From contig WIUZ02000001.1 of the NCBI GenBank assembly GCA_015956445.1, positions 3,968,001 through 4,032,000 on the forward strand: a DNA stretch of 64,000 nucleotides, in the 5' to 3' direction. This DNA is from Thelephora terrestris. Taxonomy: Eukaryota; Basidiomycota; Agaricomycetes; Thelephorales; Thelephoraceae. Below are positions 1 through 64,000 of the stretch, in pieces. The notes under the pieces are model-generated. The model worked only from the letters and a program-made list of their open reading frames with translations. It had not been told where the DNA came from and ran no database searches. Made by a program: the position numbers and the translations under genes. Position 1 is the first letter of the stretch, and the number at the start of each line of letters is the position of its first letter.

Positions 1-2986
1 TCGGGATTCGACCGTTGTTCAAGGAACGGAGCGCAAGGAGATCCGGAAGTAGAGTTTGAACCGCGTAAACTCCGCGAAGTAGGTAAACCTCCGTCCATAG
101 ACTCTATCCGGGGGTTCGCGGGCCGCTTGTCCTCAGACAGAATAGCAAGACTTTTCTCACCAACCCCCAATGCTGAAGAGATTCGTGAGGCAACACAGCA
201 CGCAGTGATCGTCTGTGACAACGTACGAAGTTCGACCCAAAACGTCGATCCGTTTCCAACCTTGGACTTCAGTCCCAGTCGGCCTCCACTAAGTTTGACG
301 ATTTGTCGAACCAACGCCAAACCGAGGCCAGTACCTTTGCCGCCTTGTTGTCTGCCCTGTTCCGTTTGGTTGAATGCACCTATAGAGTTTAGAACGCTAG
401 CAGCGGAGGACTTATGATCACCTGGACAGGACTCACTGAATAGTTTGATCCGATGCATTTCCTTCCGCTCGATTCCGTAACCTGTATCCGAAACTTCGAT
501 TCTAACGACAATCCGGTCCAAGGCCCTCTTCTGCTCTCCTCCAGAGTTATGCAAGTCCAGGTGTTCGGCAGAAAGCTCTGTGTCAGGATCCCCTTCCGCT
601 CTTGGAGCACTTGTGACAATCGGCTTTCGGAAACTGCGTGCCAAGTCTGCTGGTGACGGGAGAACCAACTTGGTCTTGATTGAAATTTTTCCACCGGCAG
701 GGGTAAACTTGCAAGCGTTACCGGCAAGATTGGTGATGATTTGTCTCAGCCTCATTTCATCACCGACGACGACTCCTTCGCAACGGTTGATACCCTTCTC
801 TATCTCCGCATCGCTTTGGCCCAACGCAAGAAGGAAAGCTCGAGAAGCAACCTCGTCGATAGCTGGGTCCAGATACGTCTCGATATGGAGTTGGCGAGAG
901 TCCGTGTCAAGCCGCAGAGGGGCAAAGAGGGATCTCATGACCTGATGAAAGGTATAAGGCTAGTTGAAACAGAAGCACGTTGAGCCTAGAGTGAGGGACA
1001 GAAAGAATCAGATCATCACCTTGTTCGAATTCTCGAACTTGCCGCTGTCCATACGGTGGCTAGGCAAAGTCTCAGCGGAGGAAAACCTACGTCAAAGTCC
1101 CACTTACAAGTCCAAGACATCGTTCAGGACTGGATAGTCGTCAAGATCAAGGGAAACGCGCTTGAAATCTGGCACGCACCTTTCGACATCATATTCAAAC
1201 TGCTCTCCAGTGCCTTGAATTCCACATCATGTGTCTTGGACACCGCATTATATGCGACCATGTTTTGAACGGCAAGGACTGAGAAAGTCTTTTAGCGGTG
1301 CCACGGCAGGGAACTTCCAGTGACTCACGGGCCGTGTTTAACGGAACGCGGACCTGTGGATATATCATGGTAATGAGTCTGCCTACTCTCTCCCAAAAAA
1401 AGGTTGTCACATATCATGGAAGACATATCTGAGATTCGGGAATAAGATACGGACGATGACAAGCGTTGCCGACACTCACGAAGTCAGACGCCTTTTGGAG
1501 TCGGCGGTCCTACGTTCGTTCACCTGAGCCTTCTGAGTCGCCCTATATTGGACCTTGAGCTGATCGCGTAGAGTATACAACCGACGCTCTCCCTGGAATC
1601 AACAGAACTCAGGGGGTTGAAGTCAAGATAGGGACTACACCTACGTTTTCTCTGGTATAATGAACGTAGAGTAAGAATGCTTGGGAAATGAAAAGGTTGA
1701 CAGCATTTCTAGCATAAACCTGGTGAACCGGAATGAACAGAATACACGATCTGGAGGGGGTTGGGTAAGCTATCGGACAACAAGACAGAGGGGATACGGA
1801 CACGATAAGGAATGTGAGCATTCCGATCATGGCCGGGAATCTCCCAAAGTCGAGACCGAACAGTGCCATAGCCTGAAGTGCGGTTGCGTAGCTGAAAGTC
1901 ATAAAACAGTAAGCGCCCTGACAAGATGAAATCGTGCCAGAAAATACGCACTAGAAAAGGGTAATGAAGTCCTTGGATCCACATTCGTAGACGACGTAAG
2001 GTTTATGCGAGTCATAATATCCACAGATATACCTGTCGTCAGATGAAGGCGGGTCTTACGGATAAAAGTCTTGGGGCTTACATGAAGGCGACTGTGTAAA
2101 GAGACCAAGACCACACAGAAAGTCCTAGGTAGGTCTGATAGAGCCATGGACGGTCCCGAGGAAAATCGTACACCACCAGGAAAAACAAGGGAAGAGATAG
2201 TAGCGGCCCGATCTGCAAAAGAGATAAGAATAGTGTATACGAGTGCGTACTCCGAGTCGGACATACGACATAGAAGAATATAACATCGGAAAGTACGACC
2301 GGCTTTGGGACGAGGACGCAGGCTGTGATCCAGTTACAGATGAAGAAGAGGGCAGAGAAAACGGCGAGACGTTTCCGGTAGAACCACGCCTCTTTGGTGT
2401 ATTGGGACTCTGACTTGGCATCCATAAACCGAGGCCAAAAGAACTCATGGATTGCCGGCCATAGTCGCCACCGTAGGATAACGAGAGTTTTCGAACGCGC
2501 CCAGCATCCTTGGTCGACGACAAAACTTTCGTGATCAGTGGTCGTGCCACCAGGCTGTCGGCTGTCATTGAACGGATGTCCGGACTCGCTCTTTGTGGTC
2601 GATTTACTGGCATCCTCTGCCCATTCACGATCGACGACGACTTCGTCTACCTCGTCTTCGGGTTGACTTGAGACGGGGTCTTTTCCATGAGTAGAGCCGT
2701 TCGTGGTGTCATCGTGAACGGAAGAAGTTGAAGGTGCGGTCCCGGCGGTGCCCAACCTCTTCTTGAACTCGAGCCAATGTAGCTTTAACTTCTTAGTAAA
2801 CCACAGCTGATCCCTTCTTTGGGAAGATACCGCGGATGGATCGTGCTTTGTTGTGGCTGGGAGCGGGAGAAGAACGGGGTCTATTGGAGTGGCGGATGGG
2901 TGTGTATCTTCGTTGGTGTTTGTCCCACGAAGAGTGTGAGAATTGGATGCGGATGGAGACCGGGAATTGGCAAAAGAGAAATACAT
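1..2986 (-). CDS. Membrane-anchored hybrid histidine kinase, 3' end cut by window edge
   Basis: Sensor kinase that autophosphorylates on histidine and would pass phosphate on through a receiver domain. The first exon (2078-2986) starts at ATG 2986 with a long polar segment, then several hydrophobic helices (about residues 205-302); a further membrane stretch lies near 1800-1900. A linker (…RRLYTLRDQLK…) leads to the H-box (YVFH at 1416-1418, then VRVPLNTALLAVQNM after splicing), a second dimer helix (VLNDVLDFHRMDSGKFE), the N-box (RQIITNLAGNACKFTP, near 710-760), the G1 box (VSDTGYGI) and the G2 box (GTGLGLALVRQIVKLSGG). The frame is open to base 1, so the receiver, if present, lies outside. 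Known for the family: basidiomycete SLN1-like osmosensing kinases. Odd: I find no in-frame GT donor directly after the phospho-acceptor histidine codon (see findings). Kinase identity is very sure; exact splicing is not. Confidence 0.88.
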
Positions 2987-5305
2987 CTGCGTCCACTGTC
3001 GCCGTTCGCTCGCACGAACCGGTCGGAGAACCGTGGACTTGAGGTTTGGAGGGAAGACAGGAGGGGAAGAGATGGTGGGGGAAATGAATAAACCAGTTTA
3101 AAGGGTGGAATAGGAATGGCTGAAGGGCAGCCGCAGGCGGATCAGGCAGCAGAAACCAGTGATATCATCCGCAGAATGTAATACGGATCAGTTCATCATA
3201 ATTCACTCTCACACCTGATGGAAAATATCTCGAAAAAAAGGACGCCCCACTCATTTTCGTTGATATTTGTGGGACGCGCTCGTGGCGGAAACACCACGCA
3301 CGTCGTGGAGGACGGTGTTGAGAGGTGTGGCTGAATGGGTTATTCTGGTATGCCTCGCATCGATCAGCCAGAAAGACCACGTCCACCTCCGCCACTCCAA
3401 GCCCGGAATCCCAGGCGCACATACAAGTGGCCCCGTACCCCCACCGGGCCCTCCACTCATATCATCGTGTATCCTTGGAAACCCATGAAAGTCGGTCAAT
3501 CTATAAACCACGTACAAGAGTCTCCAGCTTCTGACTCCAACCCGCAACGTCACAAAAGACCTTTCCTCAATGAACCGAGTAATTGGCTTCCCTTGCACCA
3601 GGTCAAAATTCGCCGAGACCCCCAGACCCCACTCCTAGTCGGCTTTGTCGCTTTTACCGAGTCCAATTTCGCGGTCGTAGCTTGTACGTGTCGGATGAAG
3701 AAACTCCCCGCTATAACTAATTTTCGAAGGTCCTTCCAGTCCACCAGTTCTGAACCAATGCGGATGCTTTCCACAGCTTCCCTCCAAAGACAACAATGGA
3801 ACCTACCAGTGATGCCGATTTCTAGACACAAAGATATGTGGTGTTTGCAACATCATACAAGGAATCTAACTATTCACAGTACACATAAGGCATAGGGCCG
3901 GCGGGCGGCAGAGCCCGGGACGTTTCGCGATGGTCTCGACTCTCACCCCCCCATGAAGCCGGATCAACATCTCTGGGCATATATTTTGACGGAAATGCGA
4001 TGGATTCTGCACATGGAATACAAAATTGTTCACTACAGAAAAAGGACCACCTGTATCACGATGTGTTGCATGTTTCCAAGATAGCAATATACCCTCGAAG
4101 CCGTTGGGCTCGTTCTCAAGCCTCCGCCGTTTGATGCAAGCTCATAGCTCAAGCCTGGGCTGTCACCGCGCGTGATTAAAAGTTTGAGCGAAGACGAAGG
4201 TGATGAACACGAGGGCCGTAACAAACATGTTGGTGACGAGTGCGAAGGTTTGGGTTGGGCGGTGTCGGGCACGCGTGGCGTAGGATAGACAGTGAATAGC
4301 GCGGGACGATACCCTGAGAGCAATGCCTCAGGAGGACGTTGTGACCAAAATGTGACCTGTGACAACTTGCAGAGAAATCGAGTTTTTGGCAGTGGCGCTT
4401 AAAAGTAGTTCTCCAAGACCCGGTACTTACGTCCCGGGAATACTTCACGCCCTTATGCGTAGCCGTCGACCCTGGACATTGAAAACCGATCTCACATCGT
4501 CCAGGATTACCCTCGCAGACGACAAACCCGGAGCGGTTTGCCATAGATCCTTGCAACAAAGACCCAGTTTCCCGGAAAAGTGAACTCAATCACCGGGGTC
4601 AAATAGTCCTCACTGCCTCACCGCACCAGGTGATTCCCAGGAAAACGCTGGATGTGGACGTCCGGATGTGATATCTGGGCAGGATCTCGGGAGTTATTGT
4701 CATGCACGATCGTCAAAGGCTTGAAGCTGATTCGTCGACATCACCAGGAGGTTACCATCGTTACTCGTATCGTGAAGGAAAATGGTACCAAATCGCGGTT
4801 GTGGTACACACAGAGAAGAACTACCCGTTTGGAGTGCGTGAGAAACCAAAGAGGAAAAAATGCAGCCTAGATAGCGATACGTGTGTGCGACAGATGAGGC
4901 TTGTGAGGAAAAATCAAAGCATTGGAACGGGAGGGGTACGGAAAGCAAAAACGGAGGATGGGTGGTAAATTGCACAGCGTGCGATGATGAAGATGCAAAC
5001 AAAAACATGTCCATGATTTTGACATAACAAATAATTTAATATCTAAGCCTGAAAACCCTCGGTCATGGTGAGTGCCGCGATGCCGAGAGAAAAACAGAGG
5101 AGACTTCAGGCAACGTCCGTGTGTGATGCCGAAGCGCCATGGTCACTTGAGGGTATTTTCTATAGGATCCTGATTTTCGGGTGACCCGATTAACGTAGGG
5201 GACACCATGGCCACCATCCCGGATTTTCGTTCCTCGTCTGCAAGTTGGAGCATGCTCCTCAGGCTCTCCTCGCGTACCGGTTTTGTAAGGATGCTGTTGA
5301 ATGTT
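2987..5305. other. 2.3-kb stretch without a supportable gene
   Basis: No open frame here joins into a recognisable protein. Weak coding-like pieces lie on the minus strand at 3550-3830 (helical, charged) and at 4030-4750, including a short hydrophobic tail near 4170-4240 (MFVTALVFITFVFAQTF). They sit in different frames and I could not splice them with confidence. The part next to 2986 should hold the histidine-kinase promoter. It may be a decayed gene or a lineage-specific one. Confidence 0.4.
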
Positions 5306-6485
5306 TGAACGCATAACTCACCTTGCGTCCACGGTGCCTGTTCCCTCGACCTCCTATTGAACACGAACCCTAGGAAAGATGTTCACCGAAGCAACCGTCG
5401 TCGCCAGTGCAATTCCAGGCTGGCCCTGGTCGTTCGATCCGTTCACCGTACGTCGGCGTTCCTTCGACTTCTTCGACGTCCGTTCCCCGGTATTTTCGTC
5501 TCCTTCGACACTTAAGCTACTTGGAGCTCTTGACTTATCGAAGGTTCGCCGTCGAAACAACTGCGGACCATGGAGTTCGGAGACAGGGACATCGCGCATT
5601 TCTTCGCCAGGGTTGGAGTCGACGAAAAAAGGAGTCCTGTGCACGAGCATCGTGATCTGAACGTACCTCTGTCAAATGTCACGCCTTTCTACCAGACGAT
5701 CCCTTTGCCTTGGCAGACAAGCTACCAGCGCCCGCTTGATTGCCCCCACAAGATCTGCGTCGTGCTGATCACCCTCTGAAAGAACACAAACAAATAGGAT
5801 CGGGTACCCAGCACCCCTGAAATTGCCGGAGGGCATCCGGCTGGACGCACGACCCAAAACGTGGATTCTCGGCCTCCTGCCCATTAGCCCCTGGGTCGTC
5901 CACCTCACAACCTTCCACGACCCTCGATGAAATTTGCGTGTGCAATCGATTGTCACGTTCTTGTTTCTCCCTCTAGTCTTTCCACCGGCTTCTGTTCTGT
6001 CGTATCTGCATTTGGCCTTTTCAACTTATCTGTGTGCGTGTTTCTCTTTCTTCTTGCGATGTTCTCTTTGCAATGTACACGAGAATTACACATTCGAGCT
6101 GAAACAAAAACCACCATCTCAGCCCTAGGATGGCAGATGTTCTCGCCAATCTGGCCATCTATCGTTTGTTCTATGTTCTGTCGGTGCACGGTTTTCAGGT
6201 AACAAAGGTGGTGTACTGCTTAAGGCGCTCCGTGAGGTGCGCTTTTGCTTGGCGAGGCGGCGCCATGTTGGTACAAACGGTTGCCAGTAAACCCATCAGA
6301 CATTAGAAGCGGCAATGCATGACAACAGCGGAAGGCAGAGAGACAGATGTCATACAGTATAGACCAACAACTAGCAGCGGAACAATAAAATACAGGACTA
6401 TGGGAAGTTACAGAGAGTAAACCATTGGAATGGGAGCGGATAGGAAAGAAAGGAGTGAAGTAAATTGAGCTCAGGAAATGGACAA
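5306..6485 (-). repeat. NLR downstream-flank repeat, copy 1
   Basis: This sequence follows the stop of NLR 1 and recurs elsewhere. Bases 5306-5476 resemble 14930-15085 (shared run around the cgtcgtcgccag / gcaattccaggctggcc segments). Bases about 5490-6480 resemble 28891-29890 (shared tatcgaaggttcgccgtcga, gtttgcaatgtaca-type and cggttttcaggtaacaaagg segments). A short minus-strand frame at 5354-5650 is partly conserved between copies, but there is too little to call a gene. It behaves as the 3' part of a duplicated NLR unit. Confidence 0.7.
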
Positions 6486-9320
6486 TCATCCAGGTGCGTT
6501 CTCGGAATCCTGAGAAGTAGTACTCGTCGGGGCTCTGGCAGATGTACCATGGACTGAGGGAGGGAAGTCAACGGGTGCGACGGACACAGTTATTTCCAAG
6601 GGCTTACAATTACTATCTGATTCGACGGAGGGATGGAGACTTTCTGTTGCTTCCTTGATCTCCTGAAGGAGAAGGTTGCAACTCTCGAGAAGCTTCAGAG
6701 TCCCTAGCGTCTCAAAGATCTCTTGGGCGCGTAGAGCCTCGGATGCTGCATCTTTGAGCCTGTTTTGTAAATAATAAACAGTGGCCTGCGAACTGGCTGC
6801 TAGACCAAGTCGAAATGAGTTATCGAATGCGAAAGACTTGGTTTGTTCCACGTGAAGCTGTGCATCGTCGAGTCGGCCTTCTTTGAGAAAATGGATTGTC
6901 AAGGCAAAATGGATCGCGAGCAGGAGATGACGGTTGCCGAGAGTGGATGCGATTCCGAGAGCCAGCTTGTAATGGGAAATCGCCTTCTCTATATCGCCCT
7001 TGGAACCATATATATCACCAAGGGTTTGATGTAATTGGCAGACCCGAAGTTCTTGGCCTTTCTCCGGGAGAAGTTTGAGCGCTTCGACTATCACTTCTTC
7101 TGCTGCATCAAGCTGTCCAGCTGCCCAGAATGACTGAGCAAGGGAATCCAAACACCCCACACATTTCATCGTTTTGCCAAGCCGCTCGTAAATTTCAATT
7201 GCTTCCCTCGCCTGATCTATCCCTTCCTCGAGACGGTCCAGAACAATATTTGAACGGGATAGGGCCTGCAATATTGTAGCAACTCCGTAGTCGTTCCCCC
7301 GTTCTCGCACAAGCTTCAAGGCGTGCCTGAGAAACAATGCACTCTCTGTGGGATTTCCGATTATTCCGTACAAATTTGCAAGTCCGTACAAGCACCCAGG
7401 CTTGGCGGAATTATCATCGGAAAACTCCTCAACGCTCTTCTTCAGCACGGTCGGCCGTGGTTTGCGCCACCCCAGGTAATCCATAAATCTGGCGCAGGCA
7501 TCCCAAACATCATCCGAGCTGGGATCAGCGGAGGTGAAGACATCGAGTAAGTGCTCAACGTTCACGTCCTCTGACATGATCCACCGCCCCTCTTGAGTGT
7601 CAAATTCGATTAACAACCGGACAAAGTAACATCCCTTGGTCGTGCACAGGAGTGGAGAAGTCATCGGGTTCTTGGGGCGGAGATGGTCTCGAAGGGGGGC
7701 GAGCATAGTGATGAATCCATTGCTGCGGTACGCCAGGGAAAGCATGCAGAGCTTGTCAAAGATGTGGGTCCTGTCCGAGACCGTGGGGAACAACCACTCG
7801 AGGTTCTTCTCGTCGATGCCTTGCGGGTAAAAGGCGACAACTCCCAAAATCCCCATGGCGTCGGGCCCGAGCTTTTGGAACATCGGAGAGGCGAGCGAGA
7901 GCTCGATCGTGGCCGCCAGGCTCGTCTGATGCTCCTTCCTCAGTGTTTCCGTTCGCCGTCCCTCCCATTCCTTGACCAATCGTGTGACGTCCCACCTGTT
8001 CTGTTGTGCGACTGTGGCGAGTAGGTTTACTGATAGCGGATGGAACTCCAGTTGCCTGAGGATGTCGTCCACCAAACCCGACCGCCCACACCTCTTGTAT
8101 TTTTGATAAAACACGTCCCGGGCGGCCTCCATCGATAACGTCGGGATGTCGAGCGCCTCGCAATCGGGTGGGACGGTGGATATTCGGGATGTGATGCAGA
8201 TACATATTGTCTCCAATTGACATAGCTCCTCCATGCAGTCATATATATCCTGAGCGTCCGTCCCCTGAGGGTCGAGGATTGATTCGGCATTGTCGAGAAC
8301 TACGAACAGCTCCTTTGAGGATAGGAATGGGAGCAGAGAAGCGAGATCGCCAGGGTTCTCGATCCCTGCTCCGCTGACCTTGGAGATCCGGGCAAGGAAA
8401 TGCGGGAGTGTTGCTGGGAACTGGTCGCACCGGACGAAACGGCGGTTCTCGCCGAAACGTTGCTTGATGCGATTCTCATGGATGACCTTCAATGCAATGG
8501 AAGTCTTGCCGATCCCTCCAGCACCGATCAGTGCCATCGGTTGAAGGTTCTCAGCGAGGCCAACGATCTTCTCGATCTCCTCATTGCGGCCGAAGCAGGC
8601 CCTTGGCGCCGGAGGAGGTAATTCACCGGGCGCGTTGGTCACAACTATAACAGACTGAATTGCGGATTAGATCAATGGCACGGTTCAACGGTTGACACAC
8701 ACCTGGCAATCGGTAACAGCGCTTTTGATGTTGTCCATGAGTTCAGACACAACCTTGCCATCCTCGCCATCACCCGCGCGTCCCATGATCTCGAGTCGAT
8801 TAGATGCATCCGTGAGCTTGTCCTTGATTCGCTCCAGGGAACTAAGGAAGATTAAATGCAGGATCGAATAAGAGGACCGTTCGGCTGACATGAGCAGGGT
8901 GTCGTTCCGTATCGATTGAGGTTTATGAGCCATATCCCCATCGTCCGCCCCTAGGCCCAGCCTATCTAAAGCTTTCAACAGGTCGTCAAACTGCTGTTCC
9001 TTTGTTACAGATGACTCCTGCTGGCGGGTCAGGTGTGTACCTAACAACGAGAGCCACCGATTGACACACCTCTTGCTGTCTCAGGATTTTATCGACGGTC
9101 CGCTTGTGTCGCCGGATTTTTTCGTGAGCCTAGATGATATTAGAAGAAAGGCGGGCAGCCTTACAGCAATTGTTCTGATTTGATTAACCATCGATTGCTC
9201 TGGCGATATCTGTGTGGACGCCAGCCGGGATGGTGTATAGTTCCCGCCAAATGGCTGAGGAGAAGGTTGGGGTCCGATGTGGCCGCTAGGGCCCGAAGTA
9301 CCTCGAGAGAGGGTAGACAT
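6486..9320 (-). CDS. NLR 1: NB-ARC and TPR protein, intact
   Basis: Fungal NOD-like (STAND) protein, expected to act as an intracellular sensor in non-self recognition or programmed death; the ligand is unknown. ATG 9320 (MSTLSRGTSG…). Four exons, 9165-9320, 9070-9129, 8703-9017 and 6486-8654, all joined in phase 0, give about 899 residues. The N-terminal 180 residues are helical and polar and I do not recognise them. The NB-ARC follows: P-loop GAGGIGKTS, Walker B LFVVLDNAES, sensor ITSRIS, GLPL-like FHPLSVNLLAT. Residues about 560-820 are TPR helices (…EGIDQAREAIEIYERLG…). The tail is Ser/Thr-rich. The second half, from about base 7928 to the stop, is close to NLR 2; the first half is close to NLR 3. 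No frame break seen. Confidence 0.9.
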
Positions 9321-9943
9321 GAGTTGGCTGGCGACAGTGGACCGCGATGGGGAGGTGAAAGAAGGAGGCAGCCACGCTGCGCCCAAATAGCGCTCGACTG
9401 AGCGCCAGCTGTCACAGCATACGAATATTACCGCGCTAACAAATGACCGAGCTGGCGTTTTGATGCAACCAACAATGTTTATTGCGGGGAAAAGGCGAAG
9501 GGCTGGAGCGGTAGTGGCTTCCAGAAACAAAAGCGATTTCTCGTTGGCACAAGGTGGCCGATCCGTAAAACGTTTGGTTAACTCACTCGCCCATGCCTGC
9601 GATCAAGCCTTCCACCTTGCCTTTCCCCCTCCGGACCATTCAAGTCCTCCACAACACCGTTTTTTTTTCCAACTCCGCCCCAGACGAAGCCATCGTCACT
9701 TGGGGCTGACGACAACACATTCGCTGGCACAAATCTCACTACACAAATCCTCGCACGCTACTTAGTCGGTCACTGGTAATTCGAAAGACAGACCAACAGA
9801 TTGACCGCGCTCTGGAGCCTAATGCTCCAGTAAAATACAAGTCAACGTAGAGACATTGAAATACATATGTACATGCAAACGTGGCATCACAGTTAGCAAG
9901 GCTTTGGCACAAGCGCCTCTAACTCGTCCCCGTGAGATGCCCA
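9321..9943. promoter_or_regulatory. Upstream region of NLR 1, no gene seen
   Basis: These 620 bases lie between the start of NLR 1 and the stop of the broken FAD monooxygenase gene. There is no convincing frame. A T-run occurs near 9660. By position it should contain the NLR 1 promoter, but I cannot point to a specific site. Confidence 0.4.
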
Positions 9944-11328
9944 CTACTCATCCACCTCCGCATCCGCATCGTAACCCAATATCTTATCGTAGGCAGCCTT
10001 ATTCGGTCCATCGCCCTGATTCGCAAATGGCTGGCGCCGCAACTCTGCCGTGTTGCCAGCGACTTCGTAGGGCATTGCCTTCTTCAGCTTCTCATCTCTT
10101 CCTCTTCGCTCCGGGCCGTCTGGAAGATTGTAGAAGCGCTGGTAAGCCCGCGAAGCTGCTTGGGCTGCGGCGATACGTTCGAGCCGAAGGTCCTGGTAGG
10201 CTTTCAGGAGGGGTCCCAACTGTGAGATGTCGGAAATTCTTGAAAGAAGGTTGCCGAGAACCGCTGCGTCCTCGATCGCCATCGCAGCGCCTTGCGCTCT
10301 GTATGGCTAGAAAGGGTGGTCAACGACGAACCGATGATTCCAAAGAGTACCCTTTTGAAATGCATCTCACCAACATTGGGCGACAAGCATCGCCCAGCAA
10401 CGTGACACGTCCGGAGTCGTGAGTCCACTTATCCAATGGCTGTCTTTCCATCAAGCGAAATCTCAGGTTCGACTGAGCAAGTTCCAGAATCTTTCGAACT
10501 CTGCTCAGATGTCATTCAGTCATTCGCCATGGGGACCATAAGATGCTTCTCACCGTGGCTCATGATCAGCATAAGCGTTCCTCATCTCTTCGACGTTTCC
10601 CGTCGCAGCCCAGGATACAACTGACCCGCCATCATCCGGGTGCAATAAAACGAGGTTATATATCTCCCCGTTCCTCTACGGGAAGAGCTCGACGGTCAGC
10701 TTGCCCGGGTCGGCGAACCCAAACAAAAGGCGTACAATCGGGTATCCTACCAAGTGCCTCCCAGGCGACGCACATACGGTCAAATGTGGGTCCTCGATGA
10801 ACTCGCGCAACTCTGAATCCTGCACCATCGAGGAGCCTGGAACGAGCGCCCGCCACGCCGCGTCGCCAGTTGGATCCGCTCGGTTAGGTTCCCCCAACAC
10901 GACCTGTTGAATGTAACTCCTCAAACCACCCGCTCCAACTATCAAATCGCCGTTCAAGACCTTTCCGGACTCAAGCGTGAGGGAAGGCGCCGTCGGATTC
11001 GGGTCATGTCAGGAACATGGTATTTTTAAACTTTTTATAACACACTCTTTCTTCGAACTCTTCTTACCACTTCTTGTGTTTTGAATGCTTCACATTCCTT
11101 ATCCTTCACACCCATCATTCAAAACACACAAACGCGCATACATTCACGGCAATACGAAACAACCTGGCTATACAAATGCTTCTACAACGTCCTCAAAAGT
11201 CAACTCTATCTTCGGCAGGCCTCATGGTCATCACCCTTCCATCCCGGAGATCGAAGTGTTGGCTTCTCCTCGCTAGGACCTCCCCGAACATGGCGTCACC
11301 ATCCTCAGCACTCAGCTGAACGACTAGT

Positions 11329-12930
11329 TCAAGCCGATAGGAAGAGATACCTTCGAGCGGACCGATCAGCCTCCCAGATGTCACCGAACTGCTGAACACC
11401 TGGTCCCACATCTCCATCACCGGGTGACTGCTCGACAGTACTATCGACGTAGTCGGCAAGCGACCCTCCGTCTCCCTCATCGGACCCCTGGGCGGAATCC
11501 TGTACTGCGAGTCGACGCTGGTGGCGAAGCTGGACCTCCGACTCGATCTGTCGGTAGGGACGGTTGACCCGATAGCGGAACTCTCGTCCCCTATCTCGAT
11601 CAGACTGGTCACCATCCGACTCAACTGGACGAGGGTATGGGTAAGCCGATGGAGCCATGCGATGAGCAGAACGGAGTCGAGAGCGTTTGCATCGTTGCCC
11701 CTTAGTCACCGGACGTACCTCGGCGACCCTAGGAGCATCTTCGGCTCGGTCCACCTCCATGACCTCATCCTCGATCTTCACCAACTGATGGATTGGCTGT
11801 AAGACACAGCGCCCACAGTTCTCCTTGTCGGAAGCGGCCAACGTAGAAGCCGGAGCCGGAGTCGGAACGGGAACCGAGTTCTCGATCGGAGGCGTCGCAT
11901 AGGACGACGGGTTAGGAGATGGGAGTACCACCTCGTCGGCGTACTCCAACTCGAACGGAACATCGGCTGTCCCCTGACCAACCAATTTGGGACCCTCTTT
12001 ACAGTTGCAAGTCTTGTCCTGCAAGGACTCGACCTGCGCTGTCAACACAGCCACCACGTTCTCGAGTTCTTCGGTCTAGGAAATGTCAGCTTCCATCATT
12101 TTAAGCAATGATGAAAGAGGCATTACCTTTTCATCCCTCCTGGTCAACGCCCCCTTAATGTTGTTATCCCTAACCTTCAACCCGGCGATCAACTCTTGAT
12201 GGTTGGCGACCATTGCCTCCAACGCCTCGTTCGTTCCCTGCTGGAAGGCAGCCAAGGTCTCCTTCATCTGAAGACCCTCCGCTGACAGACGAAGGACGTC
12301 TGCCTTCGCTTCCTTCACCTCGCGCTCCAAACGTTCCACCTAGGCAGTTTGATTAGTCGAGAGTCATACTCGAATATTCAAACGGAGAACCTACCTTGCT
12401 CTCCCCCTCCCGAACGAGCGACCACAACAACGACGTGGCGGCAGTAGCATGGCGGACAGCCCGAGGAACGGTTGCTCCGTGCTCCAATAGGTCCTGATCG
12501 TAGATTCCCCTTTGCAGGGTATACCAGAGCTCCTTCTTGATCGGATGCTCCAGCTCCCCGAACCTACCCCTCATTCGGAAGGCCACCTTCTCGGCAATGA
12601 TCGTACGGACCCAGAGCTCATCGTCCCAGGTCAACCCCATCAAATGAGGCATCGTCTCCCTGAGACGTTCGGCGTCCACCTCTGTGACGACCTCCAAGAT
12701 CTAGAAGCCGTTAGTTTGACATCAACGCCGAAAGAACGGTCCTCTACCTAGAGGAAGGCGTTAGTGCAAACACACGAAGCTCTAGGTCTCCCCCATACCT
12801 GGTCATCCGTGGTATAGGGAGTCCCAGCTGCACAGGCATAGGTCTTGCGAGCGGCGGCACGACGGTCGATGCGAGAAATGGTGGAGATACCATTGGCGAC
12901 CTTATAGGTATGGTTGTTGGGGAAGGACAT
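11329..12930 (-). CDS. Hypothetical coiled-coil protein inside the insert
   Basis: I do not recognise this protein. ATG 12930 (MSFPNNHTYKVANG…). Four exons join in frame: 12930 to about 12800 (ends TTDDQ), 12701 to about 12388 (ILEVVTEVDAERLRE… to GESK), about 12340-12128 (VERLEREVKEAKADV… to DEK), and about 12076-11329, some 465 residues. Exons 2-3 are rich in helix, with long heptad-like coiled coil. The last exon is acidic and proline-rich, then Arg/Asp/Ser-rich, with two short cysteine pairs (CNC, CGRC). There is no enzymatic motif. Its position in an insert suggests it belongs to the mobile DNA, but a host gene carried along is possible. The frame is intact over all four exons, which suggests recent selection or recent arrival. 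Confidence 0.65.
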
Positions 12931-14290
12931 GTTTTGGTAAGATGATGGGGAAGTTGTTGGTGTTGCTGATCAAGGATGGCTCCAAGAAGACGTCCTTCTT
13001 ATAGCCTAGATCGGTGATCCTTCACGTGACCTACCTCGACGAACCTCATTGGTCCGGGTCACATCAACTTCCGCCCCTGTACCATCATTGTTGGCTTACT
13101 ACATCAAGCTGACGCCTCGGCCCGCGGGACGGCCTTGGAAGAACTTCGTTCCGGAACGCCTAGAACGCGCGCGCACTAAAAATAGGTCTCAAGACCCTGA
13201 TGACCCCTTTATGACATCACGAACCCCTTTTACGACCCTCATGACTTTACGATTACGATCAACCCTGGACCCTGATCACACACGTGGACAGTCACATCAC
13301 AGTCTCCTAACCGGAGGAAGGAATCGCCGTTATTCGGAAGGAGTGCCTTAGACTCCTTTTGTTTAGCCCAGCGCATGTGGAGTAGCCGTTAGCGTGAAAC
13401 GCCGGCGAATCTGTAATCCCTCATGTCCCATGAGTCTAGGCCCGACCTCCTCATGTTCGGACGTACGTTGAGGTTGCCACTAGTCCGTGATGCTGTTACC
13501 GCCTACAGACAACAAGGGATGTTGAATGTCTCTACTCCCGAATCCAGCTGGCAGAGGCCATGTAAAGGGAGATTGACACCTGGCCCTTGGGTGAGATCCC
13601 CAGGTACGAACTTTCACGACCCCATGCTCCTATTTCCATTTGGACTAGTGTTATCTTTACCCCTATGTTTCATGTGGACATTCGTTATCTTTTATGCAAT
13701 CCTTCACACGCTAGTAAGGCTCTTTGTCCTTTATTCTCCCACGCGTCATATTTGTTCGCTTCCCTTACTTAGCGTTCTCACACTCCTTATCTCCCTTTGT
13801 TCTGGACTTGATAAGGGTATATTAGGGTATTGACGTCATGGCCACTCCTTTAGTATAAGTAGCAACTGTGGCTGTATCGTAGTACCTTAGTTTTGTTACC
13901 TCAGGAAATCCTCTGCCCTTCTCAGCCCAGTTGCAGTTAAGGCCAAGTCAGAGTTTCTTGTTTGATCCAAGACATCCCCCATCTGCTCTCCCTCCCGCTC
14001 TGCGCGTCAACTGCGCCTTGTAACTATAGAACCCCAGCGTTCACCTTATAGAACACCTTGAGCGTCCAGTCGATCACCTGGTGGAGTCATCAAGCCTGCT
14101 GTAGGGATAAACCCTTGCGTGTTAAACCGAACGAAGTACGGTTTAGGTTGGGTTTCTCTTTAGGCTTTCGACCTGACTTGTAGTGACCTCGGACAACCTA
14201 CCGGAAGAATAGAGACGTGATCGTTCTCTCACAAGCTAGTTGGACTAGTGAGTACTCTGCGGAGTCGGCTCAGTGCACTGGTAGTTGTTG
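12931..14290. other. Non-coding right part of the insert with promoter-like motifs
   Basis: No gene seen. On the plus strand a perfect TGACGTCA palindrome (13831-13838) is followed by a TATA-like tataagtag (near 13855) and a pyrimidine-rich tract to about 14030, the arrangement of a promoter reading rightward. No frame follows it. This composition would fit a solitary long terminal repeat, but no second copy or target duplication was found, so I do not claim one. Confidence 0.35.
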
Positions 14291-14929
14291 GGGTAGAGTG
14301 GCCCTGACAGGTCACATCCGACAACGACGGAGTTCAACAGGATGGTGACGCGTGGGGCGACCAGGTCGTGGAGGATTTTGTGGAGGTCTGCGCGATGGAC
14401 CTGATAATAAGGAGCGCCGTGCTCCTTCTCCGCGACGCCCTCCCACTTCGTGAAGCTGATCTGCTCGCCGGTGGAGTATCTCCTCATGGTCGCACCCTTT
14501 CCTCAGGATGCCCGCGCCGATTTCGGGCCCCATCATGGGAAAGGACTCGACGATGGTCACGCGGTGGCCGGCCTGGGTGAGACAGAATACCGCAGCCGAC
14601 TACGATAACAACAAGAGCAAGTGCAGCCTTTCGAGACCCGTAGATAGACTTGGGGTTCGTGGCGGCGTCAGAGACAGAGGTAGACATAGTGGGAGACGAA
14701 GGAGCCAAGAGTAGAGAGCCAGTACATCAAGCCCAAGCTCGGAGGTGCAGATTTATATGGTGCAACGAGCAGAAAACGGAATGAATTGGTAGCATGAGAT
14801 CAAGAGCAATACCACCTTTTTCAAGTTGTTCCGCCCGCCCGCAGACCTGATTTTAGACTCGTTACCCTGGCGCTTATCCCACGGGAACGAGTTGGAGGAA
14901 GCTTCCGCGCAACACACCTCCATTGAACG

Positions 14930-15085
14930 TTTGAGAGGTTAACTCACCTTGCATCCACGATGTCTCCTATTAAACGCAAACCCCCGGATTTGTTCGCCGA
15001 AGCGTTCGTCGTCGCCAGCGCAATTCCAGGCTGGCCCCGGTCGCTCGATCCATTCACCGCACGTCGGCGTTCCTGCGACTTCTTG
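14930..15085 (-). repeat. Fragment of the NLR downstream-flank repeat
   Basis: About 155 bases similar to 5306-5476 of the NLR 1 flank (shared ttaactcacc…gcatccac…, gcgcaattccaggctggcccc, cgcacgtcggcgttcc). Homology ends at about gacttctt. The continuation of this flank, as found after NLR 1, resumes only at 28891, beyond the palindrome. The fragment is therefore the far end of the NLR 2 flank, separated by inserted DNA. Confidence 0.7.
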
Positions 15086-15271
15086 CACTTGGATGCCCGA
15101 TCCGCCATCCTATCACTCACCTTTCCCAAGGTGAAACCCACATATTTCGGTTGGTCGGGATGTGCGCTGTGTGTCAAACGTAATAAATTTGGAAAACCTT
15201 CCCCCCGCCGGATGCACAGGTTTGACCGTGCCCACTTCAAGCTTGGGCCCCGCTGCCTACGTGTGTTCAAC

Positions 15272-15557
15272 CCCGGTAAGAAATTCGTTTACTGCCAGTG
15301 ATCGGTAGCGATCCTGGTCGATGATAATGACTCCTCGCGATCCTCAGAAACGTCCAGCGATTTGAGCGCTATTTTGTCGTATTCAACATGTATTTTCGCT
15401 TAGTATTTTTAAATAATCATGAATATTCTAATATTTCCGGAGTGACGCAACCTAACAAAAACTTCTAAGTCCAAGAGACTGTCTGTACTCCCACGTAAGT
15501 CTATCGTCCCTCGTGTTGTCCTCATAAGATTGATAATTTGTTGGACCTAGGATAAGT
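15272..15557 (+). repeat. Left outer terminal region of the transposon
   Basis: Non-coding 286 bases from the terminus cccggtaag to the transposase ATG, with several copies of a gcgatc/cgatc motif in the first 90 bases (ggtagcgatcctggtcgatg, ctcgcgatcctc, cagcgattt). Short subterminal repeats of this sort are the transposase-binding sites in CACTA-related elements. An AT-rich promoter-like stretch lies at 15380-15440. Confidence 0.6.
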
Positions 15558-18500
15558 ATGCCATGGTGTCAGTGTGATAAATGTGATGGAGGAAAGTCGG
15601 TGTCTCCAGCCACTTTATTTCGGCATCGAAAAAGGACGGCCGCACGCTTGCATCTTGGCGGCAGGCGGTCCCCCGGCGTCGCGTCCCCTCCTCTGATGGA
15701 TCTTGACGTAAATAGACGTCCAGAAGAGGAGGATACGCAAGATGATGATAATGAAATGATGCAATCAGATCATGTACGTACGCGCACTTTAATCTTATCA
15801 GCCCCCGCATATATCGTGTTCTGAATCTATGTAATCTATGTAGGAGGACGAAGGAATGCAAGAAGAAAACCGGGGACGTTTAACTCCCCTGCAGACGTCC
15901 CAACGTCCCCCATCTCCTCCAGTCCGTTCCCGACCCTCTTCTCCTCGTTCCTTGTCCCGTCCTCCTCGTTCCCGGCCCTCCTCTCCTCCGTTGGATTTTG
16001 ACCACAGTGACCACGGGGATGAACGGATACAGCACCCACCACTTGTAGCTGAGTATCCGATAGCTACGCAACCCAAGATAAGGACCGCTATCGAGTTTTC
16101 CCGGCTGCTCGAAACCTCGACCCTAGCATCCCAGTTTGGTCCCGAGGAGCTCGCGGAACTGCTCGAGCCTCGGGAACACGAGTCTACACCTCCCGACGAC
16201 CCCAAATTAAAGTTATCTTTGCTCAACTATATCACGCTGATGGGTTCTTCTCAGGACGCCTACGAATCAACCCGCCAGAACCTGCACCAGTGCTATCCGG
16301 ATATCGACCTGTTCTCCTATTATCAGGTCGAACAACGAGCTCGTGTCCTCTCTGGTCTTCTCACTTGGGAGCATCACATGTGCATCCGGTCTTGTGTCGC
16401 GTTTACTGGACCCTATGCGGACCTCGAGCATTGTCCCGATCCGGAGTGTGGGGAACCTCGGTACAAGGAAAAAGATCTTCGGGAGTCTGACGGCCTCAGG
16501 AAGGTTCCCCGACAGGTCTTTACGACGTTTCCGGTTGGTCCACAGCTTCAGGCTCGCTGGAAAAATTCCGAAACAGCAAAGGATATGTCCTACCGGTGGG
16601 AGAAGACTGAGGATCTCTTGCGCGAACGGACCAACGGTAACGGACCTCCCGACGAATTGGACGACATTCTCTGTGGCGAAGCCTACCTGAACCTTGTCGA
16701 CAATGACGAAATCAGGCAGTATGACTCTGTTCTGATGCTATCTATCGATGGCACGCAACTCTACAAGAGCAAGAAATCCGACTGCTGGATCTATATCTGG
16801 ATTCTCGTCGACCTCGCTCCGGATAAACGTTACAAGATCCGGAACATTCTACCTGGAGGCGTTATCCCGGGTCCAAATCACCCGGGAAATATCGATTCAT
16901 TCCTCTTCCCTGGCTTGGCCCATGTCTCTGCTCTCCAGCGCGAGGGTTTGCCTATCTGGGACGCCTACATTCGAGTACGTGCAATGTCATTTATTTTTAT
17001 TCTACTCGTCTTGGCGGACTCCATCGCCATGTATCCTCTCAGCGGATCTGTTGGTCACCACGGCCGTAAGGGCTGCCGGTTGCTATGCGGTCTTATCGGG
17101 CGTAACAAAGAGGGAGGGTCTCACTATTATCCGGTCCTTCTACGACCAAACGGGTTTGAAGTACATCGGACGGCCAATCATCCCGATATAGACGCATTCA
17201 ATCTCCCCACCCCAAACCCCGAGGAATACAAGAAGGATTTATTCGAGGTGATAACATCTATCTCTAATGCCGAGTATGAGCGAAACCGGTTTAGCTCGGG
17301 CATCGGGAAGCCAAGTATCTTCGCCGGAATCTCACGAATTCTACCCCTCCCGACCTGTTTTGCTGGGGATATAATGCACCAGCCGCTGATAAACCTCACG
17401 GGCCTCCTCCTCGATCTCTGGTGCGCGCGACCCAAAGCTCGCGCCTACGACAGCACGTCTTTCTGGCCTTGGGCCGTTCTTACGGGGAACGTCTGGATAC
17501 AACACGGCCGGGACGTTGTGGAGGCTGCCAAATATCTACCCACCTCTTTTGGCCGTGTCCCTCGAAACCCTGAAGAGAAGCTATCTAGTGGATACAAGGC
17601 TTGGGAGTTGCTATACTATATCTACGGCGAAGGACCGGGCCTTTTTTTCGGAATTCTTCCTACCGAGTACTATTCTCACTTCTGCAGACTTGTCCGGGCG
17701 ATCCGGATTATTTACCAGCGTGCTATCTCACGCGATCAATTGGCTGTCGCGCGTCGGCTTCTTCTCCAGTGGGTCCACGACTTCGAGGTGCTTTATTGTA
17801 GACGTGATCCAAACCGTCTTCATTTTGTACGTCAATGCGTCCACTCTGTTTCCCACCTTGCAGCCGAGACACATCGGCTCGGCCCCCTCTGGTTGTCATC
17901 CCAATGGACGATGGAGCGCGTAATAGGATATATGGGCTCCCTTCTCAAGCAGCCCTCAAACCCGTTTAGAAACTTTGCGGCGCAAACAAGAAGGGTCGCG
18001 ACCACAAACACCCTCATCGCTATGTGGCCGGAGTTCGAAAAACCGAAGGACGCTCCCAGGGGATCCAAGGATCTAGGCGACGGATTTTTACTCTTAGGGC
18101 CAAAGGACACGACACTCTACCGCCCCTCCTCTCCTTCCGAACAAAGGGCAATCGGTGTTCTCTCAAGCGACTCAGGGGACGACGAAAACACAAGTTCTAT
18201 CTACAGATGGGGACGTCTCAAAATTCCCAGCGAACAAATTGCAAGATCTCGGTGGAAAGAGATGGAACGATGTTCTGATATGGCAAGAACAGACCGTAAC
18301 GTTAAGGTACGCGACTCAATCAAATTCAAAATTTACCATCGTCTTCTAAATGTACCGCAGATCTCACATCATGGCGTCATTCACTTTGCCGAAGTGATGT
18401 TCTTCTTTACGAAGACTGTTGGAGGAGAAGCTGGAGCGTTCGCGCTCGTTTCAAAATTCTCCAGGCCGAACGACTACCTCCTTAGCAGTACGCAAGATAC

Positions 18501-18690
18501 ACTTATAGTGTGTAGGCATCAAGGAGAAGAAGGCTTGGTAGTTGTCGACGCAAAGTCGATACTTTCGGTAGTGGCAATGGTGCCGTTTCGGTATGCCATT
18601 GACGGCCTAAATAACTATTACTTCGTGATAGAACAAATAGGCCTAGATATAGTAGAGGTAGATACCCAGGAAGGCGAGGGGGAGACGTAG
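15558..18690 (+). CDS. Tnp2-family transposase, left copy
   Basis: Cut-and-paste transposase. ATG 15558 opens a short Cys/His-containing exon (MPWCQCDKCDGGK…LFRHRKR), spliced over 15774-15843 to the main exon (EDEGMQEENRG…), about 1020 residues in all. The Pro/Ser-rich segment is followed by the core with the family hallmarks SIDGTQLYKSKKSDCW, PDKRYKIRNILPGGVIPG, FPGLAHVSALQ, LSGSVGHHGRKGCRLLCG, YPVLLRPNGFE and CFAGDIMHQPLINLTGLL, then a C-terminal region ending SKFSRPNDYLLSSTQ…FVIEQIGLDIVEVD. The aspartates in the SIDG and GDIMH motifs are likely catalytic by family analogy. The frame is whole. Differs from the right copy at one residue (Thr for Ala in SIDG[T/A]QLYK). Confidence 0.92.
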
Positions 18691-18836
18691 CGGAAATAAT
18701 TAAATTCTTTTTCGGCCCGGTCGGCTTGACGTTGACATGACATCCCCAGATCCCCAAAAAAAAAAACATATCTTATCGCTCTCCTTCTCCCTCTCCCTTT
18801 GCACCCATCTCAATCCAACACTTTCCTCTCTGTGTT

Positions 18837-21096
18837 ATGTCTCGATTCGTTGCTATTCCTTCGCCTGGCTTCAGCTCGCCTACAAATAACTTGGACGGCT
18901 ATGTTTTTGAATCTCAGAACAATTGGTCTCTTCCCGCCTTATCAAAAAATCGCTCTGTTCTGGCTAGGGACGATCCCGACACCCCCCGTGTTTCTGGAGT
19001 CACTTCTGCATTCCACCATTCTTCGCCTTACGACTCTGGGTTCCATCACTCTGGATCTGGCAATGTCTCGCGTCACCTCTCTCGTCACTCTGATGATCTG
19101 GACACTCGTTCTCATATCTCTATCTCGTCTGACGGCCCTGATACAAACGACTCGCCCGAAGTAATTTATTTACGCAGGGAGAACACGAACTTGAAAATCG
19201 AATGCGCGATGCTTCGTGGTCAGATAACCGGTGTCAAGTACGTATCCATCTCTTCTTTGATCTCATCAATAAATTACTGACTCAATTGACAGTGATTCCT
19301 TTAAGGGCGTCGTCTCGTTGATGGAGAATACAGTAAAAACGACTGGCGACCAGGTCAAAGGAATGGTCGACCACGTCATGGCAAACGTGCCTGGCCCAGT
19401 CGGCGCAACGTCCCGATCCCCAAATGGCGGAATCCCCCTGGAGCCCGAAGAAGGAGATTACCCACTTGTCGAATGGTGGCAGGAAGGGATCTATAAAGGT
19501 ATCAAAAACGGGAATCGGCCCAAGGACAGCGACATGACCGGCCCCACTATGTGCCTGTTTATGGAGGACCAAAACGGGAATCAGATATCGGAAGGGATCA
19601 GAAACAGCCTTCGCAAGGATCTGTTCGCCTATTGGACTGGCGTACAGAGGAACGGAGAATTACTAACAACTCATTCAGATACAGACCTCGACAGGAAGGA
19701 GCACTTTCGCGAGACATTCGAGACCAAATACAGCTGGCTCCGCCTTTGCGAAGGCCATTGGAAGGTCGACCGACTGTGGATCAATTATTTTAGCAGCTGG
19801 AGGCGATCCCACAGCCCCGTTACCCCCACCAAGATTGATCAGATCCATCGGGAGCAATCTCTGCTCCCGAGGTCTGCCGTTGCCGACGAGCCTCACATCG
19901 CCCCTATGGGATCCAAGCGCAAGCTGGAAGTATCCGGTAACTTGAACGAGGACCCTTCAAAGCGCCTCAAATTGAAAGGAAAGGTGACGGTGGACATCAT
20001 GCAGCCGACCGACTTCCATCATAGTAAGCCCAAGAGGAAGCCCGTTGCAAAGATAGCAAAGGTATGTAATATTCCTTTCTGCCTTTCACACATTCACTAA
20101 TATCATCTAGGATCCGAGGTATTTTCTATTAAGTTATCGCGATTTACTCGGGATGGCACGCTCACATCCGTTTGATTTAGCGCTAGATCTACAAAGGCCC
20201 AGGTTGTCCCGCAGCCTTCGAATGCCCGGGTACGTGTCTATTGTGGTCGTCAGACCATACTAACTAACTAAAAACGGAATAGGATGCGCCGGTTGCATCG
20301 GGGAGTCGCTTGGTCCCCTCCAGTCCCCAATTCCCCGTTTTCCAGCCTTCATCCAGACAGGCCGCTTCGCCTACCCCCCCGCCGTCTCACGCTTCTGTTA
20401 ACCGCAACCTATCAAACGTTGCGCGCATCGCGCCTCTCGACATCGACTCCACCGCCTCGAACATTGCACGAATCTCGCCTCCCGACGTCATTCCCACCGC
20501 CTCGACTATTGCATCCGTCACGCCTCCCGACGTCATTCCCATTGTCCCGAAGCCGTCTACTGTTAGCCCCAGCACCCCGATTACCGTGCCCATTGCCCCT
20601 CCCGAAATTATTCCAGACAGCCAGATCGGGTCCCTCCCGGATTTCTATACGCCCCCTCCCGATGTTCCCCGGTTCACTCTCCTCAGCTCCGGTAGCGAGA
20701 CAGAGGAAGACTCCTCTGTTACTGCCCCTTCCGTCACTCCGGAGCCTGTTGTGCCGCCGCCGAGGAAGGTGACAGGGAACATCCCTTACAAGTAAGCATT
20801 TTCGCGCTAAAATCATTTCGGTTACTCGACTCACGCATACTTAGACAATATCTTACCGAAGACTGGATCAAGGCAGGCCGCGGAACCAAGGCCTCGTTCA
20901 ACAATTACTGGAAGGGACTCACGGACGTCGAGAAAGCCGTACGTACCATCCGTGTTGCACGATTTATCTTATCTCACACTTCGTTTGACACACAGGCCGA
21001 AAAAGCAAAACTGGTAAGTTCTATCTTTCCCTCCCATATCGCGATACTGACACGCCTAACTAACAGATGTCTACGCTCACTGGCGCCAAAAAGTAA
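18837..21096 (+). CDS. Transposon accessory protein, left copy
   Basis: Second gene of the element, likely a DNA-binding helper like TnpA of CACTA elements (inference from position). Eight exons join in one frame: 18837-19237, 19293-20061, 20111-20118, 20181-20229, 20283-20791, 20845-20938, 20996-21013, 21067-21096, about 625 residues. The start is Ser/His-rich, then a short coiled coil (YLRRENTNLKIECAMLRGQ), a mixed domain with many aromatic residues (WWQEGIYKGIKNG, YSWLRLCEGHWKVDRLWINYF), a basic run with a nuclear-localisation look (SKRKLEV, KRLKLKGK, KPKRKPVAK), a Pro/Thr/Ser-rich linker with repeated SPPDVIPTAS units, and a conserved tail (YLTEDWIKAGRGTKASFNNYW). Exons of 8 and 18 bases are unusually small. 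Identical in the right copy as far as I compared. Confidence 0.8.
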
Positions 21097-21179
21097 TTCC
21101 TATCGACCCAAAACGGAAAGAAGAAGCCCCAAAGAAGTATCGGATCGTCTGTAGTATTATGTTGTGTCGTCCAATCATG

Positions 21180-21366
21180 TACTTTTTAGTGATCGCCGTG
21201 AATCGACGGGAATCGATGTGAATCTCCCCAGATCGCCTTGAGTCGCCCCAGATCAATATGCCGCGAATATCGAATGTGAGATTTAGGCGAATCGAGTCGA
21301 CACAAGTCGACTGTCGTCTCCCCTGGTCACCAGGAATCGACAAGAGTCGACAATTTTATGTATATT
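21180..21366 (+). repeat. Inner subterminal repeats of the left transposon copy
   Basis: About eight copies of a gaatcga/gagtcga-like heptamer within 180 bases, mixed with agatcgcc, including two direct gtcgac palindromes. Their position, right after the accessory gene and before the expected element end, fits a helper-protein binding array. The terminus cttaccggg that should follow is absent. Confidence 0.6.
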
Positions 21367-22091
21367 CACTGGGGGCAAGGGGGTACTTACCCAGTGGGTA
21401 CATTGTGAGTTCATTGTGGGTTTTGAAACCATTTGCCCAGTTGTTACCCACCAGGTACTTTTTGGGTACTTTTTGAAAGATACCCATCAATTTGCCTGCA
21501 TTTTACCCACTGGGTACATGGTGGGTACTTTGTAAAAGTACCCACTCAGGAACCCAGTGGGTACTTCTTGAGCGAAACCCCTGGGTTCTTTCACAATTTA
21601 CTTTCCAAAGTGCCCATTACAAACCTGAGCTACTTGTTGAGAGTTCTTTCATAAAGTACCCACCAATCTGATCACAATGTACCCAGTGGGTTTTTTTCAA
21701 AGAACTCACAAAGAACTCACAGTGTGGCTCAGTTTCATCACAAACTCTCAAAGAACCCATTGAGTATCTGGTTGAGTACATTGTGATCAGAACAGTGGGT
21801 ACTTTATGAAAGAACTCTCAACAAGTAGCTCAGGTTTGTAATGGGCACTTTGGAAAGTAAATTGTGAAAGAACCCAGGGGTTTCGCTCAAGAAGTACCCA
21901 CTGGGTTCCTGAGTGGGTACTTTTACAAAGTACCCACCATGTACCCAGTGGGTAAAATGCAGGCAAATTGATGGGTATCTTTCAAAAAGTACCCAAAAAG
22001 TACCTGGTGGGTAACAACTGGGCAAATGGTTTCAAAACCCACAATGAACTCACAATGTACCCACTGGGTAAGTACCCCCTTGCCCCCAGTG
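21367..22091. repeat. Foldback core at the centre of the palindrome
   Basis: A 725-base unit with ends cactgggggcaagggggtac and its reverse complement. Arms of 297 bases (21367-21663, 21795-22091) are exact; the 131-base centre is only partly symmetrical (21668-21682 still pairs with 21776-21790). The arms are filled with tacccagtgggtac-type short palindromes. The CACTG ends, lack of coding capacity and foldback form are those of a non-autonomous CACTA-like MITE. A target duplication cannot be read because both flanks are mirror images. Confidence 0.65.
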
Positions 22092-22278
22092 AATATACAT
22101 AAAATTGTCGACTCTTGTCGATTCCTGGTGACCAGGGGAGACGACAGTCGACTTGTGTCGACTCGATTCGCCTAAATCTCACATTCGATATTCGCGGCAT
22201 ATTGATCTGGGGCGACTCAAGGCGATCTGGGGAGATTCACATCGATTCCCGTCGATTCACGGCGATCACTAAAAAGTA
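22092..22278 (-). repeat. Inner subterminal repeats of the right transposon copy
   Basis: Mirror image of 21180-21366: the same gaatcga/gagtcga heptamer array, followed directly by the foldback core. Confidence 0.6.
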
Positions 22279-22361
22279 CATGATTGGACGACACAACATA
22301 ATACTACAGACGATCCGATACTTCTTTGGGGCTTCTTCTTTCCGTTTTGGGTCGATAGGAA

Positions 22362-24621
22362 TTACTTTTTGGCGCCAGTGAGCGTAGACATCTGTTAGTT
22401 AGGCGTGTCAGTATCGCGATATGGGAGGGAAAGATAGAACTTACCAGTTTTGCTTTTTCGGCCTGTGTGTCAAACGAAGTGTGAGATAAGATAAATCGTG
22501 CAACACGGATGGTACGTACGGCTTTCTCGACGTCCGTGAGTCCCTTCCAGTAATTGTTGAACGAGGCCTTGGTTCCGCGGCCTGCCTTGATCCAGTCTTC
22601 GGTAAGATATTGTCTAAGTATGCGTGAGTCGAGTAACCGAAATGATTTTAGCGCGAAAATGCTTACTTGTAAGGGATGTTCCCTGTCACCTTCCTCGGCG
22701 GCGGCACAACAGGCTCCGGAGTGACGGAAGGGGCAGTAACAGAGGAGTCTTCCTCTGTCTCGCTACCGGAGCTGAGGAGAGTGAACCGGGGAACATCGGG
22801 AGGGGGCGTATAGAAATCCGGGAGGGACCCGATCTGGCTGTCTGGAATAATTTCGGGAGGGGCAATGGGCACGGTAATCGGGGTGCTGGGGCTAACAGTA
22901 GACGGCTTCGGGACAATGGGAATGACGTCGGGAGGCGTGACGGATGCAATAGTCGAGGCGGTGGGAATGACGTCGGGAGGCGAGATTCGTGCAATGTTCG
23001 AGGCGGTGGAGTCGATGTCGAGAGGCGCGATGCGCGCAACGTTTGATAGGTTGCGGTTAACAGAAGCGTGAGACGGCGGGGGGGTAGGCGAAGCGGCCTG
23101 TCTGGATGAAGGCTGGAAAACGGGGAATTGGGGACTGGAGGGGACCAAGCGACTCCCCGATGCAACCGGCGCATCCTATTCCGTTTTTAGTTAGTTAGTA
23201 TGGTCTGACGACCACAATAGACACGTACCCGGGCATTCGAAGGCTGCGGGACAACCTGGGCCTTTGTAGATCTAGCGCTAAATCAAACGGATGTGAGCGT
23301 GCCATCCCGAGTAAATCGCGATAACTTAATAGAAAATACCTCGGATCCTAGATGATATTAGTGAATGTGTGAAAGGCAGAAAGGAATATTACATACCTTT
23401 GCTATCTTTGCAACGGGCTTCCTCTTGGGCTTACTATGATGGAAGTCGGTCGGCTGCATGATGTCCACCGTCACCTTTCCTTTCAATTTGAGGCGCTTTG
23501 AAGGGTCCTCGTTCAAGTTACCGGATACTTCCAGCTTGCGCTTGGATCCCATAGGGGCGATGTGAGGCTCGTCGGCAACGGCAGACCTCGGGAGCAGAGA
23601 TTGCTCCCGATGGATCTGATCAATCTTGGTGGGGGTAACGGGGCTGTGGGATCGCCTCCAGCTGCTAAAATAATTGATCCACAGTCGGTCGACCTTCCAA
23701 TGGCCTTCGCAAAGGCGGAGCCAGCTGTATTTGGTCTCGAATGTCTCGCGAAAGTGCTCCTTCCTGTCGAGGTCTGTATCTGAATGAGTTGTTAGTAATT
23801 CTCCGTTCCTCTGTACGCCAGTCCAATAGGCGAACAGATCCTTGCGAAGGCTGTTTCTGATCCCTTCCGATATCTGATTCCCGTTTTGGTCCTCCATAAA
23901 CAGGCACATAGTGGGGCCGGTCATGTCGCTGTCCTTGGGCCGATTCCCGTTTTTGATACCTTTATAGATCCCTTCCTGCCACCATTCGACAAGTGGGTAA
24001 TCTCCTTCTTCGGGCTCCAGGGGGATTCCGCCATTTGGGGATCGGGACGTTGCGCCGACTGGGCCAGGCACGTTTGCCATGACGTGGTCGACCATTCCTT
24101 TGACCTGGTCGCCAGTCGTTTTTACTGTATTCTCCATCAACGAGACGACGCCCTTAAAGGAATCACTGTCAATTGAGTCAGTAATTTATTGATGAGATCA
24201 AAGAAGAGATGGATACGTACTTGACACCGGTTATCTGACCACGAAGCATCGCGCATTCGATTTTCAAGTTCGTGTTCTCCCTGCGTAAATAAATTACTTC
24301 GGGCGAGTCGTTTGTATCAGGGCCGTCAGACGAGATAGAGATATGAGAACGAGTGTCCAGATCATCAGAGTGACGAGAGAGGTGACGCGAGACATTGCCA
24401 GATCCAGAGTGATGGAACCCAGAGTCGTAAGGCGAAGAATGGTGGAATGCAGAAGTGACTCCAGAAACACGGGGGGTGTCGGGATCGTCCCTAGCCAGAA
24501 CAGAGCGATTTTTTGATAAGGCGGGAAGAGACCAATTGTTCTGAGATTCAAAAACATAGCCGTCCAAGTTATTTGTAGGCGAGCTGAAGCCAGGCGAAGG
24601 AATAGCAACGAATCGAGACAT
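22362..24621 (-). CDS. Transposon accessory protein, right copy
   Basis: Inverted duplicate of 18837-21096 with the same eight exons (for example first intron 24166-24220) and, in every stretch I compared, the same protein. The frame is whole. It converges with the left copy toward the foldback core, so transcripts of the two accessory genes run tail to tail. Confidence 0.8.
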
Positions 24622-24767
24622 AACACAGAGAGGAAAGTGTTGGATTGAGATGGGTGCAAAGGGAGAGGGAGAAGGAGAGCGATAAGATATGTTTTTTTTT
24701 TTGGGGATCTGGGGATGTCATGTCAACGTCAAGCCGACCGGGCCGAAAAAGAATTTAATTATTTCCG

Positions 24768-27700
24768 CTACGTCTCCCCCTCGCCTTCCTGGGTATCTAC
24801 CTCTACTATATCTAGGCCTATTTGTTCTATCACGAAGTAATAGTTATTTAGGCCGTCAATGGCATACCGAAACGGCACCATTGCCACTACCGAAAGTATC
24901 GACTTTGCGTCGACAACTACCAAGCCTTCTTCTCCTTGATGCCTACACACTATAAGTGTATCTTGCGTACTGCTAAGGAGGTAGTCGTTCGGCCTGGAGA
25001 ATTTTGAAACGAGCGCGAACGCTCCAGCTTCTCCTCCAACAGTCTTCGTAAAGAAGAACATCACTTCGGCAAAGTGAATGACGCCATGATGTGAGATCTG
25101 CGGTACATTTAGAAGACGATGGTAAATTTTGAATTTGATTGAGTCGCGTACCTTAACGTTACGGTCTGTTCTTGCCATATCAGAACATCGTTCCATCTCT
25201 TTCCACCGAGATCTTGCAATTTGTTCGCTGGGAATTTTGAGACGTCCCCATCTGTAGATAGAACTTGTGTTTTCGTCGTCCCCTGAGTCGCTTGAGAGAA
25301 CACCGATTGCCCTTTGTTCGGAAGGAGAGGAGGGGCGGTAGAGTGTCGTGTCCTTTGGCCCTAAGAGTAAAAATCCGTCGCCTAGATCCTTGGATCCCCT
25401 GGGAGCGTCCTTCGGTTTTTCGAACTCCGGCCACATAGCGATGAGGGTGTTTGTGGTCGCGACCCTTCTTGTTTGCGCCGCAAAGTTTCTAAACGGGTTT
25501 GAGGGCTGCTTGAGAAGGGAGCCCATATATCCTATTACGCGCTCCATCGTCCATTGGGATGACAACCAGAGGGGGCCGAGCCGATGTGTCTCGGCTGCAA
25601 GGTGGGAAACAGAGTGGACGCATTGACGTACAAAATGAAGACGGTTTGGATCACGTCTACAATAAAGCACCTCGAAGTCGTGGACCCACTGGAGAAGAAG
25701 CCGACGCGCGACAGCCAATTGATCGCGTGAGATAGCACGCTGGTAAATAATCCGGATCGCCCGGACAAGTCTGCAGAAGTGAGAATAGTACTCGGTAGGA
25801 AGAATTCCGAAAAAAAGGCCCGGTCCTTCGCCGTAGATATAGTATAGCAACTCCCAAGCCTTGTATCCACTAGATAGCTTCTCTTCAGGGTTTCGAGGGA
25901 CACGGCCAAAAGAGGTGGGTAGATATTTGGCAGCCTCCACAACGTCCCGGCCGTGTTGTATCCAGACGTTCCCCGTAAGAACGGCCCAAGGCCAGAAAGA
26001 CGTGCTGTCGTAGGCGCGAGCTTTGGGTCGCGCGCACCAGAGATCGAGGAGGAGGCCCGTGAGGTTTATCAGCGGCTGGTGCATTATATCCCCAGCAAAA
26101 CAGGTCGGGAGGGGTAGAATTCGTGAGATTCCGGCGAAGATACTTGGCTTCCCGATGCCCGAGCTAAACCGGTTTCGCTCATACTCGGCATTAGAGATAG
26201 ATGTTATCACCTCGAATAAATCCTTCTTGTATTCCTCGGGGTTTGGGGTGGGGAGATTGAATGCGTCTATATCGGGATGATTGGCCGTCCGATGTACTTC
26301 AAACCCGTTTGGTCGTAGAAGGACCGGATAATAGTGAGACCCTCCCTCTTTGTTACGCCCGATAAGACCGCATAGCAACCGGCAGCCCTTACGGCCGTGG
26401 TGACCAACAGATCCGCTGAGAGGATACATGGCGATGGAGTCCGCCAAGACGAGTAGAATAAAAATAAATGACATTGCACGTACTCGAATGTAGGCGTCCC
26501 AGATAGGCAAACCCTCGCGCTGGAGAGCAGAGACATGGGCCAAGCCAGGGAAGAGGAATGAATCGATATTTCCCGGGTGATTTGGACCCGGGATAACGCC
26601 TCCAGGTAGAATGTTCCGGATCTTGTAACGTTTATCCGGAGCGAGGTCGACGAGAATCCAGATATAGATCCAGCAGTCGGATTTCTTGCTCTTGTAGAGT
26701 TGCGCGCCATCGATAGATAGCATCAGAACAGAGTCATACTGCCTGATTTCGTCATTGTCGACAAGGTTCAGGTAGGCTTCGCCACAGAGAATGTCGTCCA
26801 ATTCGTCGGGAGGTCCGTTACCGTTGGTCCGTTCGCGCAAGAGATCCTCAGTCTTCTCCCACCGGTAGGACATATCCTTTGCTGTTTCGGAATTTTTCCA
26901 GCGAGCCTGAAGCTGTGGACCAACCGGAAACGTCGTAAAGACCTGTCGGGGAACCTTCCTGAGGCCGTCAGACTCCCGAAGATCTTTTTCCTTGTACCGA
27001 GGTTCCCCACACTCCGGATCGGGACAATGCTCGAGGTCCGCATAGGGTCCAGTAAACGCGACACAAGACCGGATGCACATGTGATGCTCCCAAGTGAGAA
27101 GACCAGAGAGGACACGAGCTCGTTGTTCGACCTGATAATAGGAGAACAGGTCGATATCCGGATAGCACTGGTGCAGGTTCTGGCGGGTTGATTCGTAGGC
27201 GTCCTGAGAAGAACCCATCAGCGTGATATAGTTGAGCAAAGATAACTTTAATTTGGGGTCGTCGGGAGGTGTAGACTCGTGTTCCCGAGGCTCGAGCAGT
27301 TCCGCGAGCTCCTCGGGACCAAACTGGGATGCTAGGGTCGAGGTTTCGAGCAGCCGGGAAAACTCGATAGCGGTCCTTATCTTGGGTTGCGTAGCTATCG
27401 GATACTCGGCTACAAGTGGTGGGTGCTGTATCCGTTCATCCCCGTGGTCACTGTGGTCAAAATCCAACGGAGGAGAGGAGGGCCGGGAACGAGGAGGACG
27501 GGACAAGGAACGAGGAGAAGAGGGTCGGGAACGGACTGGAGGAGATGGGGGACGTTGGGACGTCTGCAGGGGAGTTAAACGTCCCCGGTTTTCTTCTTGC
27601 ATTCCTTCGTCCTCCTACATAGATTACATAGATTCAGAACACGATATATGCGGGGGCTGATAAGATTAAAGTGCGCGTACGTACATGATCTGATTGCATC

Positions 27701-27900
27701 ATTTCATTATCATCATCTTGCGTATCCTCCTCTTCTGGACGTCTATTTACGTCAAGATCCATCAGAGGAGGGGACGCGACGCCGGGGGACCGCCTGCCGC
27801 CAAGATGCAAGCGTGCGGCCGTCCTTTTTCGATGCCGAAATAAAGTGGCTGGAGACACCGACTTTCCTCCATCACATTTATCACACTGACACCATGGCAT
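24768..27900 (-). CDS. Tnp2-family transposase, right copy
   Basis: Inverted duplicate of 15558-18690; ATG 27900, intron 27615-27684. All motifs listed for the left copy are present. It has Ala where the left copy has Thr, immediately after SIDG; the Ala form is what I recall as usual in the family, so the left copy is probably the mutated one. A second, silent difference lies at 27408. No frame break seen. Confidence 0.92.
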
Positions 27901-28186
27901 ACTTATCCTAGGTCCAACAAATTATCAATCTTATGAGGACAACACGAGGGACGATAGACTTACGTGGGAGTACAGACAGTCTCTTGGACTTAGAAGTTTT
28001 TGTTAGGTTGCGTCACTCCGGAAATATTAGAATATTCATGATTATTTAAAAATACTAAGCGAAAATACATGTTGAATACGACAAAATAGCGCTCAAATCG
28101 CTGGACGTTTCTGAGGATCGCGAGGAGTCATTATCATCGACCAGGATCGCTACCGATCACTGGCAGTAAACGAATTTCTTACCGGG

Positions 28187-28890
28187 CCTCAGGCCTCATT
28201 TCTTGCTCCGGTCCGCTGTAGACGCAGCGTAAGCCCTTTCACCCAATCCTTCTGGTGTCACAGATCTAGACGCTTCGGTGGTAGACATTTATTTTTTTCA
28301 GCGATGGTCGAGCCCCTTTCAAACCTGACTCCTTAATTGAACGAAAACCGACTCTCCTTGGCAACTTTTGGCTCAAAACCGCGTCTACGACTGTAATAGA
28401 GTCTATATCTGGGGGTGTGATATCTATTGGATGGTCTTACCATAGGTCCCATTCCAAGGTTTGTGGGCACTTACGAAATTAACTTTCACTCTCGTCGTAG
28501 GTGATTTGCGCCGGGAGAACGGTCCTGCGGCGATTCAAAGTCGATCCCAGCGAATTCAAGGGATTCGATCGCAGATCTACAACCCTTCAATTAGAGGCGA
28601 CGCGTGCGGGGATAGAAGGCGTCAGGGAAGACGGCGAGAAGGGGCTTGGGAGTACCCTGATCTTGACAGCACTCTGTGATTCTTTTGCGCTGTCGGGAGC
28701 TTTATCAGAGCTCGGACGGTACGGAACCTGACCATAAACTCCGGCAGTAGGCGTTCAATCGACGCTGAAGTCAAGGCAAGGCTATCGCTTGGCCACTAAT
28801 CAAACCCTGACTCTATGGATGCAACCCCTCATTTGGCCGTCGATCGAGTAGCCGGCCGTCTCGGAAGGGTGAGACGACACCAGTTGCACG
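28187..28890. other. DNA between the palindrome and the NLR 2 flank, no gene
   Basis: Seven hundred bases that are absent from the corresponding place after NLR 1. One plus-strand frame at about 28501-28731 has a protein-like composition but no start context, splice partner or recognisable motif, so I do not call it. Together with 15086-15271 it shows that more than the palindrome was added to the NLR flank. Confidence 0.4.
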
Positions 28891-29980
28891 ATCCCCCGGT
28901 ATTGTCGTCTCCTTCGACGCTTAAGCCACTTGGACCTCTTGGACTTATCGAAGGTTCGCCGTCGAAACAACTGCGGACCGTGGAGTCCGGAGACAAGGAC
29001 ATCGTGCATTTCTACGCCAGGGTTGGAGTCGATGAAAAAAGGAGTCCTGTACACGAGCATCGTGATCTGAACGTACCTCTGTCAAATGACAGGCCTTTCT
29101 ACAGGCCAGACGATCCCTTTGCCTTGGCAGATAAGCTACCAGCGCCCGCTTGATTGCCCCCCACAAGATTTGCGTCGTGCCGATTCCCCTCGGAAAGAGC
29201 ACAAGCAAATAGGATCGGGCACCCAGCACCCCTGGTCTTCAAGCGCGAAACATTGTCAGGAGGGGAACGACGGCGACGTGTCGAGGAGAGCGAGAGCCAG
29301 ATGGCGCTTGGGGGATCACTGAAGGGCATTCGGATGGACACAGGACCAAAAACGTGAATCTTTGACCTCCTGCTCGTTAGCTCCTGGATCGTACACCTCA
29401 CGACCTTCCACGATCGAACTTTGTGTGCGCAATCGATTGCCACGTTCTGTATGCGTGTTTCTCTCTCTTCTTGCAGTGCTTTCTTTGCAATGTACATGAG
29501 TATCACACCTTCCACCTGTCAAGGGAAAACCCACCACAACGGCAGTTGTTGTTGTCGACCCGACCATCCATCGTTCGTTCTGTGTTCTACCTGTGCACGG
29601 TTTTCAGGTAACAAAGGTGGTGTACTACTTGAGGCTTTCCGCGAAGTACTATTTTGCTTGGCGACGTGCCATGTTGATCCAAACGATTGAGAAACCCATT
29701 AGACATTAGAAGCAAGGCGTGTCAACAACGAAAGGCAGAGAGACGTATGAAACACAATATAAACCAACAACGAGCAGCTGAACAACAAAATGTAGGACTA
29801 CGGGAAGTTACAGAGAGTAAACCATTGGGAGAGGAGTGGATAGGAATGGAAGTAGCGAAGTGAATTGTGCTCAGGAAACGGACAATCGTCCAAGTGTGCT
29901 TTCGAGATCCTGAGGAGTACTAGACAACGCACCAGTCACAGGTGCTAGGAAAGGAGAGTCAACGGGTGCAAGGGACACAG
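28891..29980 (-). repeat. NLR downstream-flank repeat, copy 2
   Basis: Follows the stop of NLR 2 and is similar, with small gaps, to 5490-6485 after NLR 1 (shared cccccggtatt, tatcgaaggttcgccgtcga, gaacgtacctctgtcaaatg, cggttttcaggtaacaaagg, gggaagttacagagagtaaa). This puts copies 1 and 2 of the NLR unit in one duplication, including the 3' flank. Confidence 0.75.
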
Positions 29981-32869
29981 TTATTTAAGAGGGCTCAAGC
30001 GCTCACCGTCGGTATCTGATTCAACGGAGGGAGGGGGGCCCTGCATTGCTTCCTCAATTATCTGGAGGAGAGCCTTGCAAAGCCTGGGATCACCCAGGTG
30101 CCAGAACTTCTCGAAGATCTCTTGGGCGCGTAGAGCCTCGGATGCTGCATCTTTGAGCCTGCGTTGTCGATAATAAATCTCGGCCTGCAAATAGACTGCT
30201 AGACCAAGTTGATATGTGTCATCGAGTGCGAGGGGCTTGGCTTGTTCAATGGAAAGCTGTGCATCATCGAGTCGGCCTTCGCTGAGAAAAAGCTCCGCCA
30301 AGGACATTTGGATCCAAAACAGGAGATTACGGTTGCCGAGAGTGGATGCGATTCCGACAGCCATCTTGTAATTGTAAAGCGCCTTCTCTATCTCACCCTT
30401 GGAATGATATATATCACCAAGGGTTTGATGTAATTGCCAGACCCGATGTTCTTGGCCTTTCTCCGGGAGAAGTTTGAACACTTCGGCTATCGCTTCTTCC
30501 GCTGCATCAAGCTGTCCAGCTGCGTTTAATAACCGAGCAAGGGAAGCCAAACACCCCACACGGTCCATCGTTCTCCCAAGCCGCTCGTAAATTCCCATCG
30601 CTTCCCTCGCCTGATCTATCCCTTCCTCGTGACGGTTCAGAACCCTATTTGAATCGGATAGAGACTGCAAGATTTTAGCAACTTGGGAGTCGTTCCCCCG
30701 TTCTCGCTCAACCTTCAAGGCGTGCCCGAGGAACAATGCCTGTTCTGTGAAATTTCCGATTGCTCCGTACAAATAAGCAAGCCCGTACAAGCAATCAGGC
30801 TTGGAGGAATTATCATCGGAAAGTTCCTCAATGCTCTTCCTCAGCACGGTCGGCCGTGGTTTGTGCCACCAAAGGTAACCCATAAATCTGGCACAGGCAT
30901 ACCAGACATCATCCGAGCTGGGATCAGCGGAGGCGAAGACATCGAGTAAGTGCTCGACGTTCACATCCTCTGACATGATCCACCGCCCCTCTTGAGTGTC
31001 AAATTTGGTTGACAACCGGGCAAAGTAACATCCCTTGGTCGTGCACAGGAGTGGAGATGTCTTTGGGTCTTTGGGGCGGAGATGGTCTCGAAGGGGGGCG
31101 AGCATAGTGATGAATCCATTGCTGCGGTAGGCCAGGGAAAGCATGCAGAGCTTGTCAAAGATGTGGGTCCTGTCCGAGACCGTGGGGAACAACCACTCGA
31201 GGTTCTTCTCGTCGATGCCTTGCGGGTAGAAGGCGACGACTCCCAAAATCCCCATGGCGTCGGGCCCGAGCTTTTGGAACATCAGAGAGGCGAGCGAGAG
31301 CTCGATCGTGGCAGCCAGGCTCGTCTGATGCTCCGTCTGCAGTACCCCAGTTTGACGCTCCTCCCACTCCTTGACCAATCGATCGTTGTCCCACCTGTTT
31401 TGATGCGCGACAGTGGCTAGTAGGACGACTGAGAGGGGATGGAAGTCGAGTTCCTCTAGGATACCGCTCACCGATCCCGACTGCTTGCCGTACTTGTAGA
31501 TGCGATAGAAAGTGTCTTGTGCAGCCTCTGTCGACAGCGTCTGAACTTCAAGAGTTTCGCAATCCGGAGGGACAGTGGTGATGCGAGATGTGATGGCGAG
31601 GCAGATGTTGCTGAATTGGCTCAGCTCCTCCACCAGCCGATAGATCTCCCGCCCATTCGTCGCCTGTGGGTCGAGAATCGATTCGGCATTGTCGAGGAAT
31701 ATGAACATCTCCTTGGAAGATAGGAATGGTCGAAGAGGGGTAAAGTCCTCGGGGTTTTCGATCCCTGCCCCGATGGCCTTGGAAAGTCGAGAGAGGAAAT
31801 GGGGTCCCGAAGCTGGGAACTGATCGCAACGTATGAATCGGCGGTTATCTCCAAACCGTTCCTTTATGCGGTCGTGATGGAGGACGACTAGAGCGATGGA
31901 TGTCTTCCCGATGCCACCCGCCCCGATGAGAGCGACTGGGGTAAGATTTTCAGCGAAACCAACGATCTTTTCGATCAGTTCGCCACGACCGAAACAAGCT
32001 CTCGGGCGGGGGGGAGGTGATTCTCCGGATGTGCTGCATTTGAGTATAAGGCACTGTATGATCTAATGGTTACTATAGCGAACCTCGTTTGAGTCTAGGA
32101 AATAGTCAGGGTTCGTTCGGTCACAAATAGTGCGCAAGCGTTACTCACCGACGGATTCCTACCATCAGCCCCATCCTGACGTTCCACCAAAGTACGGTGG
32201 ATTTTCGAAGCGAGGTCCTGGGTGTTCAATACTGCCACATGAGTGTTCATCTCGAGCTCGGTCTGGGTACAGATCATAAGCGATGGAAATAAAGAGGTGA
32301 TAAAACGCACGTTAAAGACATGAAGGATCCTGTTAAGGTCCAACTTCCAGGCGGCGATCGTGTCTTTGTCGTCCTTCGCGTGGATTAGGCGAGACATAGC
32401 CCGTCTCTCGCCCAGCTTGTCAACTTCACTCTGGATCTCCGCCACAGTCCTACAATCGAAGCGATGGTAAGCGATTCGGGCTCAACGCGTACCCCCGCTA
32501 GTTAATCTCACGTTGTCAACTGTTCTATCGCCTCAAATAAAGACCCATTGAATCGGTCCGCTTGTTCACCGTTCATCCCCCGGTCTAGGGCCCTACAGAT
32601 GTCAGCGCAGGCCAATCCCAGTTCAACGTAGTCGGTTCTATTGGCCATATTCATAGAGCCCTGTTTATATCAGTCACAGACCGACAAACATGGGCTGAGA
32701 GGAAACACACTCTGACGATGGTGAGAAGGGTGCTGACGGAGCCAAAAACATTCCTCGCTGGTGCGACGCTCGGGCCCTCCTTCGCATGGTTTAGGGATTC
32801 GATGGCCGCGTTCAACGCTGAGAGGAACCTATCGCGTGCTTTTGGTCGCTGGGACTCGTTTGCATCCAT
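29981..32869 (-). CDS. NLR 2: NB-ARC and TPR protein with a different N-terminus
   Basis: ATG 32869. Five exons (32711-32869, 32512-32660, 32311-32449, 32149-32262, 29981-32062) give about 880 residues in one frame. The N-terminal 185 residues form a helical module unlike that of NLR 1 and 3: ARDRFLSALNAAIESLN, VELGLACADICRALDRGMNG, EAIEQLT, AAWKLDLNRILHVFN. I recall this module from agaricomycete STAND proteins and take it for a signalling domain. The NB-ARC follows: ACFGRGELIEKIVG, P-loop GAGGIGKTS, Walker B FIFLDNAES, ITSRITT, FHPLSVVLLAT. Then TPR helices. From about base 31333 to the stop the protein is close to NLR 1. It ends earlier than NLR 1 (…GERLSPLK); a further 3' exon is possible. 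The frame is whole. Confidence 0.88.
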
Positions 32870-33361
32870 GGTGGAGAGTCGTGGAGGAGATGGCGCAGAA
32901 CAAAGGCTGTGGGGAAGATCCCGGGTCCTAGTACAGACGGGCGCTCATGATGCCTCGTGCAAGCATAGCCTTTCAAGGAAAGACATTTCGAAGGATTTTG
33001 AGTCGTGTGCAACCCTCCCGGGTTTCGATCATTTGGGCCACACTTTAAGTTATTCACCGGAGCGTAGCAGACTAAGCGCGTCGCTAAGCGGTGGCTCAAG
33101 TAACACGCCATCTTCGTTCTTATCTTTTCTTACAGGGCACTGCACTGTGGTAAATGAGATTGGCCCACGCATTCGAAAATCCATAATACCCATAATACAA
33201 GCAAAAGAAAGCGGAGAAAGGGTCGGGTGACACACAACTAGGATCAACAACGAGGAGTGGAACGACGAGATAAGGAGAAATGGGCAGCCACGCGAAGTGA
33301 ACCAGTAGGATACAGAACGGACTGGAGGTCGAAAAAAAAACCGGGGTGACAGAAAGGGCGT
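32870..33361. promoter_or_regulatory. Spacer between NLR 3 and NLR 2, no gene
   Basis: These 490 bases separate the stop of NLR 3 from the start of NLR 2 and by position hold the NLR 2 promoter. Long downstream-flank homology of the kind found after NLR 1 and 2 is not evident here, so the unit boundary of copy 3 differs. Minus-strand frames here look like chance. Confidence 0.4.
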
Positions 33362-36277
33362 TCAGGGATGGGATGGCCACTGAGATGCGTGATCAGGATC
33401 ACGAGGAGCATCCGCCGAGGTGCTGGACAAGGGGCCATGGGCTAGTAATAAAGGGGTAATTAGTGCGAGGGACGCGGTTTTTTCTGTTGGGAGCTTACCA
33501 TCGATATCTGGATCACCGGAAGGAGGGAGACTTTCCATTGCTCTTCCAACGTTCTGAGGGGGTACTTTGCATCTCCCGGGATCATCTGAGAACCCAAGCT
33601 TCTCCAAAATCTGTCCAACCCATGGAGCCTTGAAGCCGTGCTTCTCCGACATCTCTCGAGCGTACAGAACCTCGGACGCAGCATCTTCGAACCTGCGTTG
33701 CTGAGACCAAATCCTGGCCTGATGAATGGCTACCAGAGCCAGGTGAAACGTGTTACCGATCACAAGCGACTTGGCTCGCTCGAGGTGAATTTGCGCTCCG
33801 TCTAGATAGTCTTCGTCGAGTAAAAGCAACGCCAAGGATATATGGATCCCAAACAGGGTGTGGCTCCAGCTGAAAGTGGACGCGATCCCGAGGGCCACCT
33901 CGTAATGGTGCATCGCCTTCTCCCTGTTGCCCTTGGAACGATATATGTGACCAAGGACTTGATGAGATCCACAGACGTGAGCTTCTCGGTCTTCTTCCGG
34001 GTGGAGTGTGATTGATTCGAATATCACCTCTTCTGCGGCATCGACTTGTCCATCTCCCCACAACAATCCGGCAAGGGTTTTCATGCACAGTGCGCGTTCC
34101 ACATTATCACCTAGCCGCTCGTAAACTTCCGATGCTTCCCTTGCTTGGTGTATTCCTTCCTCAGAATGGTTCAGCATCCGATTTGCGTCGGCTAGGCTTC
34201 TTAACAGGAGACCAACCAAATGGCTGTCACCACGCCCCCGCTCGAGCTTCAAAGCGTGTTTGAGGAGCGATATCTCTTCTGTGTAATTTCCGATTGCATT
34301 GAACAAGGATCCAAGGTAGAGCAAACATCGAGACTTGTAGCGATGATCATCGGGGAGCGCCTCGATTTTAGCCCTCAGGAGAGTTTGTCGCGGTTTGTAC
34401 CATTCGAGGTAGCCCACAAATTTGAGGAAAGCATCCCAAATCTCGTCCGAGTCGGGATCGATGGCTGTGAAAATAGCGATCAGGTGCTCAACATTCACAT
34501 CCTCTGACACGATCCATCGCCCATCTCCAGGCCCATGTAGCTCGGGTTCGAGTCCGACCGACATCCAGGCGAAGTAACACTCTTTGGTCGTGCACAGGAG
34601 CGGAGATGACATTGGGTGTTGTGGGCGAAGATGGTCTCGGAGCGGGGCGAGCATAGTGACGAACCCATTGCTGCGGTGCGTCAGGGAAAGAATGCAGAGC
34701 TTGTCAAAGATGTGGTTCCTGTTTGAGACCGTAGGGAACAACCACTCGATGTTCTTCTCGTCGATACCTTGCGGGTAAAATGCGATGACTCCCAGAATGT
34801 CTCGGGCGTCGGGTCCAAGCTCTTTGAACATCGGAGAGTCGAGGGACACTTCGATCGTGGTGCCCAGGCTCGTTTGATGCTCCGTCCGCAGCGTGTCCGT
34901 TCGCCGTCCCTCCCATTCCTTCACCAATCGCTCGACGTCCCACCTGTTCTGTTGTGCGACTGTGGCGAGGAGGGTGACTGACAGTGGATGGAACTCCAAT
35001 TGCCTGAGGACGTGGTCCACCAAACCCGACCGCCCACACCTCTTGTATTTTTGATAAAACACGTCCCGGGCGGCCTCCATCGATAACGTCGGTATGTCGA
35101 GCTCCTCGCAATCGGGTGGGACGGTAGATATCCGCGATGTGATGCAGACACATATCGTCTCCAATTGACATAGCTCCTCCACTGAGGCATATATTTCCCG
35201 AGCGTCCGTCCCCTGTGGATCGAGGATTGATTCGGCGTTGTCGAGAACTATGAAAATCTCCTTTGAGGATAGGAATGGGAACAGATGCGCCAAATTGTCA
35301 GGGTTTTCGATACCAGCCCCGGTAACCTCGGAGAGTCGGCTGAGGAAATGCGAAAGCGTGGCTGGGAACTGGTCGCACCGGACGAAACGTCGGTTCTCCC
35401 TGAAACGTTGCTTGACTCGACTGTTATGGAGAACAGTCAACGCGATAGAGGTCTTGCCGATCCCTCCAGCACCAATCAGGGCCATCGGCTCCAGGTTCTC
35501 AGCTAGGCCAACGATTTTCTCGATCTCCTCATCGCGGCCGAAGCATGCCCTCGGCGCTGGAGGAGGTAATTCACCAGGCGCGCTGGCCGCAAGTATAACA
35601 GACTTAATTGCGGATTAGATCGCTGACCAAAGTCGAGCAATGTCACTCACTTGGCAATCGGAAACGGCGCTGTTTATGTCGCCCGTGAGTTCAGACACAA
35701 CTTTGCCATCCTCGGCGCTCCCCATGCATCCCATGTTTTCAAGTCGATCAGATACAGTCACGAGTTTATCTTTGATTCGTCCTAGAGAGCTGGGGAGGAT
35801 TGAATGCAGGATCAAGTAAAGTGGACCGAAACTGCTGACATGAGCAAGGCGTCGCTTCGTATTGATCGAGGGTTGTGAACCACGTTTCCGTCGTCCGCCC
35901 CTAGGCCCAACCTATCTAGTCCTTTCAACAGACCGTCAATCTGATCCTTTGTTACCGATGACTCCTGCTAGCAGGTCAGGAGGGTTTACATCGGAGAACC
36001 AGTGCCGCTGATCATACCTGGTGCAACTCCAGGAACGTTTCGACAGTGCGCTTGTGTCACGGAGTGAAATGGTGAGCCCAGGTAGTGTCGAAGAAAAAAA
36101 GACGGTGAGCAGGCTTACGGTTAGGGCTCTAATTTGATTCGCCATCGATTGCTCCGGCGATGTCTGCGTCCACGCTGGCTGGGACGCGGCAGAGTTCCCA
36201 CCGAATAGCTTGGCAGGGGCAGGTTGCAATCCGATATGGCCGCTTGGGCCCGAAGTCCCTTGAGAGGGGATAGACAT
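33362..36277 (-). pseudogene. NLR 3: NB-ARC/TPR body intact, N-terminal exons damaged
   Basis: ATG 36277 (MSIPSQGTSGPSGHIG…) matches the NLR 1 start. The NB-ARC/TPR exon (33362-35602, about 746 residues) is open throughout: ACFGRDEEIEKIVG, P-loop GAGGIGKTS, Walker B FIVLDNAES, ITSRIST, FHPLSVTLLAT, TPRs, and a tail ending DHASQWPSHP. The upstream exons seem decayed against NLR 1: the acceptor ctag|gctcac of NLR 1 intron 1 reads ctgg|gctcac here, the exon after it has an in-frame TGA, and two extra bases near 35830 shift the frame of exon 3. Either it is a pseudogene, or transcription starts late and gives an NLR without the N-terminal module, or another splice form avoids the damage. I favour N-terminal loss. 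Confidence 0.6.
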
Positions 36278-36635
36278 GGCTCTCTGACGGCAGTAGATCG
36301 CGATGGAAAGTTGAAAGGAGGAGGCCGCAAAGCTGTGTCTGAGTAGCGCCGCTGGACTCAGCGCCAGCTGTCACAGCAACCCGTAACGCATTGGCATGTA
36401 GACGACTCAATGTAAGCGGCGGTGTTGACGTGCATAGGAGTGACTGCCTATGACTGAGCAGAGACTAGACAGAAGACGATGGCCCACGGGCCACAACAGA
36501 CCGAAAACTTTCGATTCAGGCCCCCACTGATGGTGTTCACCCATCACGAGTTCGCCTCTGGAAGCATGTGTCACTAATGGTCACTCATCGTAAAATGCAC
36601 AAGCGTCTACGAATACACATTACGTTTTGATTAAG
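36278..36635. other. Spacer between NLR 3 and the OM14-like gene
   Basis: No gene seen. It marks the right edge of the NLR cluster; from here rightward the genes are conserved single-copy ones. It should hold the NLR 3 promoter and the terminator of the OM14-like gene. Confidence 0.4.
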
Positions 36636-37453
36636 TTAGACGTGAGAGACTAGGTAGCTTTCTCCGAGCCCAAAGCTGGCGAGGCCAGCGGCCAACGTCA
36701 CAAAGGTACGATTGTCCCAACGGTTCCACTTCGAATAGGTCAGATAGCCAGTGGCGCCCAAAATACCGACATTCACTGAAAGATGCATGAATAAACATGC
36801 CGGATAGTCGCTAACTCCATTACTCACAGATTGCAAACAAGGTACGCGTAGCTTTGGGATTCTGACGGACGTACTGCACGAGCACATCTTCTTCCTCTCG
36901 AACGGGTGCGAAGGTTTGGGCACCATAGCCCTCCAGACCGAGGACAACGGCTGCTCCGGCAATGGTGGAGGTCACAAACATGTGGTCGTGACGCAAGTGG
37001 GGTTCATTGTAGAGCTTGTAGCCGGTGAAGCCGATGAGGCCAAGGTTGACTTGAAAGAACTCCAATGAGCGATCGTCTCACACGCGAGTAAATACACTCA
37101 CCGACGCCGACGAGCCCTCCTGCAACTGGTGGCCGGAGCACGAGTTCTTTAGCAACAGCCGACCAGTGAATGGCTTCCTTCTCTGCATCACGAGCCACCT
37201 TCTTCGCCTTGGCCTTGTTGTCCTTCTTGGGGCGGTGGTGAGGGGAGGAGTCCGATTCCTCGTCGTATCGAGGAGGTCTATAAGTGGAGGTCGTCGTGGC
37301 CGGGTTCTGCTTAAAGTCCGGAGCTACGACGCCAACCTTGGCAGTGTCGTCCGCGACCCCTGACGCGGTGGACCTGGTAGTGTTGAGGAGTGCGGGGTCG
37401 GGAAGTGGTTGATCGGCCGAGGCATTGCGGGAGGTGACGGAGGCGTAAGACAT
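36636..37453 (-). CDS. OM14-like mitochondrial outer-membrane protein
   Basis: ATG 37453 (MSYASVTSRNASADQ). Three exons with short introns near 37065 and 36830 give about 235 residues. The N-terminal half is disordered and soluble, ending in a basic stretch (KKDNKAKAKKVARDAEKEA). The C-terminal half has two related helix pairs, VAGGLVGVVNLGLIGFTGY and LNVGILGATGYLTY, each followed by another hydrophobic helix (STIAGAAVVLGLEGYGA; FVTLAAGLASFGLGESY). This repeat layout is that of the OM14 C-terminal family, a receptor in yeast for ribosomes at the mitochondrial surface. Function here is inferred from family membership. Identity rests on recall of related basidiomycete proteins, not on a search. 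Confidence 0.7.
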
Positions 37454-37580
37454 GGCGAGTGAAGTGGAATTTGGAGAGGTGGATTATGGGAAAATGTACC
37501 GTACGTGGCTCTGGTTTATAAACGAAGGGGCGGGTTGTGATCCAGGGAGTGGGAATAAGAATGACGTCGATATAATGACG

Positions 37581-40500
37581 TCAGAAAACATCGAGAGAGT
37601 GAGGACAATCGGCGGCCACGTGGTCAGTCCCCTCGCAATCCTCGCAATAAAGTCCTCCGCCAGCCTTTTGGCGGGTGCTACTGCTGTCATCCTTCAGCAG
37701 GTCACAGGTGAAAATGTCATGACCAGCTCGCTCGCAGATTTCGCAAACCTCTCCCTCGGCCGCTGAGCTTGGAGCGTCATTGGCAGCAGGTACCGAAGGG
37801 AGTCCGTTCCCGTTCTTGGACGACTTCCTCTGCGATTTGGTTAGTTTCTCTTTCAGTCGTTCGATTTCGCGTTCCAAATCATCCTACAAGGCGAGGGCAT
37901 GCGGAGGTTAGCCATGGCTGCTAACTCGTCAAATAACCAAAACACAATACCTCGCGGTATATCTGGAGAGGAAGTCAGGTCACCGTCAGAATGTACGTAA
38001 TTAAAGTTATCACAACAAACCTTGGACTCCACGAGTGCTTCCAGTTCGCTCATCTCTTTGTGAAGCTGTACATCGGCAACGGATGAGCCCCACGACTACT
38101 GTAGACAACCAAGTTACCCACATCGTGTACCACCCTTGCGTGTTTCATTTCCATCTCGCTCATGCGTTTGCGTAGTTGCTCGACCTCGATCTAGCAGGTA
38201 TCCCGCTTTCAGAGGACCTTCGACAGTCACGGAATAGATACTTACAATGTGCTTGGACTTGAGCTCCTGCGCGACCTTTTGGATGTCATCAGGATAGATC
38301 TGTTCCTCGGCATCCAGCCTGCTTTCCTCTCGTTGAAGACTCTTCTCAACATCCTCTTCCAAAACCTTCATTTCCTAGTCCATGGTCAGGGCTCGACTCG
38401 GTTAACGATGTGAACATAACCAACCTGTCGTAACTGTTCCGTTTCTTGCATTAGAAGCTGATTCTCCGATTCCATAAGTTTAGCTTGTTGCTTAACGGCC
38501 TGATTCTCCTTCTGGAGTTCCTGGATGATATGTCTAAAGGCCGTTACTATCAGTGAGAAGTTGACAGATAAGCTATTTGCCACGGACTTGAGTCCCTTGA
38601 TCTCGTCACGCGCACTGTTCAGGTCGTACTTCGACGGTGGGGAGAGGGGGGTAGCTCTTGCGGGCTCCATCGGGATAGTGGCCTCGCGGTTTGCCTTCTT
38701 CCTCAGCGCATCGATCTCCGCCGACCGTTCTTCCAGTTCCTGACGAAGCGCGGCAATAATGACCTGGTCCCCGCCTTCCAGTTGTTGTTCCAGCTGGATT
38801 TGACGTTGGGAACTCCCTTCGAGTTTTTGCCTCAGCTCAACGATCTCTTCCTCAAGTTGCCTCTTTTCGTGGGAGGCTGACGCTTCGCGCGATGCAATTT
38901 GATCGACGGAGCCGCCTCGCGTATCTTCCGTATCCTGGGTGTGAAAACATGAGAGACCCAGAACAAAAACGCAAGACGGTGGGTTACTCACGGCCAATTC
39001 CCCTCTGAGGGTTTCAATCTCGGCTCTCGCATTTTCGAGAGTCAAGTGATTCTCCCTGAATGCTTCCTCGATCTCCCCGAGCCGTTGTCTTGTCTGTTCC
39101 TCAGCCCGAACCAACCGTTCCATCTCCTTTCTGGCTTCTGCTGCTTCCTTCTTCATACCCTCCTCCTTATCCTTGTACCTCTTAATCCTCTCCCGCACGA
39201 CAACTTCGTCTCTTTCTGCGGCAGCCCTTGCGTCTTCAAGCATATCTTCGAGGGTACGGATCTTGTTCTGAAGGTGGGAGACCTGGTCCTGCAGAGTCTC
39301 GTTTTCGATCTGAGCGGCAGAAGAAGCGTACTTGGCCAAAGACGTGGGAGAGGAGGGTCGAGCGGCAGCGTTAAGCTGTTCTTCGAGGGAGGTGACCATG
39401 TCCTCAAGTTCATAGCGTTTCGTCTCACTGGTTCCCAATCGTTCTTCATACAAGCCAATGGTTTCCTGCTCGTGCGCTTATGGTGAGCGAACTCAATCAA
39501 CTCGGGTGGAGAAACCGATTCACCTGCCCAGCGAGACGGAGCTCTTGCACTTGCCTCTGAAGGTCTATTCTCTCTTCTTCCCATTCCTTAGACGATTTTT
39601 CGACCCTGCTCTCCAATAATACAATCTCCTTGTCCTTAGCGGCCAAAATGGCGCCACTCTCGGTCTCCTGACCCTCCTTCGCGGTTAGGACTTCCTTCAA
39701 ATTTTTCAACATTTGTTCGTTGTCCTCAAGCTTCGATTGGAGCTCCTTCTGCCGGTTCTCGGAATCTGTCTTGAGTTGAGTGAGATCCAAAGTAGACTCT
39801 TTGACCGCGCGCTCCAGAGACTCTATCTTTGATTCTCGTTCCGCCAACGTCCGTTCCTGGGTCTTTGCAGCCGCTTCGAGGGTGGAAATCCGAGTCGAGA
39901 GCCCATCTCGTTCCTGAGTCAATGAGTCTCGTTCCATAGTTAGATGATCGACTTTTTCGCGCAAGGCGGAGGTGTCTGCGGCAGGTGTAATATCGATCAT
40001 CGGGGAATTCGCTGTCGTGTACGAATCTGTGGAAGATGTGGCCCTGGACTGTGAAGCGGCGGCAGCGAGGGCCTCTGCAGCGTCAGCCTTTTGTCTTAAC
40101 TCCTCGTTCTCATACTCCAACGCGTCCAAGCGAGACTGTAGCCTCGCAACATCTTCTGTCAACAGTTCTTGTTGCCTTGCCCAGTCGTTCATTGTGGAGC
40201 TAGCTGCAGAACTTGGTCGAGGCGAGGCAGGACCTGCGGAGTTGGCGCTGATTGTGCGTTGCATACGGGCAGTGTGTAAGCTCTGGAAGGATCCCGAAGG
40301 GGGTAGTCCATCTTCGTCGTCTCCATATATCCTCGCTGATGAGGGGGATGAGGGCGGAGGCATTGCCACAGAGCTGGGTATTCTGGGTTTCGGGGTTTTC
40401 AGTAACAATTTTGATTTGGATGTGGGAGAGCCAGTGATCGTCGTATCATCGTAGCGCGAGCCAAAAACTTTAGGGGTATTAAAGGGCGAACCAGTGCCTA

Positions 40501-41656
40501 GGCTTCGCACCGGGGAAGATATCGTGTGCGTGACGCTTCGCGTGGGGCTTTCCCTACCAGTTGGGGTCTTCCGTGGAATAGCAGGCGACTTTCGAAGTTG
40601 AGTGGCGGTTACGCCGACATACTTGGATGCTCGTGATCCGGGGGTAATTTGGCTGGCGGGTATAGAGGGTTTCGTTACAGTCTTAGGTGTCGTAAATGGT
40701 CCAGTAGTCGCTCGGCGGTTTGCAGGAGTCGTGCGACCAGTGGTAGGACCAACTCGTGAGCTATTAAGTGAAGGGGTTACCCTCCCAGTAGGAAAGGAGG
40801 GCGTGACACGTCCGGTGGAAATTGAGGGGGTCACTCTCCCCGAATAGGATGGAGTGATGCGTCCACTAGTGCTGCGTACGGAGGCAGCTGAAGCTGGTCG
40901 GGAAATGATGCTCGAGCGGACCGCCGGTCGTGAGAGCTTATCAACCGCAACAAATACGCCGCATTTCGGAGGGCAGACGAAATACTTGGTGCTAATCAGA
41001 GACGTGGATCAGGAACGTCTGATCGCCTTTTTCGGGGGCACAGCTTACCCGTTTACACTTCCGTCATTCTTTCCCTTGCCTATAAATCCTCCACCGAGTT
41101 CCACACCCGCCCATTCGCCTGGTTTACCTTCGATCGGCCCAATGAAGCGAAGAACGCCTTCAAATCCCAAAGACTCGATCCTCACGTCATCACCGATCTC
41201 AAACTGTCTCCCAGTTCGGCTGACGCTCCGACCGTGAACGTTAGATTGTCTGCTAGCAGAACGCGCGGGAATTGGATGGCTCAGAGCGGAAGAGACCCTG
41301 CTGTTCACAGAACTAACTGCAGAGACGGAGGACGCGACTGATGAGGGTCTGTTGGCTGAGATGGACTTTCCGCCAGAATAGTTGTTCGAAGGTGATGGTG
41401 GTGAGAGAGTAGATAGGCTTTGATTGGAAGTGCTGGTACGATGTTGGGCGGGATCATTGGCCTTAATAGCATCAGCCAGTGTGCGAAACATGTATGCGGT
41501 GTCCTCGACCGGTGTCACTGCCGAGCTCGGAATGTTCGAGCCCGCAGATGAGACGGAACGAAGCCTTCCCGGTGTAGGAATTCCAGTGCTGGGCCGACCT
41601 GGAGTTGGAATCCCTGACGACCGGGGTTTCTGGTTTGTCGACGCATACATGGACAT
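37581..41656 (-). CDS. CLIP-170-like microtubule plus-end protein (CAP-Gly, coiled coil, zinc knuckles)
   Basis: Tracks growing microtubule ends (CLIP-170, yeast Bik1, fission-yeast Tip1). Start taken at ATG 41656 ([20 protein letters not shown]); ATG 41650 is the alternative. A Ser/Pro-rich lead is followed by the CAP-Gly domain ([19 protein letters not shown], with the tubulin/EB-binding GKNDGSV, and after an intron [18 protein letters not shown]). Next is a basic Ser/Thr-Pro region with tandem GRVTPS units, then about 600 residues of coiled coil over several exons. Two C-terminal CCHC knuckles follow, [14 protein letters not shown] and [14 protein letters not shown], and the chain ends LDVF. 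About 1150 residues. The short acidic-aromatic end may mimic the EEY/F tail bound by CAP-Gly domains. Divergent from the mitochondrial L34 gene. Confidence 0.9.
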
Positions 41657-41703
41657 GGCTGACTTTGCGAGTTGGCCAACGATCGGTAGTTGCCGATCAC
41701 TCA
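41657..41703. promoter_or_regulatory. 47-base spacer between divergent CLIP and L34 starts
   Basis: Only 47 bases separate the chosen ATG of the CLIP-170-like gene (minus) from the ATG of mitochondrial L34 (plus). Each promoter must overlap the other gene's transcribed region or first codons, unless the CLIP start lies in an unseen upstream exon. Confidence 0.5.
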
Positions 41704-42063
41704 ATGCCTCGTCTTCTTCAATCCTTCGCGAGGCTGCTCACTGCAGCGCCCCTCAGCCTCAACCCATCGCTGTCGCCCATCTCAAGACTACCTACTGTTG
41801 CAGCGAGGACTACATCCGCTGTCTCCGCAGCGACCTTCCCATTTGTTTCCTCTTTCTTCGGTGCAAACCGTGTCCAACCCCTCCTGACACCATTCCAAGC
41901 GACCGCCCAACAGGTCCGTTGGGGTTCACGAGGGACGGAATACCAACCATCGCAACGCGTCCGAAAGCGAAGACACGGTTTTCTGGCACGAAAAAAGAGC
42001 GTGTCCGGCCAGAAGATACTCGTCCGTCGCCGGGCTAAAGGACGAAAGTTCCTCACACACTGA
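41704..42063 (+). CDS. MRPL34: Mitochondrial ribosomal protein bL34m
   Basis: Large-subunit protein of the mitochondrial ribosome. ATG 41704 gives 119 residues in a single exon. The first 70 are a Ser/Arg/Ala-rich, acid-free mitochondrial presequence ([16 protein letters not shown]…). The mature L34 core is complete: [20 protein letters not shown] and [16 protein letters not shown]. The strongly basic Arg/Lys pattern is diagnostic of L34. The upstream extension to 41605 lacks an ATG of its own frame near the start, so 41704 is the natural start. Confidence 0.93.
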
Positions 42064-42186
42064 TCACTACAGGTGTGCTTTTTCGTTTGACACTGCTGTC
42101 TATCATAGAACTCATAAGCATTGGTGACTGCACTCAGTGCAAAGCATGGGTAGATCATTATAAGATAAATCCTCGATATCATAATA

Positions 42187-44637
42187 TCAGCTATTCAATT
42201 GCATCGTCATCAATGCTGCCCTTTCTCCAAGTCCCAGTTTTGAACGAGCATTCAGCCCCCTCACACCATCAACTTTCGACCCACCGGTGGGTCTCGGAGG
42301 TGGCGTCACATCGACGGAATCTCCTTCCTGAACTATTTCCAAAGCTGGCAAAGCCTTCATGTCCTCGAAACCCCTCCGGATAGTCGACACCAGAGCAGAA
42401 ATCGGTGTCTGATCGACGGTTCTCGAAGGATGGACTGGCCTGAGTTTGTTGGCGTCTTCGAAGCGAGCGACAAGGTCCCCAACCTTATTTGTTCTTTCCT
42501 TCCCTTTCACTCTGAGTGGCATAGGCGGCTCCGCGACGCGATGGGTGAATTCAGGTAACGACTCTGTTGGTTTTTGTACCCGTGCTGAAACCGGGTTGGG
42601 AACGGGGTTGTTTTGTTCCACTACCTGGGTTGATGCCACTTTTTCGAGAACGGGTTCTTGGATCGGCTCGATTGCTGGCCTTCTCGGCTCCTCCACTAGC
42701 TCCGGAGCTACCACGGGTGACGGAATAGCCTCAACCTCGCTTGTTGATACCGGAGAGTCTGTGTTATTAGCGAGCAGTGGATGGCCCATCTTCAAGGCGT
42801 GAACAACCTTTGTCTCCGCGGTAGCCTTTCTGGGAGAAGGAGCAACAGGAGGTACGAACTCCACCTCCGTCTCGAGTTTCAGTGAGGGTAATGAGTCGGT
42901 GGTTGACGCTGGAGGGAGACTTGGGGAAGGGGGTAAAGGAACAGAAATGGCAGGCTCGGTTTCCTTGATGTCCTTGGCATTCGTCGGTTGGGGCTCAAGA
43001 CGTTTTCGCTCGCCAGATACCTTGGTCGTTGTGCTAGTTCCCGTCCGCGTTGACTTAATCGAATCAGCCCTGGACGGAGGTCGTACTGATTTGGCCAAAT
43101 CCATCCTTGAAGGAGGTCGCGCATTGGAAACCGTCCGTGCCCGACTCTGTGGTGGTACCAAGGGCATATCTTTTGTTTTCTCTGTGCGATTGGGTTTAGT
43201 CGTCCTCGCTTGGGATCGGGATCGAGTCGGCGCCAGTTTTGGGAGTTCCAATTCTTTTCTGGAACGCCCAGTCGCCGAAGGAGGTCTGGAGGGACCTTTG
43301 GAGCTCGCTTGGGAGGAAACCATGGATGGAAGTTTCGTTGCCACACGACTCTTTGGTCTCTCGGGTAGGGAAGTCGTTTGCACGAGGACTTTGGGTTTTG
43401 GAAGGGGAATTTCTTGGGGGGGAGGGGCAGGGACTATTGTTATCCTTCTAGGTCCGGCGTGCATCTTGGGAACATCCCCTGGCACACTCGTAGCCCCTAA
43501 TTGCACATGGGTGACGCCACCACTCCGGGGTGCCGGTCGGTTCATGATGCGGCTTGGACCTGGTCGTGCGGTCACCTCCACCCGAGCTTGGGACATTGTG
43601 TTGAATCTTGTGGATGTCGTTGAAAGCGTATTTCCGGTAACGCTATGAGTAGAGTGATGAGAAAGGGCGGAGGCGGGTCGGACATGGTTCGGGGGCAACG
43701 TGAGGGCAGGTTTGGGAATTGGTTTAGCAGATGACTGAGCTGGTCGAGTTGAGCGCGATGGCGCAACGCCAACGTGCGACCGCGAATTGACATTCGACTG
43801 CGGTGGTTCCTTTGGTTTGACGTTCAGATACTTCTTCGCGATAGGGCTCAAAGGTTGGACAAATCTGCTAAATCTCAGTCCATGGAGTCATAATAGTCCC
43901 GGTGGGCACGTACGTGTCAATGCGATCCGGGTTAAGAATGGAATACGCTTCGAACATCTTCCTACTGGTCTTGCGGATATCACTACTGGGATCCTGGATC
44001 GTGGCTTTGATAATGCTCTCGATTTCTCCCTGGCGAATACCTTTCGCCAATTCTCCAGGATCGCAGGTGTTCAAGCAAGCCAAAGCAGCCTCTGCCGCAG
44101 CCAACCGCATGGTAATCGACTTGTCCTTGACAGAATTCAAAAGGTATGTGAGGATACCTGGCAATCTTGTGGATCCGATGATCTCGATGACACACGCCTT
44201 GCCTCGAGCAGAGAAGACCTTGTTTGACCGCATACATTGTGACAGGAGAGTGGGGAAAAAAACCGGGACCAGCGGAGCAAACGAGGATTGGAGTGTTTGT
44301 CCAAGGGAAACAAAGAACTCCAGGGATACACCAGAGAGCTTCGAACGTTCGGAGTTGACACAGTTGATGAGAGGTCTGGCGACACCTCGTAATAGTGAGA
44401 TAAATTCAGAGGGAAATCCATCAGCCCCGTTCTCCAGTAGGGACTTGAGACGGGTGAGAGCCAATGCGAGTTTGTCCCATGTTTCTTCCGACTCTGGGAG
44501 AGCAAGATATTCCTCGATCGTCGCGAAGTGGTAAGTCAGGTCTTGCACTGAGTTGCACTAGAGTCCATCCAATCAGGTGAGGGAGATGAGCGGAGACGAC
44601 AGAGACTCACGGTCAGTTCAACAGTCTTTGCGCGCAT
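42187..44637 (-). CDS. CLASP-like TOG-domain microtubule regulator
   Basis: CLASP proteins bind tubulin through TOG domains and promote rescue of microtubules; CLASPs were named as CLIP-associated proteins. ATG 44637 begins a 9-codon exon (MRAKTVELT), spliced to a TOG/HEAT domain (43900-44560: LTYHFATIEEYLALPESEETWDKL style repeats, GKACVIEIIGSTRLPGILTYLL, ITMRLAAAEAALACLN). A second short intron (near 43860-43905) leads to a 560-residue basic Ser/Pro/Arg-rich tail with no TOG repeat (…QPLSPIAKKYLNVKPK…). About 780 residues, so shorter than yeast Stu1 or fission-yeast Cls1, and with one evident TOG. A short C-terminal segment near 42330 (ISALVSTIRRGFEDMKAL) may be a small helical domain. Confidence 0.8.
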
Positions 44638-45181
44638 CGCCGTCTGTACGATAAGAGCCGCTGACCGGTTAGAAGACGGAAGGGGCCTGGTTGGAACAAT
44701 CGTTCAAAGGTTCAACCTTCGGACCGGAATGTGAATCGGAGCTTGAAATACCACCCACGCGACACCCATCACGTGTGAAGTGTCACTGGTCACAAACCTG
44801 GAACCACACAACCAAGCAACCTCTTCCTGAACTGAAGTCTGAGGTAGGACCAATGGAAGGTTTCCTTTCGGAAGAAACGATTGAAGCTTAATGCTTGTCT
44901 CTTGAGGCTCAAGTTACCAGGTTTCGGGCGACAGTTATATCTGAGGAAGTGGGATCCCATTGCTCGAGGCTTCAGTCAAGTTGCGTCCACAAAGTTGCCT
45001 GTCGCGCACATGAATTTTCCCTCGTGTGATTTCATCGTAGCGTATCCAAGGTCCCTCCGAGCCATTTGCCGCTATGTTTTTACTTATCTACGGTCGTGTG
45101 AGATGCGGGCAACATTAATCTAAGCGAGCAAACTCGCATTCTGACAGCACATTGACACGTGGCTTGTACAGCTCCGGCCCA
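44638..45181. promoter_or_regulatory. Divergent promoter region, CLASP-like / alanyl-tRNA synthetase
   Basis: 540 bases between two divergently transcribed genes, without a supportable frame. Both promoters must lie here. I see no clear factor site or RNA gene. Confidence 0.45.
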
Positions 45182-48639
<3,458 letters not shown>

Positions 48640-48683
48640 ATACATCGCACATTCATAGAGGTCCAAGGGTAGTTACGAATGCA

Positions 48684-48724
48684 TTCCATCAGCGACACGC
48701 GTCATTTCAGCGGCTTCGTGTCCG
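48684..48724 (-). repeat. Inverted 40-base copy of an alanyl-tRNA synthetase exon piece
   Basis: The reverse complement reads cggacacgaagccgctgaaa…, matching 48039-48078 of the synthetase exon (GHEAAEVTRVAD) with about four changes. It lies 45 bases past the stop, on the opposite strand, so the transcript can pair with its own coding region. Confidence 0.75.
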
Positions 48725-48826
48725 TAGTGCAGTTTATAGTCCATCCTCTGTATCTCAGGCTGGGCCAAATTGGCGCTCAATTGTGGCTGCACCGCTGCGA
48801 TCGCTCGGCAAATTCCGTGAGCCAAG

Positions 48827-48840
48827 TTTAGGGTTAGGGT
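48827..48840 (+). promoter_or_regulatory. TTAGGG pair upstream of the S18 gene
   Basis: TTTAGGGTTAGGGT, two telomere-type repeats, 213 bases before the S18 ATG and about 60 bases before a likely 5'-UTR intron. In several fungi Tbf1-like factors bind such sites in ribosomal-protein promoters. Assignment here is by analogy. Confidence 0.45.
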
Positions 48841-48898
48841 CAGAAACTGTCCACAATCACCAAACCGACTCAGGTCCCCCCTCCCCGAAGACATCAAT

Positions 48899-49031
48899 GT
48901 AAGTTTCGTCCCTAATGCTGAGGGGAGCCATCTGTATCTATCCTGTGTTCGTTTCACCTGGAAAAACTGGGCGGATTTGGATGGATTGGCTGTTTTTTGT
49001 TTGGATGGGCTAACGTGGGATTTTTGTACAG
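48899..49031 (+). other. Probable 5'-UTR intron of the S18 gene
   Basis: Donor gtaagt at 48899 and acceptor ttgtacag ending at 49031 enclose 133 bases, directly before a short leader and the ATG at 49053. There is no open frame across it. Leader introns are common in ribosomal-protein genes. Confidence 0.45.
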
Positions 49032-49052
49032 ACATCTTCACCTCCCACCACC

Positions 49053-49707
49053 ATGTCCCTCGTCGTCCCCGAGCCTCACCAACAATTCCAGGTAATTCAG
49101 CTCGTGCGCATCTTAGACCTCAGGAATCGACCTAACGCGTGTTATCGTTAGCACATTCTCCGTCTGTTGAACACAAACGTCGATGGAAAGCGCAAGGTTA
49201 TGTACGCTTTGACCGAGATCAAGGGTGTTGGAAGGCGGTACTCCAACATCGTTTGCAAGAAGGCAGATGTCGATTTGAACAAGCGGTGCGCCGTTCTCGT
49301 AATCTATAGGGTATACTCATAGGTTGATGGGCAACTGTTGCCAGTGCTGGTGAGCTCAACTCAGACGAGCTCGAGCGCCTTGTCACCATCATCCAAAACC
49401 CCACCCAATTCAAGATCCCAACATGGTTTTTGAACAGGCAAAAAGATATCGTTGACGGCAAGAACTCACAGATCTTGTCCAACGGTGTCGACTCCAAACT
49501 CCGTGACGATCTTGAGCGGTTAAAGAAGATCAGGGCTCACCGTGGTCTGAGGCACTTCTGGGGTCTCCGTGTCAGGGGTCAGCACACCAAGACGACCGGT
49601 ACGTCCATACTTGACCTTCTTTGGCCTTGCGGGATCCCTGATTTCTTGAGTGTTGTCGTTCAGGTCGTCGTGGAAAGACCGTTGGTGTGTCGAAGAAGCG
49701 TGGTTAA
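49053..49707 (+). CDS. RPS18: 40S ribosomal protein S18 (uS13)
   Basis: Head protein of the small subunit that contacts the P-site region. ATG 49053 ([13 protein letters not shown]). Four exons join to about 156 residues: [45 protein letters not shown], then [35 protein letters not shown], and after the last intron [13 protein letters not shown] before TAA 49705. The helix-two-turn-helix and basic tail of the family are complete. Introns interrupt at each conserved block, a usual pattern for basidiomycete ribosomal-protein genes. Confidence 0.95.
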
Positions 49708-50063
49708 ACTTTTCGCTCTCATTCTCTCCCTTGTATGCATTGCATCTTACATATGTGATTGCCCATGTGCTATATTGGAATGAAATGACTGCACTGTTTC
49801 GTCATTCCGTAACCATTGCACGTCGAAACCAGAGCTCGTTTGACAAGGCCTCAGCGAGCGGCGAGCCTAATTCTATCGCACGGGCTAGGGACAATAAACT
49901 GGACATTGGAGGACCAGTGTCTAGTGCCACTTGCAGCGCTGACTGGTTTCTCTTCAAAAAGAATCCGAGACCCTTGAGCGCAACCGTCTACTTCCAGAGA
50001 TAGTCTGGTGCGTTCGAACGACGAAAAGCTAAATGTACATGGGACGCGAAAATCGAAAGTTCG
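49708..50063. other. Spacer after S18 with rearranged paralogue flank
   Basis: No gene. Bases 49840-50060 are related to 51680-51830 downstream of the second leucine-rich gene, but a segment of about 38 bases (49954-49991) is inverted relative to 51709-51747. Confidence 0.55.
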
Positions 50064-51557
50064 CTACAAACGGTTCACTGAAGAGAGCAGCCACTCGTCT
50101 GCCTCCCTATTCATTGTCACGGTCTTGCAACAATCCTTTTCCCACAAAACCCACCCCGCGGGGCGGCCTCTGACAGTCCGCTTCTCGCCGATCCGCACTT
50201 TAATTTCCTTCAAGGATGTGGCGGAAAGAGACGACGATAGGCTCTTGACATCTTCTTCCGTTGTGGCTAGCGCGCGCGCGCTCCCACGTTCCGGCGACCC
50301 GCTGATCCCAAGCAGAGAGAACACTGTCAGTTTCTTCAGTGAAGAGAACAATGGAGACGCTAGAGCGCCAATGACATCCTCCGGCTTTGAGGTACGAGAT
50401 GAGTACGGCGTGCAAGTCCCGGAAAAAGATCGAGTATACACACCCATGCATGCTCCTTCGATATGTTCACATCGAGCGCAAGTACTTCGAGACCCTTGAA
50501 ATATGCCCCAATTTCTGTAAGGTCTTCCACCGAGAGCGGGGTCCTCTGACTGTCTTCACTTGGAACCTCCCCCTCGTGTAGCGAAAGACCTTTGAGCGAT
50601 GCACCGTGGTGGTTGATGATGTCTGGCAGGAACAGCCGGCTGCATCCCCAAATCCGAACGTCGCGTAAGGACTGGGGTCGAGCTGTCGAGAACAGCTGTC
50701 TTATAAGCGAAAAGGAGGAGTTTGCATCATCATCCTGTTTCCGAAGATCTTCCTTCATCCAGAAGGGCAAGCTCATTCCGATGCTCTCCAGGGCCGGTAA
50801 CTTGTCCGCGATCGGGAGTAGAAGAGAGAGGAATGGGATTGATAAGGAACCCTCGCGGAAATCCAGAACCCGTAGGTGTGACCAATCCATGGCGTTCATC
50901 CAGTACTCCCCGCACCTCTGAGTAACCGAAAACCACTCCAACACAAGCTCTTCAAGCGGAGGGAACGTCCCCCCATTATCTGCGAAGTCAGTGCTGTAGT
51001 TGTATTGTATGCATCCGGAAACGCCAACGGATAGGCGTAACCTCTTGAGGTTTTTTAAGTTTTGGATTGTACTTTGGACGTTGGGGAGAGCCTTTTCATC
51101 CAGGGCTATGTTGTTCTGGCCGAGTTTTACAGTGAGCGAGGTCACTGCTGGAGACGAGAAGATACCAGGTGATCTTGGAATGCATTTGAGGTGGATAGAC
51201 CACGATGGGTAATTCGTTTCGAAAATGAGAAGCAACGAGGGAGGGGGTTCGCTCTCGACATTCCAACTATGTGACTATTTTTCAGCAAACTTCGAGAGAT
51301 GGGTATGAACAAACTCACTTTAGGGTCTGGAAATTCTGGAGAAGGTGGTTTCCTGACGCAAAGAATTGGAGTAGAGCGTTGATCAGGTCTTGGTAGACCG
51401 GGTCATCGTGCTCATCATCGTTCCAGTAGTACCTGACGGATAGCGTCTGGAGAGTGCTGATCTTGGTCTGATCGTTTCTCCACTCTTCCAACGTCGCCTT
51501 TGACGACTGGAAGTTTCGAGGGCTGAAGTCTAGTTTTAGATTCGAGCATTGAGACAT
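50064..51557 (-). CDS. Leucine-rich repeat-like protein, paralogue 1
   Basis: ATG 51557 (MSQCSNLKLDFSPRNFQ). Three exons: the first to about 51317 (…QNFQTLK/N), the second from about 51255 (WNVESEPPPSLLLIFETNYPSW…) to about 50449 (…SKEHAW), the third from about 50389 (PEDVIGALASP…) to the stop at 50064, about 470 residues. The protein has irregular leucine-rich stretches (LKRLRLSVG, LEELVLEW, LRVLDFREGSL, LEVLALDVN), like the C-terminal part of fungal F-box/LRR proteins, but no F-box is visible before it. Function unknown; perhaps a ubiquitin-ligase adaptor that has lost or never had its F-box. Tandem duplicate of the next gene. Confidence 0.75.
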
Positions 51558-51827
51558 TTAATCGGGGGCCGCTCAGGCTAGGTTGAGATCTAGCCTGAAG
51601 CTCAGGTAAGGAGGACGCAGCTCGGGGAGGGCCCAAGTTACGTGGATGACGTCTTTGATTCAAAAGAAATATTAATAGTTTTACAAGGCCTCAGCGAGCG
51701 GCCCCGAGGTAGACGGTTGCGCTCAAGGTCTCGGATTCTTTTTGAAGCCGGGAGGCAGATAGTCCGGTGCGTTTTCACGACGGAAAGCTAAATGTACTAT
51801 ACATGGGACGCGAAAATCGACAGTTCG

Positions 51828-53320
51828 CTACACATTGTCCACCGAAGGGAGCACCCACTCGTCTTCCTCCTTATACATTGTCACGGTCTTGCGACAATCC
51901 TCTTCCCACATGACCCACCCCATGGGGCGACCTCTGACACTCCGCTTCTCGCCGATCCGCACCCTGATTTCCTTCAAAGATGTGGCGGAAAGAGACGATG
52001 ATAGGCTCTTGACATCTTCTTCCGTTGTGGCTAGCTCGCTGGGCCACTCGCTCCCACTTTCTGAGAAATCGCTGATCCCAATAAGAGAGAACACTATCAG
52101 TTTCTTCAGTGAAGATAACAATGGGGACGTCAAAGCGCCAATGACATCCTCCGGCTTTGAGGTAAGATATGAGTACGGCGTGCCAAGTCCAGGAAAGACA
52201 TCAAATACACACCCATGTATGCTCCTTCGATATGTTCACATCGAGGGCAAGTACTTCGAGACCCTTGAAACTTGCCCCGATTTCCGCAAGGTCTTCCGCA
52301 GAGAGCGGGGTCCTTTCATCGTCTTCGCTTGGAACCTCATCCTCGTGTAGCGAAAGACCTTTGAGCGATTCACCGTGGTGGTTGATGATGTCTGGCAGGA
52401 ACAGTCGGCTGCATCCCCAAATCCGAACGTCACGTAAGGACTGGGGTCGAGCTGTCGAGAACAGCTGTCTTATGAGCGAAAAGGAGGTGTTTGCATCATC
52501 ATCCTGTTTCCGAAGATCTTCCTTCATCCCAAAGGGCAAGCTCATTCCGATGCTTTCCAGGGCAGGTAACTTGTCCGCGACCGGGAGTAGGAGAGAGAGG
52601 AATGGGTTTGATAGGGAACCCTCGCGGAGATCCAGAACTCGTAGGTGTGACCAATCCATGGCGTTCATCCAGTACTCCCCACCCCTCTGAGTAACTGGAA
52701 ACCGCTCGAGCACAAGCTCCTCAAGAGGAGGGAACGTCCCCCCGGTCTCTGAGAAGTCAGTGCTGTACTTGACTTGGACGCATCCGCCAACGCTAACGGA
52801 TAGGCGTAACCTCTTGAGGTTTCTTAAATTTTGGATTGTACTTTGGATATTGGGAAGGATCGTTTGAAGCATGCGGTGGCCGATTTTCACAGTGAGTGAG
52901 GTAACTGCTGGAGACGAGAAGATGCCAGGCGATTTGGGAATGCATTTTAGGTGGATGGACCACGATGGGTAATTCGTTTCGAAAATGAGAAGCAACGAGG
53001 GAGGGAGTTCGCTCTCGACACACCAACTATGTAGGTCTTTTTCAGCAAGCTTCGAGAGATGGGTGTGAACAAACTCACTTTAGGGTCTGGAAATTCCGGA
53101 GAAGGTGTTTTCCTGACGCAAAGAATTGTAGTAGAGTGCTGACCAGGACTTGGTAGGCGGGGTCATCATGCACCTCATCATCATCGTCCCAGTACCCGAC
53201 GGATAGCGTCTGGAGAGTGCTGATCTTGGTCTGATCGTTTCTCCACTCTTCCAATGTCGCCTTTGACGACTGGAATTTATCAACACTGAAGTCGAGTTTT
53301 AGTTTCGAGCACCGAGGCAT
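51828..53320 (-). CDS. Leucine-rich repeat-like protein, paralogue 2
   Basis: Tandem copy of 50064-51557 with the same three-exon structure and intron phases. ATG 53320 (MPRCSKLKLDFSVDKFQ), second exon WCVESELPPSLLLIFETNYPSW, third exon from PEDVIGALTSPLL to VLPSVDNV at 51828. Identity over most of the second exon is very high, with clustered differences (for example KIGHRMLQTILPN against KLGQNNIALDEKALPN). Both frames are whole. No F-box seen. Transcription of both runs toward S18. Confidence 0.75.
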
Positions 53321-53500
53321 TGGAACGGTGACCGCTCAGGCTAGGTTAAAATTCAGCCTGAAGCTCAGAGGTAAGGAAGATGCAGTTGGGAGGGGAGTTA
53401 CGTAGATGACGCCTTCAATTCAGGCTAAAGATCTATATTACCACCCACTTACGACATGTCGGTGAGCGTGAACTTCTTTTCACCCCTACCGCGACCTCCG

Positions 53501-54370
53501 TCAACTCCGCTTCACAAACCTTCCAACCTGATGCCAAAAGACATTCTCTTCGCTCTCGCCATCTTTCCCCCACAACCTTCGCTCACTCCACGGACTAGCT
53601 ACCACACCGTTACTCTCAGCCAAAGTCAAGCCGTCTACCCAAGAATGGACAGGCCTGTCTAGCCTACACCCACCGAAGGCTATACCCCAGATCGGAGCCC
53701 AGGCCCGCTGCCACCAAGCGACATCTTCGCGAGGGCTCAAGACGTGCTCGTAGAAGAGGAATTGGCCACCTGGTTTTAAAACATCTCTGACGAGACTCCG
53801 TATCGTTCGTTCGGGTGAAGGGACAGAACAAAGCGTCAAGGTGGACACTATCGTATCAACTGGAGGTTGAGCCGCTCTCAGAGCGTCCAGAATCGACGGT
53901 GTACCCTCAGCACCACAGGAAAGGATGACGAAACTCCCGTCTTCTTCAGTGAAGCCTGCGCCCTCTGCGGCTCTCCGGACATGTGGATGCATTTGGGCAT
54001 TCGGTTCCAATGCCAGATATTTTGTGACTTTGTTTCGATCTAGGTATCCAACATTGTGGCCGTGACCTAAGAGTGGAAAAGGTTAACGCCCACAACTTAA
54101 CTCCGGAGTCGATCTAAACGCACCAGCACCGATGTCCAGTACAATCCCATAGGCATTTGGAGTAATCAAGCCCTGCTTTGCAGTTCGAGCTCCCTCGTCC
54201 GTGGGGTTTCCAAATATCACCCACACATGAGCCATGACGATCTGGGACAGCGCCGATGGACGAAGGAAAAGCGATGGTGAAGTATAGATGTCCACGACAG
54301 TGGGCCACAGTGAAACCCTAATCGCATGGCAAAAATCCACTAAGGGGCTCAAGGCATTAGACAGCCTCAT
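53501..54370 (-). CDS. Class I SAM-dependent methyltransferase (METTL7-like)
   Basis: ATG 54370 (MRLSNALSP…); an in-frame ATG at 54496 would add 42 residues but is less like the family start. One intron near 54070-54115. About 270 residues. An N-terminal hydrophobic helix region precedes motif I (VLDIGAGHGHNVGYLD), motif II (YLALEPNAQMHPHV), the acidic/hydrophobic strand DTIVSTLTLCSVPSP, motif III (LKPGGQFLFYEHV), and a C-terminal cap. This pattern matches the fungal METTL7-like group; substrate unknown, membrane association likely. The frame is whole. Confidence 0.82.
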
Positions 54371-54779
54371 CTCGTATGGACGATCGCGATACCACCGTAA
54401 GTGATGGTGGTAGCGCAAACCGAGTTCCTTCACTGATTGGCGCCATGGTCGATAAGAATACAAATTGAATTGACAGGGTAAGCTGACAACCAACATTGGA
54501 GTAGTGTGTACCTATCCAAAGAGTGGGTGACTATCCACAATTCTAGAAATAATTATATCCGTCGTAGAAGGGTGCCAGTTGCCGAGTTTCGCGGTGTTCC
54601 TGACCCTACAGAGCGGTCGGGGTCCCATCATCTCCCTTAAAAGGCTCGAAAAATATGTCTAGAACCATGTAGAGTCGTGTGGATAGTCACCCAGTATTAT
54701 ACGTGCACAGTAAGCAGTACAAATGACACCTGAGCATCGAAGCATCGAGAGCACATGGGAAAGCCGGGACAACGTTCAA
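54371..54779. other. Spacer between methyltransferase and DUF6699-like gene
   Basis: No gene seen. It lies upstream of the methyltransferase and downstream of the DUF6699-like gene, so it should hold the methyltransferase promoter. Confidence 0.4.
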
Positions 54780-56419
54780 TCAATCATCCGTATCTTCACC
54801 CGTCGAAGGGGTCCTGCTCGAAGTGTGACTCCTGGCGTTCGATTGCCTGCTCCGGGCACTTCCTGCTCTCGACCGTGACCGAGCCCTCCTCCGCCTCAGC
54901 TCCTTCTCCTCCAGTTCGGCCGCTCGAGCCTCAGCTGCCTTGGCACGGTCCTCTGCGGCCCTGATCCTGTCATCTTCCTCCCTCTCCCTCGCCTGCTGTT
55001 CGTTCATTTCTTGCTCGGTAAGTGGATACCTCGTTGTGCACACAAGCGTCAGAATCGCCGGAGGTGAAGCGCCCCCAAAGTACTCCCTCGAGAAACTGTT
55101 GTCCACCTCGAGCCCTCCGAACATCGTATCCTTACACAACCAATCCAATCTACGCAGTCCATCCCCCAGGCGACCACCAGGAACACCGATCGCCGTAGAA
55201 CGGTTATGGTAGTACGCGTGGTCACGTTCTATCCTGTGGCTCCCGGAGTCGCGGTCGGCGTCTTCCTTCCTCAGGTTCTTGTGCAAGAAGTCGTCCAGCC
55301 TGTCGATGATCTCTCCACATGTGACACCAATCTTTGGGTCGGTAGCAAAAATAGTGACAGTCCAGGGGAATGAGCGAGAGACGATCTTGACTTCCGTTAG
55401 ACGAGGGTACGTTGCTGGTGCACCCCGACCATTTGCCCAGGATTTATCGGGTCTGTCATCGGAACGAACGCAGTGCGAGGCGTTGAAGAGCATGTTCCAT
55501 TTGAGGTAAACTTGGTCAAGGTCTTCGGTTGGGGCGGTCAGGAGGGGGTTAACCTTCAGCTGGGCGCCGACGACACGGAGAAGAAGCGGGGTTAGCACTG
55601 GTCCATCTGTGGAGAACAATCAGACTCTGCAACTGAGTCGCAAATATAAAACCTACAGTGGGGACCGGTTGCGAATCGATCTACAATATCGAGGCCCTCG
55701 TTAGACCTATCTCTCATGGCAGCAATACCACCCCCAGTTTGCTGAGAAACGAGTGGTGGTGGTTGAGCCCAAGGATGGAGACTAGCACCACCTCCCCCAC
55801 TCCACGGGGTCGCTTGCTGTGCCATTTGCGGCGGACCACCACCCCATCCACCCCATCCGCCACCGCCGCCACCCCACCCTGGCGGAGGTCCGGCTGGTGT
55901 ATGTTGTACACCCCACGGTGTACCGTGGGCAGGAGGAGGGGGACCGCCTCCCCAACCATTGGGGACGTATCCAGCCGGAGGGCCTCCAGGAAGGGGTTGT
56001 TGGAAGGCATTAAAACCTGTGTGTGGTTGAGGACCATTGAAAGGGGTAACTGGCACGTTGGGATTCCAGCCCGAAGCAGATCCAATCCAATCTGCTGATA
56101 AGCCATTAGGCAGAATTCGAGCTTCCGGGGTAGGAGGTACCCCTGCGGGCAGCCCGATCGGCGGAGGGTGGTATGAGCCGGGCTGCTGGTATGGTGTGAA
56201 GGCCTGTTGGGCGGTATGGTATGGCGTGCTCGGAGGATATCCTTGAGGAAATGCGTTCATGCTTTGGTATTGAGCAGAAGCCCAAGCGGGAGGACTGGGA
56301 CCACCGGGGCTTCCGGAATTTTGGTAAGGGATCGCTGGTGGTCGAACCGGTGTTGACTCGGGAGGGAGGTTTCCTGGTTCGGGAACCATCGGCGATGGGT
56401 TCGGAGAGTATTGCGCCAT
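54780..56419 (-). CDS. Gly/Pro-rich protein with DUF6699-like C-terminal domain
   Basis: ATG 56419 (MAQYSPNPSPMVPEPG). Two exons split near 55650 (…FATGPH/YGPVLTPLLL…), about 530 residues. Residues 1-240 are low-complexity Pro/Gly/Gln/Trp-rich (repeated GWGGGPPP units), probably disordered. Then comes a folded domain (LKVNPLLTAP, VYLKWNMLFNASH, YPRLTEVKIVSRSFPWTVTIF, GVTCGEIIDRLDDFL, LVCTTRYPL) that I take for the fungal DUF6699 family by pattern. The C-terminus is a charged helix (EQQAREREEDDRIRAAEDRAK…) followed by an Arg/Ser tail. Function unknown; low-complexity plus RS tail would suit an RNA-granule protein, which is a guess. Confidence 0.75.
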
Positions 56420-56829
56420 CGAGCAGATATAAAGGGGCTGCAAAATGACTCGTTGTGAAATGTGGCGACGAGGGAAAAGTGGGTGCGTACGAGAAAGATG
56501 GAATCCTAGGATGGGAGCCTTGCCTCGTGGATCGGCCGATAAATCACACGATATCACACACCGAATCTAACGCTTGTGAGCACCCCGAGTCTCCCGGAGT
56601 AATCCAGGCTATGACTAGGAGAAACTCCGCGGGCGATAACGATTCAAAGAATGATATCTGCATTCGGAAGTTTTCCGGCTTGGATTCATGGTTGATCGGG
56701 TTCCCACACTTGATCATCCTCCCAAGTACGAAGAAAACACATTCGACAGTGGTAGTAGTACAAGGTGCAAATACGAAATCACAATCAACAAGATAGAAAA
56801 AAAAAACGAAGAATAAAACAGGAATGGTT
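56420..56829. other. Spacer between DUF6699-like gene and PP2C gene
   Basis: No gene seen. It should contain the promoter of the DUF6699-like gene and the 3' end of the phosphatase mRNA. An A-run lies at 56797-56806. Confidence 0.4.
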
Positions 56830-58400
56830 TCATAGCGTTTGGATAACGATCGTGGTATCGTCGATCCACGGGGTATTCATGTCTAACGTTAAAACCCTCG
56901 AAACACCCTTCGCGTCATCTCCACCAATAGAGTGCCTTAGCAGTTTCAGAGCTAGATTTGTCTTACCCGACAAGCCCTCCTTATTCACGACCTCCGCAAC
57001 TATTCTGCCCCACTCCTCAGCCATGCGTTGTTCGTCGGAGAAAGTATTGGACCAGAGGTCTGCAAGTCCGTCGGAGCACAAGATGAGGAATCCATTATCG
57101 GTATCAGGGCAAAGTTTCCTATGCGTGACTTCGGGTTCGGCAGTGATATAAGGGGGTGAGAGGTTCCGATCAAGAAATTTGTCCCAGGCGGAAGTGTCGC
57201 GATACCCAGGGAAGATGTTGTACAAGATTTTACGGGTAAACTCTGACGGTTGCTTAAAAGGGATATCCCCGATACCTAGATGAAAATGAGGGAGCATATT
57301 GGGAAGCGATAGGGGGGAAACTTACACCTCGTTGGGGCCAAGGCGCCGAGAACACGGCGATCAAGTATACATTCAGGTTCCCCTGGGTGCTCCGAGACAA
57401 CACGCGAGACTTCAGCATCGTTGTCGCAGTTGTGATTAGAGGTCAGCAGTTCAGACTTCCACCTAAGGGGTCCGTTCGGGGATACGAAGACTAACGGGAA
57501 GGTGAACACGTGCTAGGACGGGGCAAGATGATGACACTAACCAGCCTGACAATCGCCCACATTGGCGACCCACAAGTTTTGGTGATCGGGATCCACGAGA
57601 GCAACCAAAGCTGTGGTTCCGTACATGCAGAGGCGAGCTTTCTTGAGAAACTGAGGGTCCGTATTACGATTTATTATATTCTGTATTGTCGATTGCGGCA
57701 TGTTTGCCAGGGCCTCCATACCGCCGGGAAATACTTTGATTATGTCACCTGCAATTGCACGATCAAAGGAAGTGGTAGCCTCCGATAAAATTCGGGAGAC
57801 CTCCGCCGGATCTTGCAGCCGTTTAGGAGTTGAACCGGACAGGAGCTCTTTGACAATGATGGGCAGGTGATACGCGGTGTGCTCAACGGTAAGATCACCC
57901 AGATGACCTTCAAAAGCGATGAGGGCGTCGGTCAGGCGTTTCGGATGTGCCGAATGGGCACGCACCATCGAAGACCCCTGTGAAGGTCCAGACTCGACCA
58001 TGGACGTTGAGCTGTCGGACGGTGTAGCGGTCTTGAGTGGAATAGACGTGGCAAGGCTGGAAATTGACGCCATATGCCGAGTAACGGGAACCGAGGGAGA
58101 AGGACAATGGCTTTGCGGTGAGCTCGAGTTCTCGTGCGAGCTCAGCTTCTGCTAGAATTTGATACGGACGGGGCCAGGGACCGTCGTCTGGGCCGACCCT
58201 AGAGCCAGGGATTTCGACGTGGTAGGCGACGCCCTCGACGGCGGAGAGGGTCTTTATCATAAGGGAAGGGAAGGCGGGGGATGGTGCAACAAGGGAGTGA
58301 TAACCGAATGGTTCTATAATATATGCCCTCCCCGCCTTGAGTTGATAATCCCAACGCAAGCCACCCTTGATTCAAACCTCGAGGCCGATTTTCTGGACAT
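56830..58400 (-). CDS. PP2C-family protein phosphatase (PDH phosphatase-like)
   Basis: Metal-dependent Ser/Thr phosphatase. Start taken at ATG 58400 (MSRKSASR) spliced over a short intron to AYIIEPFGYHSLVAP; the first exon is the least sure part. Metal-site and family motifs in order: WTFTGVFDGHLGD (split by an intron), GTTALVALVD, NVGDCQAVFVSPNG (split), RVLGALAPTR, FLILCSDGLADLWSN and DDTTIVIQTL at the end. About 440 residues over five exons. The long insert between the DGH and VGD motifs and the EHPGEPE segment fit fungal pyruvate-dehydrogenase-phosphatase-like PP2Cs. Mitochondrial location is possible but the leader is not clear. Frame whole. Confidence 0.85.
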
Positions 58401-58684
58401 TTGAATCCTGTCCAACCTGACCTGAGATCAATCACTATTCCAGGCTCGTGGTCTCTTCCGGATCGGATCGCCGGTGTCCTTTTCTAAATTAGGAAGCTAG
58501 GTTAAATGATCACGTGCCCTCGGCTCAGCCACTTCACACCCACGCGACTTTCCTTTTTAGGAAGCGAATTTCCCTTTGTTGGCACAGACAATAGGCGACG
58601 GTCCATTGTCCACAGAATGAATAACTCGTGCAGACGAGATGGATGCCCTTCCTTCTCTCTTTCATCCACCATCCTGTCGACCAG
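58401..58684. promoter_or_regulatory. Divergent promoter, PP2C / cysteine-rich membrane protein
   Basis: The starts of two divergent genes are 284 bases apart, so both promoters lie here. No specific site recognised. Confidence 0.45.
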
Positions 58685-61653
58685 ATGTTTCTGTCGGGTC
58701 TTTTCCTTTCTGCCCTCCTTTCCTTTGCAAAGTCTGCTGGTGAGTGAAATCTGCTCCAAGTTACCGCAAAAATTCAACGCCGTGCTTTAGATGCAGCTCA
58801 ATCAACCGTCGTTTGCGTTGCTGGTCAATGTATCCAAGGATACACCAACCTAACCAGTTGAGATTCCCCTGTTTTCTCCGTCACAACTTCAACTTATCAC
58901 TTTTCACAGTTGGTGCTTTGTTGTCGGCCCCCGGAGCTCCGACAGACATACGATTACTACCCGGACAATATACGACCACCACGAATCCCGCATTACTGAA
59001 CTCTCTTCTCACGAACAAGGCCGCTACTTTGCAACCCTTGTCACAAGGCTTCACGAACAATGGCACCGTTTCTCTACCGCTCGAAGTCGCTCTCCAACCC
59101 GGAGTCGCTGTGTACCCCCAATCCAAATACAGCGGCACCCCACAATTCGCTCCCCTTCCGACGTCTCCCGTTGGCAATTCCTCTACCCCAGTCACCTCAC
59201 AGTCGTTTGCCCTTTCGTCGAACGTCTGGCTCTCCATGCAATCCGGCTCCAATCGCGTCGTATTCTGGAGTTCCGTTCCCGATGTTTCCCAACTTCCTCA
59301 ATCGGTTGGAACAGGCGCCCTGTCAATCCTCGACATCCAGTCGTCGTCATGCTCTCCGCCGTGTTCTGGTAATGGTGTGTGTTCTGCCGCCGGGACGTGC
59401 ACTTGTCCGACAGGTTTCACTGGTTCCTCATGTGAAACATGTGCGGCCGGTTTCTTCGGCCCTAAATGTCAACCCTGCCCATCAAACTGCACCAAGTGTG
59501 ATCAAGGAATCACAGGCACTGGCATCTGCCTCACCCCCGCCGTAGCGAACCTCCCGTCAACTTGCAATTGCATCAACGGCGTATGCGGTTCCAATGGACA
59601 ATGCACATGCAACCCCGGTTGGACTACTGGTACCAATGGTACCTCGTGTTCGGCATGCTCCAAGGGCTTCTTTCTGTCAACCAGCGGTAACTGCCAAGGT
59701 TAGTTTCCACTTTGACTCCAAATCATCTCTCGCTAACGCCCATCTGCAGTTTGTCAGGTTGGCTGCACCCAATGTGCCGATGGAACAGGAACTTGCATTA
59801 CTTGTCAATCCGGTTTTACTCAGAATGCCAACGACAGAACGAAATGTATTGCCCAGAGTGCCGTCACGTCGACTGGAACCACGTGTCCCCCCCAAAGTTT
59901 CAGCACTGGTGCCAACTGCAGCCCTTGCTCTCCATCATGTTCAACGTGTTCAGGACCGACATCAAACGCCTGCACTACCTGCGCTTCTACCTTATACATG
60001 TTCAACGGAAGCTGTGTCAGCGCTGATGGAAACGGCGTTTGCGCTGGTTCTAGTCTAATCGCCGACAATAACAAGCAAGAATGTGACAGTACGTCGTTCA
60101 GTTCACACCTTCACTCACATAAGCATCTAAAACCATTTACCTTACTTTTAGGCTGCCCTGCGACATGCACAGGATGCAAAATTCCAGGCTTCAATATCGC
60201 TTCGACCGTGAACCAGCTTCAATGCACGGGGTGTCTCCCGGGTTTCGTCCTCAGTCAAGGAAGTTGTGTACAATCTTGCCCTTCCGGAACGTTCCTCAAT
60301 CCCACTGACAACACTTGCACGGCCTGTGACGCATCTTGCTCGACTTGTTCCGGGTCCTCCACCTTCTGCCTGAGTTGCGCCAACAGCAAACTTGCGTCAT
60401 CGGGCTCATGCGTTTCGAGCTGCCCATCCAACACCTTCAGTTCCTCTGGTTCCTGTGTCACCTGTCACCCCGACTGTGCCACGTGTTCTGGTGGAGCCTT
60501 CAATCAATGCTCCAGCTGTTCATCCAACCTGCCTGTCCTCACCAACGGACGTTGTCTCCCCACCTGCGCCGAGAATCAGTATTTCGACAAGACGACTTCG
60601 ACCTGTCAAACCTGCGATTCCAGTTGTTCGAGTTGCTCTGGACCGGGATCCAGCTCCTGCCTGGCCTGTGGGGGTTCGAACCAGGTGTTGAGGGGCGGAT
60701 CGTGCGTCAACGCGAGCTGTAACAGCACTACGTCCGTTATCCCAGCACTGGGCGTTTGCCTATCCGAGCTCGTCATGGTCCCACCGCCGTCTGGAACAGG
60801 AACCGTCCCCCCCTTGCCCAGTATCACTGGCATCAACTCTCCTGCTCCCCCAAAGAGTGGTTCCAACAGACTCCAATGGTGGCAGATTCTCCTCATGGCT
60901 CTCGGATGCGCTTTCATCTTCATGGTTTTCTTGATGTGCTGGAGGCGACGAGCCAGGAAACAGAGAGCCAACAAGACGAAGCAATTCGCTGTCGCAAAGA
61001 AGTTGGACGACCCCAAGGGTTGGAAGCAACGCCTCGTCAGATTCGGGGAGAGGCTTTTTGGACACACTTCGAAGAACAAGCTCGCCGGACATTACAAGTA
61101 CACTGGGGACCAACGAGGTTATCCTGAAGACTCCAAGAAGGGAGGGGACATCGCGATGCGGGACCTCGAGGAACAAAGGAGGTTCCGAGACGATCTCGAA
61201 CGGCCAACAACATATCATGACGATGACCTCGATGGAATCGTTGGTGCCTACGAATACGAACAGTCCATTCGGAGCAGTCCCTCAGAATATAGCCGGTTCT
61301 ACCGCCAACAGCCCCACAACGACCCCTCTGCGGAACTCGATCGAGAGTACAATCGCCTGCGAAAACAGAAACCCAAAGAAGATATCCTGGAGAGCATCGC
61401 CAGTCGCTCGATTTATTCTCAGGTCACTGGTTCCAAAAAGAGGGCTCCAGAACCGAGATTGGCGGTCAGGGATTTCCCTGGTTCGAGGTTCTCCACGTCT
61501 ACCGGAAGTGGAAGCAGCGGTCGGAGCCGGACGTTGACTCCTGCCGAGGAATACAAGAGCAACCTCCAGCAACGAGCGCTGGAACCGAACTTCACGGGTT
61601 CCTCGGAGAACAGTATGGGCTCGAACAATCCATTCAGAAAATTTATCCGGTAA
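58685..61653 (+). CDS. Single-pass membrane protein with EGF- and furin-like cysteine repeats
   Basis: ATG 58685 encodes a signal peptide (MFLSGLFLSALLSFAKSA). Introns at about 58740-58791, 58870-58910, 59701-59751 and 60090-60151 join one frame of about 900 residues. An N-terminal beta-rich domain (TDIRLLPGQYTTT…) is followed by EGF-like units (CSPPCSGNGVCSAAGTCTC; CINGVCGSNGQCTC), then many furin-like CxxC repeats (CDASCSTCSGSSTFC, CHPDCATCSGGAFNQC, CDSSCSSCSGPGSSSC). A transmembrane helix follows (WWQILLMALGCAFIFMVFLMCW), then a basic stop-transfer (RRRARKQRANK) and a 220-residue cytosolic tail with Tyr/Ser-rich motifs. The layout recalls animal receptor ectodomains but no kinase is present. 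Likely a cell-surface or vacuolar sensor or adhesion protein; function unproven. Confidence 0.85.
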
Positions 61654-62956
61654 TCTATGTCTTGACTATCCCTTGCGCTATTTACACATTGGACTATGGT
61701 TTCAATCCCTCCCTTTCCCTTTAATTCGCCCTCATTATATCTACCTGCTCTCATTCACGATCACTTCTTTACGAGTTACCCTCTGATTCTGCGAAGAGAG
61801 GGCCTTCATTACGTATCATATATCATACCTTTGCACACGTTGCATTTATACCTTCGTTCAAACTGTAGCCATAGCCGTTGCCTATATTACACGCCGTCTT
61901 AATGTTTGTACACCAGCTCTCTAATGACATGCCATGGATCTGTCTTCCCACGGGTTCGGATCTCTTGGCTCGCACTACGACGACACCGTTAGAGCTCCAT
62001 TCTTCACATCCAGAACGCTATGGCTACAGTACTTGGACCCTTCATTTAATCCGTCCCAACTACTCGCTAAACGCCTTCGGCAAATCTAGGCAGCTGAAAT
62101 GGTGTTTGCACATTCATTGGCAAAAATTGCGCTTACCGCTTCCAGCAACGGGGCTAGAGCGTAGGCTGAGAGGGAAAACTTCACCCATTCACTCTCCTTC
62201 GCTACCGGTGGTCTAGACACAGGTCGATGATGGTCCTCAACGATCAGCGCTCAGCATTCAAAGATGGTCATCTGCACACCACTTGTCTGTCAAAGCACAG
62301 CAAATCTCGAGATCTTTACAGGGTATCCTACCATTGAAATGCAGGGTCGCGACGGTGACGCAATCCACGGATACTAAGCCTATTACACTCTGGGGTATGT
62401 GACGTCCCATGCCTTTTCAACTGGCACACACGGGTCTCTGCGGCTGTCAACCCGGCGAGGTTCTTTACGGCTCTACCGTACGTCACGTTCACGGAACAGA
62501 GCCAGACAAAGTAAGTTCAAGGGTCGACTGTCACTTTTAATTTCGGGTGGTGTTTACCTGTAGGGTCACAAGGTTCGGTTCTTCCACCCTTTCCTCTGCT
62601 TCCACACCTATCCGCTTTTGACGTTTATCCCTCGCGGTCTAGGGTTGCGGTCGGATGTTCCGGTGAACGCTTGAAACCTGGAACTCATACCCCATGGCTC
62701 AACCTTTTCAACTCCGACGTTTTACATCGCTCTTGTGGATAACGGGATGTTCATTTTCTCTCAAGGTTTGGTATCTTCATGGTGCGAGCACGGCGATCAA
62801 GTATTCGGACGATTTAATCGATGGTGTTTGAACGATTTCTCGTTTCCTCTCCTTGGAAGGATGACGTCTGACGTTCACACCAGTCCTGTCGCTTCCCATC
62901 GAGCAAGCGGCAGCTAGGGGCCGTGTTCCGGGGCTCTGTGATGTAAGTGGTCTCAG
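61654..62956. other. 3' region of the cysteine-rich gene and unresolved upstream exons
   Basis: Up to about 62390 I see no gene. From about 62400 there are plus-strand pieces that look coding, for example LCGCQPGEVLYGSTVRHVHG (ending at a gtaagt near 62510) and STPTFYIALVDNGMFIFSQ (near 62715-62765). They probably belong to the next gene, but more than one splicing is possible. Confidence 0.4.
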
Positions 62957-63858
62957 TAAGGCTGGAATTTATATCGACGCCGTGCTTTCGCGATGTCATG
63001 ATAGTAGAATACATGAAAGTTGATACAAACAACATCAATCCCGGGATAACCATCTGCAATGCCAGTGAACCCACTCCGTGACCAGAGGGTTGCCGGTCCC
63101 CACTCCCATCGACCGACGGAACCAGCGCACACGATTACGTTATCAAAATGTCACTTCATCCATAACCACGACCGCCGGCCCCATGCCCACACCGGTCCAA
63201 TACGCAGCTCGATCTGAAAACCCCTCAGAGGTCGCTGCTCTCCATGGGTATGTGTTTCCAACCCACTTTCTCCAAAGCCCTCGCTCCCGGTTTCACCGTC
63301 ACGACCGTCCCCAAGCTGATGCTGGGCTTTGTGATTTTCAGGCAGAAAGCCAAAACGCCGATCATCGCCGGGTCCGTCTCTGGAGCCTGCGTTTTACTCG
63401 CCTGGACCATCGGGTTTATCATTTTCTTCGTGAGGCGGAGGAGGCAGAAAAAACTCGCTAAAGAACGAGGGTTCAAGAGTCACAGGGACATCATCGACTT
63501 CGTACCCATACCCAATGCCACGACGTTCATTATTCCACCCGACCCTGCCTTGGTCTGCCCACGAAGATCGTACGAGAGACATACCCACGACTCGGAGCGA
63601 CAAGGACAACCGGATAATTCACCCTCTTCCGAGGTTCTTCTCCGGGCTCCCGGCCGATCTGAGCAGGGGACGATCCGTTCTCCAGAGGCCGCCACACGGA
63701 CCAATTCCACCACGTACTCAACACCGATGATCACGACTGTTGGTCCGAGTACTGGGGAACTCGGCACTGTTGAATCCAGCTACCCCATGTTAGACCCGCC
63801 GTCGCGACTCCCGGACAGTCCCCTCGCCAGGAAAACACAAGATATTAGAGAGAGCTAA
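62957..63858 (+). CDS. Single-pass membrane protein, 5' exons unresolved
   Basis: The clear parts are an exon near 62957-63077 (RLEFISTPCFRDVMIVEYMK, then DTNNINPGITICNASEPTP) and a 3' part in which SSITTTAGPMPTPVQYA… is spliced at 63246 over about 95 bases to QKAKTPIIAGSVSGACVLL. The latter starts the transmembrane helix (AWTIGFIIFFV) and the basic RRRRQKKLAKERG anchor. The rest is a disordered cytosolic tail rich in Ser/Thr/Pro, ending DIRES at 63858. The small ectodomain with a Ser/Thr stalk, one helix and a disordered tail is a common agaricomycete architecture of unknown role. How the two parts join and where the gene begins remain open. Confidence 0.6.
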
Positions 63859-64000
63859 CCTCCGACACATTACGCCGGTACGCCTTGTGGGAAGAAAGCT
63901 AATTCCTGTGAACTAACCACGAGCAGCTCACAGAGCCACTATCATGCCTTGGTTCAAACCAGCCCCGGGTGATACCACACTCTGACGAACTGCGTAAAGC

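Follow-up and report, generated by a model that had tools for sequence, protein, structure and literature searches.

A 12.9-kb near-perfect palindrome in Thelephora terrestris, probably formed by fold-back duplication of a CACTA-like transposon

Main finding

In a 64-kb window of Thelephora terrestris (the whole stretch of DNA that we analyzed), we found a near-perfect palindrome of 12.9 kb. Its presence in the sequence is confirmed. Directly visible are two long arms, an imperfect seed repeat and a spacer at the centre, a hairpin-rich block, open reading frames (ORFs) in both arms, and unrelated flanks. The evidence supports a Tnp2-type element that was duplicated as a giant inverted repeat. 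The explanation that we favor, and consider probable, is that fold-back synthesis turned a CACTA-like (Tnp2/TRC-type) DNA transposon into an inverted dimer and that a transposase cut at the 5' terminus set the edges. A fold-back origin is well supported; we infer both the synthesis itself and the role of the transposase at the edges. Near-perfect palindromes of this size are generally considered to be unstable, yet this one stands in the assembled sequence.

Structure of the palindrome

The main features of the palindrome are:

15272-21663, plus strand: left arm (pairs with the right arm at 6,390 of 6,392 positions)
21795-28186, minus strand: right arm (from self-alignment and base-by-base pairing)
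16050: arm mismatch, TpG in the left arm and CpG in the right; synonymous
16753: arm mismatch, CpA in the left arm and CpG in the right; T300/A300 in the transposase

Self-alignment of the window, which the initial annotation had proposed as a check, gave a single dominant inverted pair (15272-21685 and 21773-28186, 99.9%). That annotation had counted two mismatches in arms of 6,392 bases, and base-by-base pairing around the axis showed this to be exact. The mismatches are at 16050/27408 and 16753/26705, and they separate perfect runs of 778, 702, and 4,910 bp. An inverted match of this length and identity would not arise by chance. At both mismatches, the difference is what cytosine deamination in the left arm would give; we make this suggestion tentatively, as there are two sites and CpG holds 27% of the C/G bases.

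Beyond 15272 and 28186, the flanks are unrelated (52 of 72 compared positions mismatch). The edges had been described as transposon ends that stop exactly at cccggtaag/cttaccggg. The exact stop and the unrelated flanks held up, but they do not prove that these are transposon ends: every palindrome's ends mirror each other, so the match between the outer ends is not evidence for it.

Evidence for a fold-back seed

The centre of the palindrome contains:

21664-21685, plus strand: left half of an imperfect seed repeat (18 of 22 positions match 21773-21794)
21686-21772: spacer of 87 bp, non-palindromic, which we read as the fold-back loop; it shares a repeat family with the arm tails
21773-21794, minus strand: right half of the seed repeat, pairing with 21664-21685
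21388-21691: hairpin-rich foldback block with ACCCASTGGGT motifs; part of it is mirrored at 21773-22070

The imperfect 22-bp inverted repeat, the 87-bp loop, and the hairpin-rich block bear out the earlier proposal of a foldback seed, which we place at the palindrome's centre. There are four mismatches within the 22-bp seed, while the arms differ at two of 6,392 positions (Fisher p = 1.6e-9). Because this mismatch density is far above that of the arms, the seed halves most likely predate the copying. If the seed is lengthened by 11 bp, then 29 of 33 bp match; within the spacer half, 34 of 44 compared positions mismatch. A spacer between older imperfect inverted homologies is the arrangement that characterizes a fold-back duplication. 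The chief alternative for the centre is that a perfect palindrome was trimmed later, which would also make it asymmetric, but trimming would be unlikely to leave a 29/33 inverted repeat at exactly this place.

The spacer aligns to the arm tail with a local score of 36 (null mean of 18.1), which was reached by 0 of 300 shuffles and by 0 of 38 other chunks of the arm. The ACCCASTGGGT motifs are at 21389, 21505, 21552, and 21681, with spacings of 47-129 bp. The block that holds the seed has a strong tendency to form hairpins, even when the mirror copy is left out: folded as DNA, a single arm tail (21380-21663) has z = -6.3, with 0 of 200 shuffles as good, and the arm tail together with the spacer and the right half of the seed has z = -7.1 (0/100 shuffles as good). 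The left flank has z = +0.2 (112/200 shuffles as good) and the right flank has z = +1.1 (17/20).

Termini and class of the element

Three features bear on the ends of the element:

15300-15375, plus strand: 5' subterminal-type motif cluster (3 plus hits, 0 minus); mirrored at the right end
21191-21354, minus strand: 3' subterminal-type cluster with a 10-bp period (9 minus hits); mirrored at 22104-22267
21386-21397: weak candidate for the 3' terminus of the left element; mirrored at 22061-22072

The outer edges read CCCGGTAAG and start with CCC, and the CCC at 15272 would fit CACTA-like elements that begin this way. As described in PMC1636069, the terminal inverted repeat (TIR) of three animal TRC elements with Transposase_21 begins with CCC, and 7 of 14 copies of SmTRC1 have a 2-bp target-site duplication.

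The motif clusters point inward from both ends of the element, as subterminal repeats should. With [CGT]CGAYYY, which we picked post hoc, after inspecting the sequence, there are inverted subterminal repeats with three plus hits at the 5' end and nine minus hits on the 3' side. In the left arm, clusters of at least three of these motifs within 50 bp lie at 15308-15357, by the outer end, and at 21206-21350, on the inner side; both are mirrored in the right arm. Elsewhere in the 64-kb window, there is just one cluster at this limit (43219-43230), and a 60-bp limit adds one more, at 15045-15097 in the left flank. A looser count of CGAY is less one-sided, with 4 plus and 2 minus hits on the 5' side and 6 plus and 12 minus hits on the 3' side.

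A 3' terminus near 21394-21397 may perhaps survive in each arm. This location is plausible because the distances from motif to edge would be similar: the first motif is 36 bp from the 5' edge, and on the other side the distance is 44-47 bp if the terminus is at 21394-21397. Within 21100-21794, anchored comparison with the 5' terminus gave its best match at 21394, with a score that was reached by 9 of 60 shuffles; in reverse complement, the candidate reads CCCACTGGGTAAG / CTGGGTAAG, for comparison with the outer edge given above. We also sought an inner TIR by plain local alignment and rejected the best candidate (21065-21105), whose score of 26 was reached by 44 of 500 shuffles. We lean towards the view that each arm is a nearly complete element of ~6.1 kb followed by the foldback block. 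It is somewhat less likely that the foldback block is the element's own 3' tail and that the terminus was lost.

Transposase and accessory genes

The ORFs in the arms are:

15856-18690, plus strand: transposase, 944 aa, left copy (T300); Pfam Transposase_21, 26.6 bits (cutoff 28.6)
24768-27602, minus strand: transposase, 944 aa, right copy (A300); Pfam Transposase_21, 26.5 bits (cutoff 28.6)
19318-20100, plus strand: accessory ORF, 260 aa, left copy, from the ORF list
23358-24140, minus strand: accessory ORF, 260 aa, right copy; protein identical to the left copy
20310-20795, plus strand: 161-aa ORF, left copy, from the ORF list
22663-23148, minus strand: 161-aa ORF, right copy; protein identical to the left copy

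The transposase and accessory genes had been reported as open in both arms, and we agree: all three ORFs (944, 260, and 161 aa) are uninterrupted, with a single amino-acid difference overall (T300 or A300 in the transposase). The transposase genes begin near the outer edges and are directed toward the centre, so they are convergent. Their matches to Transposase_21 (E of about 4e-6) are just under the curated cutoff. The 260-aa and 161-aa ORFs have no match in Pfam with E up to 1. The 161-aa ORF is probably part of a spliced third gene; it contains three 45-bp tandem repeats (20412-20546). Across 14900-29300, there were no matches to Rfam at gathering scores.

CACTA-like transposases are recognized by a D, D, E triad in which C(2)C and H(3-4)H lie between the second D and the E. 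The 944-aa transposase has SIDG at 296, HSVSH at 663, and MERVIG at 686, among which we presume the D, D, E triad to lie. There is no C-x2-C motif within the 944 aa; C-x3-C is found at 176 and 407.

Two other approaches to the transposase were dropped. One was the idea that A300 is the consensus of the family; the Pfam scores do not separate the two copies (26.6 left vs. 26.5 right). A structure predicted for residues 230-760 without an alignment had a pLDDT of 35.7 and was set aside.

Target site and surrounding sequence

Immediately next to the outer ends, we found no direct repeat of 2-9 bp. Scanning offsets from -15 to +19, we found TCA two bases outside of the ends, and CG (twice), CCGG, TA, AT, and AATT inside the arms. 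The repeats inside the arms are palindromic, and CG and CCGG are indistinguishable from arm sequence; a hit like TCA is expected by chance in about 1 in 5 cases over the 15 outside offsets. The 2-3 bp target-site duplication of CACTA-like elements is thus missing from the outer edges, or else it could be the palindromic CG/CCGG. The initial annotation had suggested that the palindrome might have come to this site as a single transposon whose terminal inverted repeats are 6.4 kb long; with no convincing target-site duplication, this is unsupported.

Self-alignment of the window also identified a paralogue of the flanks:

5297-5819, plus strand: flank paralogue, a near-empty site

Within it, 5297-5473 corresponds to the left flank, ending at 15084 (78% identity), and 5485-5819 to the right flank, starting at 28894 (92% identity). 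The palindrome and a further 183 and 697 bp are absent from the paralogue. Because the two flanks are colinear in the paralogue, they appear to be one locus, which argues against a misjoin, although their identities differ.

Direct repeats of TTGCAC (15083-15088 and 28884-28889) are present at both breakpoints relative to the paralogue. They could be either the duplication from an older insertion or the scar of a deletion in the paralogue. We considered whether 15089-28883 is one transposon flanked by TTGCAC and rejected this: by eye, the 183-bp and 697-bp pieces do not have matching ends, and they have no excess of folding.

There is no evidence of a broken host gene at the palindrome's site. 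When joined, the flanks carry an open frame of 164 codons, but an equally long frame was found in 268 of 400 random joins of DNA from the window and in 11 of 200 letter shuffles, so we discarded the idea of an interrupted gene. This frame has no Pfam match with E up to 1.

Two short stretches of the right flank match the arm tail, one in each orientation: 28457-28485 (score 29) and 28312-28334 (score 26); the largest score among 59 controls from real sequence was 28. Related genes are on the minus strand at 6486-8642, 29981-31708, and 33362-35485. By eye, these are a STAND/NLR-type family, and the gene at 29981, the one that we scanned, matches TPR families. The palindrome is located on the 3' side of one copy. 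Farther away, two tandem copies of about 1.67 kb (49998-51662 and 51757-53422) are 87% identical and contain ORFs of 291 and 264 aa.

How the palindrome may have formed

We propose that the hairpin-rich block, on the element's 3' side, was broken or nicked, which would have left a single-stranded end. This end would have annealed to the imperfect inverted repeat of 22-33 bp, about 87 nt upstream, and would then have been extended through the element as far as its 5' terminus. The exact outer edges would be accounted for if the transposase cut at the 5' terminus, whether as the palindrome formed or when it later moved by its two identical ends. The outcome would be convergent transposase genes within a long inverted repeat. 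We favor fold-back synthesis because the older imperfect seed and the single-copy loop lie inside near-perfect copies. Human inverted duplications with a spacer and a short inverted homology have been ascribed to fold-back as well (PMC3907307).

There are two ways to complete this explanation. They are equally likely, and we view each as possible but tentative. In one, the palindrome formed elsewhere and arrived as a single transposon with two identical 5' ends, so that the arms are giant TIRs. In its favor, the edges fall at a plausible CCC terminus between unrelated flanks. Also, the bases past the candidate inner terminus (TG or TA) seem, by eye, to differ from those outside the outer ends, a weak hint that the 5' side is no longer where it was first inserted. 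Against arrival as a unit, there is no direct repeat at the edges: CG/CCGG is inseparable from the arm and TCA could well be chance. In the other, a single element was converted in place, its original right side was lost, and a cut by the transposase and end joining made the edge. The absence of a target-site duplication speaks for this, and the arm tail is weakly matched by the right flank at 28457-28485, with a score just above the top control. On the other hand, the right flank lacks both a motif cluster and an excess of hairpins, and an exact stop at the terminus demands an additional cut.

Explanations without fold-back synthesis fare worse. It is very unlikely that two complete elements inserted independently, in opposite orientations, with a foldback (MITE-like) element between them. 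In its favor, both motif clusters and the candidate inner terminus are present in each arm, but the mirror identity is unbroken from 16754 to 21663, which is 266-269 bp past the candidate terminus and would not be expected. An artefact of assembly or of fold-back or palindromic reads is quite unlikely, if a little less so, and such read artefacts are on record (PMC12870357, PMC6218980). Both arm mismatches set CpG against TpG or CpA. Miscalling of methylated CpG could produce mismatches of this kind. An artefact does not fit with unrelated flanks that are colinear in the paralogue (albeit at 78% vs. 92% identity), nor with an unpaired 87-bp loop, an imperfect seed, and edges at a plausible terminus.

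We looked for relatives of the palindrome in two sequence collections, neither of which is meant for fungi: one stretch in viral_contigs and 13 stretches in genome_contigs had the pattern, and none were confirmed.

Potential for transcription and silencing

None of five poly(A)-like hexamers is found in 19493-21729 on the sense strand of the left arm. Because the genes converge and this region has no such hexamer, read-through across the centre is conceivable, if weakly indicated. If transcription did pass through the centre, it would yield a hairpin RNA, which could lead to RNA silencing. Loci with inverted duplications of transposons have been proposed as natural triggers of transposon silencing. 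We think it rather unlikely that the palindrome is a functional transposon with gene-bearing 6.4-kb TIRs that would move as a unit and also silence its own family via hairpin RNA, as a fungal counterpart of Mu killer built from a CACTA-like element.

Comparison with known systems

We did not find a fungal locus of this kind among the titles and abstract openings of the literature that we searched, and printed cases may exist. Judging from the Transposase_21 match, the fungal Plavaka and EnSpm elements probably belong to the same broad transposase clade as the palindrome's element. The reported termini are TGT..ACA or CATCA..TGATG for Plavaka and CAC..GTG for EnSpm (PMC12730594); these are not present at 15272, where the edge is CCCGGTAAG. 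SmTRC1 and other TRC elements have a Transposase_21-type protein and a CCC-starting TIR, both of which the palindrome probably shares, but as described in PMC1636069 they are not palindromic dimers, and the palindrome does not have their 2-bp duplication. Galileo-like foldback or long-TIR transposons also have long inverted-repeat ends, with reported forms of TIR extension (PMC4168063). Galileo belongs to the P superfamily, while the palindrome instead carries genes inside the repeat.

In human fold-back inverted duplications, as in the palindrome, the turn has a single-copy spacer and a short stretch of inverted homology, but those described extend over chromosome scales and their sequenced spacers measure 766-70,466 bp (PMC3907307). 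The palindrome's spacer is just 87 bp, and the duplication is bounded by a likely transposon terminus.

The closest known case is Mu killer, a derivative of MuDR in maize. It too is an inverted duplication of a transposon in which both outer TIRs come from the end with the transposase gene: both are from the mudrA end, two partial copies end in the inverted duplication, and the duplication was proposed as the source of a hairpin RNA (PMC3440606). The palindrome has this architecture, with a shared end that is likely a transposon terminus. The systems differ in that Mu killer is a Mutator element in a plant, has an inverted duplication that covers roughly 1,300 bp of its transposase gene, and is described as having a central portion that resisted sequencing (PMC3440606), while the palindrome is CACTA-like, its arms are 6.4 kb long and include the full transposase ORF, and its centre is readable. 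If our explanation is correct, then the imperfect seed, short loop, and hairpin-rich block of this locus record how an inverted transposon dimer can arise.
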